Shown in pieces: positions 1 to 57,977 of a stretch of 57,977 nt of DNA. Numbering within the stretch: the first letter of the stretch is position 1; every line of letters starts with the position of its first letter. The position numbers were made by a program, and so were the translations under genes. Source of the stretch: an uncultured Bacilli bacterium (GTDB lineage Bacteria > Bacillota_I > Bacilli_A > RF39 > UBA660); contig CANROU010000007.1 in the NCBI GenBank assembly GCA_947632325.1, positions 1-57,977 of the forward strand, read 5' to 3'. A model generated the notes under the pieces. It was given only the letters and a program-made list of their open reading frames with translations. It was not told the origin of the DNA and ran no database searches.

Positions 1-45
1 CCCTGCTTGTAAGGCAGGTGCTCTAACCAACTGAGCTAATCGCCC
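1..45 (-). tRNA. tRNA-Val(UAC), 5' part only
   Basis: The minus strand reads GGGCGATTAGCTCAG, then a D-loop and a complete anticodon arm: stem CCTGC/GCAGG around the loop CTTACAA, giving anticodon UAC. The variable loop, T-arm and acceptor 3' strand lie beyond the left edge of the window. A consensus promoter sits just upstream. Confidence 0.93.
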
Positions 46-70
46 AAATAGCATTTGGTTGACAAAGTTA

Positions 71-99
71 AATATACCAGTTTATCTATTTCTTGTCAA
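71..99 (-). promoter_or_regulatory. sigma-A promoter of tRNA-Val
   Basis: On the minus strand a perfect -35 TTGACA (94-99) and a -10 TATATT (71-76) are separated by exactly 17 nt. They lie about 26 nt upstream of the tRNA-Val 5' end. Confidence 0.8.
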
Positions 100-142
100 T
101 AGCAATAAGCTTTTTTTTTGATTTTTAGCAAAAAATTTAATA

Positions 143-502
143 CTATTTTTTACTTACTATTTCACTATATTTTTCATTAATCCATATATCCAAATTATTT
201 GACAACCCATTAAAACCATTTGGTGTTTCTATTATTTTATGATTTTTCTTTTTATTCATTCTATAATCAATGTCTTTTATAGTTAATTTAACATGATATA
301 TATCATCATCACTATCCAATACTTTAACCTTAATTGTTTCACCGATATTAACATAATCATTAATGTTCCTTACATAACCATCTGATATTTCTGATATGTG
401 TATTAATCCGCTATAATATTCATCTAAACCAACAAAAATACCATATTTTTCTATTCCGGTAACACATCCTGTCACAATCCGTCCTTTTTCATATTTAGTC
501 AT
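143..502 (-). CDS. S1-domain RNA-binding protein (GSP13/YugI/CvfD-like)
   Basis: A small protein of about 119 aa. One S1 domain fills roughly its first 75 residues: GRIVTGCVTGIEKYGIFVGL, then GLIHISEIS and VKVLDSDDD. The family (YugI/GSP13 in Bacillus, CvfD in streptococci) binds RNA and ribosomes and acts in post-transcriptional stress control; that role here is inferred from family. The lysine-rich tail after the S1 fold is typical. I chose the ATG at 502 because a GGAAGGTG Shine-Dalgarno lies upstream; a GTG four codons earlier would overlap that site. The gene is divergent from the NifU-type gene. Confidence 0.85.
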   Translation of the reverse strand: MTKYEKGRIVTGCVTGIEKYGIFVGLDEYYSGLIHISEISDGYVRNINDYVNIGETIKVKVLDSDDDIYHVKLTIKDIDYRMNKKKNHKIIETPNGFNGLSNNLDIWINEKYSEIVSKK

Positions 503-659
503 TTCTTGATACACCTTCCTACTGAAATTATATCATAAAACAAAAACAAACACCAAACAATTATTTTGTTTATCAATTAAAATAATCCAATTTATAATGT
601 AAATTAATTTTCACTTTACTAACGAACTATTATAACGTATAATTGTAGTGGTGATGAAA

Positions 660-890
660 ATGACAGATGTTGAACAAAAAATTATTGATATAATAGAAAA
701 ATTACGTCCTTTCCTAATAAATGATGGTGGCGACTTAGAATATATTAAATTTGAAGATGGCATTGTATATGTTAAACTTTTAGGCGCCTGTAGTCATTGT
801 AGTTTAATAGATTATACTTTAAAAGATGGCATCGAACAAATTCTAATAAATGAAGTACCAGAGGTAAAAGAAGTCAAAAATATAAATTAG
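660..890 (+). CDS. NifU C-terminal domain Fe-S scaffold/carrier (YutI-like)
   Basis: A 76-residue stand-alone NifU C-terminal domain. It has the conserved DGGDLE near residues 22-27 and the cluster-binding Cys-Ser-His-Cys at about residues 44-47. Proteins of this family (Nfu, Bacillus YutI) carry or transfer iron-sulfur clusters to apo-enzymes in the cytosol. A likely client in this window is MiaB. The ATG at 660 is chosen because GGTGAT, which pairs with the 5' half of the anti-SD, lies 4 nt upstream; in-frame GTG/ATG codons at 648-656 lie inside that site. The neighbour at 918-1859 looks like YutH, echoing the Bacillus yut region. Confidence 0.88.
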   Translation: MTDVEQKIIDIIEKLRPFLINDGGDLEYIKFEDGIVYVKLLGACSHCSLIDYTLKDGIEQILINEVPEVKEVKNIN

Positions 891-917
891 TTATAGTTTA
901 TATTTTTTATTTGCCCA

Positions 918-1859
918 TTATTTGGCAACAAAAAACTTTTTGTTGAGCCAAGTTAAAACTGGTATATCTGCATATTGTTTAATAATTAAGTAAATATCAT
1001 ACAAAAAATGCTCATATTCATCAATACGACTAGTAATTTCAAGAATTTGCTTTTCATCAGACGAATCATTAATAATATTATCATACATATCAAAATAAAA
1101 TGATGGAAATAATAGTCTGCCATATAATAATCTATATTCAAATTTTGTCAATTTTAATTTACCTATAAATATCGCTATCTCGTTTATGTTGTATTTATCT
1201 TGAAGAAAACAGGATTTGATATATTCTGCTATATCGCGAGTTTTATGATCGATAATTAAATCTAATGGATTGTAATATTCTATTAATGTTTCATCAGCTT
1301 TTACTCTTCGATGACAAATAGTTAAATCTGATTTAAAATTACCATTTTCTTCCATAAAAGTGTTTTGAACATAACTAATAGCATTTTCTCCCAATCCAAT
1401 AAAATATGGGAGAGTTTTTAATAATATTGGAAATTTATTTTGAAAATGCTCTATTTGATATTCAAAATAATCTATCTTTTGTTGCCACAAATTGACCCAA
1501 TTAAAACGAATAATACTATGTTCTTTTTTTATTCTAATAGGCAAAGTAAATTGATTTTGTAATAAATCATCATAACTAATTAGTCGATTAACAGGTAATA
1601 TAATTTGTAATAAAACATACGGCATTCCATTAAATAAAGTTAATATTTTATAATCCTTGTTTAAAATAATCTTATGATACGGAACATTTAATTTTAGCAA
1701 TTCTGTGTTAAGAAAATATAACGACTGTAATTCCTTAACAGATCGATAAAAAGGCAAAAAAATATATTGATACTTGCCTATTTCAAAAAAATAACTTCTT
1801 TTCTTTTGATGAAATTCATTAATAATTAAATTGTAATAGTAATTCAATATATTTTTCAT
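918..1859 (-). CDS. YutH/CotS-family spore coat-associated pseudokinase
   Basis: A 313-aa protein whose second half keeps the layout of the CotS/aminoglycoside-phosphotransferase fold but lacks its catalytic residues. Where active members have an HGD...N loop it reads LTICHRRV, and where they have IDFD it reads LIIDHKTRDIAEYIK. This HRR / DH-x-x-RD pattern is what I recall for the sporulation protein YutH, so I call it YutH-like. Synteny supports this: a YutI-like gene on one side and YutD and YunB homologues on the other. A sigma-E/K-like box precedes it. The role is presumably in coat or cortex assembly in the mother cell, by family inference. Overall divergence is high. Confidence 0.65.
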   Translation of the reverse strand: MKNILNYYYNLIINEFHQKKRSYFFEIGKYQYIFLPFYRSVKELQSLYFLNTELLKLNVPYHKIILNKDYKILTLFNGMPYVLLQIILPVNRLISYDDLLQNQFTLPIRIKKEHSIIRFNWVNLWQQKIDYFEYQIEHFQNKFPILLKTLPYFIGLGENAISYVQNTFMEENGNFKSDLTICHRRVKADETLIEYYNPLDLIIDHKTRDIAEYIKSCFLQDKYNINEIAIFIGKLKLTKFEYRLLYGRLLFPSFYFDMYDNIINDSSDEKQILEITSRIDEYEHFLYDIYLIIKQYADIPVLTWLNKKFFVAK

Positions 1860-1874
1860 AAAATTACCTCAATC

Positions 1875-1901
1875 TATTTTATGAAATAAATAAAGCTTTA
1901 T
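1875..1901 (-). promoter_or_regulatory. Possible sigma-E/sigma-K promoter of the yutH-like gene
   Basis: On the minus strand CATAAAATA at 1875-1883 matches the sigma-E/K -10 (CATAnnnTA). It lies 16 nt upstream of the start codon. An ATA triplet 15 nt further upstream could be the sigma-E -35. This is a weak motif in AT-rich DNA and is supported mainly by the sporulation role of the gene. Confidence 0.35.
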
Positions 1902-2048
1902 GAAAATAAAAAAGCATTCCTTTATTTTCAATTACAGAGTTTTATATATGTCATTAAAAAACAATACCTTTTTAATTAATTGGACAAAATTGTCATTATA
2001 AAAACTAATGATCGTCACGTTATAATGTAATACCATCTTAATCATAAC

Positions 2049-2082
2049 AAAAAAAGTCAATGTTTTTTTGCATTGACTTTTT
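2049..2082 (-). terminator. Rho-independent terminator of the 2121-3491 gene
   Basis: A perfect 12-bp stem (AAAAAGTCAATG with CATTGACTTTTT) is followed by a U-run. It lies 39 nt downstream of the minus-strand stop codon. A/T runs on both sides mean it could work in both directions. Confidence 0.8.
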
Positions 2083-2120
2083 AAATCATTATAACTTTCT
2101 TGATTATTTATAATTAAGGA

Positions 2121-3491
2121 TTATTTCCTTGCTTTTATATCACTGTTCTCATGTTGAAGTCCCATAGTGCTTTCTGATGATATAGGATTATAATTAAATG
2201 CTTCCATTGCACGTTGAATATCGGCTGTTCTCTCTTCTATTTGCTTTGTTTCGCTTGTAGTCTGGAATGCATTATTAGATACAACTAGTACATCTTTTTG
2301 TATATGATCAATTTCATTACGCAAACGACGCTCAAGTTCTTCTTTTCTTTGTTGATAAGCAACTTTAGCAGCCTCTTCAGCTTGCTTAGCTCTCTCATTA
2401 GCAAGACGCGCTTCTTCAGCAGCTTTTAATGCAAGTGCCCGTTGTTCCTCAAGTTCCTGTTTTCTGGCTAACAAAGTTTTTATAGTATCATCTCCAGAAA
2501 CAAATTCTTCTGGAATATCACGCTCTCTTAATCGCCTTAATCTATCATCCATGGCATGCCCCTTTTCACGTATTTCTTTAGGATCCATCATTTGATTAAT
2601 ATCAATATCCTCATGCATAGGCATAGGGTCATTGTTGTCTATACCGATATTTTGTTTAATATCAATATCTTTACTGATAGGAGAAACCAAATCTGGTGCC
2701 GATTCTACAGAAGGAGATCCATATTCTGGTGCCTCTAGTGTATTTTTATCTTGAACTGGCCCAAGTGAATTTTCACTAATAACAGAATTAGCTAAACTAA
2801 TAGGCTCTTCATGTGGAGGAAGTGCTGGTTTATCTTGAATAATTTCCTCTTGTTTTAAATGATACATATTAAATGGTATAGGACTAGGACTTACATTAGG
2901 CTCTGGGGCAATAGGTTCTTGCGGTCCTTGCAAGCTTTGCAAATGATCATCTAATTGCTGGCCTAAATTATCATCATTATTATTCTCATTGTCTGCTTCT
3001 ACCACTGGAGCCGGAGCTGGAGTAGGATCAGGAATATCATTATGGTCTATTTCAGGTGTCTTAATTCCAAATTTTTCGCCAATATCCCTCATAGTTTCAA
3101 ACATATTATGTTTTAATTTTATCATACGTATATTTAAACGTGATGACATGCGATCAGAAATAGGCAACCTTTCAATTTTTTGTTCTAATTCCTTTAGCTT
3201 CTGCTCGCTTTTCTGCAATTTTACATAATCACTAATCTGTGATCCCTCGCTTGCTGCATCTATTTTATCTTGAATATTATTGAGTTTGTGCAATGCATGT
3301 CTAGCCCATATAGAGGCATACAATTTCTTAACACTTAGCATAGTTACATCAAGCAAACGAATTTTCCTTGGCTGAGTGCTAGATAATGGCTTAGTAGGAC
3401 TAAATTCCTCTTTTCTTAAAACCTTAATACCATGTTCCTCACAAAATTTTGCAAATCTCTCAAATTCTTCATTACTGATTGTGTTGTCCAT
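2121..3491 (-). CDS. Hypothetical coiled-coil protein
   Basis: I do not recognise this 456-aa protein. It has no signal peptide or membrane segment. The first about 150 residues are mixed and basic, with a heptad-like stretch around residues 85-110 (KSEQKLKELEQKIERLPIS). A long acidic, Pro/Asn/Asp-rich and probably disordered middle follows (about 155-310). Then comes a strong charged coiled coil (about 335-400, KQELEEQRALALKAAEEA and onward) and a short tail. It is probably a cytosolic scaffold-like protein. It lies 13 nt after a DUF1292 gene and is probably co-transcribed with it. No function is proposed. Confidence 0.6.
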   Translation of the reverse strand: MDNTISNEEFERFAKFCEEHGIKVLRKEEFSPTKPLSSTQPRKIRLLDVTMLSVKKLYASIWARHALHKLNNIQDKIDAASEGSQISDYVKLQKSEQKLKELEQKIERLPISDRMSSRLNIRMIKLKHNMFETMRDIGEKFGIKTPEIDHNDIPDPTPAPAPVVEADNENNNDDNLGQQLDDHLQSLQGPQEPIAPEPNVSPSPIPFNMYHLKQEEIIQDKPALPPHEEPISLANSVISENSLGPVQDKNTLEAPEYGSPSVESAPDLVSPISKDIDIKQNIGIDNNDPMPMHEDIDINQMMDPKEIREKGHAMDDRLRRLRERDIPEEFVSGDDTIKTLLARKQELEEQRALALKAAEEARLANERAKQAEEAAKVAYQQRKEELERRLRNEIDHIQKDVLVVSNNAFQTTSETKQIEERTADIQRAMEAFNYNPISSESTMGLQHENSDIKARK

Positions 3492-3504
3492 ATCTGACCC
3501 TCCT

Positions 3505-3774
3505 CTAATTCATTTCTAATTTGGAAATTTCACGTAATAAATCTTTTATTTTATTCCATTCTTCTTCATCTGAAATTGGTCCTAACACTGGTTCTTCTTT
3601 ACTACGATCCACAGATGCTACATAAACAGTTACATTGCCATTTTCATCTTTCTCATTCTTTGTATAAATAACGTATGCTTTCTTAGTATCCTTAAACTCA
3701 AATGGTAAAATAACTTCTACTTCATCTATAGAACCGTCCTCTGCAATAATTGACATTACTTGTTTTTCTTCCAT
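3505..3774 (-). CDS. DUF1292 family protein (YrzB-like)
   Basis: An 89-aa acidic protein with the DUF1292 pattern: an N-terminal beta strand VMSIIAEDGSIDEVEVILPF, then KKAYVIYTKN, then VYVASVD and a closing acidic helix (DEEEWNKIKDLLREI). The family is widespread in Firmicutes, and its function, as far as I know, is unestablished. A strong AAAGGAGG Shine-Dalgarno precedes the ATG. It is the first gene of a likely two-gene transcript with the coiled-coil gene downstream. Confidence 0.8.
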   Translation of the reverse strand: MEEKQVMSIIAEDGSIDEVEVILPFEFKDTKKAYVIYTKNEKDENGNVTVYVASVDRSKEEPVLGPISDEEEWNKIKDLLREISKLEMN

Positions 3775-3839
3775 TGTGTATCCTCCTTTATATTCCCTAT
3801 ATTACCCATTTTACCACATTTTCTATTAATTTCAACAAT

Positions 3840-4124
3840 TTATTTAATTTTTTTTAATAAAAAATATTTCGCACCATATGAACAATAATTTTTTATATAG
3901 TCATCAAGTCCCTCAATATTATTGATTTTACTGACTTTTTTATTATTTTTATCATAAAATCCCTTCAAACGCAATTTATCATAGGCATAATCACCAAATA
4001 TGTAATCAAAAGGTTCAAAATAATCTATATCCCGACATTTCTCCATAATTTCTTCTAAATTAAAGGCATTATGTTCATTTTTTACTAAATCATATTCATG
4101 TTCATTCAAAATTATTTTTTTCAT
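3840..4124 (-). CDS. YutD family protein (DUF1027)
   Basis: A 94-aa protein matching the YutD family in its hallmark central and C-terminal segments: FDYIFGDYAYDKLRLKGFYD, then DDYIKNYCSYGAKYFLLKK. Its length is normal for the family. The biochemical role is unknown. In Bacillus yutD lies in the yut/yun region, and here YunB is next door and YutH/YutI-like genes are nearby, so part of that gene neighbourhood seems conserved. Confidence 0.8.
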   Translation of the reverse strand: MKKIILNEHEYDLVKNEHNAFNLEEIMEKCRDIDYFEPFDYIFGDYAYDKLRLKGFYDKNNKKVSKINNIEGLDDYIKNYCSYGAKYFLLKKIK

Positions 4125-4238
4125 AATACTACCTTCCTAAATAATATCACCTTAACAACAATACGTATTGTTGTGCATCCTTACTATAGCTTTAGTATAT
4201 CATGTTTCATAACAGAAGTAAATTATTATTGTGGTTAT

Positions 4239-5015
4239 TTAATTTTCGGTTGAACTCGATGATGAACGTAATAAAGGTGAATTTTGCATGAACCCATTTT
4301 GGTAATAATCCGGAACCTTACCTTGAACCATTTTAATTATCAACGGTACATCTAGGGCAATAGGTATTTCTTTGCTTATCAACGGAAGTAACATTTGTTC
4401 AGTAACTTCTAAATGAATATTTATTTCAATCATTACAGTATTGATACCATAACTATTAACTTTAGTATTAATATTACTTATTACATTGCCAACAAATGAT
4501 AGCCTTACTGGAAATTTAGGGCCTAGATTAGATAATAAAGTATTACCTGTGGCTACACCTAAAGGTATTTCACATACAATGCCTTTTTTTAATTTAGTTA
4601 GCGGAATATCATTAAATATGTTTTGAGATGATGATACATTGGAAACATCTCCTGCTTCTAGACTTTTTAACCGAGCCTCTACTAAATCATTAACCTCTTT
4701 CAATAACTGATTTACCGCAGAAGAGTTAAAATCTAAGGTTTGAATTTCATCATTCGCATTTTTGGTAATGTCAAATAAGTTTAGCTTATTTAAATTAGAT
4801 GTCATATCATCATTTATGGCTTGATTAATAATAGATATAGCAATTTGTTTAGCTTTAATAGTTGCGTAATCAACCAATGTGGGATATATACGTTTACCTA
4901 GAAAATGAACAAATAAAAAGGTAAATAAAATGACTATTAAAAAACTGCACAATAAAATACGTCTTTTAGTCTTCTTTATTTTTTTTGAATTTTTGAGATG
5001 AATTTTAGTTACCAT
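4239..5015 (-). CDS. yunB: Sporulation protein YunB
   Basis: A 258-aa protein with one N-terminal membrane segment (about residues 20-42, LLCSFLIVILFTFLFVHF). The YunB domain follows: conserved KAKQIAISIINQAIND, SAVNQLLKEVNDLVEARL, a GIVCEIPLGVATGNTLLSNLGPKFPVRL-type core and VNSYGINTVMIEINIHLEV. YunB is a mother-cell sporulation protein, described as needed for normal spore formation in Bacillus, and probably sits in the forespore outer membrane. An AAAGGAG site lies 12 nt from the ATG, which is long but the only fit. The terminator of the ylmC-like gene lies upstream, so it probably has its own promoter. Confidence 0.88.
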   Translation of the reverse strand: MVTKIHLKNSKKIKKTKRRILLCSFLIVILFTFLFVHFLGKRIYPTLVDYATIKAKQIAISIINQAINDDMTSNLNKLNLFDITKNANDEIQTLDFNSSAVNQLLKEVNDLVEARLKSLEAGDVSNVSSSQNIFNDIPLTKLKKGIVCEIPLGVATGNTLLSNLGPKFPVRLSFVGNVISNINTKVNSYGINTVMIEINIHLEVTEQMLLPLISKEIPIALDVPLIIKMVQGKVPDYYQNGFMQNSPLLRSSSSSTEN

Positions 5016-5069
5016 GCTACAATGTTACTCCTTTATTTTTGCCTTATTTATTAGTAAATTATATGAAAA

Positions 5070-5099
5070 GAAAAAAAGATTACTACATAGTAACCTTTA
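5070..5099 (-). terminator. Terminator of the sigG-ylmC transcript
   Basis: A minus-strand hairpin (AAAGGTTACTA / TAGTAATCTTT) is followed by a run of T. It overlaps the 3' end of the ylmC-like gene. Confidence 0.7.
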
Positions 5100-5316
5100 C
5101 TAAAATAACATCTTCACCGATCTTAGCGATACTTTGCCAAGTTATTTCCGTATCTACGCCTTTATTTCTAAAGAAAAAAGAATTTTTATTGGGTTCAATA
5201 ATAAATGCTACAATACTTCCGGTTGTCTCCTCTATCTTGACATCTATGATATTTCCAATATTTTTACCATCCACAATATTCACAATATCTTTATTCTGTA
5301 AATCTGATAATCTCAT
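5083..5316 (-). CDS. YlmC/YmxH family PRC-barrel sporulation protein
   Basis: A 77-aa PRC-barrel protein starting MRLSDLQNKDIVNIVDGKNI and ending in a WQSIAKIGEDVILV strand, typical of the YlmC/YmxH family. It sits 42 nt behind sigG, as ylmC-type genes sit near sigG in many endospore formers. I chose the ATG at 5316 because AGGTGAAAG precedes it; the reading frame is open 11 codons further but without a good ribosome site. The molecular function is unknown; a link to sporulation is inferred from family name and context. Confidence 0.85.
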   Translation of the reverse strand: MRLSDLQNKDIVNIVDGKNIGNIIDVKIEETTGSIVAFIIEPNKNSFFFRNKGVDTEITWQSIAKIGEDVILVKVTM

Positions 5317-5358
5317 ACTTTCACCTATTTTAATATATGTATTCAACAAGCAAAATAA

Positions 5359-6135
5359 TTACTTGAGCATTCTTTTTAAATTGTTAATTGCTGATTTTTC
5401 TAAACGAGATACCTGAGCTTGACTAATATCTAATTCTTGAGCTATTTCCATTTGCGTTTTCCCCACTATAAAACGCTGATCTAAAATAAACTGTTCTCTG
5501 TCATTGAGTTCATCGATAGCGGAAGCAATAGCCATTTTAAAATCAATATCTTTATTATTAGCCTTTTTGTCTTCTATTTGATCATATAGATAAATAGTAT
5601 CTCCGCCGTCATTATAAATTGGTTCAAACATACTAACAGGTTCCTTCATTGAATCTAAGGCCGTTATAACTTCAAAGGTAGTGGTATCTAACTCTTTGGC
5701 TAGGTACTCAATATCGGGATCTTTATTATATTTGTTTTGATATTCTTCCTGTATTTTTAATGCTCTATATGCCAAATCTTTTAATGACCTACTAATTCTA
5801 ATGCTATTATTATCTCTTAAATATCGCTTTACCTCTCCTAAGATCATAGGGACTGCATACGTAGAAAATTTAACTTCATGGGTTAAATCAAAATTATCAA
5901 TAGCTTTGACCAAGCCAATACAACCAACTTGAAACAAATCATCTAAATTTTCTACTCTATAATGAAACCTTTTTAAAATACTTAACACTAATTTTAAATT
6001 ACCCTTGATAAGATCCTCTCTAGCAAAAATGTCCCCTTCTTTTAATTTAACAAATAGTTCATGCATTTCTTCATTAGTTAATACTTTAATATCCGCTGTA
6101 TTCACGCCACTTATCTCTACTTTATGACGTGCCAT
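5359..6135 (-). CDS. sigG: RNA polymerase sporulation sigma factor SigG
   Basis: A 258-aa sigma-70 family protein. The N-terminal KVEISGVNTADIKVLTNEEM is diagnostic for sigma-G. Region 2 includes DLFQVGCIGLVKAIDNFD, region 3 RISRSLKDLAYRALKIQEE, and the region 4 helix-turn-helix is KTQMEIAQELDISQAQVSRL. SigG drives late forespore transcription after engulfment. A GAAAGGAG ribosome site precedes the ATG. A terminator of the upstream gene separates it from the thioredoxin-like gene. No spoIIGA/sigE lies beside it, unlike Bacillus. Its presence is strong evidence that the organism forms endospores. Confidence 0.95.
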   Translation of the reverse strand: MARHKVEISGVNTADIKVLTNEEMHELFVKLKEGDIFAREDLIKGNLKLVLSILKRFHYRVENLDDLFQVGCIGLVKAIDNFDLTHEVKFSTYAVPMILGEVKRYLRDNNSIRISRSLKDLAYRALKIQEEYQNKYNKDPDIEYLAKELDTTTFEVITALDSMKEPVSMFEPIYNDGGDTIYLYDQIEDKKANNKDIDFKMAIASAIDELNDREQFILDQRFIVGKTQMEIAQELDISQAQVSRLEKSAINNLKRMLK

Positions 6136-6182
6136 TTTTCTCTCCTTTCATTTTATAGTGAGAAAAAACTAATATTTTTATA

Positions 6183-6234
6183 CAAAAAAAGATTTGCATA
6201 ATCCTTTATATTCTATTAAAAGATTAGCAAAGCT
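6183..6234 (-). terminator. Terminator of the thioredoxin-like gene
   Basis: The minus-strand stem GCTTTGCTAATC pairs imperfectly with GGATTATGCAAATC across a loop of about 20 nt and is followed by seven T. It overlaps the stop codon region. Confidence 0.6.
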
Positions 6235-6895
6235 TTTCATCATCACATAATATTCCTAATACTTTTTGCATATTTTCTATATAAATTTGATATAGTTCAT
6301 CACTTTGTTGCTTATTTAACTTAATAGTAGGATCAGTTTGACTATCTACTGTTCCTATATGAGTACCAACGATTTCTCCTTTTTTTACGAATATAACTGT
6401 TGGAAAATACAACCGTTTAATAGACGGATCATTAAGTCCTTCATAAGACCCCAATACATCTGTTAATTTATCTAATAATTGATAATACTCCTCTGTCCCC
6501 TCTTTATCTGTAATAATATTACCATTATCATCCAAATGCTTGCTGTCTCTTATATCTAGTGCATTAAAATATAAGATATTTTCTAAATCGGTATCAGCAG
6601 CACTATTTAACAAAATAGGAATCATATTACGACACCAAGGGCATGATGGAAATCCAAAATAAATTACCCCTGTCCCATCAGTTAATAAAGACATAATATC
6701 ATCAAAACTAGCATACTTAATTTTATTGTCCTCTGGTATACTAACTTCTAATGACTTATCATTTAACGATTCATATTCTTCTTTAAACTTAATGGCGTCC
6801 TCTTCTTTTATTTCTTTAACGGGAGTAGCAGTACAGCTAGTCAACATACTTATAACTACAAATACGGCCAAAAACCCCACAATAACTTTTTTCAT
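6224..6895 (-). CDS. Thioredoxin-like lipoprotein
   Basis: A protein of about 223 aa with an N-terminal hydrophobic signal and a lipobox ending LTSC near residue 21, so probably membrane-anchored outside the cell. The thioredoxin fold carries the active-site motif Cys-Pro-Trp-Cys in VIYFGFPSCPWCRNMIP, and a cis-Pro loop in LYFPTVIFVKKGEIVG. It is probably an extracytoplasmic thiol oxidoreductase, similar to the thioredoxin-like 'bacteriocin transport accessory' proteins; the substrate is unknown. The ATG at 6895 is chosen for its AGGAG site 7 nt upstream and because it puts the signal peptide at the N-terminus; the frame is open 14 codons further. Confidence 0.8.
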   Translation of the reverse strand: MKKVIVGFLAVFVVISMLTSCTATPVKEIKEEDAIKFKEEYESLNDKSLEVSIPEDNKIKYASFDDIMSLLTDGTGVIYFGFPSCPWCRNMIPILLNSAADTDLENILYFNALDIRDSKHLDDNGNIITDKEGTEEYYQLLDKLTDVLGSYEGLNDPSIKRLYFPTVIFVKKGEIVGTHIGTVDSQTDPTIKLNKQQSDELYQIYIENMQKVLGILCDDEKLC

Positions 6896-6938
6896 ACAAC
6901 TTCTCCTAACCACAATCATAGCTTCATTATAGCACATT

Positions 6939-8147
6939 TCAAGAATAATTACTAGTTATTCCAAAATAATCTTCTAAGGTTATCCAATTGCCACCATTGT
7001 ATAAACGGGTAGCCAAATCTATTCCAACATAGCGATAATGCCATGGTTCAAATATATAACCAGTTTCAGCTGTTTTATTTTCTGGATATCTAAGGATAAA
7101 TCCATATTTATAGGCATTGTTAAATAACCATTGGCCCTCATGCGTGTTTTTAAAAGCATTATCCACCCAATTTAAATCAAAAGCTAAACCGCTTTGATGT
7201 TCTGAATGTCCTGGACGAGCCGAATAAGTATCAGCGGCCGCTTGCCCATCTTCATTTACATATCTATTATATAAATTACGTTGATAATCATAAGAACGAA
7301 AGCCACTAACAATTGATAAGGAAAGTCCACTATTGCTAGCTTCTTGTTTCATCTTATTAAATGCCGTTAAGGTTTCGGTTGTTAGGCCATTCCCATAATT
7401 ACTAGGAAGAGAATAAGTTTTATTGACAACTAAAACACCATTAATATAGGTTACACCGTTTTTTGTTACAATATCATATCCTTTAGATGTTTTTCCTATT
7501 GTATTTGCTGTTTTATTCAAATTTTCTTTAACAAAAAGTTTAGCCGTTTTTATAGTTTCATTACCACTATCATCACTTGCCTTAATAACAATCTCATGCT
7601 CACCTACCGCATTAGGTATTGTTTCTTGGGCAAAAGCCAAATGGCATTCTGTCTTAGAATTATCAGTGCAATTCTCTACAAAGCTTTCGGCAGTTATATC
7701 CTGCCCCTTAGTAAGGGTAACATCCTTTAATGTGAGAATTGGCGCTGTTGTATCCACAATAGATAGGATTACCTTTTGATCAATAGTACCTTCTTTATTG
7801 TATAAATGCACCTGATAATTACCTAACTTATTAGCTACTTTTTTGCCATCTATTTTTTCGGTAGGAAGTTTAGTTATTTGATTGTTACTATCTAAATATT
7901 CTATCTGCAAGGAATCTTTAGATATTGTTAAGGATGGCGTATTCAGGCTTTTAATATAATCAGTTGCTTGCGGAACTTCTGTATATATTTCTATCGTTTT
8001 GTTTACAGTTTCAAAAGACCATAATTTTTTTGATTGGCGATTTTTATTACAGATAGTTAAGGTTATTACTACACCGATACAAACTACAGCAATTATGCTC
8101 AAAGTCCATATAATAACCTTTTTTCTATTAAGCTTTATTTTTTTCAT
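6939..8147 (-). CDS. Membrane-anchored VanY-type D,D-carboxypeptidase with Ig-like domain
   Basis: About 402 aa: a short basic N-terminus, one membrane segment (about residues 11-31), then a bacterial Ig-like/HYR-type domain (APILTLKDVTLTKGQDI to IVIKASDDSGNETIKTAKLFV). The C-terminal peptidase M15B domain is complete, with zinc-site motifs SEHQSGLAFDLN and FEPWHYRYVG and the SGFRSYDYQRNLYNRY segment. It should trim D-Ala from stem peptides at the cell surface. The start is uncertain: two in-frame ATGs lie within 9 nt upstream and no strong ribosome site discriminates. It lies just upstream of the thioredoxin-like lipoprotein gene (43 nt), so they may share a transcript. Confidence 0.85.
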   Translation of the reverse strand: MKKIKLNRKKVIIWTLSIIAVVCIGVVITLTICNKNRQSKKLWSFETVNKTIEIYTEVPQATDYIKSLNTPSLTISKDSLQIEYLDSNNQITKLPTEKIDGKKVANKLGNYQVHLYNKEGTIDQKVILSIVDTTAPILTLKDVTLTKGQDITAESFVENCTDNSKTECHLAFAQETIPNAVGEHEIVIKASDDSGNETIKTAKLFVKENLNKTANTIGKTSKGYDIVTKNGVTYINGVLVVNKTYSLPSNYGNGLTTETLTAFNKMKQEASNSGLSLSIVSGFRSYDYQRNLYNRYVNEDGQAAADTYSARPGHSEHQSGLAFDLNWVDNAFKNTHEGQWLFNNAYKYGFILRYPENKTAETGYIFEPWHYRYVGIDLATRLYNGGNWITLEDYFGITSNYS

Positions 8148-8212
8148 AACCATCATCTCATTTATATTATATCATGATACCATCAAAAATGAAATGATCC
8201 TATGTGCATTTC

Positions 8213-8241
8213 TTATTAAATGCCACAAAGTGTGGTATAAT
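8213..8241 (+). promoter_or_regulatory. Promoter of the femAB-type gene with a dyad in the spacer
   Basis: The -10 TATAAT (8236-8241) lies 17 nt after a weak -35 TTATTA (8213-8218). A CCACA-AAG-TGTGG dyad fills the spacer end and could be an operator or a chance palindrome. Confidence 0.5.
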
Positions 8242-8261
8242 AAAAAAAAGAAGGTGCTAAA

Positions 8262-9557
8262 ATGAAATTTATCAAAAATGTAACAAAGGAAAAATATGAA
8301 AACTTTGTCAAAAATCATAAGAAAAGTCATTTTTTACAAAGTTATGCTTGGGGGCAATTTTCTAAAATAACTAGAAATTTGGAGCCATATTACGTGGGAT
8401 TAGAAGATAAATCCAACAAGTTGGTAGCCACAGCACTTATGTTAAAGAAAAAGTTGCCACTTAACTATTGTTATTTCTATTGTCCACGAGGTTTTGTTTT
8501 AGATTATAGTGATACTAAAACATTAAAAAAATTCACCACTGAAATAATGAACTTTGCAGCAAAACACAAGGCTATTTTTGTTAAGATAGATCCCGATCTT
8601 ATTTATCATGAAGAAGATAATAAAGGCAATGTAATTAAAGCTAATGACGACAAAATGATAGAAAAAATTAAAAAATTGGGCTTTCATCACCTTGGCTTTA
8701 CTAAAAACTTTGAGCTTATGCAACCACGATATACTTTTAGAATAAATTTGCAACAATCATGGGAAGATATCCAAAATAACTTTTCCAAAACAACTAAGCA
8801 GCGGATTAAGAAAGCGGAAGAAAAACAGGTGTATGTAAAAATTGGTACAACTGAAGATATAGATACTTTTTATCAATTAATGGTTTTAACTGAAAACAGG
8901 AAAGATTTTGTTTCACACGATAAACATTATTATAAGACATTATATGAATTATGGCGAAAGGATAATAATTGTGAACTATTCCTAGGGAATATTGATATAG
9001 ATAAATTAATTAAGCAACAACATCATACCTTAACAGATATCAAAACACAATTACAAGATCTGCAGGGACCATCACTTAGTAAAAGTGCCAAAACGAAAAA
9101 AATGGAATTAGAAAAAAGGTATGATAAGATTAATAAAGATATTTCATACTATAACACCATCAAAGAAAAATACAGCAATGTCCTTACTTTAAGTGCTCAT
9201 TTCATTTTACAGTATGGTGATAAAGCATGGGTCCTTTATGCTGGAAATCATAATATTTTAACAGATACTTATACCAATTACAAAACCTATGCCGAACATA
9301 TTCATTATTATCATGAGAAATCCATAAAAACCTATGATCAATTTGGTACTATAGGTGATTTAAATAAAAATAATCCCCTATTAGGTCTTCATGAATTTAA
9401 AAAGAAATTTGGAGGAAATTATGTAGAATTTACCGGGGAATTTGATTATATATTGCGTCGCCCCATGTATTTCATCTTTACTAAACTAGTTCCTTTGTAT
9501 CGTAAAATGATTAATAAAATAGCTAAAAAGCATCTTAAAAAAAATAATGAGAATTAA
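8262..9557 (+). CDS. FemAB/MurM-family aminoacyl-tRNA:peptidoglycan ligase
   Basis: 431 aa. It shows the FemAB opening FLQSYAWGQFSKITRN and the first GNAT-like fold (VATALMLKKKLPLNYCYFYCPRGFVLDY). The second fold follows, with the typical coiled-coil arm (about residues 245-305, IKQQHHTLTDIKTQLQDL onward) and the closing YDQFGTIGDLN...LGLHEFKKKFGG motif. These enzymes use aminoacyl-tRNA to add bridge residues to lipid II on the inner face of the membrane. A basic C-terminal tail may bind membrane. Which amino acid is added cannot be told. It sits next to a VanY carboxypeptidase on the opposite strand, so two cell-wall genes are paired here. GAAGGTG precedes the ATG. Confidence 0.9.
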   Translation: MKFIKNVTKEKYENFVKNHKKSHFLQSYAWGQFSKITRNLEPYYVGLEDKSNKLVATALMLKKKLPLNYCYFYCPRGFVLDYSDTKTLKKFTTEIMNFAAKHKAIFVKIDPDLIYHEEDNKGNVIKANDDKMIEKIKKLGFHHLGFTKNFELMQPRYTFRINLQQSWEDIQNNFSKTTKQRIKKAEEKQVYVKIGTTEDIDTFYQLMVLTENRKDFVSHDKHYYKTLYELWRKDNNCELFLGNIDIDKLIKQQHHTLTDIKTQLQDLQGPSLSKSAKTKKMELEKRYDKINKDISYYNTIKEKYSNVLTLSAHFILQYGDKAWVLYAGNHNILTDTYTNYKTYAEHIHYYHEKSIKTYDQFGTIGDLNKNNPLLGLHEFKKKFGGNYVEFTGEFDYILRRPMYFIFTKLVPLYRKMINKIAKKHLKKNNEN

Positions 9558-9558
9558 A

Positions 9559-9597
9559 TAAAAAGAACCTCAGTTCAAAAGGAGGTTCTTTATTTTT
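9559..9597. terminator. Bidirectional terminator between femAB-type gene and tRNA-Ser
   Basis: A perfect 10-bp stem AAAGAACCTC/GAGGTTCTTT with A/T runs on both sides. It serves the plus-strand ligase gene and the minus-strand tRNA-Ser, whose 3' end lies 5 nt away. Confidence 0.85.
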
Positions 9598-9601
9598 ATA
9601 A

Positions 9602-9692
9602 TGGCGGAGTGGGAGGGATTTGAACCCTCGCGCCAGTTGCCCGACCTACACCCTTAGCAGGGGCGCCTCTTCAGCCTCTTGAGTACCACTCC
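9602..9692 (-). tRNA. tRNA-Ser(GCU)
   Basis: A class II tRNA with a long variable arm. The acceptor is GGAGTGG/CCACTCC, the anticodon loop CTGCTAA sits in the stem CGCCC/GGGTG, and the CCA is encoded. The anticodon is GCU. Confidence 0.95.
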
Positions 9693-9711
9693 AAGTGCTT
9701 CCGCAGTTATA

Positions 9712-9740
9712 ATATTACCCTATATTTCACAGAATGTCAA
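9712..9740 (-). promoter_or_regulatory. sigma-A promoter of tRNA-Ser
   Basis: Minus-strand TTGACA (9735-9740) and TAATAT (9712-9717) are spaced by 17 nt. Together with the terminator at 9798-9822, this shows that tRNA-Ser is transcribed separately from the Ile-Asn-Glu group. Confidence 0.8.
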
Positions 9741-9797
9741 TCATTAGACAACTTTTTAAGTTTTTTTAGACCGTACTGGTCACTATCAATAATTGAC

Positions 9798-9822
9798 TAA
9801 AAAAAGAACTAATAAAGTTCTC
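9798..9822 (-). terminator. Terminator of the tRNA-Ile-Asn-Glu transcript
   Basis: The minus-strand hairpin AGAACT-TTATT-AGTTCT is followed by a run of T. It lies 12 nt downstream of the tRNA-Glu 3' end. Confidence 0.7.
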
Positions 9823-9833
9823 AACTGCTTATT

Positions 9834-9910
9834 TGGTGACCAGTACGGGATTTGAACCCGTGAATGCCGCCGTGAAAGGGCGGTGTGTTGAACCACTTCA
9901 CCAACTGGCC
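9834..9910 (-). tRNA. tRNA-Glu(UUC)
   Basis: The acceptor is GGCCAGT/ACTGGTC, the anticodon loop CTTTCAC sits in the stem CCGCC/GGCGG, and the CCA is encoded. It is the last gene of a three-tRNA group. Confidence 0.95.
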
Positions 9911-9918
9911 AAAAAAAA

Positions 9919-9995
9919 TGGCGCCTCAACTAGGACTTGAACCTAGGACCCCTTGATTAACAGTCAAGTGCTCTAACCAACTGAGCTATTGAGGC
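9919..9995 (-). tRNA. tRNA-Asn(GUU)
   Basis: The acceptor is GCCTCAA/TTGAGGC with discriminator G and encoded CCA. The anticodon loop CTGTTAA sits in the stem CTTGA/TCAAG, giving GUU. It lies between tRNA-Ile and tRNA-Glu. Confidence 0.95.
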
Positions 9996-10001
9996 ATAAA
10001 A

Positions 10002-10078
<77 letters not shown>

Positions 10079-10215
10079 ATTTGTATATGAAGTACTTTAT
10101 ATAAGTACTTTTTCATTTTACAATAAAATTATGTAATATGCAAGTAAAAAATCACTCTTTTTTTATTTTTTTCATTTATTTTATAAATATACTATAAATT
10201 TAAGCCTATAAATAG

Positions 10216-10247
10216 TTAAAACTACCAAACATTACTTGGTAGTTTTA
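10216..10247 (-). terminator. Terminator of the P-type ATPase gene
   Basis: An 11-bp stem AAAACTACCAA/TTGGTAGTTTT overlaps the stop codon, with a short T-rich tail on the minus strand. Confidence 0.55.
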
Positions 10248-12580
10248 CTATTCAAATAATAATTTATAAACTTCATAAATAAATGATATAAATATAAGGA
10301 TAAATACATCAATATAAATAAAAGAAATACCATTATAAAATTAATCTTTGATAATGAAAACAAATTAGGTATAGCAAAGATACCGATAATAAATAATACG
10401 AGCATAGCAATGTATAATAGCAAACGCAGACGATTAAATGGACAACAAATATAATACAGTAATACAAATCCTGTATAGCCAGTCATAATGACAGATAAAG
10501 TTGAAATTTGATCTTGGGTTAAGTGAAATAAGGTACTGGCAGCAAAAATCAATAAAATGTTAGATACAATAGTGAGACTTGCCGGGGTGGCTTTGGTGAC
10601 AACATTTTTTAAAAAATCGCCTTTAATCCTATCCTTATTAGGCTCTAATGCTAAGATAAATGATGGTATACCTATAGTAACTACACTTGTAAGCGATAAT
10701 TGGATAGGAACAAATGGATACGGCATAGTAATAAATAGGAATAAAACAGCTAAAATAGTAGCGTAAATGGTTTTGACTAGAAATAAAGATGCAGATCGTT
10801 CGATATTATTAATCGTTCTTCTTCCTTCAGCAACTACTGCTGGCATAGCATCAAAATTAGATTTTAGCAATACTAATTGAGAAACATTTCGAGCAGCATC
10901 ACTACCACTAGCCATGGCTACACTACAATCAGCTTCTTTTAGTGCTAAAACATCATTGACCCCATCCCCTGTCATAGCAACAGTATGACCATGTTTTTTT
11001 AAAGCTAAAATAATATCCTTTTTTTGAAGTGGTGAAACCCGTCCATAAACATTGTATTTTTCGACAGCTTCTTCTATTTTATCCTTTGTATCTAATGTTG
11101 TAGCATCAACAGCACAAATATCATCATCAAACCCAGCCCTTTTAGCAATTTGGGAAACAGTAGTTACATTATCACCTGATATTATTTTAAGATTAACTCC
11201 TTGATGGCGAAAATAGGCTAATGTTTCTTTGGCTTCTTTACGAATTTTATCATGCAATAATATAAAGCCTAATAGTTTTACGTCTTTTGGTAATTTATTA
11301 TTTACAATATTATCAAAGGTATGTATTAAAGCAACTACTCTATACTCACTCATATATTTTTGTAATTCTTTTTGATATTTTTTATCTTTTGGCAACAGAA
11401 AATCCGGAGCTCCTATTAAGTATGTACCCTTTTTAGCAAAAGTTACTCCCGAAAATTTATTTTGTGAAGAAAAATGATAAAGTTTTTCAACTGCCCACGA
11501 AGAATAATCTGTAAATTTTTGCCTTAACGCTAAAGAAGTTGGATTATTATCATCAAGGGCTTGACAGATAGATCCCACTATCACACCAATGTCTTCCTCA
11601 CTATCTTCTACTGCAACAACCTTCTCTACTTCCATACATCCTTCAGTAATAGTGCCTGTTTTATCTAAGCATATTACATCAACTCTAGCTAATGTTTCAA
11701 TACAATAAAGTTCTTGGACTAAACATTCCTTTTTAGCTAAACGCATAACACTAACAGCCAAAACAGTACTAGTAAGTAAAACTAATCCTTCGGGAATCAT
11801 ACCGATTAAAGCAGCCACTGTATTGACAACAGAATCTTGAATAGTAGCATCCTGTAAAGTCATCTGTCTAGCAAATAATAATACTCCAATTGGTACAATC
11901 GCAAAAGAAATAGTTTTGATAATCTTATTAAGAGAATGCATAATTTGGGAATTTACCGGTTTAATATATTTAGCGCCATGCGATATTTTAGAAGTATAAT
12001 TATCCAATCCAATATGTTCTACTTGAGCTAAAGCCCGACCACTTACAATAAAACTGCCTGATAACAACATATCCCCTGGATGCTTTTCAACTGGTTTAAT
12101 TTCTCCTGTTATAAATGATTCATTAACCTCAACATCCCCTTCTTTTAATATGCTATCTACTACAACTTGATTACCTAAATTCAAACATAAAATATCATCT
12201 AAAACAATTTCATCAAGTCCAACTTCCACTTTTTTAGATGATCTTATAACATTTATCTTTGTAGAGGCAATTACAGATAATCTATCAATAATCTTTTTGG
12301 AATGTAGTTCCTGAAAAGTACTTATAATAGTATTACAAATAATAATACCTAAGAAAGTAAGATTTTTATATGAACCAACCAAGAATATAGCTATACCTAA
12401 TACTAGATTTAATATGTTAAACCAAGTTACAACATTTTCTTTAATTATCTGCTTTTTTGTTTTAGTTGGAATAGCTGTATCAAAATTAACTAGTCCTGCT
12501 TTTTTACGTTCATTAACTTGTATATCAGTAAGGCCTACTTTTAAATCAACATCGTATCTTTTTACTTTTGCTTTTTCCAC
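10232..12580 (-). CDS. Cation-transporting P-type ATPase (CtpE/PEGL-type)
   Basis: 782 aa with the full P-type plan. The actuator loop has TGE near residues 158-160. The membrane motif MIPEGLVLL is near 261-269, and the phosphorylation motif DKTGT has its Asp near 306. The nucleotide domain and the hinge TGDGVND follow, then about six C-terminal membrane segments. The PEGL motif and lack of heavy-metal (CPx) motifs point to the P2-like group that includes calcium pumps and mycobacterial CtpE. The ion is not certain from sequence; calcium or another divalent cation is likely. It stands alone between tRNA genes. Confidence 0.88.
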   Translation of the reverse strand: MEKAKVKRYDVDLKVGLTDIQVNERKKAGLVNFDTAIPTKTKKQIIKENVVTWFNILNLVLGIAIFLVGSYKNLTFLGIIICNTIISTFQELHSKKIIDRLSVIASTKINVIRSSKKVEVGLDEIVLDDILCLNLGNQVVVDSILKEGDVEVNESFITGEIKPVEKHPGDMLLSGSFIVSGRALAQVEHIGLDNYTSKISHGAKYIKPVNSQIMHSLNKIIKTISFAIVPIGVLLFARQMTLQDATIQDSVVNTVAALIGMIPEGLVLLTSTVLAVSVMRLAKKECLVQELYCIETLARVDVICLDKTGTITEGCMEVEKVVAVEDSEEDIGVIVGSICQALDDNNPTSLALRQKFTDYSSWAVEKLYHFSSQNKFSGVTFAKKGTYLIGAPDFLLPKDKKYQKELQKYMSEYRVVALIHTFDNIVNNKLPKDVKLLGFILLHDKIRKEAKETLAYFRHQGVNLKIISGDNVTTVSQIAKRAGFDDDICAVDATTLDTKDKIEEAVEKYNVYGRVSPLQKKDIILALKKHGHTVAMTGDGVNDVLALKEADCSVAMASGSDAARNVSQLVLLKSNFDAMPAVVAEGRRTINNIERSASLFLVKTIYATILAVLFLFITMPYPFVPIQLSLTSVVTIGIPSFILALEPNKDRIKGDFLKNVVTKATPASLTIVSNILLIFAASTLFHLTQDQISTLSVIMTGYTGFVLLYYICCPFNRLRLLLYIAMLVLFIIGIFAIPNLFSLSKINFIMVFLLFILMYLSLYLYHLFMKFINYYLNSKTTK

Positions 12581-12726
12581 CTAACGCACCTTCTATCATC
12601 TCAATTATTATAGCAAACATCAGGTTTATTTGTCTATTCTTTGTATATATAAATAAAAAAAAACACTTTAAAATGAAGGAGCTAATTAATAAATTTTTCA
12701 TTTAGGTGTTCCATTTCTTTAAATAT

Positions 12727-12736
12727 ATGTTATAAT
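12727..12736 (+). promoter_or_regulatory. Extended -10 promoter of tRNA-Lys
   Basis: TGTTATAAT, an extended -10 (TATAAT at 12731-12736), lies 12 nt upstream of the tRNA. No good -35 is seen at 16-18 nt spacing, as expected for an extended -10 promoter. Confidence 0.6.
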
Positions 12737-12748
12737 ATTTGAAGTAAC

Positions 12749-12824
12749 GGACTGTTAGCTCAGTTGGTAGAGCAACTGACTCTTAATCAGTGGGTCTAGG
12801 GTTCGAATCCCTAACAGTCCACCA
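12749..12824 (+). tRNA. tRNA-Lys(CUU)
   Basis: The acceptor is GGACTGT/ACAGTCC, the anticodon loop CTCTTAA sits in the stem ACTGA/TCAGT, and the CCA is encoded. The anticodon CUU reads AAG. It is a single-gene transcript with its own promoter and terminator. Confidence 0.95.
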
Positions 12825-12836
12825 AAATGATAAAAC

Positions 12837-12873
12837 GCTCGAGCCATCAATCTTGATAGTTCGAGCTTTTTTA
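12837..12873 (+). terminator. Terminator of tRNA-Lys
   Basis: GCTCGA and TCGAGC arms extended by ATCAA/TTGAT with a small bulge, then TTTTTT. It lies 12 nt after the tRNA. Confidence 0.8.
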
Positions 12874-12880
12874 TATCAAT

Positions 12881-13645
12881 CTAACTAATAACATTATCCT
12901 TTATAACTTTATTTCTTTCCAAATTTTGATAGAAACGTCTAGATGTAGCCAGTGGACGCAATCTTCTTTTAGTTCCCCATGTAAAATGGACAGAAAACAA
13001 TTCATAACAAAGACCTAATAAAATATTTTTAAGTTCTGCCATCGTAATTTTAGGTTTTAAGAAATTTATTTCTATTTCTTTTGGTCTTAGATAATTTATA
13101 ATTGTATCAGTAGTACATAAATTCATTTGATTTTGCACATATAAACGGTAGTCGAGGTTAATAGGCCAATTATTAATATAAGTACTTTGAAAATAACTTG
13201 AGTGATCCAGTATGTATGCTACTAATTTTTTGTGCGTTTTATTGTAATCGACAATTCCCTTTTTAGAAAATAAAATTTTAACATTTTCCATATTGATAAA
13301 TGGTTCTCCAAATTGCATGATTTGTAATATTTGATTGTATTGTAAAGATATATCCATAATTTCCGCAGCATCTAATAACAGACTATATACTAATTTGGTA
13401 CCAGAGCTTTCTATAGAATATGATTCTTTTTGTAAAAACAGGCTATAATCTTGTACTTCATTTTTTAATTTTTGTAACAATAACAACACGAATTCAATAT
13501 GTCTTCTTTTTATCATTATAGAAAAATCTATTTGTATTTTTACATCAATTATTTTATTATAATCTTCACTTTCACTACGATAATAATGATTATCAGTTTT
13601 AGCTTGCAAAATATCATTTATTTTTGTTAAAGTACTTAATCGCAT
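12881..13645 (-). CDS. Hypothetical protein
   Basis: I do not recognise this protein of about 254 aa. It is rich in Ile, Leu, Tyr and Asn, with no signal peptide or clear membrane segment and a basic C-terminus (TWGTKRRLRPLATSRRFYQN). The leucine-rich helical middle (HIEFVLLLLQKLKNEVQDY) suggests an all-helical cytosolic protein. It follows ftsZ on the same strand, but a terminator lies between, so it is probably not in the dcw transcript. The ATG at 13645 is preferred because GGTGAT lies 4 nt upstream; an ATG four codons earlier has no ribosome site. Confidence 0.6.
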   Translation of the reverse strand: MRLSTLTKINDILQAKTDNHYYRSESEDYNKIIDVKIQIDFSIMIKRRHIEFVLLLLQKLKNEVQDYSLFLQKESYSIESSGTKLVYSLLLDAAEIMDISLQYNQILQIMQFGEPFINMENVKILFSKKGIVDYNKTHKKLVAYILDHSSYFQSTYINNWPINLDYRLYVQNQMNLCTTDTIINYLRPKEIEINFLKPKITMAELKNILLGLCYELFSVHFTWGTKRRLRPLATSRRFYQNLERNKVIKDNVIS

Positions 13646-13692
13646 TTTTATCACCATCTATACTATAACAAGATAAAATGATTAAAAATGTC

Positions 13693-13716
13693 GAAAAAAA
13701 AGCACTAATGTGCTTA
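13693..13716 (-). terminator. Terminator at the end of ftsZ (dcw cluster end)
   Basis: The minus-strand hairpin AGCAC-ATTA-GTGCT is followed by eight T and overlaps the ftsZ stop codon. It marks the end of the division cluster transcript. Confidence 0.75.
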
Positions 13717-14808
13717 AAAATTTCTTTCGCGTAAGAATGGTGGTAATTCAAAATCACCATCATCACCATCTTCGTTATCAGTAGAAGATGAAACTGGTAT
13801 ATCAACTTTAGAAGAACGTCTAGTATTTTGAATATTATTATAGAGCGGTGTTTTTTCTTTTTCATCAAAGCCTGTAGCAATAACAGTTACAATAACCTCA
13901 TCCGTTAAATTTTCATTGATTACAGAACCAAATATAGTGTTAATATCTGTATTAGCTGCTGCCCTAACAACTTCAGCTGCTTGCTCGGCTTCAAAAAGAG
14001 TAAGGTTAACTCCCCCTGTAATATTGACAATAGCGTTTGTTGCTCCTGAGATAGAAGTTTCTAATAGCGGACTAGATACTGCTTGTTTAGCGGCTTCAAT
14101 GGCTCTATCTTCACCCATGCCCATGCCAATTCCAATAATAGCATGTCCAGATTTTTCCATAACGGCTTTAACATCAGCAAAATCAAGGTTAACTAAACCA
14201 ACTACAGCAATTAAATCCGAAATTGATTGTACACCACGTCGTAAAACATTATCAACTTCTTTAAATGCTTCCAACATAGGGGTGGTTTTATCAATAATTT
14301 CTCTTAATCTATCATTAGGAATAACAATTAATGTATCAACATGTTTTTTTAGTTCTTCTAAACCCTCCAAGGCATTATTCATACGTTGTTTTCCCTCGAA
14401 AGAGAATGGTTTAGTAACAATGGCTACAGTCAATGCACCTAAAGCTTGAGCTATCTCGGCAATAACTGGTGCAGCCCCTGTTCCTGTTCCGCCACCCATA
14501 CCACAAGTAACAAAAACCATATCGGCTCCCGCAAGAGCTTCTTCTATTTCTTTTTTGCTTTCTACAGCAGCTTCTTTACCAATTTCTGGTTTAGCACCTG
14601 CTCCTAGTCCGTCAGTTAAAGACGCACCTATTTGAATTTTTACATCAGCTTTCGAATTATTTAAAACCTGTAAATCAGTGTTAGCTACAATGAATTCTAC
14701 ACCTTTAACGCCAGATTCTATCATACGATTGACAGCATTACCACCGCCACCGCCAATACCTATTACTTTAATCTTGGCTAACTGATCCATTTCTAATCCA
14801 CCTATCAT
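13714..14808 (-). CDS. ftsZ: Cell division GTPase FtsZ
   Basis: 364 aa. The GTP-binding tubulin signature is [18 protein letters not shown], preceded by [14 protein letters not shown] and VANTDLQVL. The T7 loop is [13 protein letters not shown]. The C-terminal peptide [11 protein letters not shown] is the docking site for FtsA and other partners. FtsZ forms the cytokinetic ring. Two starts are possible: the ATG at 14808, 8 nt after a perfect AAGGAGG, or the ATG at 14790 behind AGGTGG. The first is annotated. It follows ftsA by 13 nt. Confidence 0.97.
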
Positions 14809-14821
14809 ACCCTAATCCTCC

Positions 14822-16060
14822 TTAATTATCAAAAAAATGACCAAAACATCTACTAATGATATTATCACTTGCTAAACTCGTCTTTTTTTTGAGTCCTTGC
14901 AATTCTTCAATTTGATTATCTTCAAACATACTATATTTCTTTCCCCTGAGTTCTAATTTTTGATGAAAATATTTTATCATTCCTAGAACACTAGAGTATT
15001 TATTATGTCTTGCTCCCATTGTTGTCATATTAAGTGTCATAGCTTTTGTTCCTAGGCATTCATCAATTAAAAATTGAAAACCTGCCAACTCGCTGATACC
15101 ACCTGTTATAATTATATAACTAATTTCTCTTTTTGTTAAGCTATTTATTTCTTTTTTTGCCATTTTTAGAATCTGTTTTAATCTTGCCTCGATTACTTCT
15201 GAAATTTCACTTTGTCTAATAACTAAATTAGTAGTGTCTTTTCCTGTTATTTCAGTTACATCATTGTAATCAGCATATTGGAAAGAGGCAACGGCAAAAG
15301 TTTCTTTTAACCGCCTAGCTGTAGTAGTATCCACTTTATAAATATATTTTATATCATGATCAATATTGCGACTACCCAATTCTAAAGTTTTACTTTTAAT
15401 CATTATCCCTTTATTAATAATAGAGACATCTGTTTTACTAAAGCCGATATTAATAATGGCACCAGCTTGTTTATTAGAAGCCGTACTTTCTGCCATACAA
15501 TAATCTCCACAAACACCAAAAGCTAAATCAGCAACATGGATACCAGCTATTTTCATAGTTTCCAATATAGTCTTAACTGTCGATTTCGGCACTGTAGTCA
15601 TTACTGCTTTTACATCAAGATGACTACCCTCTAAATTGCGAGGATCTTGAATGTTTTCTTTATCATCTAAAGTAAAACTGATAGGATATACAGTAATCAA
15701 TTCTCTATCTTCTGGAACCTGACCTAACAAAGCATCTTGTAAAACTTTAGTTATGTCATGGCCTTGAACAGTCGTATTATCTATAATTTCAGTAGATCCC
15801 CCAACAACGGCAAATTCTACATCATCGCTAGGCACATTAACTATAGCTTGATTGATTTTTACTCCTAATCGGCCTTCCATTTCTTTAACAGCTAATCTAA
15901 TAGCACTTGCTGCTTCCTTAGGGTTTTGAATAACACCTTTTTTAACACCTATAGACCGCACCGAGCAAGCACCTAAAACATGGGGCTTTTGAAGCATTTC
16001 GGCCGTAACTATTTTAATACTATCAGATCCAACGTCAATGCCAGTATAAACTCTTTTCAC
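14822..16060 (-). CDS. ftsA: Cell division protein FtsA
   Basis: An actin-like ATPase of about 412 aa. The phosphate-1 motif is YTGIDVGSDSIKIVTAEM. The 1C (SHS2) domain follows, then the phosphate-2-like ADLAFGVCGDYC and GAIINIGFSKTDVSII, and the adenosine motif IIITGGISELAGF. FtsA tethers FtsZ to the membrane. The usual amphipathic C-terminal helix is short (NIISRCFGHFFD). I chose the GTG at 16060, which has GGAG 9 nt upstream; an ATG five codons earlier lacks a ribosome site. Its order before ftsZ is conserved. Confidence 0.93.
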   Translation of the reverse strand: MKRVYTGIDVGSDSIKIVTAEMLQKPHVLGACSVRSIGVKKGVIQNPKEAASAIRLAVKEMEGRLGVKINQAIVNVPSDDVEFAVVGGSTEIIDNTTVQGHDITKVLQDALLGQVPEDRELITVYPISFTLDDKENIQDPRNLEGSHLDVKAVMTTVPKSTVKTILETMKIAGIHVADLAFGVCGDYCMAESTASNKQAGAIINIGFSKTDVSIINKGIMIKSKTLELGSRNIDHDIKYIYKVDTTTARRLKETFAVASFQYADYNDVTEITGKDTTNLVIRQSEISEVIEARLKQILKMAKKEINSLTKREISYIIITGGISELAGFQFLIDECLGTKAMTLNMTTMGARHNKYSSVLGMIKYFHQKLELRGKKYSMFEDNQIEELQGLKKKTSLASDNIISRCFGHFFDN

Positions 16061-16123
16061 ATTTATCAGCTCCATATCATAAGAACATTATACAATATTT
16101 TTTAAACATAGCCAAGCATTTTC

Positions 16124-16807
16124 TTATTCCCTAATTTCAAAATGATTACCACTATCCAAATAGAGAATTCCTTTTCTACCTTCTAATTGAGGTAGAACCT
16201 CACTATAACGATTAATCATATCAAATTTAGTTAAAGTTAAATAAACACTATTGCCATCACTCATATAAAGCAAAAAACGGTCTTTATCAAATTCATTGGG
16301 ACTATATTGAATTTCAGAAACTTTACTTCTAATATCATCAGTCATCTCAATCATGCCTTTTATAAACTGATTATACTTATTATCCGGAATGTAATTCATT
16401 AAACGAGGAACTTCTAAAATCATATCATCAGCTAATAATTCTTTTTTGTTCTCTAAAACAATTTTACCATCACTTTCTTTTTGAAATAAAATTTTATATT
16501 CAGTAATATCTATTTCTAAAACATGATAAAATTTTTTATTTATTTTTACATCTTTTATGTAAGGACTAGCTAACAAACGTCTTTTAATGGAACTACTGCT
16601 TGTCCAATAAAAACTAGGATAATCATCAACACCAGCTAATTCTAATATAGTCTGTTCATCTAAATAAGTATTATTATAAACTAAAATATTTTTGATGTTG
16701 GTATCAAGATAGCTACTTATGGTAATAAAAATTAAAGCTATAATTATTAATAACAATATTAATCTAGTTAATTTTAATCGTCTTTTTTTTAATAATTTCT
16801 TTGCCAT
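16124..16807 (-). CDS. divIB: Cell division protein DivIB/FtsQ
   Basis: About 227 aa: a Lys/Arg-rich cytoplasmic tail, one membrane segment (about residues 14-34, LTRLILLLIIIALIFITIS), then a POTRA domain (NILVYNNTYLDEQTILELAG to INKKFYHVLEIDITEYKILF) and the beta domain. It bridges FtsL/DivIC with the septal PBP. The ATG at 16807 has GGGAG 5 nt upstream and lies just after the murB stop; the open frame upstream begins only with TTG. Confidence 0.9.
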   Translation of the reverse strand: MAKKLLKKRRLKLTRLILLLIIIALIFITISSYLDTNIKNILVYNNTYLDEQTILELAGVDDYPSFYWTSSSSIKRRLLASPYIKDVKINKKFYHVLEIDITEYKILFQKESDGKIVLENKKELLADDMILEVPRLMNYIPDNKYNQFIKGMIEMTDDIRSKVSEIQYSPNEFDKDRFLLYMSDGNSVYLTLTKFDMINRYSEVLPQLEGRKGILYLDSGNHFEIRE

Positions 16808-16809
16808 AT

Positions 16810-17715
16810 TTACTCCCAATTTACTAACTCTTGTTCAATTTTCAATTTTATTTTATATTTTTCATAAACAGCTTCCTGAACAAAATCCATAAGATCTTTG
16901 ATATCCTGACTTGTAGCTTGTTGTCTATTGATAATGAAATTAGCATGTTTTTCACTAACTTGAGCTCCGCCTTTATAAAGACCTTTTAAGCCTAATTTTT
17001 CAATCAATTCACCAGCATACATCCCTTCTGGATTACGAAAAACACTTCCAGCACTGGGATACTCTAGTGGTTGAGTAGCCACTCTCCTTTGTTTGCGTTC
17101 TCTATTAACCTTTTCAATAAATTCTTTCTTACCCTTTTGTAATTTAAGAGTAGCTTCTAAACAAATATATCCAGGATTTTTTTGAAAAAAAGATGAACGA
17201 TAATGGAAATGTAATTCCGTATTCGTCATTTGAATAATTTTAAAATTAGGAGTCAAAACTTTAACATTAGTCACAATATAACCCATGTCACTTTTATAAG
17301 CTCCAGCATTCATATAAATAGCGCCACCAATAGATCCAGGAATCCCAGAGGCAAACTCTAAACCAGCGAGTCCCCTTTTTTCAGCTTCCTTTGCTAACTT
17401 TATTAATGAATAACCACTACCGACTGTCATTTTAGTTCCATAGATAGTTAAATTATTAAAATTATCTAATTTGATAATCACCCCATCATAGGGTTTATCA
17501 CTAAATAATGTATTAGAACCATTACCTAAAATTTTATATTTTATTTTTTGGTTCTTTAAATATTTCAATAATATAATCAATTTATCACTATTTTTGGGAA
17601 ATACTATGTATTTAGCGATACCTCCCACATGATAAGTAGTATATTTACGTAATGAAACATTAGTAAGCCATTTACCAATGTTATTTTCTTCTAACATTTT
17701 TACTAAACTATCCAT
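16810..17715 (-). CDS. murB: UDP-N-acetylenolpyruvoylglucosamine reductase MurB
   Basis: 301 aa, FAD-dependent. The family motifs are present: LRKYTTYHVGGIAKYIVFP, ILGNGSNTLFSD, the GLEFASGIPGSIGGAIYMNAGAY flavin loop, and PLEYPSAGSVFRNPEG with the catalytic Ser. This is a type IIb MurB, as in Bacillus. It reduces enolpyruvyl-UDP-GlcNAc to UDP-MurNAc in the cytosol. The ATG at 17715 starts right after the murG stop and has GAGG upstream, showing tight coupling. Confidence 0.95.
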   Translation of the reverse strand: MDSLVKMLEENNIGKWLTNVSLRKYTTYHVGGIAKYIVFPKNSDKLIILLKYLKNQKIKYKILGNGSNTLFSDKPYDGVIIKLDNFNNLTIYGTKMTVGSGYSLIKLAKEAEKRGLAGLEFASGIPGSIGGAIYMNAGAYKSDMGYIVTNVKVLTPNFKIIQMTNTELHFHYRSSFFQKNPGYICLEATLKLQKGKKEFIEKVNRERKQRRVATQPLEYPSAGSVFRNPEGMYAGELIEKLGLKGLYKGGAQVSEKHANFIINRQQATSQDIKDLMDFVQEAVYEKYKIKLKIEQELVNWE

Positions 17716-17716
17716 A

Positions 17717-18802
17717 TTATTTTTCCTCAATCATTTCTTTTATTACTCTATAAATACGATCAGAACTATCAACTACACCTAATTTTTCAGCATTTTTATG
17801 CATATTAACATATCTTTGTTCATTCGTTAAAATATCGTCAATTTCTTTAATTAAGGTATTGGCTGAAAATGATTCTTCTTCTATTATGATAGATGCCCCT
17901 GCTTCTTTTAACGCTAGAGCATTTTTTCGTTGATGATCATGAGTTACATAAGGTGATGGAACTAAAATAGATGGAATCCCCAAACTAGTAATTTCAGCTA
18001 TAGTTGAAGCTCCAGCTCTTGAAACAATTAAATCTGTTTTCTTTAATAAAGACAACATTTTATCAACATAAGGTACTACTACCACATTATTAGGTATCTT
18101 AACTTCTTGTTGATATGAATCATAGTAAGATTTTCCTGATATTAATAAGACTTCATAAGGTTTATTTTTAAAATGCACAAGTATTTCTTTCATTTTATCG
18201 TTTATAGTCATTGAGCCTAATGACCCCATAACAATCAATACTAATTTTTTCTTAGGATTTAGTCCATATGTTCTTTTATCTATACTAATAGCTTGCATAA
18301 CCTCTTCACCACGGGGATTGCCAGTAAATTTAGTTTTCTTTTTGGGAAAATAGGCCATAGATGCTTCAAGTGACACACCTATTCTGTTTGCATAATGAGC
18401 TAATAATTTATTAGATAGTCCAGGAATACAATTTTGTTCATGAATAAAAATTTTATAACCCAATTTTTTAGCAGCATAAATAACCGGAACAGTTACATAG
18501 CCACCAATACCAAGAACTACGTCAGGATTAAATTTTTTTATAATTTTTTTGGATTCTTTAATAGCTGTAGTAAAACAAGACAAAACTTGTATATTTTTCC
18601 AAATTTGCTTTCTATTAAGTCCCTTCATTTCTAAACCAACATAAGGTATATTCTCATTAGGTATTAATGTAGCTTCCATCCTATCTTTAGTACCAATATA
18701 TAAAAACTCACTATTAGGTTCCATTTGCTTAATTTTTTTAATAATAGCTAAAGCTGGATAAATATGTCCGCCGGTACCACCTGCTGTTATAATAACTTTC
18801 AT
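17717..18802 (-). CDS. murG: MurG lipid II-forming GlcNAc transferase
   Basis: 361 aa, GT28 family, with two Rossmann domains. The N-terminal glycine loop is TAGGTGGHIYPALAI, FIHEQNCIPG is the family acceptor-side motif, and VSRAGASTIAEITSLGIPSILVPSPY is the donor-binding signature. It converts lipid I to lipid II at the inner membrane face. AGGATGTGATAAC precedes the ATG. It is first in a murG-murB-divIB-ftsA-ftsZ run and appears to have its own promoter. Confidence 0.96.
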   Translation of the reverse strand: MKVIITAGGTGGHIYPALAIIKKIKQMEPNSEFLYIGTKDRMEATLIPNENIPYVGLEMKGLNRKQIWKNIQVLSCFTTAIKESKKIIKKFNPDVVLGIGGYVTVPVIYAAKKLGYKIFIHEQNCIPGLSNKLLAHYANRIGVSLEASMAYFPKKKTKFTGNPRGEEVMQAISIDKRTYGLNPKKKLVLIVMGSLGSMTINDKMKEILVHFKNKPYEVLLISGKSYYDSYQQEVKIPNNVVVVPYVDKMLSLLKKTDLIVSRAGASTIAEITSLGIPSILVPSPYVTHDHQRKNALALKEAGASIIIEEESFSANTLIKEIDDILTNEQRYVNMHKNAEKLGVVDSSDRIYRVIKEMIEEK

Positions 18803-18821
18803 GTTATCACATCCTAATTTA

Positions 18822-18830
18822 ATTATATCA
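18822..18830 (-). promoter_or_regulatory. Extended -10 promoter upstream of murG
   Basis: Minus-strand TGATATAAT (TATAAT at 18822-18827 with the TG extension) lies 20 nt from the murG start, just after the terminator of the preceding gene. The -35 is weak. Confidence 0.5.
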
Positions 18831-18847
18831 TAATTATATGATTTGAA

Positions 18848-18875
18848 AAGAAAAAAAGAAGGTTATCCTTCTTAC
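18848..18875 (-). terminator. Terminator of the camelysin-like gene
   Basis: The minus-strand stem AAGAAGG-ATAA-CCTTCTT is followed by a run of T and overlaps the stop codon. It insulates murG from this gene. Confidence 0.8.
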
Positions 18876-19483
18876 ATATCACTAAAATCCATATACTTAT
18901 CTTGAATGGCATCTACTACTACTTTTACATGAAAATGTTTACCATTTACTAAGGCTGGATTTGTTATAGTTGAATCAATCCACATACGTAATTGATAATC
19001 ATTATGAGCACCACTATTAATGACACCTGTATCAATAACACTATCAGTCAAAGCATTATAAGTAGTTACTGTTTGCATAGCATTATTTTTAGTTAAGACT
19101 AATTTGATGTTTGCAGCATCTAGTAAATTTGATCCACATTTATCTTTAGCAATCGCCTCATTATCTACTACTAATTTAACACGATATTTACTATTTAAAG
19201 TTCCAGTATTTCTTAAAGTAAAAGTATACGGAGTTGAAGTTTTACCTTTACTATCAGCAGTTGGCATCGCATCACCTATTGATATAGTCGTGCCTTGTTG
19301 ATCGTCTAATTCCAATATTAAAGTTCCAGTTGTTACATCATTGTTTTTAGTTCCTAATTTTTGATACCGAAATATAGCATAACTAACACCCAAGATTACA
19401 CAAAGAGAAACGATAATAATTAGTATACTATATATGATTCTATTTTTAACTGCTACTTCTTCACTCACTTTTGTTTTTTTCAT
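18872..19483 (-). CDS. Camelysin/TasA-like secreted surface protein
   Basis: 203 aa. The N-terminal membrane/signal segment (about residues 15-39) is followed by SYAIFRYQKLGTKNNDVTTG. The beta-rich body has TLILELDD, the signature-like YTFTLRNTGTLNSKYRVKLVVD and a closing HVKVVVDAIQ. This layout resembles the TasA/CalY (camelysin, M73) group of matrix-fibre proteins, where a signal segment precedes a jelly-roll domain whose conserved core is the FTLRNTG strand. The assignment rests on pattern only. No SipW-type signal peptidase is nearby. It sits as an insert between ftsW and murG with its own terminator. Confidence 0.55.
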   Translation of the reverse strand: MKKTKVSEEVAVKNRIIYSILIIIVSLCVILGVSYAIFRYQKLGTKNNDVTTGTLILELDDQQGTTISIGDAMPTADSKGKTSTPYTFTLRNTGTLNSKYRVKLVVDNEAIAKDKCGSNLLDAANIKLVLTKNNAMQTVTTYNALTDSVIDTGVINSGAHNDYQLRMWIDSTITNPALVNGKHFHVKVVVDAIQDKYMDFSDM

Positions 19484-19604
19484 ATTTACCCTCCACTACT
19501 ATACAATTTTATTATAAACTTTATTTAAGTAATTGTAAACCCAAATAAATTTTATATCTAATTTTTTTAATTTTTGTTATACTAAAAATAGAATGGAAAG
19601 AAAA

Positions 19605-19644
19605 TTGTTTTGTAAAAAGAACAGATATATAATTTTTTACAAAA
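19605..19644 (+). promoter_or_regulatory. ldh promoter with overlapping 11-bp inverted repeat
   Basis: The -35 TTGTTT (19605-19610) and -10 TATAAT (19628-19633) are spaced 17 nt. TTTTGTAAAAA (19608-19618) and its exact reverse complement TTTTTACAAAA (19634-19644) bracket the -10, as expected of an operator. It does not clearly match the Rex site. A GAGGAG ribosome site follows before the ldh ATG. Confidence 0.55.
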
Positions 19645-19667
19645 TTATTGTATGAGGAGATGTTAAA

Positions 19668-20579
19668 ATGAAAAATAAAGTCGTTATTGTTGGCTGTGGT
19701 AATGTAGGAATGAGTTATGCTTATGCATTACTTAATCAAAGAAGCATGGTCCATGAATTAGTATTAATCGATAGTAATATTAAAAAAGCTGAAGGAGAAG
19801 CAATGGATTTGAATCATACTCTACCTTTTGCTCCTTCTAAAGTAAATATTCATCAAGGTTCATATCAAGATTGTAATGATGCCAAAATAGTGGTTATTGC
19901 TGCAGGTGCTAGTCAAGAGCCAGGGGAAACTAGAATGGACTTAATTTATAAAAATAGCGCTATATTTAAATCCATTGTGGAACAAGTTATGCAATCAGGA
20001 TTTAATGGTATCTTTTTGATTGCTACTAATCCTGTAGATGTTATGACTTATTGTACTTGGAAATATTCTAATTTACCTACTAATCAAGTTTTGGGAACAG
20101 GTACTATTCTTGATACAGCTCGCCTACGATATTTAATAGGTGATAAGTTGAAACTAAACCCTAAAAGCATCCATGCCTATGTCATGGGAGAACATGGTGA
20201 TAGCGAATTTATTCCGTGGTCTATCGCTTTAGTAGGTCTGGAAAATATTAATAAATATTTAACCGTTGAGGAACAAGAACAGCTACATTGTAAAGTTCGT
20301 GATGCAGCTTATGAAATTATTGAAAAAAAAGGCAATACCTCTTATGGTATAGGTATGAGTTTAGTAGAGATTACTAATGCTATTCTAGGCGATGAAAACA
20401 CTATTTTAGCTGTTTCTTCTTATGATGAAGCTAATAAATGTTTTGTTGGTGGACCAACAATTATCAATCAACAAGGTGTTAAAAAAAGAATTTTTATAAA
20501 TTTAACTAGTGAAGAAGAAAATAAATTACAACATTCTATTGATATTATTAAAGAAGCCATAGAAAAAATAGACGTATAA
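19668..20579 (+). CDS. ldh: L-lactate dehydrogenase
   Basis: 303 aa. The NAD-binding loop is GCGNVGMSYAYAL. The substrate loop AGASQEPGETR has the Gln that distinguishes lactate from malate dehydrogenases. Family motifs ATNPVDVMTYCTW and GTGTILDTARLRY are present, and the catalytic His lies in MGEHGDSEFIPWS. It reduces pyruvate to L-lactate and regenerates NAD in fermentation. It is the only plus-strand gene inside the division cluster, which marks it as part of an accessory patch between ftsW and murG. Confidence 0.95.
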   Translation: MKNKVVIVGCGNVGMSYAYALLNQRSMVHELVLIDSNIKKAEGEAMDLNHTLPFAPSKVNIHQGSYQDCNDAKIVVIAAGASQEPGETRMDLIYKNSAIFKSIVEQVMQSGFNGIFLIATNPVDVMTYCTWKYSNLPTNQVLGTGTILDTARLRYLIGDKLKLNPKSIHAYVMGEHGDSEFIPWSIALVGLENINKYLTVEEQEQLHCKVRDAAYEIIEKKGNTSYGIGMSLVEITNAILGDENTILAVSSYDEANKCFVGGPTIINQQGVKKRIFINLTSEEENKLQHSIDIIKEAIEKIDV

Positions 20580-20611
20580 AAAGAAAGCCATTAATTAGCT
20601 TTCTTTTTTAT
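20577..20611 (+). terminator. Terminator of ldh
   Basis: The stem AAGAAAGC/GCTTTCTT with a 9-nt loop and six T immediately follows the ldh stop codon. Confidence 0.85.
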
Positions 20612-20731
20612 ACGTTATAGCTAATTGATTAACACAAGCATATTATCCTAAACTTGAAATTCAATGAAACTCAAATTAAAATTTTTTTAGTTCAGCAAGA
20701 AGGACATTTATAGAAAATTATTCAAATACCT

Positions 20732-20838
20732 TTAACTACTCTTAGAAATATTTAAAATAGTTCCAATACTAACCATAGAAACTAAAAGAGAAGATAGAAG
20801 ATCAACCATAAGACAAAAATGGTAAAGTTACTCCCTAA
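20732..20838 (-). pseudogene. Decayed duplicate of the ftsW 3' end
   Basis: Minus-strand reading gives GVTLPFLSYG, a stop (TGA), a frameshift, then VSMVSIGTILNISKSS and a stop. This is clearly the C-terminus of the ftsW gene at 21848-22933, which reads TGVTLPFLSYGG...LVSMASIGIILNISRNN. The DNA is also visibly similar over about 90-100 bp, with small indels. The fragment and the intact ftsW end flank the ORF6N gene. The rest of the 310-bp space between ldh and that gene shows nothing further that I can name. Confidence 0.85.
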
Positions 20839-20892
20839 GCATTGCAAACATAACTGATTTTTGATGGGTTACACTTACAAAATAACTGATTA

Positions 20893-21780
20893 TTATTCTG
20901 TAATAGCAAGTACGCATTTTATTAAATTGTTCTTTACTATTTCATCTTCTAATTTATTAATAGAAAAAGTTTTGCTACCTGCATAATTAAGAGATGCTCC
21001 ACAATGATAAATTTCTTTTTGATCTAATATAATGTAGCGATCATGAAAATCATTATTATAAACTACTTTTAAATTATTATATTGTTTTTGATATTTATTT
21101 ACATCTATTTCTTTTAATAAACCATTATTTTTACATATTATAGTTACTTCAACTTTTAAGTTTCTTATCATATCCAAAACCATTTTATCGGCGTAGTTAT
21201 CAATAATAATTATGTTATTATTTGCTTCTTTTAAAATATCATCTATTTTGGAATAAGCATCATAAATTTGTCCATTAAAATAAATTTCATTATCTTTTTT
21301 CTTTTCTTCAAATTTGTTAAAAGATGCTTGTAACAATTTGATATCTTCATCATGCTTTATAACTAAATTATTAATATATTTTTGCTCAATTAATTCATTA
21401 GAAATATATTTACGCATTATCACAAAAGCATCCATGATAGCAATACTAACTTGGGTTGCAACATCAGATTTTAAAATAGTGGCAAGCATCGCTACACCTT
21501 GTTCTGTAAATACACGAGGCAAGTATTTTGAATATTGACCAGGTTTTAATTCTAAGGTCGCAAAATGCGACCTTAGAATATCAAGATATTCATTTTTACT
21601 TAATTTAAAACAAAATCTTTCTGGAAATTTTTCATGATTTCTTCTTACCGCTTCATTAATTCTTTTAGTTTCTACCCTATAGAGTTTTGCTAAATCAGAG
21701 TCTAGCATGACTTGCTTTCCTCGTATTTCATAAATCATATTTTCTATTTTTACTTGTTCAGTTAGTATAACATTATTCAT
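20893..21780 (-). CDS. ORF6N-domain protein with degenerate PLD-like C-terminus
   Basis: 295 aa. The N-terminal ORF6N DNA-binding domain is clear: MIYEIRGKQVMLDSDLAKLY, RVETKRINEAVRRNHEKFPE, RFCF, then YLPRVFTEQGVAMLATIL. After a helical linker (about 130-160), the C-terminal part resembles a single phospholipase-D-like unit. It ends HDRYIILDQKEIYHCGASLN, where the HxK motif reads His-Asp-Arg. ORF6N proteins occur on phages and mobile DNA and as isolated chromosomal genes; the function is not established. It lies between intact ftsW and a broken copy of the ftsW tail, so it probably arrived by insertion there. Confidence 0.85.
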   Translation of the reverse strand: MNNVILTEQVKIENMIYEIRGKQVMLDSDLAKLYRVETKRINEAVRRNHEKFPERFCFKLSKNEYLDILRSHFATLELKPGQYSKYLPRVFTEQGVAMLATILKSDVATQVSIAIMDAFVIMRKYISNELIEQKYINNLVIKHDEDIKLLQASFNKFEEKKKDNEIYFNGQIYDAYSKIDDILKEANNNIIIIDNYADKMVLDMIRNLKVEVTIICKNNGLLKEIDVNKYQKQYNNLKVVYNNDFHDRYIILDQKEIYHCGASLNYAGSKTFSINKLEDEIVKNNLIKCVLAITE

Positions 21781-21847
21781 ATAAAGTCCCCCTTATTTCG
21801 TTTATAGCTAAAATATATCAAACATATGTTTTTGCGTCAACTATATT

Positions 21848-22933
21848 TTAATTATTTCTAGAAATATTTAAAATTATTCCAATACTGGCCATACTTACAA
21901 GTAAAGAAGAACCTCCATAACTTAAGAAAGGTAAAGTTACCCCTGTTACAGGTATTAATCCCACAACTACCATTAAATTCATAACGGTCTGAAATAAAAT
22001 TTGAAAAACCATCCCAAAGGCCAAGTATTTGGCAAATAGATTTTTAGCGTTCAAAGCAATTTTAATGCCTCTATATAATACTATAATAAATAAAGTGCTT
22101 ACGATTATTACTCCTAATATACCAAATTCTTCACTGATAATAGAAAAAATAAAATCTGTTTGAGGCTCTGGCAAATAGAATTGTTTTTGCCTAGAATGTA
22201 AAAATCCCATCCCTAAAATACCTCCAGGACCTATTGCATAAAGAGATTGAATGATTTGAAATCCTGTACCTAAGGGATCTTTCCAAGGATTAATAAAAGA
22301 AGTAATACGATCCATACGATATGGCGCTATTAAAATTAATACTACTACCCCTAATAAACCAACGATACCACTTGCATAGAAAAATTTCATATTCACTCCA
22401 GCAATAAATAACATAGCAATAATACTGGCCACTAACACAATACCCGTTCCTAAATCAGGTTGCAACATTATTAAACCAAAGAAAAGTAAAGTCACGAATA
22501 ATATCGGTAAAACACCTTTTTTAATATTTTTAATAAAACGATTACTACTACTTAAATATTTACTAGCAAAAATAATTAAACCTAATTTAGCAAATTCACT
22601 AGGTTGAATACCAAAGGGTCCTATACCAAACCAACTACGGCTACCATTGCGAACACTACCTATTCCAGGTATTAAAACTAAAATTAAAAGTAAAAGACAA
22701 ACTAATAAAATAATGTTTGCCCTTTGATAATATTTCTTATAATCTATTTTTGCTATTATAAATAATAAAGCGAGTCCTATTATGATAAATAATGATTGTT
22801 GTTTAACATAATGAAAGCTATCATTAAATTTATATTCAGCCCAGATACTAGAAGCCGAATAAATCATTACAAGTCCAAATATTATTAAAATTATTACGGC
22901 GACAAAAAGAACAACATCAAATTTCTTTTTCAT
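21848..22933 (-). CDS. ftsW: SEDS glycosyltransferase FtsW/SpoVE
   Basis: 361 aa, polytopic (about 10 membrane segments). SEDS motifs are present: VMIYSASSIWAEYKF, NGSRSWFGIGPFGIQPSEFAKLGLIIFASKYL, MLQPDLGTGIVL and GVTLPFLSYGGSSLL. It polymerises lipid II into glycan strands together with a class B PBP. Only one SEDS gene lies here, so whether it serves division (FtsW), sporulation (SpoVE) or both with the two linked PBPs cannot be told. It follows mraY by 22 nt. Confidence 0.93.
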   Translation of the reverse strand: MKKKFDVVLFVAVIILIIFGLVMIYSASSIWAEYKFNDSFHYVKQQSLFIIIGLALLFIIAKIDYKKYYQRANIILLVCLLLLILVLIPGIGSVRNGSRSWFGIGPFGIQPSEFAKLGLIIFASKYLSSSNRFIKNIKKGVLPILFVTLLFFGLIMLQPDLGTGIVLVASIIAMLFIAGVNMKFFYASGIVGLLGVVVLILIAPYRMDRITSFINPWKDPLGTGFQIIQSLYAIGPGGILGMGFLHSRQKQFYLPEPQTDFIFSIISEEFGILGVIIVSTLFIIVLYRGIKIALNAKNLFAKYLAFGMVFQILFQTVMNLMVVVGLIPVTGVTLPFLSYGGSSLLVSMASIGIILNISRNN

Positions 22934-22955
22934 TATATCACCTATCTATTTTATT

Positions 22956-23936
22956 TTATAACCAGACTCCAAATAATATACCAGCCATAGCTAATAATAA
23001 CCCAATTACCCAAAATAATTTAACTATATCTGGTTCTTTCCATCCTAATTTTTCAAAATGATGATGCAAAGGCGTCATTAAAAATAATTTTCTTTTAAAT
23101 ATATAGAGCCAAGCAACTTGCAAAATGACACTTAAAGTTTCTACCACAAATACTCCTGCGACTACTACTAAGGTTAATTCACGATGAGTCAATATCGCAA
23201 TAGAGGCCATGACTGCTCCTAATGCTAAACTACCAGTATCTCCCATAAATATTTTAGCCGGATAAGCATTAAACACTAAAAAGCCCAATAGTGATCCTAC
23301 TAAAATAAAAGTAAAAATACCCATGTCTTCAAAACCAACCATCAAAGAAATTAAACTAAAAGCTACAAAGGCAATCGCACTAAGTCCTCCAGCTAAGCCA
23401 TCTAAACCATCAGTTAAATTAACAGCATTAGAAGAACCAACGAGCAAAAATAAAATGAACACTCCATAAAACCAACCCATTTCAATATTAATGCCTAAAG
23501 TTCCAACGACCCATGAAGTTTGTCCTCCATTTTTTATATATAAATAGAAAAATAATAGAGCAATTAAAACTTGAGCAAATAATTTTTGATATGTGGTCAA
23601 TCCTTCATTATCATGTTTCTTAATACTTAAAAAATCATCCAAAAAACCGATAATAGCATAACCGATGAATACCATTAAAACAATCAATAAATCTTCTGTT
23701 AAGGTTAATTTTTTGGTAATTAACAAGGCAATCGTCGCTAACAATGTTGGTATAATAAATATTAAACCGCCCATTGTAGGAGTTCCCTCTTTTTTTTGAT
23801 GACTTTCGCCAACAAAAATGCTGATTCTTTGACCTACGTGTAATCTACGCAACAAAGGAATCAAAATTAATCCTAAGAATGCTGAAGATAAAAAGCCAAT
23901 CATCACAGCAAATATTACTTTGGTTAATAATAGCAT
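22956..23936 (-). CDS. mraY: Phospho-MurNAc-pentapeptide transferase MraY
   Basis: 326 aa with about 10 membrane segments. The motifs are KKEGTPTMGGLIFI, the catalytic FLDDFLSIKKHDNEGLTTYQK, NAVNLTDGLDGLAGGL, FMGDTGSLALG and MTPLHHHFEKLGWKE. It makes lipid I at the inner membrane face. It lies directly downstream of the spoVD C-terminal part. murE and murD, often found here, are absent. Confidence 0.97.
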   Translation of the reverse strand: MLLLTKVIFAVMIGFLSSAFLGLILIPLLRRLHVGQRISIFVGESHQKKEGTPTMGGLIFIIPTLLATIALLITKKLTLTEDLLIVLMVFIGYAIIGFLDDFLSIKKHDNEGLTTYQKLFAQVLIALLFFYLYIKNGGQTSWVVGTLGINIEMGWFYGVFILFLLVGSSNAVNLTDGLDGLAGGLSAIAFVAFSLISLMVGFEDMGIFTFILVGSLLGFLVFNAYPAKIFMGDTGSLALGAVMASIAILTHRELTLVVVAGVFVVETLSVILQVAWLYIFKRKLFLMTPLHHHFEKLGWKEPDIVKLFWVIGLLLAMAGILFGVWL

Positions 23937-24024
23937 GTTTTTTCACTCCATTTCACTTTTAACATTATATCATAAAACCTATGAAGATATGCGAAAAAGC
24001 AAGTTAATAGACAAAAGTTGACAG

Positions 24025-24891
24025 CTAACTACCTAATAACAGGCGAACAGTCGAACCACCGGCAATTCTTGTTTTGGCTTTTGGTGATTGCTCAATCACT
24101 TTATCGCCTTCACCAGAGTACTCTACTTTAAAATTAGTAGATAATAATTCCGTCGCCTCTTTAACATTTTTGGATATAACATTTGGAACTTCATAATAAA
24201 CATCATCATTCCAGCTGTAATCTTTTTCAATAGCCCCTTCTTGTTTAGGAATTTCTAAAGCGTCAATGATATCTAATAAGATTCTTCTAGCTACAGGGGT
24301 AGTAGTATAACTAGATAACATAGCTGTATTTTTGGGATTATCAATAGCAATATATAAAATAGCTTGCGGATTATTAGATGGTACAATACCAACAAAAGAC
24401 ATAATATAATTATTTACTAAATAATGGCCATCCTGAACTTTTTGAGCTGTTCCGGTTTTACCACCAATACGATAACCATCAATATATGCGGCTTTACCTC
24501 CACCTTTAGCTACTACACTTTCCAATGCTCTACGCATAATAGCCGAAGTTTCCTCACTAATGGTATTTCTAAGCAATTTTTTATCTTTACTTTCAATTAT
24601 AGTATTAGTTTGTGGCTCTAAAATATTTTTAACAACATATGGTTGATATAATTTACCACCATTTAATACTGCTGATACAGCGGCAACTTGTTGAATAGGA
24701 GTTACAGATACGCCCTGTCCAAAAGCAGTTGTAGCTAATTCCACTGGTCCTACCTGATCAAGGGAAAAAATAATTCCTTCGCCTTCCCCATTTAAATCAA
24801 TTCCCGTTTTAGAACCAAAACCAAATAAATCTAAATAAGAAAATAATTTTTCTTTTCCTAATAATTGTCCCATTTTAACAAACCCTGGGTT
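24025..24891 (-). CDS. spoVD: SpoVD-type PBP, C-terminal part (interrupted gene)
   Basis: 288 codons including the stop, from the split point onward. It begins within the codon for the second Asn of Ser-Cys-Asn, then PGFVKMGQLLGKEKLF. It carries the KTG motif (IGGKTGTAQKVQ) and a C-terminal PASTA domain (VPNVISKNVKEATELL to STVRLLLG). It lacks the SxxK serine and so is inactive alone. Joining to 36280-37325 across the element gives a 636-aa class B PBP, the length expected of SpoVD. An ATG at 24873 could start a truncated protein but has only a weak AGGG upstream. It precedes mraY, the usual SpoVD position. Confidence 0.9.
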   Translation of the reverse strand, partial: NPGFVKMGQLLGKEKLFSYLDLFGFGSKTGIDLNGEGEGIIFSLDQVGPVELATTAFGQGVSVTPIQQVAAVSAVLNGGKLYQPYVVKNILEPQTNTIIESKDKKLLRNTISEETSAIMRRALESVVAKGGGKAAYIDGYRIGGKTGTAQKVQDGHYLVNNYIMSFVGIVPSNNPQAILYIAIDNPKNTAMLSSYTTTPVARRILLDIIDALEIPKQEGAIEKDYSWNDDVYYEVPNVISKNVKEATELLSTNFKVEYSGEGDKVIEQSPKAKTRIAGGSTVRLLLGS

Positions 24892-24917
24892 TATTTATGG
24901 TAAGCAAGAGATACTTT
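24889..24917 (-). other. Left attachment site (junction element/spoVD 3' part)
   Basis: On the minus strand: AAAGTATCTCTTG (24905-24917), 13 nt, the AA core (24890-24891), then CCCAGGG. The last part, AACCCAGGGTT, is a near-perfect palindrome and belongs to the host gene. Confidence 0.85.
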
Positions 24918-24938
24918 ATTTATAAAAAATTACACTAA

Positions 24939-26564
24939 TTATGATATTATATGGTGATTATGTAAATCAATCTCTATTGTTTGGGAAGGATGATCAAAAT
25001 TAAATATTATATCTAATTTTATATGTTTTCTATCCTCATTAATCTTACTAATTAAAACTTTATCTATAAAAATATTAAAGTATTTACCAATATTATTTCT
25101 AATACTCATTTTATTTTTTAGTTTGGCTTTTATATCTTCAATAATATTATCATTATATGTTGTAGAATTTATTTGTCTTTGTAAATCTTTTAAAGAATTA
25201 CTTAATGTACTTATCTCCTTTTCTATTTTTTCCCTTTTCATTATATATGTATCATCATCAATCAAACCTCTTAATCGCATATCTACAAGTTTATCTTTTA
25301 AATATCTTTGTTCTGTTAATTTATCTTCTATTGTTGATAAATCTATGATTCTACTTTCAGCTATTATTTTTTGATAAGAATTAATAATATTGTTATACAA
25401 TATTTCTTTATTAGTAAATAACTTATCGATAATTCTAACAAATATTTCATCTAGATCTTTTTCATACAGTATAGGTGTCCTACAACCTTTAATACCATGT
25501 CTTAAATATTCGTTACACTGCCACACTGGATTTTCTTTTCTTTTACATGAGGCATATCTTATAAATGTAGTATTATGTTCTTTACAAAATATCTTAGAAG
25601 TATAATTTCTTTTGATTAAATAATTTTCTTTGTTTAAAGCATTTTTATTCCATTTATTATTTCTTTCATTATAAATATCATTAGCCCTATTCCATAATTC
25701 TTCAGATACAATAGCGGGAACATGACCTTTACTGTCTTTATAAATAATCCATTCTTCAGGAGGATTTATTTTCTTTTTATGCGTTTTATAATCTTCCACG
25801 GTACTTAAATTGGCTGTATAATATCCCTTGTATCTATAATTTGTTAACATTTTTTTTAAAGTTGTATTACTAAATATTTTACCTTTTTTCGTGTAATAAC
25901 CATGTTCTGCTAATTTATGAGCAATTTTAGTAAAACCATAGTCTCCTGTAGCATAAAAATTAAAAAGCATTTTAACAATAGGTGCTTCATGTTTGTTAAT
26001 TATCAGTCTCCCTTCTTTTTTATCATAACCCAATAATGAACTACCACCTAATTTTCCATCTTTAATACTCCTTCGTATACCAAATTTAACTCTTTCTGAT
26101 AATTTACGTACCTCATCTTGAGCCATAGAAGCCATTAATGTTAACCTAAACTCACTGTCTGGGAAAATAGTATTAATATTATCTGAAACAAAAAATACTG
26201 CCACACCATATTGCAAAAGTAATTGGGTATATTCAATACTATCAACAGTATTACGGGCAAAACGAGAAACCTCTTTAGTAAGTATCAAATCAATTTTACC
26301 ACTTCGAGCATCTTCAATCATTTCTAAAAATTGTTCCCGTTTATTAACTTGAGTTCCAGAGATACCTTCATCTATATAGCTTTTAATATGAGTCCAATTT
26401 TTAACATTTGAAATTAAATCATTAAAATAGTTTATTTGGTTATCTAAGGAATTTAACTGATCATCTTTATCAGTTGATACACGGCCATAATCAGCTACTT
26501 TTAAAGTCATATCATAAATAGTTTGACCCGTTAATAATTGTTGTCTAGCTTTAAGAATATCCAT
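24939..26564 (-). CDS. Large serine recombinase (SpoIVCA/integrase type)
   Basis: 541 aa. The catalytic N-terminal domain has the nucleophile Ser30 in YGRVSTDKDDQ, then IDEGISGTQVNKREQF, EVSRFARNTVDSIEY and the E-helix region LMASMAQDEVRKLSERVKFG. A recombinase domain follows (LGYDKKEGRLIINKHEAPIV to GYYTKKGKIFSNTTLKKML). Next come a Cys-rich zinc-ribbon region (about 330-380, CKEH, ASCKRK, WQC, KGC) and a coiled coil (about 410-470). This is the enzyme class that excises skin and integrates many phages. The gene sits 48 nt from the left core, the usual place for an integrase next to its att site. GGAGGAGG precedes the ATG. Confidence 0.95.
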   Translation of the reverse strand: MDILKARQQLLTGQTIYDMTLKVADYGRVSTDKDDQLNSLDNQINYFNDLISNVKNWTHIKSYIDEGISGTQVNKREQFLEMIEDARSGKIDLILTKEVSRFARNTVDSIEYTQLLLQYGVAVFFVSDNINTIFPDSEFRLTLMASMAQDEVRKLSERVKFGIRRSIKDGKLGGSSLLGYDKKEGRLIINKHEAPIVKMLFNFYATGDYGFTKIAHKLAEHGYYTKKGKIFSNTTLKKMLTNYRYKGYYTANLSTVEDYKTHKKKINPPEEWIIYKDSKGHVPAIVSEELWNRANDIYNERNNKWNKNALNKENYLIKRNYTSKIFCKEHNTTFIRYASCKRKENPVWQCNEYLRHGIKGCRTPILYEKDLDEIFVRIIDKLFTNKEILYNNIINSYQKIIAESRIIDLSTIEDKLTEQRYLKDKLVDMRLRGLIDDDTYIMKREKIEKEISTLSNSLKDLQRQINSTTYNDNIIEDIKAKLKNKMSIRNNIGKYFNIFIDKVLISKINEDRKHIKLDIIFNFDHPSQTIEIDLHNHHIIS

Positions 26565-26585
26565 CTATTTTCCTCCTCCAATTAA

Positions 26586-26780
26586 TTAATCTTGTTTACG
26601 GCCTATAACGATTTTATTCATCTTCTCTAATAACATCTTTTGCATACTATCAAAAACGTCAAATGGTATAATATTATCTTCATATAATTCTTTATTTAAA
26701 AGAATCCTTAAATTCAATATTTGATAATCTTTAGGTAATTTTTTAACATTAGTATATATTGGCTCATTAATAGATATCAA
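26586..26780 (-). CDS. Small SHOCT-like protein upstream of the recombinase
   Basis: 64 codons starting with TTG: a perfect AAGGAGG lies 6 nt upstream and no ATG is available, so the ribosome site decides the start. The C-terminal half (LLNKELYEDNIIPFDVFDSM, then QKMLLEKMNKI) resembles the short SHOCT helical hairpin. It ends 21 nt before the recombinase start and is surely co-transcribed. It could be an accessory factor of recombination; a directionality factor is only a guess based on position and size. Possible promoter: minus-strand TATAAT at 26846-26851 with a poor -35. Confidence 0.65.
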   Translation of the reverse strand: MISINEPIYTNVKKLPKDYQILNLRILLNKELYEDNIIPFDVFDSMQKMLLEKMNKIVIGRKQD

Positions 26781-26871
26781 AACTTACCTCCTTAATTAAC
26801 CATATTAAAGAGTAATATAAAAAAGAACTTAAAATAATTGACAAAATTATATACTACAAAAAATATTGAAT

Positions 26872-26927
26872 AAAAAAATTAACAGCAAATAGAAACTTTA
26901 TCCTTTTTGTAACTATTTGCTGTTAAT
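26872..26927 (-). terminator. Terminator of the 1906-aa surface protein gene
   Basis: The minus-strand stem TTAACAGCAAATAG pairs with CTATTTGCTGTTAA over a loop of about 20 nt and is followed by TTTTTTT. It separates the surface genes from the recombinase pair. Confidence 0.8.
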
Positions 26928-26986
26928 AACTAATTTATATTATTATCCTTATTTTTAATTATATAAACATTTCAAGTATGTAATTA

Positions 26987-29900
26987 CTAGCCCGTAACAC
27001 CTGGCTCTATACCATCATAGGTTAAATACTCGCTAGGTGATAATATTTTGATATTGAAAATATTATCTACTCCATCAGCAAAAGCATAATCACTCTTTAG
27101 CTGAACTGCAATTTTTACCGTTTTTCCTGCCGTTGTATTGGTTTTAATAGATACTATTAAGGCAACATCACCCAAGAAGTTACCTGTAGGCTTTCTTGAA
27201 ACAATACCCATTGAATACAATACATTACCTGCAAATGTTACTAGTTCTCCTGAACCCATGCTTGTAACCGAAGAATCTACCGAAGCTACATAAGTCATAT
27301 CAGCATTATCTTTCAAAATATCTATCTTCTCGATCTGCGGATTTTTTCCAAAATAAGTAGTTAAACTTTCTTTCATACCTGTTCCTCCAGATCCATTAGG
27401 AGGTTTTTTGCCAAAAAAGCAAGCTTCATTACTAAATACACAAGCTACGGCAACATCTGCATCGCCACTATCATAAGTACCTCTTATTTCGTGACCGTTT
27501 CTTTTTATCTTATAATGCTTTTTACCCGAATTATTGATAGGTACTATCCCAGTATCAGCCATACTATCCAACATACTTTGAGTAATGACATAGTCACTAA
27601 TATAATGTAGCCTATATGTAGTACTTGTTGTATTATCTGTAGTAGTTACTGTAGTTGGATCAAAATTAATAGTTATGTTTATATATTTCTCATATAATGA
27701 ACTTAAATTTTTACCCGAAACATCATCCGCCTTAGTAACTGACTTTATAAATTCTACAACTTGATTATCTACATTAGCACTATTATCTATTGTAAAAGTA
27801 TTTTTATCGTTTGTTTCTAGTATGACACTATTAACTTTGACATCATCATTATCTAAAATACTTTTTATTTTAGAACTATCCACTTCATTTATGATAGAAT
27901 TGTTAACTTTTTTCATATCAACTGTGTATTTATATTTATAATTATTATCCGGTGAATCAGTAGTTAAGGTTACATCATCTCTAGTATTAGTCATTTTAGC
28001 TTTAAAATATTCATCAGGAATAACTTGTATATTATTATACATGGCTGTTAAAGTAATATCTTTAGTTAAAGTAATCGAATCATTTTTTTGATAATCTTTT
28101 TCACCATCAGTCCAGTTAGTAAACACGTATTTATAATAAGCTGGTGAATTAGTATTTGTTGGATTTTCTTCGTCTATAGTAACTGTTGGATTATCGCCCC
28201 ACTGTGCTGTTAGGGTGAACGTTTCTCCAGCAGTAATAGTTAAGTTACCTAAATTAACGTTAGCATCATATTCTTCACCATTAAACAGCCATTTCTTAAA
28301 TTCAATTGGTGCTGGTTGTACAAAATTTTCTTGACCATTATTAAAATCGTAAATCAAATTGTAGGCTTTAGTAAATGCTTCGTTACTCAAAGTTTTATTT
28401 TCACCATCAAATTCTACTTCCATAGTGATTGTCCCATTGCCATTTTTATCTTTACCACCATTACCATCAAATACTACATAATATTTAATTGGTGTCCAAT
28501 GAGCTGTTAGGTTAAGTTCTTGAGAAATATCATTTAAACTTTCTATTTGTCTACTTTCATCATACCATCCAGCAAAAGTATAACCTTCTCTACTTACTTC
28601 TTTCAAAGCTGTAGTTTCTTCTTTTATTTGCCAAGTTGCTGTAAGCTCGACAGTACCTTGATCTATTAAATTAGTAACAGAATATCCATCAGTAAAGTTT
28701 TGGCCATTATATTCCCAATCCTTGAATTCATATTCTACTGTTTGCTCACTACTATTACCTGTTTTATCATTATCATTATAAGTTACTTTATATTTCCTTT
28801 CAAACTTATTATCAGCTAACTTACATGGTTTATCATATGTACAAGTTGTAACATCCATACTACCTGATGTTTTATTTCCACCATTATATTTTATAGTATA
28901 TGTATTAGCTTCCCATACAGCATACAAGTTAATAGTGCCGCCATTTTCGTTGGTTAAATTATTGGCATCTGTTATACAATCTGTACATTTTTCAACTGCT
29001 TCTTCATGTTGTTCCTTACTCCATCCTTGGAATGTATAACCAACTTTAGTAAATTTATTCTCCTCTAATTCCTTTACGTCATCATAAATATATGTATTAC
29101 TATATGGTGCACCTTCGCCACCATTGGCATTATATATTATCGTATATTTAATTGGTGTCCAATGAGCTGTTAGGTTAAGTTCTTGAGAAATATCATTTAA
29201 ACTGTCTACTAAACTTTCTACTTCACCACTTTCATCATACCATCCAGCAAAAGTATAACCTTCTCTACTGACTTCTTTCAAAGCAGCTGTTTCTTCTTTT
29301 ACTTGCCAAGTTGCTGTAAGCTCGACAGTACCTTGATCTATTAAATTAGTAACAGAATATCCATCAGTAAAGTTTTGGCCATTATATTCCCAATCCTTGA
29401 ATTCATATTCTACTGTTTGCTCACTACTATTACCTGTTTTATCATTATCATTATAAGTTACTTTATATTTCCTTTCAAACTTATTATCAGCTAACTTACA
29501 TGGTTTATCATATGTACAAGTTGTAACATCCATACTACCTGATGTTTTATTTCCACCATTATATTTTATGGTATATGTATTAGCTTCCCAAACAGCATAA
29601 ACCGTTATTTCTCCAGTATTATTATAATAGTTTTTATTCTTAGTAATTATTTCATTAGAAGTGGCAGATTTAGACCATCCTTTAAAGTGATAACCAACTT
29701 TAGTAAATTTATTCTCCTCTAATTCCTTTACGTCATCATAAGTATATGTATTACTATATGGTGCACCTTCACCACCATTGGCATTATATATTATCGTATA
29801 TTTAACTGGTGTCCAATGAGCTGTTAGGTTAAGTTCTTGAGAAATATCATTTAAACTGTCTACTAAACTTTCTACTTCACCACTTTCATCATACCATCCA

Positions 29901-32707
29901 GCAAAAGTATAACCTTCTCTACTGACTTCTTTCAAAGCAGCTGTTTCTTCTTTTACTTGCCAAGTTGCTGTAAGCTCGACAGTACCTTGATCTATTAAAT
30001 TAGTAACAGAATATCCATCAGTAAAGTTTTGGCCATTATATTCCCAATCCTTGAATTCATATTCTACTGTTTGCTCACTACTATTACCTGTTTTATCATT
30101 ATCATTATAAGTTACTTTATATTTCCTTTCAAACTTATTATCAGCCAACTTACATGGTTTATCATATGTACAAGTTGTAACATCCATATCTCCAGATGTT
30201 TTACTTCCGCCATTATATTTTACGGTATATGTATTAGCTTTCCATTTTGCATACAAATGTAAAGAACCATCTGGCATTTTATTTTCTTCAAAATTCCACT
30301 TTGTTTCTTTGTTTTCATTATCTTTGTAATACCAAGCATCAAAAGTATATCCTCTTTTAGTTGGTGTTTCGATTGGACTGATAAGTGATCCAACTTCTTG
30401 ACCAGCGATATCGTATTGATCTTCATTATTTTCAAACAAACCACCATTAGCATCGAATGTTACAGTATTTTTATGAATAATCCATTTAGCATACAAAGTA
30501 ATATCAGCCGCTGGCATTCTATTTTCAGCAAAATTCCATTTAATTTCATTATTGTCATTATCTTTGTAATACCAAGCATCAAAATTATGCCCTGTTCTAG
30601 TTGGCTCATTTGGTTCATCAATTAACTTATCAAATAAAACCGACTTATCTTTTACTTTTGAACCGCCTTTGCTGTTAAAAGAGACAGTATAAGAATGGCG
30701 TTTTATTTGAGCTATTAAAGTTTGATTTTCATCAGCAGTCATAGTGTAAGTAATGGTATTAGTTTCTTCATTATTTGACCACTTTACAAAATCAAATCCG
30801 TCTTTGACTACTACATTTATAGTAACTTTTTGTTCATAATAATAACTTCCACCTTCACTAATTTGATCAATTCCTTCCAAATCAGCAGGATCTAGTATAT
30901 TTTCAAATAAAATATTTAATGTTAATTTCTGTCTTGGATAATAATATTTTAATTTAGTAGATCCATCTGGTTCTATTATTAAATCAGTTATAGCTACTTC
31001 CTTATCATTCTTATCTTTCAAAATAGGCGTATAAAAACCAGATATTACTTTTGGATTATAATTAATTGGTTGGGCTGTTGTACCGGTTTTTATTTCAGTA
31101 AGATCCTCATCCTGTACATATTTTTCCCCAGTAACATCCATAAAATAATATTCTATAGTGTATTTAGTATCTTCGTTAGGCTTAAAAGTGGCTTCGACAT
31201 TTAAAGCACCATATGTGCCTTGTTTTATTGTACCATTAGATGGTTGATTATTTACTAACCATCCAGTAAAAGTATAACCAACTTTACTAGGAGACCCTAA
31301 ATCAAAATCAGCTGATTCAACCGTATATTTCTCTATTTTATTATCTAAAGTCCCACCATTTAAATTATAAGTTATTGTATAAGTATTTACACTAGTAAAA
31401 GCTTTTACCGTTTCATTTTTTGCTCCCATGATATGAACATATTCATCATCAGTTTGATTATTTGACCAATGATCAAATGTATATCCATTCTTAACATTGG
31501 CTTTTACATTTACTTCTGCTTCAAAATAATAATCACCAGAACCTTCGACTGAAGCAATACCTTTATCAGCTTCTAATTTTAAAGCGTACTTATTTCTTTG
31601 ATAATAATATTTGACAACAGTTGAACCATCTCCATTTATGCTGACAGTTTCGCTTTCTGGAGAGGTAAATCCTACAAATTCTTTTACTAACGGTGTTATG
31701 AGAGTATCTGTAGTTCCCATTTGCTCTTCTACAATAGGATCTAAATAACTATCACCATCAACACTCATCTTATAATGCTCTACTAAATATTTGGTATCAT
31801 CATTAGCTATACTATTAACTTTAATGGTTACATCGCTATCTGGCATTGTATATATATCGTTAGAAACATATTCACTATAATTAGCGAATGAGTAACCTGC
31901 CTTTAGTAAATAAGAAACATTTACTTCATCATTATAAAAGTAAGAACCTGAACCAAAAGTTTTTTCAATACCATTATCCCCAACAACAGTTAAGGTATAT
32001 TGATTAATAACATAATAATATTTAATAACAGTATTACCATTACTATTAATAATTACTTTTTGTTCATTAGGTGTGGTATAACCTCTATAATTTTTAGTTT
32101 GAGCCTTCGCATAACTTCCAGCTTGACCACTTAATATTTCTACCTCATCAGCGCTAGCATTATAATTACCATCTTTATTCATTAAATAATGTTCCACACG
32201 ATAATTAGCAACTATTCTTGTCCATCTGGCTGTTAATTTAACATTAGACGAAATCTTACTATTAAAATCAAATTTTTCATTACCTAAATACCAACCACTA
32301 AAAATATAATTTTCTCGTGTTGGATCAGCAGGAGCATTAACTTGTTCCTTATATTTTACATTTACGTTTGTAATACCACCCATGCCATCATCAAAGGTGA
32401 TTTGATATGTATTTTTAACAAATTTTGCCTTTAGTTTAAGATCTTTAGTAATTAATGTGTCATCGTCAAATTTTTTATCATTTATATACCATCCTAAAAA
32501 AGTATATCCTTCTTTTTTAGGATCTGGAGGTAATTGTATTTTAGTATTTTTTGAAACTGTAGTAGATTGAAATTTTTCTCCATCCACATAAAGCGTAACT
32601 TGATAATTCCTACGGCCACAAGATACTAAACACAATATAGTAATTATAATTATAACAATTAAAGCAATTATATAATTTTTTTTATTATTATATTTACTAG
32701 GTTTCAT
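26987..32707 (-). CDS. Giant InlB-repeat (Listeria-Bacteroides repeat) surface lipoprotein
   Basis: 1906 aa. The N-terminal hydrophobic segment (12-28) ends in a lipobox-like LVSC (Cys30), so it is probably lipid-anchored outside the cell. Many InlB B-repeat/Flg_new modules follow, recognisable by YTVTFDANGG...GYTFDAWY...LTARW patterns, mixed with MucBP-like modules (VEHYLMNKDGNY, TKYTIEYYFMD). Residues from about 800 to 1410 contain three nearly identical copies of one block. The last about 350 residues are unique and unrecognised. There is no LPXTG motif. It is probably a surface adhesin or interaction protein, by family. Its ribosome site AAGGGGGG contains six G. Confidence 0.88.
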   Translation of the reverse strand: MKPSKYNNKKNYIIALIVIIIITILCLVSCGRRNYQVTLYVDGEKFQSTTVSKNTKIQLPPDPKKEGYTFLGWYINDKKFDDDTLITKDLKLKAKFVKNTYQITFDDGMGGITNVNVKYKEQVNAPADPTRENYIFSGWYLGNEKFDFNSKISSNVKLTARWTRIVANYRVEHYLMNKDGNYNASADEVEILSGQAGSYAKAQTKNYRGYTTPNEQKVIINSNGNTVIKYYYVINQYTLTVVGDNGIEKTFGSGSYFYNDEVNVSYLLKAGYSFANYSEYVSNDIYTMPDSDVTIKVNSIANDDTKYLVEHYKMSVDGDSYLDPIVEEQMGTTDTLITPLVKEFVGFTSPESETVSINGDGSTVVKYYYQRNKYALKLEADKGIASVEGSGDYYFEAEVNVKANVKNGYTFDHWSNNQTDDEYVHIMGAKNETVKAFTSVNTYTITYNLNGGTLDNKIEKYTVESADFDLGSPSKVGYTFTGWLVNNQPSNGTIKQGTYGALNVEATFKPNEDTKYTIEYYFMDVTGEKYVQDEDLTEIKTGTTAQPINYNPKVISGFYTPILKDKNDKEVAITDLIIEPDGSTKLKYYYPRQKLTLNILFENILDPADLEGIDQISEGGSYYYEQKVTINVVVKDGFDFVKWSNNEETNTITYTMTADENQTLIAQIKRHSYTVSFNSKGGSKVKDKSVLFDKLIDEPNEPTRTGHNFDAWYYKDNDNNEIKWNFAENRMPAADITLYAKWIIHKNTVTFDANGGLFENNEDQYDIAGQEVGSLISPIETPTKRGYTFDAWYYKDNENKETKWNFEENKMPDGSLHLYAKWKANTYTVKYNGGSKTSGDMDVTTCTYDKPCKLADNKFERKYKVTYNDNDKTGNSSEQTVEYEFKDWEYNGQNFTDGYSVTNLIDQGTVELTATWQVKEETAALKEVSREGYTFAGWYDESGEVESLVDSLNDISQELNLTAHWTPVKYTIIYNANGGEGAPYSNTYTYDDVKELEENKFTKVGYHFKGWSKSATSNEIITKNKNYYNNTGEITVYAVWEANTYTIKYNGGNKTSGSMDVTTCTYDKPCKLADNKFERKYKVTYNDNDKTGNSSEQTVEYEFKDWEYNGQNFTDGYSVTNLIDQGTVELTATWQVKEETAALKEVSREGYTFAGWYDESGEVESLVDSLNDISQELNLTAHWTPIKYTIIYNANGGEGAPYSNTYIYDDVKELEENKFTKVGYTFQGWSKEQHEEAVEKCTDCITDANNLTNENGGTINLYAVWEANTYTIKYNGGNKTSGSMDVTTCTYDKPCKLADNKFERKYKVTYNDNDKTGNSSEQTVEYEFKDWEYNGQNFTDGYSVTNLIDQGTVELTATWQIKEETTALKEVSREGYTFAGWYDESRQIESLNDISQELNLTAHWTPIKYYVVFDGNGGKDKNGNGTITMEVEFDGENKTLSNEAFTKAYNLIYDFNNGQENFVQPAPIEFKKWLFNGEEYDANVNLGNLTITAGETFTLTAQWGDNPTVTIDEENPTNTNSPAYYKYVFTNWTDGEKDYQKNDSITLTKDITLTAMYNNIQVIPDEYFKAKMTNTRDDVTLTTDSPDNNYKYKYTVDMKKVNNSIINEVDSSKIKSILDNDDVKVNSVILETNDKNTFTIDNSANVDNQVVEFIKSVTKADDVSGKNLSSLYEKYINITINFDPTTVTTTDNTTSTTYRLHYISDYVITQSMLDSMADTGIVPINNSGKKHYKIKRNGHEIRGTYDSGDADVAVACVFSNEACFFGKKPPNGSGGTGMKESLTTYFGKNPQIEKIDILKDNADMTYVASVDSSVTSMGSGELVTFAGNVLYSMGIVSRKPTGNFLGDVALIVSIKTNTTAGKTVKIAVQLKSDYAFADGVDNIFNIKILSPSEYLTYDGIEPGVTG
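28491..30240 (-). repeat. Three long near-identical repeats inside the InlB-repeat gene
   Basis: A block of about 420-433 bp occurs at 28491-28911, 29154-29586 and 29808-30240. The periods are 663 and 654 bp, with partly similar spacers. The copies differ at few positions by eye, plus a 12-bp deletion in the first. They encode the stretch from KYNGGNKTSGSMDVTTCTYD to EVSREGYTFAGWYDES. High DNA identity implies recent duplication or gene conversion and allows copy-number change. Confidence 0.9.
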
Positions 32708-32749
32708 ATTATGCCCCCCTTGTTTTATGTATAATGTTAAATAATGGTT

Positions 32750-32784
32750 AAAAAGCTCGTTTCATTTTTGGAAACGAGCCTTTA
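32750..32784 (-). terminator. Terminator between the 719-aa and 1906-aa genes
   Basis: The minus-strand stem GGCTCGTTTC / GAAACGAGC is followed by TTTTT, 55 nt after the 719-aa gene. The remaining 43 nt before the next start hold only weak promoter-like DNA (TATACAT), so the 1906-aa gene may depend on read-through or on a promoter I cannot define. Confidence 0.75.
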
Positions 32785-32838
32785 ACTACCAATTATTTCT
32801 TTTATATTAATGTTTACAAACTCGCATTCTAGAGAAAT

Positions 32839-34998
32839 TTAACCAATAAATTTTACGGTATAAGTAACTGGAGTAGCTTTTCCATCAATTGTATATGTTA
32901 CGTCCGCTGTAGCAATTTGTCCTATTACTTTTTCAAGTGTTAAGTCATTTGTATTGCTTACATCTTCTCCAACCATAAGTGATAATAATTGAAGTGCATA
33001 TGAAACTCCTTGTTCAGGATCAATTTCTTTAATGTTGATATCTTCTTTTCCATCAACATGGAATACTGCACTAGTTGCTCCTACAACATATTTTTGGAAT
33101 AATGGAATAACATCATCTTTAAAATCCTTTAATAGGGCATCTTTATTTTCTACTGCAAAAGTTACTGTATGATCTTCTTTAGAATAAGTAACTGACTTAA
33201 TTCCTTTACTTTTTACAAGATTTTCTAATTCACCAGCAGCTTTTTCTAAATCTTCATCTTTTGTTTCTACACTATATACAAACTTTACAGTATAAGTAAC
33301 TGGAATTTCTTCTCCATTAATTGTATATGTTACATCTGCCGTAGCAACTTTTCCTGCTACTTTTTCAAGTGTTAAGTCATTTGTATTGCTTACATCTTCT
33401 CCAACCATAAGTGATAATAGTTGAAGGGCATATGAAGCTCCTTGTTCAGGATCAATTTCTTCAATGTTGATATCTTCTTGTCCATTAACATGGAATACTG
33501 CACTAGTTGCTCCTACAACATATTTTTGGAATAATGGAAGAACATCATCTTTGAAGCTCTTTAATTGAGCACTTAAATCACCAATATCAAAAATAGCTGT
33601 ACGATTTTCTTTAGAATAAGTAACTGATTTAATTCCTTTGTCTTTTACAAGATTTTCTAAATCATGAGCAGCCTTTTCTAAATCTTCATCTTTTGTTTCT
33701 ACACTATATACAAACTTTACAGTATAAGTAACTGGAATTTCTTCTCCATTAATTGTATATGTTACATCTGCCGTAGCAACTTTTCCTGCTACTTTTTCAA
33801 GTGTTAAGTCATTTGTATTGCTTACATCTTCTCCAACCATAAGTGATAATAGTTGAAGGGCATATGAAGCTCCTTGTTCAGGATCAATTTCTTCAATGTT
33901 GATATCTTCTTGTCCATTAACATGGAATACTGCACTAGTTGCTCCTACAACATATTTTTGGAATAATGGAAGAACATCATCTTTGAAGCTCTTTAATTGA
34001 GCACTTAAATCACCAATATCAAAAATAGCTGTACGATTTTCTTTAGAATAAGTAACTGATTTAATTCCTTTGTCTTTTACAAGTTTTGCTAATTCACTAG
34101 CAGCTTTTTCTAAATCATTATCTTTAGTTTCTACATTATATACAAAGTGTAATGTATATTCTACACTATGTGTTCCATATTCGTCTTTATAGTATACTGT
34201 AGCTGTTGTGCTCTTACCAGCTACATCCAAATATGTTAAGTCAACTTTTTCACTTTCACCCACTAGAGATTGCAATACTTCTAAAGCAAGAGCTGCTACC
34301 GTATCATCATCTGTTAAGTCTCTTGGATATTTTTTAACTGATTCTCCATTTACAGTATATTCAATATACTCAAAACCATAATCACCACTAACGATATCTT
34401 TAAACATAGCAATAATACCGCTATCTTTATAATCTTTTAATAGCCTATTTAAATCATTAATATCAAAAGTTAATGTATGATTTTCATAGCTAATACTGTT
34501 AAATCCATAATCTGCAGCTTCACTATTTAACTGTTCTTTATCCTTTTGAAGTTGATCCTCTACATCAGCTGTTATATCATTTACTAAATTATAATTAATA
34601 TAATGTACACTTACTTCTTGATTTAAATCAGCAAATTTTTTATCTTCATTACCTACCTTAGGTTGAACAATTGACCAAGGGCTAAATCCCCCACTACCTT
34701 TTGTTCTTGTAAGATGCTGTACAACCATTTCTTGGAATACAGGATCAGCGTCTGTTCTACCTGTTTTATCAACAACTTGAATAGATCTAGATGCTAACAT
34801 AACATCTTCTGATTTTAATGTGTGATTTGTTGTAAAAGCATAATCACCCACGATATATACATCTCGAGCGCTTGAATCATATTTGTCTACTTCTTCTAAT
34901 AGTTCTGTTAAAGTAACTTTTTCTTTAGCAAAAGCAACTAGAGTTGTTGCAAAGAATGTCACTACAGCAAACATTAAAAATTTTCCATATTTTTTCAT
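32839..34998 (-). CDS. Secreted protein with 144-residue tandem repeats
   Basis: 719 aa. A clear signal peptide (KYGKFLMFAVVTFFATTLVAFA) is followed by four repeat modules. The last three have a 144-aa period: DLEKAA..L..LVKDKGIKSV, TYSKENRTAIFDIGDLSAQL, KSFKDDVLPLFQKYVVGATS, AVFHVNGQEDINI, QGASYALQLLSLMVGEDVSN, then a strand VTYTINGEEIPVTYTVKFVYS. The first module is diverged. The family is unknown to me. It has no anchor, so it is secreted or held by partners. It starts 16 nt after the upstream gene with a perfect AAGGAGG and is therefore co-transcribed with it. Confidence 0.75.
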   Translation of the reverse strand: MKKYGKFLMFAVVTFFATTLVAFAKEKVTLTELLEEVDKYDSSARDVYIVGDYAFTTNHTLKSEDVMLASRSIQVVDKTGRTDADPVFQEMVVQHLTRTKGSGGFSPWSIVQPKVGNEDKKFADLNQEVSVHYINYNLVNDITADVEDQLQKDKEQLNSEAADYGFNSISYENHTLTFDINDLNRLLKDYKDSGIIAMFKDIVSGDYGFEYIEYTVNGESVKKYPRDLTDDDTVAALALEVLQSLVGESEKVDLTYLDVAGKSTTATVYYKDEYGTHSVEYTLHFVYNVETKDNDLEKAASELAKLVKDKGIKSVTYSKENRTAIFDIGDLSAQLKSFKDDVLPLFQKYVVGATSAVFHVNGQEDINIEEIDPEQGASYALQLLSLMVGEDVSNTNDLTLEKVAGKVATADVTYTINGEEIPVTYTVKFVYSVETKDEDLEKAAHDLENLVKDKGIKSVTYSKENRTAIFDIGDLSAQLKSFKDDVLPLFQKYVVGATSAVFHVNGQEDINIEEIDPEQGASYALQLLSLMVGEDVSNTNDLTLEKVAGKVATADVTYTINGEEIPVTYTVKFVYSVETKDEDLEKAAGELENLVKSKGIKSVTYSKEDHTVTFAVENKDALLKDFKDDVIPLFQKYVVGATSAVFHVDGKEDINIKEIDPEQGVSYALQLLSLMVGEDVSNTNDLTLEKVIGQIATADVTYTIDGKATPVTYTVKFIG
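33252..34115 (-). repeat. 432-bp tandem repeats in the 719-aa protein gene
   Basis: Two adjacent copies (33252-33683 and 33684-34115) are almost identical over most of their length. A more diverged copy lies on each side. The period is exactly 432 bp, or 144 codons, so gain or loss of a copy keeps the frame. Confidence 0.88.
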
Positions 34999-35014
34999 AT
35001 TTTTCCTCCTTTTT

Positions 35015-35929
35015 TTATACTGTTTCTTCAGTCCAAATTACTGTCGCAGTACCAAGTACTGTTCCACCTCTCATAATAGTTACATAAGATGGTGCTATAC
35101 TACTATCCATAACTTCACCAGGGCCGAAATAATTACCATTTATAACTATATCTGTGTAATCATAAAATGCTGACCCATTTTTATTAACAACTCCTAATTT
35201 ATTCTGGAAGTTTGTGCCAAGTTTCGTAATTCTTTTAACAATTACTATACTATAACTATCTTGTACTGGTTGTGGATTACTTGGTTGTGGATTACTTGGT
35301 TGTTGACTACTTGGTTTATTTGATGATGAATTTTTATTGCTTGATGGTTTATTTGATGCTGTTGTATCATTTGCTTCTTCTTCTTTTTCCTCTTCAACAG
35401 TAATTTCACAACTTGCTTGATGTTTTCCATCTTTGGTCTTAACAGTAATCGTAACCTTTCCGGCTTTCTTAGCTGTTACTTTTCCGTTTTGATCAATGCT
35501 TACAATACTACTATCACTTGATGAATATACAAGTTCAACTGTAACATCACTCGGTTCTAAACTTACTTTGATAGTATCAGACTGACCTACTTTTAAAGTC
35601 ATATTAGCGATAGAAATATCCTGAAGAGCTTTTGACCATCTAGCTTCTAATTTCATATCTTTAGTTATTTTCTTACTAAAATCAAATAACTTACCATTAT
35701 AATACCAGCCAATAAATTCATATCCTTCTCTTGTTGGATCAGTTGGTTTTTTAATTTGACCGTTTTCTTTTACGTGAATTGATTCAACAACATTACCCCC
35801 ATTAGCATCAAAAGTTACCTCATATTCTTTTGATTGACAACCTTTTAACAACAATAATATTATGATAGCTAATAGGATTATACCTACTATCACTCCAATT
35901 ATTGCCTTACGTTTAGTTTTCTTTTCCAT
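35015..35929 (-). CDS. Membrane-anchored surface protein (InlB repeat + BIG2 domain)
   Basis: 304 aa. An N-terminal membrane anchor (about 9-29) is followed by one InlB B-repeat (YEVTFDANGGNVVES to LEARW, about 36-95) and a BIG2 Ig-like domain (LKVGQSDTIKVSLEP, SSDSSIVSIDQNGKVTAKKA, GKVTITVKT; about 105-175). A Ser/Asn/Pro/Gln-rich flexible linker (about 180-220) and an unrecognised C-terminal beta domain complete it. It is the first gene behind the poly-G promoter, with AGGAG 7 nt before the ATG. It is probably an exposed adhesin-like protein, by domain content. Confidence 0.82.
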   Translation of the reverse strand: MEKKTKRKAIIGVIVGIILLAIIILLLLKGCQSKEYEVTFDANGGNVVESIHVKENGQIKKPTDPTREGYEFIGWYYNGKLFDFSKKITKDMKLEARWSKALQDISIANMTLKVGQSDTIKVSLEPSDVTVELVYSSSDSSIVSIDQNGKVTAKKAGKVTITVKTKDGKHQASCEITVEEEKEEEANDTTASNKPSSNKNSSSNKPSSQQPSNPQPSNPQPVQDSYSIVIVKRITKLGTNFQNKLGVVNKNGSAFYDYTDIVINGNYFGPGEVMDSSIAPSYVTIMRGGTVLGTATVIWTEETV

Positions 35930-36141
35930 ACTTCTACTCCTTTCATTCTTATAATTGGGCTTGAATTTTTTATTTGTTTACACTCCTTTCAAAACACAGC
36001 TCATATTACATTATATAGTTGAGATTCTTTTTTTTGACTATTTTCTTATTTTTTAAACATTTTATTGTCTAAAATTAATTTTTTTACTATCTCAATATAT
36101 AAATTCCAATTTTATTTTGTGTGTTTAATTAATTTATTTTT

Positions 36142-36171
36142 ATTATAAAATATACCCCCCCCCCATGTCAA
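36142..36171 (-). promoter_or_regulatory. Putative phase-variable promoter with a G10 spacer tract
   Basis: On the minus strand a perfect -35 TTGACA (36166-36171) and a perfect -10 TATAAT (36142-36147) are separated by 18 nt. The spacer is T, ten consecutive G, then TATATTT. Loss of one G would give the optimal 17 nt; other changes would weaken the promoter. It drives the surface genes at 35929 and below through a leader of about 205 nt. The rest of the 350-bp gap (35930-36279) is AT-rich, with no other clear feature. Confidence 0.8.
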
Positions 36172-36253
36172 CTATTTGCTAAGTTTTTTCCAAAAAAAAA
36201 CAACGATTTACGTTTATATTTTATTTAATTTATTTTATCAATATCTATATAAA

Positions 36254-36281
36254 AAAGTATCTCTTGTTAAAACACCAGATT
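36254..36281 (-). other. Right attachment site (junction spoVD 5' part/element)
   Basis: On the minus strand: ...TCTTGT, the AA core (36280-36281), 13 nt, then CAAGAGATACTTT (36254-36266), the exact reverse complement of the left-end repeat. The junction introduces a stop (TAA) four codons after the split codon begins. Confidence 0.85.
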
Positions 36282-37325
36282 ACAAGAGTTTTCTAATACT
36301 TGTAGGAAGGTTTGATGTCCATGTCCTCCTGCTTTCCAACATTTAATTCGAGCATTTTCAACTTGTACAGAACCACTGTCATCAAAAGTATCTTTGTCTA
36401 AATCAATTAGCTTCTCCTCCACAGTAGCCGCAGTTGTAATAATCTTGAAAGTGGAACCCGGTTCATAACTAGCCCATATTGGTAAATTCCTGGATAAAAC
36501 ATTCATACTATATTTTTGATATTTATTAGGATCATAATTTGGTCTACTACTCATTCCTAAAATTTCGCCATTATTAGGATCAATTACAACAGCTAAAGCC
36601 ATGTCAGGTTTAAACATATCTACCACATTATCCAGTTCTCTTTCAATAGATTGTTGGATATGATAATCAATTGTAAGCTGTAAGTTCATTCCATCTTGAG
36701 GTTCTATATAAACTTCTGACATATTCAACTGATTACCTTTAGCATCTGAAAAATATTTAATAGCGCCAGATTCACCTGTTAAATATTTATCATACTGTAA
36801 CTCTAAACCCGATAGTCCTTGATTATCGATACCGACATATCCTAATACATGTGATAAATCTTCACCAAAGGGATAATAACGTTTAGATTCCTTAACTAAA
36901 TAGACACCCGGTAAATTCAAAACACTAATCTTATCGGCAACCTCGTATGATAGGCGTCTACCTTCAGGATGTACACGTTCAATAGATGTCACTTTATTAA
37001 CATGCTTGGCCATCTCTTCTTCACTTACATTTAAAATTTCCGCTAATAATTTAATAGTTTTATCTTTATCAGTAATTTGATTAGGAATAAGCACTAAACT
37101 AGTCGTCGTTAAATTATCAGCTAGAACAACTCCATTACGATCTAAAATCAAACCCCTATTAGCTTCAATAGGCAAATCTCTACTCCATAAATCTTTGGCT
37201 AATTTCGATAACTTACTATAATCAAACACCTGAACATAAAAAACCCTTAATACTATTAAAATAAATAACAAAACAATGATACACAAAACGACTTTTATTC
37301 TGGTATCTATCTTTTTAACAAACAT
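36280..37325 (-). CDS. spoVD: SpoVD-type PBP, N-terminal part (interrupted gene)
   Basis: 349 codons up to the split; reading on into the element adds Leu-Val-Phe and a stop at 36267. The N-terminal membrane anchor (about 11-31) is followed by the PBP dimerisation domain and the start of the transpeptidase domain. The active-site SxxK is in EPGSTFKIITTA, and the split falls in the SxN motif (ENSCN). SpoVD is the class B PBP that makes spore cortex with SpoVE. I assign SpoVD rather than a second FtsI because it follows pbpB and precedes mraY, as in other spore formers, and has the PASTA tail. Without excision the product lacks the KTG motif and should be inactive. Confidence 0.9.
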
Positions 37326-37372
37326 AAGCCACCTCCCTATTATATATGAAAATAGGGAGATTTTAGAAGTTG

Positions 37373-39538
37373 TTAATTAACATTATATTTAGGTTGTAGT
37401 GATAAAGTAATTTCCATTTCTTTACTTAATAGCGTTCCAATTGGTACACTTTGATTAACAACATACCCATTACCTTCAAAATGGCAGGTTAAGCCTAATA
37501 AATCACAATATGTTTTCGCATCTTTAGCGGAATAACCAAGTAAATTTTCCATGTTTATACTAGAGCCATTAGTTACTAAAAAGACTCTATCTTTAGATGT
37601 TATTTGTTGATTTTTATAAGGATACTGTTTGATAACTTTATTACCATTACCAATAACAACAGTATGAACACCCTGGTTATTAAGTTCATTTACAGCAACA
37701 TCTATATTTTTATTAATATAAGATGGTATCTTAGTTACCACAATATTTTCATGAGCACTTTGAGCTTCACTTTTTCCTAAATATTTGCTAATATTTACAA
37801 TTACTTCTTTAACAGCTTTTTGAATAGGTCGTTGACTACCTCCATCTGGTCTTTTCATAGACGCATAAATAATAATTTCAGGATTATCCATAGGATAAAT
37901 ACCAGCGAAAGAGGAGATAATATCTTCATCACCTGTTAGATAACCTTTACCACTTTCATCTGCAATTTGAGCTGTTCCGGTTTTACCAATTAATTGATAA
38001 CCATCCAAATGATAACTATATCCTGTGTTACCTGGGCCATTTACAGTATCATTCATCAATTGCTTTATCTTATTTACCGTATTCTCACTAGCTACAGTAT
38101 CTATTTCTTTACGTTTTCCTTCATAAATCACTTCATTAGTAGTAGGATCGACTATCTTTTCAACAATATAAGGTTTTAATAAAACACCATTATTAGTAAG
38201 AGATGTTAAAGCTTGAATATTTTGAATAGGTGTCGTTGTAATACCTTGACCGAAACCAGCGTTTAATATCTCCGTTTCATAAGTAAAATTAAGCGACCCT
38301 TTAGCTTCTTGAGGTAATGTGATACCTGTTTTAGCTCCAAAGCCCATTTTCTTAAAATATTGATACAATATTTTTTGATTAAGTTTTTTGGTAATCAAAT
38401 TCACTACTCCTACATTACTAGATAAAGCAAAGCCCTTATCGTAAGTAATGACACCCCAACCATTTCTATTCCAGTCACCAATAACCGTACCATCAGTAGT
38501 CGTATACGTTCCTGATAAAAAAGTTTCATCACCATTATAATTACCATTTTCTAATGTAGCCATATAAGTATAAATTTTCATCGTACTACCTGGCTCATAG
38601 GTAAAAGAAATGTTAGGATCTAAGTAATTAGTTAAATTACGGAGATTAGGATCAAATGATGGAGAGGAAGCCGAAGCTAATATTTTTCCTGTTTTAGCAT
38701 CCGCTACTAACATGGTAAACCAATCAAATCCAGTGGAATCTTCAGCATTCTTCATACTTTGTTCGACGAAAAATTGAATATTACTATCAATGGTTAGATA
38801 AATATCCTTACCACTAATAGCATCTTGCCTTACCTCTTTAGTCCCCGCTATTTTATAACCCTTCAAATCTTTTTGATAAGTTAGGGAACCATCAGTTCCT
38901 TTTAAAGTATCATCATAATATTTTTCTAACCCTAACTCACCTGTGATAATTTCTTTTTGATCTTCATCATCACTAATAGTAGATTTAGCATAACCCAAGG
39001 TATATGATAAATAATCACCATTAGGATAATAACGTTTTTGTTTTTCTACAAAATCAATACCTGGTAGTTGTAATTGATCAATCTTTTCTTTGGTTATTTC
39101 AGTCAAACCCTTACCCTTAGCTCCAAATTCTGTTTGGTATACGCCTTCTTTAGATAACAAAGTTAAAATTTCTTCTTCACTCATTTGTAATATAGGCGCT
39201 AAACTAGTAGCCGTTTTTTCTTTATCGACGACATGTTGTGGATGATCATCATCTTCTGTTCTAGAAGGATCTAAATAAGCAATAATATCATAAGATGAAA
39301 CATTTTGAGCCAAAACTTCTTTGTCAGATGTGTAAATAGTACCTCTAGTAGCTGGTAGAACCTCAGTTTTAGTAGTTCTTTTACTAGCTAACTCTTTGAG
39401 ATTTACTCCATCAATATTTTTAAATAAGGCTAACATAGACAATCTAGCGATCATTACAACAAACAAAAAAAAGCCACCTATTAAAACTAGTCGATTTATT
39501 TTAATACTATTGCGTTTTTTTGGCTTTTTCTTTTTCAC
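37373..39538 (-). CDS. pbpB: Division class B penicillin-binding protein (PBP2B/FtsI)
   Basis: 721 aa, intact. The anchor is at about residues 14-34, followed by the dimerisation domain. The transpeptidase domain has SxxK in YEPGSTMKIYTY, SxN in ALSSNVGVVNL and KTG in LIGKTGTAQIADE. Two PASTA-like regions close it (ITKIPSYINKNIDVAVNELN; MENLLGYSAKDAKTYCDLLG). It cross-links septal peptidoglycan with FtsW. It lies between ftsL and spoVD in the conserved order. Confidence 0.94.
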   Translation of the reverse strand: MKKKKPKKRNSIKINRLVLIGGFFLFVVMIARLSMLALFKNIDGVNLKELASKRTTKTEVLPATRGTIYTSDKEVLAQNVSSYDIIAYLDPSRTEDDDHPQHVVDKEKTATSLAPILQMSEEEILTLLSKEGVYQTEFGAKGKGLTEITKEKIDQLQLPGIDFVEKQKRYYPNGDYLSYTLGYAKSTISDDEDQKEIITGELGLEKYYDDTLKGTDGSLTYQKDLKGYKIAGTKEVRQDAISGKDIYLTIDSNIQFFVEQSMKNAEDSTGFDWFTMLVADAKTGKILASASSPSFDPNLRNLTNYLDPNISFTYEPGSTMKIYTYMATLENGNYNGDETFLSGTYTTTDGTVIGDWNRNGWGVITYDKGFALSSNVGVVNLITKKLNQKILYQYFKKMGFGAKTGITLPQEAKGSLNFTYETEILNAGFGQGITTTPIQNIQALTSLTNNGVLLKPYIVEKIVDPTTNEVIYEGKRKEIDTVASENTVNKIKQLMNDTVNGPGNTGYSYHLDGYQLIGKTGTAQIADESGKGYLTGDEDIISSFAGIYPMDNPEIIIYASMKRPDGGSQRPIQKAVKEVIVNISKYLGKSEAQSAHENIVVTKIPSYINKNIDVAVNELNNQGVHTVVIGNGNKVIKQYPYKNQQITSKDRVFLVTNGSSINMENLLGYSAKDAKTYCDLLGLTCHFEGNGYVVNQSVPIGTLLSKEMEITLSLQPKYNVN

Positions 39539-39549
39539 ATAATCACACC

Positions 39550-39855
39550 CTATGACTCGTCATCTTCAATGATAGTCTTAATACTATTATAATTATAACT
39601 CAATCCTTGATCTTTAGCAACCTCTTGAACCTTATCTAAAGATGCTAATTCGTTAATTTTCATAGACAAACTTTCATTCTTTTTAGTTTGAGAAGAAATA
39701 CTTTTCTTTTTTTGCTCTACATCAAAATTAACCTTCGACAAGGTAGCTTTAGAAAAAACAATCGTAATAGGAGATGATACTAATAATAGCAAAGTAAAAG
39801 TATATAGTAATTTTTCAAATTTAGACATTTTAAGTCGTTTTTTAACTTTACGCAT
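39550..39855 (-). CDS. ftsL: Cell division protein FtsL
   Basis: 101 aa: a basic N-terminus, one membrane segment (about 15-35, LLYTFTLLLLVSSPITIVF) and a short extracellular coiled coil (VEQKKKSISSQTKKNESLSM). It ends in EVAKDQGLSYN, the usual place of the FtsL A-x-x-x-G-M/L motif. Size and position between rsmH and pbpB are typical. It bridges DivIB/DivIC with the PBP-FtsW pair. Confidence 0.88.
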   Translation of the reverse strand: MRKVKKRLKMSKFEKLLYTFTLLLLVSSPITIVFSKATLSKVNFDVEQKKKSISSQTKKNESLSMKINELASLDKVQEVAKDQGLSYNYNSIKTIIEDDES

Positions 39856-39865
39856 ATCTATCCTC

Positions 39866-40807
39866 CTATCTTATTCTTTCAATAATTCTTAATTTAGCAC
39901 TATGAGCTCTATTATTTTTACTTAATTCCACAGCACTTGGTGTAATAGCTTTATTATTAACCAATTTAAATTTTGGTAAATATTTAACGGGAATCTTATC
40001 AAGTGGCATACCCTTTACTACATTATCTATACTAGAAGCCTTCTTAAAGAGATTTTTTACAATTCTATCTTCTAGGGAATGAAAAGTAATAACAGCTAAG
40101 CGGCCATTAATAGCTAACAAAGATAATGCTTCTTGCAATGATTCCTCTAATATATCTAGTTCATGATTAACTTCAATCCTGATAGCCTGAAATACCTTTT
40201 TAGCGGGATGCTTCTGGCATTTTATTTTTTCAGGAACAGCACTTTTAATAATTTCTACTAATTCCAAAGTGGTCGTAATGGGCTTATTACGACGATATGT
40301 AACTATTTTATCAGCAATTTGTCTAGAAAACTTTTCTTCACCATAGCGAAAAAAAATATCAGTAAGTTCTTCCTTACTATAATTATTCACTACTTCATAA
40401 GCCGAAAAAATATCTAATGTTTCATCATCTTGATTCATCCGCATATCTAGACGCGCATCTTGATGATAACTAAAGCCTCTAGAAGCAGTATCTAATTGTG
40501 GACTAGATACTCCCAAATCAAATAATATAGCATCTACTTCTACTACTCCATGAATAGCTAATTGTTCCTTCATATTAATAAAATTAGTTTTAATTAATAC
40601 AAAGTTATCACCGATACTACTAAGCTGTCTCTTACTATGGGATATAGCTTCACCATCTTGATCAATGCCATAAAGGCAACCCCTTTTTATTCTTTTTAAT
40701 ATTTCACTACTATGTCCAGCATATCCCAATGTAGCATCCACCACTACACTATCATCATGCAAATTTAAACCGTCTATGACCTCATCTAATAAAACACTAA
40801 TATGCAT
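39866..40807 (-). CDS. rsmH: 16S rRNA m4C1402 methyltransferase RsmH
   Basis: 313 aa. The SAM-binding start is VVDATLGYAGHSSEIL. Family motifs are ILFDLGVSSPQLDTASRGFSY, RLDMRMNQ, KVFQAIRIEVNHEL and ITFHSLEDRIVKN. It is a cytosolic rRNA base methyltransferase (MraW). It follows mraZ by 8 nt, the standard head of a dcw operon. Confidence 0.97.
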   Translation of the reverse strand: MHISVLLDEVIDGLNLHDDSVVVDATLGYAGHSSEILKRIKRGCLYGIDQDGEAISHSKRQLSSIGDNFVLIKTNFINMKEQLAIHGVVEVDAILFDLGVSSPQLDTASRGFSYHQDARLDMRMNQDDETLDIFSAYEVVNNYSKEELTDIFFRYGEEKFSRQIADKIVTYRRNKPITTTLELVEIIKSAVPEKIKCQKHPAKKVFQAIRIEVNHELDILEESLQEALSLLAINGRLAVITFHSLEDRIVKNLFKKASSIDNVVKGMPLDKIPVKYLPKFKLVNNKAITPSAVELSKNNRAHSAKLRIIERIR

Positions 40808-40815
40808 GATATCAC

Positions 40816-41253
40816 CTACAAGTTTAAATTCTCTGTAAACAAATTTTCAGCAATGTCTGATAATTGATCTTTATTATTATTAAAGAACTCATTCCATTTT
40901 TCATTAGACCAAATTTCAAGGCGATTACCCACGCCAATAATTACGCATTCCTTAAGGATATTAGCATAGGTAATCAATGGGGAGGTAATGTTAATCCTAC
41001 CTTGCTTATCAAACTCTGCCATAGTAGCACCTGATAAAAAGAAACGCACAAAATTACGAGCATCTTTCTTGGTGAAAGGAAGCATCTCCAACTGAGAGAC
41101 AATTTTTTGCCAAGATTCTTTCGAATAAGCATAAACACAATTTTCAATACCACGTGTGATAATAAACTCATCACCTAACTCATCCCGAAATTTAGCAGGA
41201 ATAATCAAGCGATTTTTATTATCAATATTATGATGATATTCTCCCATGAACAT
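40816..41253 (-). CDS. mraZ: Transcriptional regulator MraZ
   Basis: About 145 aa with two AbrB-like half-domains: MFMGEYHHNIDNKNRLIIPA and DARNFVRFFLSGATMAEFDK then QGRINITSPLITYA. MraZ binds repeats upstream of its own gene and controls the dcw operon. The start MFMGEY matches Bacillus MraZ, and GGGGGA lies 5 nt upstream of the ATG at 41253. It is first in the cluster, with a sigma-A promoter upstream. Confidence 0.95.
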   Translation of the reverse strand: MFMGEYHHNIDNKNRLIIPAKFRDELGDEFIITRGIENCVYAYSKESWQKIVSQLEMLPFTKKDARNFVRFFLSGATMAEFDKQGRINITSPLITYANILKECVIIGVGNRLEIWSNEKWNEFFNNNKDQLSDIAENLFTENLNL

Positions 41254-41297
41254 AAAAATCCCCCACTTTTCACCACAATCAACCACTACTTACCATT

Positions 41298-41326
41298 ATA
41301 ATACTATAATTGTTTTTCTTTGTAAA
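41298..41326 (-). promoter_or_regulatory. dcw cluster promoter upstream of mraZ
   Basis: Minus-strand TTTACA (41321-41326) and TATTAT (41298-41303) are spaced 17 nt, 45 nt before the mraZ start. The leader contains GTGGTTGATTGTGGTGAAAAGTG, written here in two overlapping parts: GTGGTTGATTGTGG and GTGGTGAAAAGTG. Its GTGG-containing repeats resemble MraZ-box spacing. Confidence 0.6.
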
Positions 41327-41353
41327 GGGTTAGTTTAAAAAAATTAAAAAAAT

Positions 41354-41373
41354 ATTGACACCAATAAGTGTCA
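41354..41373 (-). terminator. Dyad TTGACAC/GTGTCAA upstream of mraZ
   Basis: A perfect 7-8 bp dyad with a 6-nt loop is followed on the minus strand by T-rich DNA. It could be a second terminator for the khpA side or an operator. The rest of the 390-bp gap (41374-41623) holds only a possible decayed coding remnant at about 41423-41520, described in the findings. Confidence 0.5.
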
Positions 41374-41623
41374 ACATCTTTTGATTAAACAAAATAAATT
41401 CTATTTAATTATATACTTTAGTTACTGATTAACAACTTCAATATTACCACTTGATTTAGGAACAACTCCAATTCAAAAGTAGCCTCCCCACTCTTATAGA
41501 TAAATGCCTTTGCCCCAATACTTATACTGTGTCTAGCATACTAAATCTTTCTTTTTCATTTATTGATATGCTTTTCTAATTTTATTAGGCATTTGTTAAT
41601 ATATTTTTCTTGTTTATTGACAA

Positions 41624-41646
41624 GAAAAAAAGGACTCAGTCCTTTA
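41624..41646 (-). terminator. Terminator of the rpsP-khpA transcript
   Basis: The minus-strand hairpin AAAGGA-CTGAG-TCCTTT is followed by T-rich DNA and overlaps the khpA stop codon. Confidence 0.7.
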
Positions 41647-41892
41647 AAAGCGATCAATGTTAATTTTTATGCGTTTGTTATCTTGTAAAAAACTACTAGC
41701 TTGTACTAAAGTTCTAACAGCATTAGCGGTTTTTCCGCCTTTACCAATCAAACGCCCCATATCATTTTCATCAACCATAACTTGAATTAAAATAGTATTT
41801 TCTTCATCAGTTTCAAATTCTTTAACACTAACAGCTTCTTGATTTTGTACTAAAGCTTTTACCAATGTTTCGGTTAATTTTACTAAATCCAT
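41644..41892 (-). CDS. khpA: KH-domain RNA-binding protein KhpA
   Basis: 82 aa, a single KH domain with the GxxG loop in MGRLIGKGGKTANAVRTLVQ. KhpA (YlqC) works with KhpB in RNA binding that affects cell division and elongation. It sits 2 nt after rpsP, the conserved arrangement, and should be co-transcribed with it. Confidence 0.93.
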   Translation of the reverse strand: MDLVKLTETLVKALVQNQEAVSVKEFETDEENTILIQVMVDENDMGRLIGKGGKTANAVRTLVQASSFLQDNKRIKINIDRF

Positions 41893-41894
41893 AT

Positions 41895-42167
41895 TTACTT
41901 ACCTTGCTTGCTTTCTGTAAATTTTTTAATAATTCCAGCTTGACTTAATAAATTACGGGCTGTATCTGTAGGAATAGCTCCTCTATTTAACCACTTTAGC
42001 GCTACTTCTTCATTAATTTTTACTTGAGCTGGATCTGTTAATGGATTATAAGTACCAATTAACTCTAGATATTTACCATCTCTTGGACGACGTGAATCAC
42101 TAGCAACAATACGATATGTTGGTTGTTTCTTTTTACCCATTCTTGTTAATCTAATTTTTACGGCCAT
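41895..42167 (-). CDS. rpsP: 30S ribosomal protein S16
   Basis: 90 aa. The S16 signature [20 protein letters not shown] at the N-terminus is followed by [20 protein letters not shown] and [21 protein letters not shown] strong GGAGG site precedes the ATG. It is first gene of rpsP-khpA with a consensus promoter; ffh and rimM are not adjacent. Confidence 0.98.
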
Positions 42168-42197
42168 TTTTTATTCCTCCATTTCTTCTTTCTTTAC

Positions 42198-42226
42198 ATT
42201 ATATATTATTATCATATTGCTGTCAA
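42198..42226 (-). promoter_or_regulatory. sigma-A promoter of rpsP
   Basis: Perfect minus-strand TTGACA (42221-42226) and TATAAT (42198-42203) with 17-nt spacing, 30 nt before the rpsP start codon. Confidence 0.85.
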
Positions 42227-42245
42227 CTATTTTTTATTAACACTT

Positions 42246-42788
42246 TTATTCTTCTTTATTTAAATATTCCTCTACCACTTCATCTTCAATGGTTTGGATA
42301 GTACTATCATCGACATCATCTACTATGTCATCCCATGGATCTTCTTCTTCATCAATAGCTATTTTCACTTTAGTGTCACCTACTAATTCAATTCCTAATT
42401 CTTTTTCTACTGTATAAACAATAGCTCCGTTATCTATTTCGGCTTTTATACAAGATGGTTGTTTTAAACTTTGAACAATGATTTCTTCATTGCTAATTAA
42501 ATCACTATCTTCCCGTTTTTTAACATTTACAGTTTCACTATAGCGATTAGTCTGTCTAGTAACTTCCGTTTTCGTATCATTATCATAAGAATACCAAATA
42601 TTAATGTCATAGCTACCATCAATAGTTATTTTATCGCCATTTTTAAATCCTTGAAAAGTGTGATTAATAATCCAACAACCCAAGATAGTAGTAGGCACTG
42701 GTTCTACGGTTACCCTCTGTGTTGTTGTAAATGTTTTTTTACCTTTTCCAATAACTGCTTTAGTGACTATTTCTTTATAACTAGCCAT
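42246..42788 (-). CDS. cotE: Outer spore coat morphogenetic protein CotE
   Basis: 180 aa, aligned end to end with Bacillus CotE by recognisable blocks: YKEIVTKAVIGKGKKTF, TTILGCWIINHTFQGFKNGD, ITIDGSYDINIWYSYDNDTK then TEV, IIVQSLKQPSCIKAEI, and an acidic C-terminal tail (EEEDPWDDIVDDVDD). CotE organises the outer coat around the forespore in the mother cell. It lies downstream of miaB and ymcA as in Bacillus, but a terminator and a sigma-K-like promoter separate it from ymcA. GGAGGG precedes the ATG. Confidence 0.93.
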   Translation of the reverse strand: MASYKEIVTKAVIGKGKKTFTTTQRVTVEPVPTTILGCWIINHTFQGFKNGDKITIDGSYDINIWYSYDNDTKTEVTRQTNRYSETVNVKKREDSDLISNEEIIVQSLKQPSCIKAEIDNGAIVYTVEKELGIELVGDTKVKIAIDEEEDPWDDIVDDVDDSTIQTIEDEVVEEYLNKEE

Positions 42789-42806
42789 ATCTATCCCTCC
42801 TCAATC

Positions 42807-42834
42807 TAATTTATGCAACTTTCTAGGGTTTTGT
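42807..42834 (-). promoter_or_regulatory. Putative sigma-K (or sigma-E) promoter of cotE
   Basis: Minus-strand CATAAATTA (42807-42815) fits the sigma-K -10 CATAnnnTA. The dinucleotide AC (42833-42834) lies 17 nt upstream, as in the sigma-K -35. It is 18 nt before the cotE start and just after the ymcA terminator. In Bacillus cotE is also sigma-E and sigma-K dependent. Confidence 0.6.
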
Positions 42835-42837
42835 ACC

Positions 42838-42880
42838 AAAAAAAGAAGAATTTTACACTATCTTAAAACTCTTCTTGATT
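42838..42880 (-). terminator. Terminator of the miaB-ymcA transcript
   Basis: The minus-strand stem AAGAAGAGTTTTA / TAAAATTCTTCTT (12 of 13 pairs) is followed by seven T and overlaps the ymcA stop codon. Confidence 0.8.
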
Positions 42881-43231
42881 TAACTTCTTAATAATATGAT
42901 TTTCTAAATCATCTTTTAACAACTGAAATTCTTCATTTAATTCTTCTTGTAATAAAATATATTCACTATATATAGGTATTTTTTTTAATTGATTATCTAA
43001 ATTTTTTAATTTTTTGGTATATAAAGTTATTTGTTCTTCTTGTTTTCTATATTCACTTTTGACTAATTGTTGTTGTATTTTTTTATACTGAGATAATAAA
43101 TCCATAAGAACATCATTATGGCTCATTTTATCTTTAATAGCTGCATAACGCTTATATTTTTCACTGGTCATAATCATGTCGACTAATTTATCAACATTAG
43201 TTAAAATTTCATCATACATGATATTCTCCAT
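42863..43231 (-). CDS. YlbF/YmcA family protein (RicA-like)
   Basis: 122 aa, almost entirely helical. It has the YlbF/YmcA pattern SEKYKRYAAIKDKMSHNDVL, then QYKKIQQQLVKSEY and IPIYSEYILLQEELNEEF. In Bacillus, YmcA (RicA), YlbF and YaaT form an Fe-S complex that tunes RNase Y. The start overlaps the miaB end by 20 nt. A second ATG at 43219 with GGAG 6 nt upstream is equally possible. The order miaB-ymcA-cotE is the Bacillus order, which supports RicA over other YlbF-like proteins. Confidence 0.82.
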   Translation of the reverse strand: MENIMYDEILTNVDKLVDMIMTSEKYKRYAAIKDKMSHNDVLMDLLSQYKKIQQQLVKSEYRKQEEQITLYTKKLKNLDNQLKKIPIYSEYILLQEELNEEFQLLKDDLENHIIKKLNQEEF

Positions 43232-44630
43232 CTAAACTCCATGTTTTAGCTTCCATCACTTGAACAGGTATTATTTGGCCAATTAAATCTTTAGGGCCTT
43301 TAAAATTAATTAATTTATTTGTATCAGTATAACCAAATAATAAATTACTATCCTTTAAAGATACACCCTCAACTAATACATCTACTGTCTTTCCAATTAA
43401 TTTTTTATTATTCTCTAAGAAATATTTATTAACTAGATTATTTAATCTTTGTAAACGTTCTTCTTTTTCTTCTAAGGTAATATCGTCGTATAATTTAGCA
43501 GCAGGAGTACCTTTACGAGGTGAAAAAATAAAAGTAAAAGCATTATCAAATTTACATTCTTTAACCAATGATAATGTATCTAAAAATTCTGCTTCACTCT
43601 CACCAGGGAAACCTACTATTATATCTGTTGAAATAGCACAGTTAATTTTAGCTTTTTTTAATTTATGAAATAAAGTTAGATATTCTTCTTTAGTATAACG
43701 TCTACCCATTAATTTTAATATACGGTCATTACCTGATTGTACTGGTAAATGAATACTAGGCATAATATTAGAATATTTACTGATAACCTTAATCATATCA
43801 TCAGTAAAATCCCATGGATGACTAGTTACAAACCTAATACGTGGAATATTTGTTTTGGCGACATCTTCTAATAATTCACTTAATCCATAACCTTTATCTA
43901 AATCTTTGCCATAGGCATTAACATTTTGACCTAAGAGGGTAACTTCTTGATAACCTTGTTTGACCAACTCTGTTACTTCTTTTAATATATCTTCTTTATC
44001 CCTACTGTGTTGTTTACCTCTAGTATAAGGAACAATACAATAAGTACAAAATTTATCACAGCCATAAATAATATTAACATAGGCCTTATATTTACTATTT
44101 CTAGATATTGGCATATCCTCAATAATATTGCCTTCCCTACTGAACACTTCTATTTCCTGTTGTCTATTTTCAATACTTTTATCTAAAATAATAGGTATCC
44201 TGTATAGGTTATGTGTTCCTACTACAAAATTAATCAAATGATGGTACTTTTCCATTATGGTTTTAACAACATCTTCTTCTTGAGCCATACAACCACAAAG
44301 CCCCACTAAAATATCTTTCCGTTGTTGTTTCAAATGTTTGATTCTACCTAAGATACCAAAGGCTTTATTATGTGCATTTTCTCTAATAGAACAAGTATTT
44401 AGAAGAATCAAATCAGCTTTCTCTATTTCATCTACTTCTTTAAAACCCATTTCACATAATATAGCCTTAATATTTTCACTATCATGTTCATTCATTTGAC
44501 AACCATAAGTTTTAAGATAAAAAGTTTTGCCTTGATATTTATTTTTTAAATGTTTAGCCAAATGATATTGTTCTTTTTGATAAATTTTTTTATTTCTGGT
44601 TTTAGCCTCCATATAGTTTGGTAACAGCAT
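43212..44630 (-). CDS. miaB: tRNA methylthiotransferase MiaB
   Basis: 472 aa. The N-terminal UPF0004 domain has its three cluster cysteines (TYGCQMNEHDSE, NTCSIRENA, GLCGCMAQEE). The radical-SAM motif CDKFCTYC lies in NIIYGCDKFCTYCIVPYTRG. A C-terminal TRAM domain follows (LIGKTVDVLVEGVSLKD). It adds the methylthio group to i6A37 of tRNAs and needs Fe-S supply, for which the NifU-like protein is a candidate. A sigma-A promoter lies upstream. Confidence 0.97.
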   Translation of the reverse strand: MLLPNYMEAKTRNKKIYQKEQYHLAKHLKNKYQGKTFYLKTYGCQMNEHDSENIKAILCEMGFKEVDEIEKADLILLNTCSIRENAHNKAFGILGRIKHLKQQRKDILVGLCGCMAQEEDVVKTIMEKYHHLINFVVGTHNLYRIPIILDKSIENRQQEIEVFSREGNIIEDMPISRNSKYKAYVNIIYGCDKFCTYCIVPYTRGKQHSRDKEDILKEVTELVKQGYQEVTLLGQNVNAYGKDLDKGYGLSELLEDVAKTNIPRIRFVTSHPWDFTDDMIKVISKYSNIMPSIHLPVQSGNDRILKLMGRRYTKEEYLTLFHKLKKAKINCAISTDIIVGFPGESEAEFLDTLSLVKECKFDNAFTFIFSPRKGTPAAKLYDDITLEEKEERLQRLNNLVNKYFLENNKKLIGKTVDVLVEGVSLKDSNLLFGYTDTNKLINFKGPKDLIGQIIPVQVMEAKTWSLDGEYHV

Positions 44631-44653
44631 ATTAACACATCCATTTCTTTACT

Positions 44654-44682
44654 AATATACCGAAAAAAATAAAATATTGCAA
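44654..44682 (-). promoter_or_regulatory. sigma-A promoter of miaB
   Basis: Minus-strand TTGCAA (44677-44682) and TATATT (44654-44659) are spaced 17 nt, 23 nt before the start codon. Confidence 0.65.
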
Positions 44683-44753
44683 GATAAAGAGGATTACTGT
44701 TACTTATTACCAATGTCTATTTATTTATATCTTTCTTATCACTTCTGCTTCAC

Positions 44754-44778
44754 AAAAAAAGAAGAGGTTATCTTCTTT
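44754..44778 (-). terminator. Terminator of the Bce-type operon
   Basis: The minus-strand hairpin GAAGA-TAACC-TCTTC is followed by seven T and overlaps the permease stop codon. Confidence 0.75.
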
Positions 44779-46852
44779 AGTATCTTTCTTTTATAATGTT
44801 TTTACTACAATAATAAGTAATCAAGAAATAGCCACCATAGATGATAACAATAAATATGGCTGTAGCAATAATCGAAGGTAATAGTTCATCTGTTCCAAAT
44901 ACTTCTAGTATTTTAACGGCGAACATTATTCCAAATACAGAGTGAATCAAAGCAATTATCAAAGGTAGTGTAAAGAAGATTAATATTTGTCTTAACAGGG
45001 CTTTATTAATTACTTTCTCATCAGCACCAATTTTTCTTAACATTTTAAATCTTTCTTTGTTATCACTGCTTTCGGATAATTCTTTTAAGCCCAAAATGGC
45101 AGCACTACTAATTAAGAAAATCACTCCTAAATAAAGTCCAATAAAAGTTACCATCGCAGATAATCCTGTTGTTGCCTCTTTAATAGCTAGTTTAGTTGAG
45201 CCACTTGGAAGCAAATAAACACTAGCTTTTAAATCTTCATCTAATTTATTTATATTGTTTTCTATTTTCATTATTTCTTTTTTATTTGTTGTTTTATAGT
45301 TACCTATCAAATGATTTTGAAATAAATATTCTTCATCTACAATATTATCAGCTACTAAAATTATACCTGTATTAATATGTTGGCTAGACATTTCTAAGAA
45401 TCCATCTTGACATGTTTTATATTTAGGTTTTAAAGTATGACCAAATAGTTCAATTACCTCACCATTTTCAAGAGCAATATTTCTCACATTAACCATGGAT
45501 TTAAAATCAGCAATAATAATATATTCATCACTATTTAAAGCATATTCTTGAATGCCATAAAATCTCGCTACTTTATTATAGTCACTAATTTTCATAATAG
45601 GTTCTTTGGTATCGTAAGCTAAAAATGGAAATTCTGTTCTAATACTATCTAATTTTGATCCTAAAGTATGATTCATGGTTAAATCTTCGGTTGCATAAGT
45701 ATTAACTTCTATATAATCTTTAAAATAAGAGGTAATATCAAAATTAAATAATTCAAACATTTCTTTCGCTGTATAATGAGAATTTTTTATTTGAGAATCA
45801 TTATATCCATATCTTAGGTAATCATCATAGTATTTATCCATATTCATATTTTGAGTAAACATGGCATCAACTGGTGCAAATTTTCTAATATTGGCATTCA
45901 TAGAATTTTTCATAGTAAGACATGAAGATAATAAACATATAGTTACAAATAACATTAAACAAATAATCGTTGCTCCAAATACAGTCGTATTAATTTTGCT
46001 TGAAAATTGCCTTAATGTAAAACTATTTAAACCTTTATAGTAATATTTTTTCAAACTTTGGACAATTCTTAAAATTAGTCCTGATAAAGACCAAAAAATA
46101 AAGAAAGTAGCTACTACACCCATGATAATTGGTTTTAATATGTCAGTAACTTTCTGTAAAGTTAAAAATTCTGCTGTTACCATGTGGTATGCTTTTCCAA
46201 GCACAATCGAAGATAAAATAAATATAATGATACAAAGATAAGGATTTTTTAACTTAATTTTTTCACTTGTTTTAGCGCCGTTTAATAAATCAATCAACTT
46301 ACATTTACTTACGCTATAGGTATTAAATATCATAACCAATAGATACATAATACTAAAATAAATGATTGTTTTAATACAAGCAGAAGTTGAAAATACGAAA
46401 GCAAACTTTGTAAGATTTGCCTCAAACATATTGGCAACCACTAAACTCATGATTTGCGACATAATCACTCCAACACCCAGTCCAACAATTAAAGATAAAA
46501 TCCCAATAAAAAGTGTTTCAAAAAACAATATTAGGGATATTTTTCTTTTGCTCATTCCAAGTGTTAGATAAATGCCAAATTCTTTATTCCGCCTTTTTAT
46601 TAAAAAGCGTGATGCATATATAATCAAAAAGCCTAATACAAATGAAACAAAGACACTGACACTAGAAAGTATTGTCATCATAAGATCGATTAATTCTACT
46701 GTTGATTTGGAAACGTCCATCATAACAGTTTGACTATCAAGGGCATTAAAAACATAAAAGATGGCTACACCAAGAATAAGGGTGAAAAAGTAGATGGCAT
46801 AATCTTTCATACTTTTCTTGATGTTGGCATATGACAATTTATAAAGCATCAT
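44777..46852 (-). CDS. BceB-type ABC transporter permease
   Basis: 691 aa with the BceB layout. The first membrane segments are followed by an FtsX-like block (FLGFLIIYASRFLIKRRNKE, FGIYLTLGMSKRKISLILFF). Further segments and a large extracellular domain (about 320-560) come next, and a final FtsX-like trio closes it (SDNKERFKMLRKIGADEKVI). Such permeases sense and detoxify cell-wall-active peptides such as bacitracin together with their histidine kinase. It overlaps the ATPase gene by 14 nt, so the two are translated together. Confidence 0.9.
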   Translation of the reverse strand: MMLYKLSYANIKKSMKDYAIYFFTLILGVAIFYVFNALDSQTVMMDVSKSTVELIDLMMTILSSVSVFVSFVLGFLIIYASRFLIKRRNKEFGIYLTLGMSKRKISLILFFETLFIGILSLIVGLGVGVIMSQIMSLVVANMFEANLTKFAFVFSTSACIKTIIYFSIMYLLVMIFNTYSVSKCKLIDLLNGAKTSEKIKLKNPYLCIIIFILSSIVLGKAYHMVTAEFLTLQKVTDILKPIIMGVVATFFIFWSLSGLILRIVQSLKKYYYKGLNSFTLRQFSSKINTTVFGATIICLMLFVTICLLSSCLTMKNSMNANIRKFAPVDAMFTQNMNMDKYYDDYLRYGYNDSQIKNSHYTAKEMFELFNFDITSYFKDYIEVNTYATEDLTMNHTLGSKLDSIRTEFPFLAYDTKEPIMKISDYNKVARFYGIQEYALNSDEYIIIADFKSMVNVRNIALENGEVIELFGHTLKPKYKTCQDGFLEMSSQHINTGIILVADNIVDEEYLFQNHLIGNYKTTNKKEIMKIENNINKLDEDLKASVYLLPSGSTKLAIKEATTGLSAMVTFIGLYLGVIFLISSAAILGLKELSESSDNKERFKMLRKIGADEKVINKALLRQILIFFTLPLIIALIHSVFGIMFAVKILEVFGTDELLPSIIATAIFIVIIYGGYFLITYYCSKNIIKERY

Positions 46853-47603
46853 TTAAATTACCACCAAGTAAAGTTACTACATCAATAATTTTATTAAAAA
46901 ATTCTTTACGAGTATCTTGGCCTTTATGAATCTCTTTAAAAATTTTACCATCTTTAATAAAAATTACGCGGTTAGCATAACTAGCAGTAAAAGCATCGTG
47001 CGTAACCATTAAAATAGTAGCGCCTAATTCATTTAAGTAATTGAATCTTTCTAATAACATTTTAGAGGACTTAGAATCCAATGCTCCCGTTGGCTCATCT
47101 GCAAGTACTAACTTTGGATTAGTAACAATAGCCCTTGCTGATGCTACCCTTTGTTTTTCTCCTCCTGACATTTGATAAGGATACTTATTTAAAACATTAG
47201 TAATACCAAGTTCTTCACTAACCTGCTTTATTTTAGTTTCCATATCCTTAACATTAGCATTTTGAATAGATAAAGCTAAAGCAATATTTTCATAGGCTGT
47301 TAGGGTATCTAACAAATTAAAATCTTGAAAAACAAAGCCTAGTTCTTCTCTTCTAAACTTATTAAGTTCATTACCCTTTAGTTTGGTAATATCAACTTCT
47401 CCCACAAAGATATGACCTGCGGTTACTTTATCAATAGTTGAGATGCAATTTAAAAGTGTTGTTTTTCCTGAACCAGATGCTCCCATGAAACATAAGAATT
47501 CACCTTTTTTGACAACAAAAGATATATTATCAAGCGCTTTGGTTAAAGAAGAACGACTTCCATAGTATTTTTCAATATTATCAACTTTTAAAATATCTTC
47601 CAT
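46839..47603 (-). CDS. BceA-type ABC transporter ATPase
   Basis: About 254 aa: Walker A GASGSGKTTLLNCIS, Q-loop FVFQDFNLLDTLTAYENIAL, signature MSGGEKQRVASARAI, Walker B VLADEPTGALDSKSS and H-loop MVTHDAFTA. It powers the adjacent permease. The ATG at 47603 is chosen because AGGAG lies 8 nt upstream and the ORF before it covers promoter and operator DNA. Confidence 0.93.
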   Translation of the reverse strand: MEDILKVDNIEKYYGSRSSLTKALDNISFVVKKGEFLCFMGASGSGKTTLLNCISTIDKVTAGHIFVGEVDITKLKGNELNKFRREELGFVFQDFNLLDTLTAYENIALALSIQNANVKDMETKIKQVSEELGITNVLNKYPYQMSGGEKQRVASARAIVTNPKLVLADEPTGALDSKSSKMLLERFNYLNELGATILMVTHDAFTASYANRVIFIKDGKIFKEIHKGQDTRKEFFNKIIDVVTLLGGNLNDAL

Positions 47604-47626
47604 ATATTTTTCTCCTTTCATCATCA

Positions 47627-47655
47627 ATAATAATTCAAAAAAACTATTTTGTCGC
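47627..47655 (-). promoter_or_regulatory. Promoter of the Bce-type transporter genes
   Basis: Minus-strand GCGACA (47650-47655) and TATTAT (47627-47632) are spaced 17 nt. The poor -35 with an operator just upstream fits an activator-dependent promoter. Confidence 0.5.
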
Positions 47656-47675
47656 ATCTTTAACATTACCAAACA

Positions 47676-47689
47676 TTACAATTTTGTAA
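47676..47689 (-). promoter_or_regulatory. BceR-type operator upstream of the transporter genes
   Basis: The inverted repeat TTACA-N4-TGTAA matches the pattern I recall for BceR-like response regulators. It lies 20 nt upstream of the -35. Confidence 0.6.
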
Positions 47690-47691
47690 TA

Positions 47692-48711
47692 TTACTTTAA
47701 AACATCATAATATTTATTTTTCGCAAATGTTATAAAAACCCTGGTATATTCATTTTCTTTTGATTCTATATCTATTTTATGCCCTAACTTTTCACACATA
47801 TTTTTAGCAATAAATAATCCCATTCCCGTAGATTGATTAGTATGTCTGCCATTTTCTCCTGTAAATGACTTATCAAAGACTTGTAATAAATCTAATTCTT
47901 TAATTCCTATACCATTATCTTCTATTATTAATGTCGTCATTTCCTGTTCTTCTCGAACTGATATTTTAATATAGGAATTTTTAATATCTCTTTTATATTT
48001 AATACTATTATTGATAATCTGCCCTAAAATAAATTCTAACCATTTAGAATCTGTCAACACGTTATAATCAACTTTTCCTACTATATAATCTATCTTATTT
48101 TCAAGTATTTCATCCATATTTTTAAGACCAACGTTTTTAATAACTTTAGATAAATTCGTTTCTTTAATCAAATAATCTTTTTCGGCGTTTTCACTTCTGG
48201 CATAATAAAGAACTTGATCTACATAATCTTCTAACCTTTTTAATTGTAATTTCGTTTTTTTATCAAATTGTTCTTTATGATTATTACTCATTAATACTAA
48301 AGTAGAAAGAGGAATTTTAACTTCATGAATCCACATTTCGATATACTCTTTAAAATCTTGTAAATGATGTTCTAATTTTCTTACATTTTCATTCATCGAT
48401 TTATTAATCTCATATAATGCTTGATATAATAGTTTTCCTTCATAAAATTCTGGTTTCGTTAAAGTTTCTAATACTAAGTAACTTCTATCAAGTGCTTCAA
48501 TATTAAAAAGCAAATCTTTATAAAAATTTTTCTTTTTAAAATATGGTATTAATAAAACAAGTAAAAAACAAACAAGATACAAAAATGATGAAGATAAAAT
48601 TACAGCTTTATTTACTTTAAAAGCTAAAAAAATTAGTAAATTAATTATATAACAAAAAACAAAGACAAATAACTTATATAGATTATCTTTAAAATATGCG
48701 CCTATTTTCAT
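47692..48711 (-). CDS. BceS-type intramembrane-sensing histidine kinase
   Basis: 339 aa. Two membrane segments (about 12-32 and 36-56) have almost no extracellular loop, typical of kinases that sense through a partner ABC transporter. The H-box is MWIHEVKIPLSTLVLM, and the ATPase motifs are LGQIINNSIKYKR, IEDNGIGIKELDL and STGMGLFIAKNMCEKLG. It overlaps the response regulator gene by 4 nt. The transporter genes follow, forming a complete Bce module. Confidence 0.92.
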   Translation of the reverse strand: MKIGAYFKDNLYKLFVFVFCYIINLLIFLAFKVNKAVILSSSFLYLVCFLLVLLIPYFKKKNFYKDLLFNIEALDRSYLVLETLTKPEFYEGKLLYQALYEINKSMNENVRKLEHHLQDFKEYIEMWIHEVKIPLSTLVLMSNNHKEQFDKKTKLQLKRLEDYVDQVLYYARSENAEKDYLIKETNLSKVIKNVGLKNMDEILENKIDYIVGKVDYNVLTDSKWLEFILGQIINNSIKYKRDIKNSYIKISVREEQEMTTLIIEDNGIGIKELDLLQVFDKSFTGENGRHTNQSTGMGLFIAKNMCEKLGHKIDIESKENEYTRVFITFAKNKYYDVLK

Positions 48712-49382
48712 GATAAAATGTACCCTAATCCCTTTCTAGTATTTATGACATCTTCATAGCCAACCTCTTTTAATTTATTTCTTAATCGACTAATATTAAC
48801 GGTTAAAGCATTTTCATTTACATATTCAGCATTATCCCATAAAGTAGTCATAAGTTCATCCCGAGTAACAATTTTATTTTGATGATTTAATAAATAAGTA
48901 AAAATAATTATTTCGTTTTTTGTTAAAGTTATCTCAAAATCATCTTTTTTAATAGTTCCCCTCGCAATATTAAATTTCAATTCCTTGTAAGTTAAATCAT
49001 TAAGATTAGTATTATAATTACTTTTTGTCCTTTTTAAAACAGCCCCTATTCTTAAGAGTAAAATATTAGGATTATATGGCTTTGTTATATAATCATCCGC
49101 ACCATAAGAAATAGATAGGGCTTCATCGGTTTTGGAGTTATTACTAGTTACCATGATAACTGGAATATTAGATGTTTTTCTTAAATTTTGTAATAATAAT
49201 TCCCCATTTAAAAAAGGTATATTTATATCTAATAAGATCAAATCAGGAACTATTTGTAGTATTTCTTCTAAAGCATTTTTAAAATCTGTTAAAATAATCG
49301 GTTCATAATTATTATTTTCTAAAAGTTTATTAAGCTCTGTACATATAGCTTCATCATCTTCAATGATCATAATTTTATCCAT
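48708..49382 (-). CDS. OmpR-family response regulator (BceR-type)
   Basis: About 224 aa. The receiver domain has acidic DD in IIEDDEAICTE, the phospho-Asp in DLILLDINIPFLNG and the conserved Lys in YITKPYNPN. A winged-helix DNA-binding domain follows (LTKNEIIIFTYLLNHQNKIV to VNISRLRNKLKEVGYEDVIN). It probably activates the module from the two TTACA-N4-TGTAA sites. The ATG at 49382 has AGGTGA 6 nt upstream. Confidence 0.93.
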   Translation of the reverse strand: MDKIMIIEDDEAICTELNKLLENNNYEPIILTDFKNALEEILQIVPDLILLDINIPFLNGELLLQNLRKTSNIPVIMVTSNNSKTDEALSISYGADDYITKPYNPNILLLRIGAVLKRTKSNYNTNLNDLTYKELKFNIARGTIKKDDFEITLTKNEIIIFTYLLNHQNKIVTRDELMTTLWDNAEYVNENALTVNISRLRNKLKEVGYEDVINTRKGLGYILS

Positions 49383-49434
49383 ACATTTCACCTATTTCTT
49401 CTTATATTATACCACAAGGATTATTTACCTAATC

Positions 49435-49448
49435 TTACAGTTTTGTAA
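49435..49448 (-). promoter_or_regulatory. BceR-type operator upstream of the response regulator gene
   Basis: TTACA-N4-TGTAA, the same motif as at 47676-47689. It directly abuts the weak -35 region of a promoter whose -10 TATAAT is at 49406-49411 on the minus strand. This suggests autoregulation. Confidence 0.6.
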
Positions 49449-49451
49449 TAT

Positions 49452-49476
49452 AAAAAAAAGCAAAAATTTGCTTTTT
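49452..49476 (-). terminator. Terminator of the ABC exporter operon
   Basis: The minus-strand stem AAAAAGCAAA/TTTGCTTTTT with a small loop and T tail overlaps the stop codon of the exporter gene. Confidence 0.75.
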
Positions 49477-51799
49477 AGATTAATTCAAATTGAGAATTAT
49501 ATAAATCGGCATAAAAACCATTTTTTTTCATTAATTCTTCATGATTTCCTTGTTCAATAATATTACCATCCCTCATGACTAAAATCAAATCAGCATTTTT
49601 AATAGTTGATAATCTATGAGCGATAATAAATGATGTTTTACCCTCTGTTAATTTATCCATGGCATTTTGAACTACTTCCTCTGTTCTAGTATCTACGTTA
49701 CTTGTAGCTTCATCTAATATTAAGAAAGGAGCATCTTCCACCATACCTCTGGCAATAGTTAATAACTGTCTTTCTCCAGCAGAGACGCTATCACTTTCTG
49801 TTACTTTGGAATCATAACCATGAGGTAGCGTTTTAATAAAATGATCTAAACCAACTACCTTACATACTTCTTTTACTTTATCTAAGGAAACATCCTTTCG
49901 ATTATAGATAATATTTTCCTTAATTGTTCCATCAAATAACCAAGTATCTTGTAATACCATGGTAAACAATTCATGAATGTTTTCACGAGTCAACTCTTTA
50001 GTTGATACACCGTCTATTTTTATATCACCTTTATTAATTTCATAAAACTTCATTAATAAGTTAACCATAGTTGTCTTACCAGCACCCGTGGGACCTACGA
50101 TAGCAATCTTTTGACCAGCCTTAATTTTAGCATTAAAGTTTTTAATCGTCGGGTGATTATTACCATCATAAGTAAATTCAACATTATCAAAAGTAATATT
50201 GCCTTTAACTTTATCTTTAGCTAGCACTTTTGTAATTTCGTTTTGATCAGTCATTTCCTCTTCATCAGCAAATTCAAATACTCTTTCGCTGGCTGCCGCA
50301 GTTGTTTGCAAAGCAGTCATAGCTTGCCCTATTTGTGATAATGGTGATGTAAATAATCTAACATAAGTCATAAATGCTACTATAACCCCAAAGGTAATAT
50401 GACCTTTGATAGTTAATAAAGCTCCTACTATACAAACAGCCACATAACCAAAATTACCAATAAAGGCCATCATAGGCATCATCAAGCCTGATAAAAATTG
50501 ACTTTTGCGATTAGCTTCGTATACTTTTTCATTCAATCCATCAAATTTGTCGTTAGCTTGGTTTTGACCATTATATACTTTCACTACATTTAAGCCTGAA
50601 TAAACTTCTTCTATATGAGCATTAAGTTGTCCCAAATATTTTTGCCTTTTTACAAAATATTTTTGTGATTTGCTTAAAATTTTAAACATAAAGATAAACC
50701 CTATCAAACTAGCACCAATAGCCGTTAAAGCCATAATATAATTGGTTTTGAACATCATAATAATCGTTCCTAAAAATAAGGTTGTAGAACTAACTAAGGT
50801 AGCAAATGATTGGTTCATACTTTGAGCAATCGTATCAACATCATTAGTAACCCGCGATAATATATCCCCTGTTTGATTTTTATCAAAATATTTAAGAGGT
50901 AAGTTGTTTATTTTAGTTGAAATTCTACTTCGTAATTTTTTAGCAAAATTATTAGAAACGATAGTCATTAAAATAGATTCAGTATAGGTAAATGCCGCTG
51001 ATAGAATATAAAGTATCACTAAAAATATAACAATATTTTTAATACCATCCATATCGAAAACTGGTTCAACTGCTTGTTGAATCGATTTAGGCATCTCATC
51101 TATTTTAGCATAAATAACTGTTGGATCGGCCTTTTTATCAACAGTACTCATAATACTAATAAATTTACCTTGCTCAACTGGAGTAATGGTAACATCATCG
51201 ACTTTAATATCATCAAACAAGATATTAGCAATACTATCCGGAATATTTATTTGACTATTTTCATCCTGATTTAAAGATGCCATATTAAGTAGCGCTATTT
51301 TATCAGCTGGTGTAATTGTAATATTATTATATTGTGATTCTCCTAATAATATATTTAAAATACTAGTTGGCAAATTCTTTAAACCATTTAACATAGACAT
51401 CATATCACTAGAATCAACGGAAGTAATGAAAGCCATAAACTGTTGTTTTTCGTTAGAAGTTATCTCATTTGAGGCCATTATTTTAGCTATTGTATTATCA
51501 TTAATATCTATAGCTAAGATCTTGGGCATAATCTGTTTAATTTTATTTTCATTTAAACTAGATTGCACGGTAGTAGTAATAGTTTCTAAATTTTCACTAT
51601 TAACAACTAGACCTTCTGATATTTTATCTACTAAATCAGAAAGTCTATTAGGCGCCATAATAGATAAAATAGATGCTAAAGCAGCTAAAGCCAATCCCAC
51701 AATAATTAGAGCTCTAAAGGATTTTAATTCCTTAAAAAGTCTAGAAATAGCGCCTTTGAAGTCTTTGGCTTTTTCTGGTCTCATAGGTCTTCTAGGCAT
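49475..51799 (-). CDS. ABC exporter subunit with canonical NBD and large external insert
   Basis: 774 aa, longer than the usual about 600. TM1 (31-50) is followed by an extra region of about 200 residues (51-250) before TM2 (about 253-272). This extra region is predicted outside the cell and contains repeated ITPxxxxxxxxxM-like motifs (near 111, 160, 203). The NBD is complete: Walker A GPTGAGKTT, signature SAGERQL, Walker B LILDEATSNVD with the catalytic Glu, and H-loop IAHRLST. It pairs with the product of 51792-53552 as a heterodimeric exporter (MdlB/YfiC-like). The substrate is unknown. Confidence 0.9.
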   Translation of the reverse strand: MPRRPMRPEKAKDFKGAISRLFKELKSFRALIIVGLALAALASILSIMAPNRLSDLVDKISEGLVVNSENLETITTTVQSSLNENKIKQIMPKILAIDINDNTIAKIMASNEITSNEKQQFMAFITSVDSSDMMSMLNGLKNLPTSILNILLGESQYNNITITPADKIALLNMASLNQDENSQINIPDSIANILFDDIKVDDVTITPVEQGKFISIMSTVDKKADPTVIYAKIDEMPKSIQQAVEPVFDMDGIKNIVIFLVILYILSAAFTYTESILMTIVSNNFAKKLRSRISTKINNLPLKYFDKNQTGDILSRVTNDVDTIAQSMNQSFATLVSSTTLFLGTIIMMFKTNYIMALTAIGASLIGFIFMFKILSKSQKYFVKRQKYLGQLNAHIEEVYSGLNVVKVYNGQNQANDKFDGLNEKVYEANRKSQFLSGLMMPMMAFIGNFGYVAVCIVGALLTIKGHITFGVIVAFMTYVRLFTSPLSQIGQAMTALQTTAAASERVFEFADEEEMTDQNEITKVLAKDKVKGNITFDNVEFTYDGNNHPTIKNFNAKIKAGQKIAIVGPTGAGKTTMVNLLMKFYEINKGDIKIDGVSTKELTRENIHELFTMVLQDTWLFDGTIKENIIYNRKDVSLDKVKEVCKVVGLDHFIKTLPHGYDSKVTESDSVSAGERQLLTIARGMVEDAPFLILDEATSNVDTRTEEVVQNAMDKLTEGKTSFIIAHRLSTIKNADLILVMRDGNIIEQGNHEELMKKNGFYADLYNSQFELI

Positions 51800-53552
51800 T
51801 TTCTAACTCCTCCTTTGTAAGTTGTGATAAAGCTATTTGCCTATAAATTTCACATTTCTTAAGCAATTCTTTATGTGTTCCTATCCCAACACATTTACCT
51901 TTATCCAACACGATTATCTTATCGGCATTCATGATTGTACCAATTCGCTGTGCCACAATTAAACTAGTCGCCTTCTTAGTATATTTTTTTAATTCATGAC
52001 GAAGTGTAAAATCTGTTTTATAGTCTAGCGCTGAAAAAGAATCATCAAAAATATAAATCTCCGGTTCTCTAGCAATAGCCCTAGCAATAGATAATCTTTG
52101 TTTCTGCCCTCCTGAAATATTAGTTCCTCCTTGGGCAATCATAGATTGTTCTTTATCATCCATTTGCTCTACAAATTCTTTAGCTTGAGCTACTTCTAGG
52201 GCTTTTTTAACTAAATCAGTCGTTTTAGTTTTACCATTATCACCATAAGTAATATTATTTAGGATACTATCATTAAACATAACCGCTTTTTGCGAAACAT
52301 AACCTAATTTATTATAAAGATATTTTAAATCGTAATCCTTAACATTAATACCATCAACTAAAATTTGACCACTTGATACATCATAAAAACGAGGTATCAA
52401 ATTAATTAGTGTTGATTTTCCGCTTCCTGTGGAACCAATAAAAGCAACAGTTTCCCCTTTATTTATTTTAAAAGATATATCTTCTAAAAGGTATTCTTCA
52501 GCATCCGGATATTTGAAGAAAACATGTTTAAATTCAATCGTCCCTTTTTCATTTGTTGGTACATCTTTTAACGTACCATTTTTAACCGAAACTTGTTTAT
52601 CCATGACCTCATTAATACGATGAGCTGACACATTAGCTCGAGGTAAAATCATAAAAATCATCGCTAGCATTAAAAAGGACATAATAACTTGCATTGAATA
52701 TGAGGAAAATACCACCATATCACCAAATACAGCAATTTTATCAGCCATCAAACTGTTTTTGATTAAGTAAATACCTACTACATAAATAGATAAAGTTAAA
52801 AAATACATAACCAAATACATAACTGGTTGCATAATAGCAAAGGACTTTTGATTAAATAATTGTGTTTTAGTTAGATTATTATTCACATTTTCAAACTTAT
52901 CTTCCTGATATTGTTCAGCATTAAAAGCTCTAACGACTCTAATTCCCGTTAAATTTTCTCTGGTGACATTATTAATTTGATCGATTAATTTTTGAACAAT
53001 CTTAAATCTAGGCAATACTAATACTAATATAATAGATACAGTACTAAGCAAAATAACTACCGCCACAGCGGTTAAAGCACTCCATTGCCAACTTTTATTC
53101 AAAATCTTGGTAATAGCCCACGCGGCTGTCAATGGTGATTTAATTAACATTTGTAAACCCATGGCTATAAACATTTGAATTTGCGTAATATCATTGGTCG
53201 TTCTAGTAATTAAACTACTTGTTTTAAATTCCTTAACTTCCCCATTAGATAAATCCATTACTTTATTAAATAATTTTTTTCGAACATTTTTGGAAAAACG
53301 GGCCGATATATTGGCAATTAAATAGCCGGTGATAACCGCACAAATCAATGACGCTAAAGCACACAAAAGCATATAGCCACCATTATATAAAATATCTTGC
53401 ATCTTGCTTCCTTCTGTTTGTACTAATCTTGTAATTTCCGACATATAATCAGGCATCTTAAGTTCTAACCAAACTTGTGAAGCAATTAAAAGAAAACTGA
53501 TAGCGGCAAAAAGCCAATCTTTTCTTTGTAAATTTTTAAATAATTTTATCAT
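51792..53552 (-). CDS. ABC exporter subunit with degenerate NBD
   Basis: 586 aa, six membrane segments plus NBD. Walker A GSTGSGKST and signature SGGQKQR are intact. Walker B ends IFDDSFSALD, with Asp in place of the catalytic Glu, and the H-loop reads IVAQRIGT, with Gln in place of His. Such a non-catalytic site is usual in one half of heterodimeric exporters (YheI/MdlA/BmrC class). Its stop overlaps the start of the partner gene by 8 nt, and its own start overlaps the upstream gene's stop, so the three genes form one operon. Confidence 0.92.
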   Translation of the reverse strand: MIKLFKNLQRKDWLFAAISFLLIASQVWLELKMPDYMSEITRLVQTEGSKMQDILYNGGYMLLCALASLICAVITGYLIANISARFSKNVRKKLFNKVMDLSNGEVKEFKTSSLITRTTNDITQIQMFIAMGLQMLIKSPLTAAWAITKILNKSWQWSALTAVAVVILLSTVSIILVLVLPRFKIVQKLIDQINNVTRENLTGIRVVRAFNAEQYQEDKFENVNNNLTKTQLFNQKSFAIMQPVMYLVMYFLTLSIYVVGIYLIKNSLMADKIAVFGDMVVFSSYSMQVIMSFLMLAMIFMILPRANVSAHRINEVMDKQVSVKNGTLKDVPTNEKGTIEFKHVFFKYPDAEEYLLEDISFKINKGETVAFIGSTGSGKSTLINLIPRFYDVSSGQILVDGINVKDYDLKYLYNKLGYVSQKAVMFNDSILNNITYGDNGKTKTTDLVKKALEVAQAKEFVEQMDDKEQSMIAQGGTNISGGQKQRLSIARAIAREPEIYIFDDSFSALDYKTDFTLRHELKKYTKKATSLIVAQRIGTIMNADKIIVLDKGKCVGIGTHKELLKKCEIYRQIALSQLTKEELENA

Positions 53553-54049
53553 TATTTTTTCCTCCTCTTATTCTTGATAATTTCTATTTTTTGATAACGA
53601 TAAGCATACATGGTTATTCTCTTGCCACAATCAGGACATTTAACATGTTTAATACCACGTTTACTTGGTAAAGGCAACTTTAATATAGTCTTACATTTAG
53701 GACATTTTTTATAAAGGTGATTTTTATCCTTAATTTTTCTTTTTAAATTAGTAAAAGGCTTTAATAAAGTCTTTTTAACTTTTAAAAACGCTTGATTCTC
53801 CTTATTTCTCATATATTTATTTTTAGATAAAAAGCGATAAACGATTACTATAAATACTAATAATTCTATCATCACTAATATTTTATTATTTATAAATATA
53901 TTAACCAAAAACAATAGTATATAAATTTTTATTAAAAATTTATATAGATCATCAGAGCCATATCTACCATACATAAATTGTCCTATTTTATTAATAAATT
54001 TCATGAAATTTCTGTCCATTCCCTTCGTTATTAAATTATGTTTCATCAT
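53552..54049 (-). CDS. Membrane protein with C-terminal zinc ribbon
   Basis: 165 aa at most. Two membrane segments (about 42-58 and 60-77) are followed by a basic linker and a zinc ribbon with two CPxC knuckles (KKCPKCKTILKLP and HVKCPDCGKRITMY). The tail is strongly basic. The family is common in Firmicutes, but I know no function. The start is uncertain: an ATG 15 codons in (54004) also begins a sensible protein, and neither has a strong ribosome site. It is first in the operon with the ABC exporter pair. Confidence 0.7.
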   Translation of the reverse strand: MMKHNLITKGMDRNFMKFINKIGQFMYGRYGSDDLYKFLIKIYILLFLVNIFINNKILVMIELLVFIVIVYRFLSKNKYMRNKENQAFLKVKKTLLKPFTNLKRKIKDKNHLYKKCPKCKTILKLPLPSKRGIKHVKCPDCGKRITMYAYRYQKIEIIKNKRRKK

Positions 54050-54116
54050 CTTTCATTATCCATTTTTCATTATATCACAAATCTAACTATATGATTTAAA
54101 TAATAATTTTTAGCAA

Positions 54117-54149
54117 ATAAAAACCCTTAACTTTCGTTAACGGTTTTAA
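54117..54149 (-). terminator. Terminator of pnp
   Basis: The minus-strand stem AAACCGTTAAC / GTTAAGGGTTT with a GAAA-type loop and T tail lies 7 nt after the stop. Confidence 0.75.
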
Positions 54150-54155
54150 ATATTA

Positions 54156-56291
54156 TTATTTTAAAGCTTCCTTACGAGAAAAGTTAAGTCGACCTTTTTT
54201 ATCAGTACCAATTGCTTTGACTAAAATTTCATCTCCTAGTTTAACAACATCTTCTGTTTTCTTAACTCTTTCTTTAGCTAGTTGTGAAATATGAACTAAT
54301 CCTTCACACCCTGGCCATAATTGAACAAAGCAACCAAATTCTTCAATTTTAACCACTTTAGCTGTATATATTTTACCATCTTCTACTTCCCTGACGATAT
54401 CTTTAATCATATCCGCTGTCTTATTAATAATATCTTGATCAGTATGATATATAATAACTCGACCATCATCTTCTAAATCAACTTTGACAGCATTGATATC
54501 AGTAACAGAAGTAACATTACTAGCGTCACAAATGATTTTCGTAATCATTTCGCCACCTTTACCAATGACATCTTTTATTTTTAAAGGGTTAATAGTAAAG
54601 GTCATCGTTTTTGGCGCATATTTGCTAACTTCCTTACGTGGTTCTTTAATTTGTTTAGCCATAACAGCCAAAATTTCTAACCGAGCTTTTTTAGCTTGAG
54701 CAAGAGCTTCCTTTAAAATTTGTTTGGTAATACCTTTGATTTTAATATCCATTTGTAAAGCACAAATACCGTCTTTAGTACCAGCGACTTTAAAATCCAT
54801 ATCTCCCAAATGATCTTCCATTCCCTGAATATCAGTTAAAATCGTATAATCATCACCATCAGTAATCAATCCCATGGCAATACCTGCGACAGGAGCTTTA
54901 ATAGGAACACCAGCGGCCATTAAAGACATACATCCAGCACAAATACTAGCTTGAGAACTACTACCATTACTTTCCAATATTTCTGATACTACCCGAATAG
55001 TATAAGGGAATTCTTCTTCACTAGGTATTACTTGAAGTAAAGCTTTCTCACCTAGGGCACCATGACCCACTTCTCGACGCCCAGGGGCTCCATATCTTCC
55101 TGTTTCTCCTACTGAAAAAGCTGGAAAATTATAATGAAGCATAAATCTTTTTTCAGCTTCTAAACTAAGACCATCTAAGATTTGATGTTCCCCCAAAGCT
55201 CCTAAAGTAGTAACACTTAAACTCTGGGTTTGTCCTCTTGTAAATAAAGCCGATCCATGAGTACGCGGTAAAATATCAATATCTGTTGATAATGGTCTTA
55301 TTTCGGTCATTTTTCTACCATCAGCTCTAGTATGTTCCTTAACTACAATTCGTCTAAAAATTTCATATTCTATTTTTTCTAAAACCAATTTAACTTTAGT
55401 AATAAGTTCATCATATTCTTCTTTTTTAAGTTTATCCTCGTATTCTTCCCTGTATTTATCTACTACTTCTTCTTTTATTTTATCAATAGTCTCATATTTT
55501 TCTAATTTATCTTTAATTCTTAAGGCCTTATCTAATTTATCTTTAGCTAAACTACTTATTTCTTCTTTTAATTCATCAGTTATTTCTAAAACATCATATT
55601 CCATCTTTTCACTGCCTATTTCAGCAATGATTTCTTCTTGGAATTTAACAAGTTCCTTAATAGCTTCATGAGCAAACATCAAGGCCTCTAACATACTTTC
55701 TTCATCTACTTCTTTAGCACTAGATTCCACCATATTAATGGCCTCTTTTGTTCCCGCTACCGTTAAATCGATATCACTTTCATCTAATTGTGCAGCTGTT
55801 GGATTAAGAACAAATTCCCCATTTACTCTCCCTACTTTAACACCTGCGATAGGTCCTTCAAAAGGAATACAACTAATAGATGTTGCTAGAGAAGAACCAA
55901 ATAAAGCTGTTAATTCAGGAGAATTATCTTGATCAACACTAAGGACAGTATTAACAATTTGCACTTCATTTCGAAAATTCTCTGGAAACAAAGGACGCAT
56001 AGGACGATCGATCATACGAGCCGCTAGAGTAGCATTTTCAGTAGGTCGCCCTTCTCTTTTAATAAAACCACCAGGGATTTTTCCTACAGAATATAATTTT
56101 TCTTGATATAAAACCATTAGTGGAAAAAAATCAGATAATAAATTAGCTTGTTTACTAACCACAGCCGTACTTAAAACAACTGTATCACCATATCTAACCA
56201 GTACAGCACCATTAGCTTGTTTCGCCATTTCACCATGTTCTACTACTAACTTTCTTCCTCTAAAATCTAATTCAAATATTTTCTTTTCCAT
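54156..56291 (-). CDS. pnp: Polyribonucleotide nucleotidyltransferase (PNPase)
   Basis: 711 aa with the full order: RNase PH-like domain 1 ([20 protein letters not shown]), helical domain, RNase PH-like domain 2 ([34 protein letters not shown]), KH domain ([16 protein letters not shown]) and S1 domain ([20 protein letters not shown]). It degrades RNA 3' to 5' with phosphate. It follows rpsO, a conserved pairing. GAGGTAATT precedes the ATG. Confidence 0.97.
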
Positions 56292-56308
56292 AATTACCTC
56301 TTTTCTAT

Positions 56309-56339
56309 AAAAAGAAAGACACCAAAAACAAGTGTCTAC
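56309..56339 (-). terminator. Terminator of rpsO
   Basis: The minus-strand stem AGACAC-TTGTTTTTG-GTGTCT followed by TTCTTTTT overlaps the rpsO end; partial read-through into pnp is likely because no separate pnp promoter is evident. Confidence 0.65.
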
Positions 56340-56605
56340 TTTCTTAATCCTAATTGTTTTACAATATCACGATAACGAGTTATATCTTTCTTAGCTAAAT
56401 AATTTAACATACTACGACGTTGTCCAACTTTCTTTAGAAGTCCTCGACGTGAATGATGATCATGTTTATGCTCTTTTAGATGTTCTGTTAAAACAGCAAT
56501 TTCTTCGGTTAAAATAGCAATCTGTACTTCTGCTGAACCAGTATCTTTATCATTACGAGCATATTTTTTGATGATCTCTTGTTTTTTAGCAGTTGATAAT
56601 GCCAT
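56336..56605 (-). CDS. rpsO: 30S ribosomal protein S15
   Basis: 89 aa, typical length. The S15 signature is present: [40 protein letters not shown] and [20 protein letters not shown]. It binds 16S rRNA near helix 22 and often its own mRNA leader. A GAAAGGAAG site precedes the ATG. Confidence 0.98.
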
Positions 56606-56611
56606 AAAAAC

Positions 56612-56684
56612 ACTTCCTTTCTAATTAAATTCACCAAACTCTAAGGTAAGGTTGGAAGAGGCCTTATCCTAGAATCGGTAAGCA
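56612..56684 (-). promoter_or_regulatory. Structured leader of rpsO, possible S15 autoregulatory RNA
   Basis: The mRNA leader contains complementary blocks (GATAAGGCC; CCTTACC; GGTAAGC on the opposite strand) that can form alternative stems before the ribosome site. S15 leaders in Firmicutes bind S15 this way. The assignment is inferred from position and pairing only. Confidence 0.4.
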
Positions 56685-56689
56685 CTAAT

Positions 56690-56718
56690 AATATACTAAA
56701 TTTTTGTCTTTTTGACAA
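56690..56718 (-). promoter_or_regulatory. sigma-A promoter of rpsO
   Basis: Minus-strand TTGTCA (56713-56718) and TATATT (56690-56695) are spaced 17 nt. Confidence 0.75.
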
Positions 56719-56723
56719 CCCTT

Positions 56724-57593
56724 TTAGTCATTTTTTACAAAAATTTTAAATGGTTTCATCAAATTATCATCTTTTACATATTCTTGATAAATAGCTAACA
56801 AGTTATCATTTTGATCACAAATAAGCGCATATTTACCAGTGAATATCTTGGGTAATATCATGCCATTTTCAATTTTTTTCTTATCTTGATTTGACACTAC
56901 CACTTTAGGAAAATCTCTTAAGGCATCCATAATGGACAATAACTTATAGTGACCTTTTTTGATATCTTCTATAGTAAATGCCATATCTTCTATAAATATA
57001 CCCTGTCTTGTTCTTCTTAATGCCATCATTACACAAGGAATACCTAACTCATCACCAATATCACGAATTAAACTTCTTATGTACGTTCCCTTAGAAACAA
57101 GGCATTTAAAAGAAAACGTATCATTTACTACTTTATTTAGTAAATTTATATCATAAACAGTTATCATTTTCTTAGGCAAACAAACAGTTTCATTATTTCT
57201 AGCATACTGATATAATCTTTTACCATTTACCTTAACAGCTGAAAAAAGAGGTACTTCCTGTTGATATGTTTTAACAAAGCTTTCTAAAACTAGAGGTAAA
57301 TTTTCTAACTTTTCCTTAGCAAAAGATTCTTGTTTAATTATTTTACCTTCTATATCTAGAGTATCCGTTAAAAGTCCTAATTTAACAGTAGCTATATATT
57401 CTTTATCATTACTAGTTAATAATTCTACTATTTTAGTTGCACTACCAACGGCTAAAACTAACACACCAGTGGCTAGAGGATCTAAAGTACCAGTGTGTCC
57501 CACTTTTTTAACATTTAAACATCTAGAAACGATATCAACTACCTCTCTTGATGTTATACCACTTGGTTTATCAACAACTAAAATACCATTCAT
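56724..57593 (-). CDS. truB: tRNA pseudouridine-55 synthase TruB
   Basis: 289 aa. It opens GILVVDKPSGITSREVVD. The catalytic Asp is in KKVGHTGTLDPLATGVLVLA, and the KGTYIRSLIRDIGDELGIPC motif is present. It makes pseudouridine 55 in the T-loop of all tRNAs. AGGTGAC precedes the ATG. It is followed by rpsO, separated by the rpsO promoter. Confidence 0.97.
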   Translation of the reverse strand: MNGILVVDKPSGITSREVVDIVSRCLNVKKVGHTGTLDPLATGVLVLAVGSATKIVELLTSNDKEYIATVKLGLLTDTLDIEGKIIKQESFAKEKLENLPLVLESFVKTYQQEVPLFSAVKVNGKRLYQYARNNETVCLPKKMITVYDINLLNKVVNDTFSFKCLVSKGTYIRSLIRDIGDELGIPCVMMALRRTRQGIFIEDMAFTIEDIKKGHYKLLSIMDALRDFPKVVVSNQDKKKIENGMILPKIFTGKYALICDQNDNLLAIYQEYVKDDNLMKPFKIFVKND

Positions 57594-57612
57594 TAAAAGT
57601 CACCTGTCTATT

Positions 57613-57641
57613 ATATTAAAAGCAATCTCACTCTTTGTCAA
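57613..57641 (-). promoter_or_regulatory. sigma-A promoter of truB
   Basis: Minus-strand perfect TTGACA (57636-57641) and TAATAT (57613-57618) are spaced 17 nt and overlap the end of the upstream surface gene. Confidence 0.75.
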
Positions 57642-57977
57642 TAATTACATCGCCCCATGAAGCATGAACAGTTCCAGTTATAAAACTATTATTACCACTT
57701 CCATTAATTATACCTTCCCAATTAAAACTCTTTCCTGTTAAGTTTATTATTTTTTTTAATGAACTACAATTACGAAAAGAACTTTGACCGATTGTCGTAA
57801 CCTTACTTGGTATCGTTATGGTAGTAATAGTTGAAACATAACGAAGACTTTCAATCCCGATGGTTTTAACCTGATCTGGTATGACCACATTTGACTTATT
57901 TCCTCCATAACTCACTAAATAACTGTCATCAATACTACCATCACTTTTCCTATTATAAATAAAGGCCTCTTCATCTG
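57628..57977 (-). CDS. BspA-like leucine-rich repeat protein, C-terminal part only
   Basis: The frame is open to the right edge of the window (first full codons read DEEAFIYNRKSDGSIDDSYL), so the gene starts outside. It shows BspA/LRR_5 repeats: NVVIPDQVKTIGIESLRYVS, TITTITIPSKVTTIGQSSFR, NCSSLKKIINL. A short unique end follows (FITGTVHASWGDVIIDKE). Such proteins are secreted and bind host or bacterial surfaces, by family. The anchor is not visible in this part. Confidence 0.85.
   Translation of the reverse strand, partial: DEEAFIYNRKSDGSIDDSYLVSYGGNKSNVVIPDQVKTIGIESLRYVSTITTITIPSKVTTIGQSSFRNCSSLKKIINLTGKSFNWEGIINGSGNNSFITGTVHASWGDVIIDKE

Follow-up and report, generated by a model that had tools for sequence, protein, structure and literature searches.

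The window, the whole 58-kb stretch of DNA that was analysed, holds a spoVD gene in two pieces on the minus strand. The 5' exon (36280..37325, minus strand) scores 369 bits against the SpoVD model TIGR02214 over profile positions 3-349 and comprises codons 1-348 plus the AA of codon 349; as this codon encodes the N of the SxN motif, the split falls inside the motif itself. The open reading frame holding the N-terminal part spans 36267-37325 on the same strand, while SpoVD homology stops at the AA at 36281-36280, where the exon terminates in GAAAACTCTTGTAA and the junction continues with TCTGG. The 3' exon (24025..24891, minus strand) scores 320 bits over profile positions 352-635 and supplies the remainder of the transpeptidase domain with KTG, plus a PASTA domain, both recognized by Pfam. 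It lacks its own start codon at the junction, is open from 24891 to 24025, and begins with the AA at 24891-24890 in the context ATAAA|CCCAGGG. The AA is common to both junctions, and joining the pieces there gives 636 codons without a stop, reading ENSCNPGFVKMGQ across the join. The joined protein is assigned to SpoVD by TIGR02214 at 716.9 bits, above the curated cut-off of 688, which neither single piece reaches. The first-pass annotation had described such a gene around an 11.4-kb element, with a 636-codon product and a frame restored by excision; this proved accurate to the base, the element measuring 11,388 bp.

The gene neighbours place spoVD at its usual position in the division and cell-wall cluster: an FtsI-type PBP (37373-39538, minus strand) adjoins the 5' exon, and downstream of the 3' exon lie an ORF (22956-23936, minus strand) whose position suggests mraY and an FtsW/SpoVE protein (21848-22933, minus strand). 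The genes sigG (5359-6135) and yunB (4239-5015), which had been reported in the window together with cotE, were confirmed, whereas the ORF taken for cotE (42246-42788) has no NCBIfam hit and its name stands unconfirmed. An intact second spoVD, which would have spoken against the annotation's proposal, was looked for among the PF00905 hits of this approximately 94% complete genome and was not found. An uninterrupted site, a check the annotation had suggested, is present in a genome of the same genus (G128, 87% identical).

The intervening element (24892..36279, minus strand) is 11,388 bp long when one copy of the AA core is counted to the exons. Its attL region (36253..36300, minus strand) consists of the exon end, the core at 36281-36280 and the element arm TCTGGTGTTTTAACAAGAGATACTTTT, which is inverted relative to the arm at the other element end; the attR region (24880..24917, minus strand) consists of the element arm AAAGTATCTCTTGCTTACCATAAAT, the core at 24891-24890 and the exon start. 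The core is thus flanked by inverted element arms, AAGTATCTCTTG versus CAAGAGATACTT, and inverted arms around a 2-bp core are expected for the attP of large serine recombinases. Directly upstream of the 3' exon lies the gene of a 541-aa recombinase (24939-26564, minus strand) in which Pfam finds the Resolvase N domain, the Recombinase domain and the zinc ribbon (Zn_ribbon_recom), making it a large serine recombinase and bearing out the earlier attribution of the insertion to this class. It falls short of the CcrAB/CcrC equivalog cut-offs (CcrB, 121 of 900 bits) and matches the XisF model at 96 bits, where the cut-off is 375. Upstream of the recombinase gene, a TTG-started ORF (26586..26780, minus strand) encodes a 64-aa protein, a candidate recombination directionality factor, which has no Pfam hit and is predicted by AlphaFold2 to form two helices (mean pLDDT 84).

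The remainder of the element is cargo: a 1906-aa surface protein with Listeria-Bacteroides (InlB B) repeats (26987..32707, minus strand; ten stretches of Pfam Flg_new), a 719-aa repeat protein with no family above cut-off (32839..34998, minus strand), and a 304-aa surface protein with an InlB-type repeat and a Big_2 domain by Pfam (35015..35929, minus strand). No phage genes were seen in the element, the Pfam hits of the cargo being surface repeats. A phage origin was considered and set aside, as no viral contig matched the recombinase patterns and the element does not qualify as a prophage.

Split spoVD genes recur across the family. Of 141 genomes of this family, nearly all from different genera and all apparently metagenome assemblies, 78 have an intact spoVD and 31 a site-specifically split one, counts made by hand from the search table; in a further 10 the gene is broken at a contig end, which was treated as an assembly break and not scored. 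The hosts are uncultured gut Bacilli, including Candidatus Onthousia and Candidatus Faecimonas, and the relatives carry the same site-specific kind of insertion rather than the unrelated disruptions that the annotation had named as a point against itself. The splits fall almost always at one of four conserved motifs: the active-site SxxK (site A; TTTAA|A, the lysine codon), SxN (site B, that of the window element), TPIQQ (site C) and, more rarely, FGQG (site D). In the collected loci, the AA core of site B lies at the same codon in 40/40 N-side and 60/60 C-side junctions and 25/25 same-locus joins are in frame, which excludes chance. At site A the junctions agree in 8/8 cases on the N side and 14/14 on the C side, and 7/7 joins are in frame, restoring the catalytic SxxK. 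Any such element would restore the frame on leaving precisely, so these data show site-specific integration and not regulation.

Some spoVD genes are split at two or three sites at once. The gene in G056 is broken at A, B and C into four pieces, and a recombinase lies next to each of the A and B breaks. A and B elements share a contig in G238 and in G333, and G050 has B and C; two site-B elements are in inverted arrangement. Whole spoVD elements range from 2.7 to 15.5 kb, the smallest (2.7-3.0 kb) holding the small ORF, the recombinase, one cargo unit and little else. The cargo in several minimal elements comprises two ORFs that, judged by eye, resemble a RelBE-type toxin-antitoxin pair. Circular attP junctions of two element types were not found in 386 assemblies, a weak negative.

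The recombinases themselves are sorted by target. In a tree of 131 recombinases, the target labels cluster strongly (27 label changes versus 74 in shuffles), with a single change each for site A, dacB and dacF; the remaining changes belong largely to recombinases whose target could not be seen, and one clade is found per target site. The clade living at one spoVD codon is diverse and old. Identical recombinases also occur in different genera, indicating recent transfer, so that many insertions are young and the argument from conservation is weakened. The small ORF lies just upstream of nearly every related recombinase, and by elimination its product would be the best candidate for the directionality factor. 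The idea that this small protein mimics the recombinase coiled coil was dropped as unsupported (score 39 versus a shuffled mean of 35).

Ahead of the operon formed by the small ORF and the recombinase, the window element has a promoter-like sequence, GTTCTTTTTT-N-TAATAT (26802..26828, minus strand), which is the sole match in the window (0.01 expected) and is conserved in related elements, the GTTCTTTTTT motif standing about 15 nt before the -10-like box. As a regulator site this motif was rejected, since it constitutes, in the majority of elements, the right arm of a terminator hairpin. The TAATAT of the window element is unlike the sigma-E-type -10 boxes of other clades, CATACACT or CATAAAAT, which are found in site-A elements and one site-B subclade and resemble the box of the host spoIVA gene (CATAAATT, lying 13 nt after TCATATT). 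Canonical sporulation or housekeeping promoters upstream of the recombinases show no excess over shuffles, and CATACA-type -10 boxes number 10 against 2.6 expected, yet 15 on the reverse strand, so the promoter evidence holds clade-wise only; the sigma-E-like boxes are no more than suggestive of sporulation control.

The neighbouring FtsI serves as a control, having the same fold and motifs and a similar length but acting in growth. It is full length in 125 genomes, with six partial hits, most of them at contig ends; one of these (G048) lies within an open frame of 795 codons and was counted as whole, and another (G093) was left unclassified. A site-specific split was found in 0/126 FtsI genes, compared to 31/109 scorable spoVD genes (p = 3e-12). 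Related recombinases adjoin a dacB-like gene split at SxxK and a dacF-like gene split at SxN, names given from context and similarity and not from a curated cut-off; the ORFs behind the dacB-like gene resemble spmA and spmB by eye. The spoIVA gene is split near codon 400 by a relative of the window recombinase and near codon 121 by a different recombinase family, 24-26% identical. Related recombinases, forming one clade, are also found at up to three places, in inverted orientation, in the gene of an NMT1/THI5-like substrate-binding protein, and as this transporter gene has no known sporulation role, the recombinase group is not bound to sporulation.

The exons of the split genes are nearly all open and conserved. 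Approximately 165 exons were checked and three have an open-frame defect (G235, G239, L224); a frameshifted split spoVD is seen in a genome of the same genus. As NG86 estimates of dN/dS saturate in these AT-rich genomes, a codon model was used instead, giving 0.006-0.05 when a split gene is paired with a close intact one and 0.002-0.02 between two split genes, values similar to those of intact pairs; under this model dS still saturates for the majority of pairs, and weight can be given to the few close ones alone. These estimates are consistent with exons under strong purifying selection, although part of the conservation may predate insertion. A SpoIVA match is present in 31/31 split genomes versus 6/22 genomes without spoVD (p = 5e-9): loss of spoVD accompanies loss of SpoIVA, and splitting of spoVD does not. 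At the level of sequence, comparison across the family establishes insertion as site-specific and precisely restorable, with a recombinase clade for each target site, family-wide recurrence and intact exons.

SpoVD acts in the synthesis of the spore cortex, as established for B. subtilis, so an element in its gene should cost little in growth. The occurrence of similar elements at the same catalytic codons in dozens of related species indicates that the spore genes are probably restored by excision at each sporulation, and the reading we favour, which we hold to be likely, is that mobile elements integrate site-specifically and are excised precisely, in the manner of skin, in the mother cell during sporulation. 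The core of the window element is a two-gene module of the 64-aa helical protein and the large serine recombinase, the latter inserting the element into SxN codons via the 2-bp AA core between inverted arms; recombining the element ends removes it precisely and restores SpoVD. During sporulation, the recombinase with the small protein as directionality factor would reverse integration in the mother cell, which could then make SpoVD while the forespore keeps the split copy. Since the mother cell dies, the heritable copy in the spore would stay interrupted. That excision happens in vivo, when and in which cell it does so, and what the small protein contributes are proposed here by analogy with skinCd and gin. 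The first-pass suggestion that the element may be developmentally excised is partly supported: it gains strength from the convergence of several recombinase clades on sporulation genes, with the neighbouring FtsI spared, from exons that are open and conserved with SpoIVA retained in all split genomes, and from the sigma-E-like -10 boxes before the recombinase operon in two clades. Counting against mother-cell excision are the attP junction of two element types missing from 386 assemblies, the hit in the transporter gene, the three frame defects, sporulation promoters that are not generally enriched ahead of the recombinases, the TAATAT box of the window element itself, and the young insertions.

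Several of these points would suit plain selfish insertion, in which the conserved motif codons of dispensable genes are mere landing sites and spoVD is put out of action. Excision would then be a rare event unconnected with development, and lineages with a split gene would be poor sporulators that are purged or cured. Near-identical elements have been transferred horizontally, the transporter gene is hit as well, minimal elements have cargo that by eye is toxin-antitoxin-like, and a same-genus genome has a frameshifted split spoVD. We consider this explanation unlikely, as SpoIVA is kept in 31/31 split genomes, exon defects are very few and dN/dS is low, and a diverse, old recombinase clade resides at one spoVD codon. 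A smaller chance still is given to stochastic switching, whereby excision and reintegration occur in a fraction of cells regardless of development, leaving sporulation to a subpopulation. In C. botulinum, yin is found excised from yabG at all time points (PMC10747680), and the two inverted site-B elements show that rearrangement is possible; the sigma-E-like -10 boxes of some clades and the absence of an attP form from the assemblies make switching improbable.

That both pieces are open frames might also suggest a functional two-part SpoVD put together from separately translated products. The transpeptidase fold is itself interrupted by the break, the unspliced site-A N piece in some genomes reads STFN and not the catalytic STFK, and the four-piece gene of G056 would need four subunits, so this idea is scarcely credible. 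An assembly or binning artefact, conceivable where the compared genomes all appear to be metagenome assemblies, is just as far-fetched given that a single 58-kb contig holds the two junctions of the window and that many species, drawn from several studies, show these same junctions, frequently with the two ends on a shared contig.

There is a wider proposal to which we give an even chance: that the family as a whole builds its spore wall from genes in pieces, with compact elements, each bringing a recombinase specific for its motif, at conserved catalytic codons of spoVD, dacB, dacF and spoIVA, several of which would have to be excised in one mother cell before cortex synthesis. Sporulation would then depend on multiple timed DNA-splicing events, with up to four exons in spoVD. 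Previously reported intervening elements are isolated examples, each in one gene. In this lineage they affect more than a quarter of the species with a scorable spoVD, occupy several positions within a gene and also interrupt no fewer than three further spore genes, and individual recombinase clades are each devoted to one conserved codon. Confirmed excision would make these a clear example of bacterial genes with several introns at the DNA level, and would show how mobile elements can settle where an interruption matters to a terminal cell type alone. In a survey of RF39 gut Bacilli, spoVD was reported to be reduced in presence among predicted spore-formers (PMC10868615); split genes would give such a result and, assuming that the family studied here falls within RF39, may explain part of this puzzle. 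The compact recombinases, with their defined att sites, are also candidate tools for genome engineering.

In comparison to known systems, the window element has the features of a skin-type element: it splits an otherwise intact sporulation gene, carries its own site-specific recombinase, and has ends whose joining restores the frame in silico. In cyanobacteria, XisF, which belongs to the same broad recombinase family, excises the fdxN element and thereby rebuilds a split gene in terminally differentiated cells, in that case heterocysts and not spores. Its architecture resembles that of skinCd in sigK of Clostridioides difficile, which has 19 genes, the recombinase CD1231 and the small directionality factor CD1234 that its proven excision requires (PMC5025042); shared are the large serine recombinase directly upstream of the 3' exon, a small accessory protein and precise gene restoration, whereas the window element lies in the gene of a cortex enzyme and its excision is predicted. 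The gin element in gerE of Bacillus cereus, with GirC and GirX, is likewise a non-phage serine-recombinase element splitting a sporulation gene and needs a small ORF for excision, but it has 28.6 kb and three recombinases (PMC5595907), while the elements described here go down to 2.7 kb. In Bacillus subtilis, serine-recombinase excision of SP-beta from spsM reconstitutes a spore gene (PMC4191935); SP-beta is an active prophage, unlike the window element with no phage genes seen. The yin element in yabG of Clostridium botulinum is also an intervening element in a sporulation gene, prophage-like and known from a single isolate (PMC10747680), in contrast to the dozens of species and several sites found here. 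A mobile element in spoVD itself is known from a secondary insertion of ICEBs1 in Bacillus subtilis, a different kind of element at a laboratory site, with undetectable excision and no sporulation role claimed (PMC3715440). A literature search of journal papers, few of them from subscription titles, returned no paper joining spoVD with an intervening element. The kind of element is already known, and what appears new is the targeting of spoVD and other cell-wall genes, together with how many elements one gene can hold, how small they can be and how often they occur.

The recombinases at three of the collected loci (L094, L146 and L147; genomes G051, G269 and G166) are identical across the compared stretch, and their hosts belong to three genera. 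The spoVD genes beside these recombinases are clearly different from one another, and this combination of identical recombinases with divergent neighbours points to recent horizontal transfer. In G235, a genome of the window's genus, spoVD is split at site A, the active-site SxxK codons (L285), and its 3' exon carries a deletion that causes a frameshift near codon 540. At site B, the SxN codons at which the window's own spoVD is split, two elements (L143 in G220 and L129 in G252) have an inverted recombinase adjoining the 5' exon.

Other genes are also interrupted. In spoIVA (loci L290-L309 and L119), a second recombinase family is responsible for a break near codon 121 that several genomes share; in G081 the gene is broken near codon 400, and in G030 near codon 26, within the Walker A region. 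A gene for an NMT1/THI5-like substrate-binding protein is interrupted near codons 106, 150 and 205 by related elements that lie inverted (loci L189-L203, L166-L176 and L259-L283), and an uninterrupted copy is present at L192 (G000:C11); this gene is not known to be linked to sporulation.

The minimal elements L141, L245 and L249 each hold two small ORFs that by eye resemble a RelB/RelE-type toxin-antitoxin pair. Ahead of the recombinase operons (examples L066, L073, L178 and L181), only ~40 nt separate the small ORF from an upstream terminator hairpin that ends in GTTCTTTTTT, and terminator and promoter therefore seem to overlap. In the window, TTGACA and TATAAT at 36142-36171 (-) form a putative promoter upstream of the cargo surface genes; their 18-nt spacer contains a run of ten G, in which slippage could make this promoter phase-variable.
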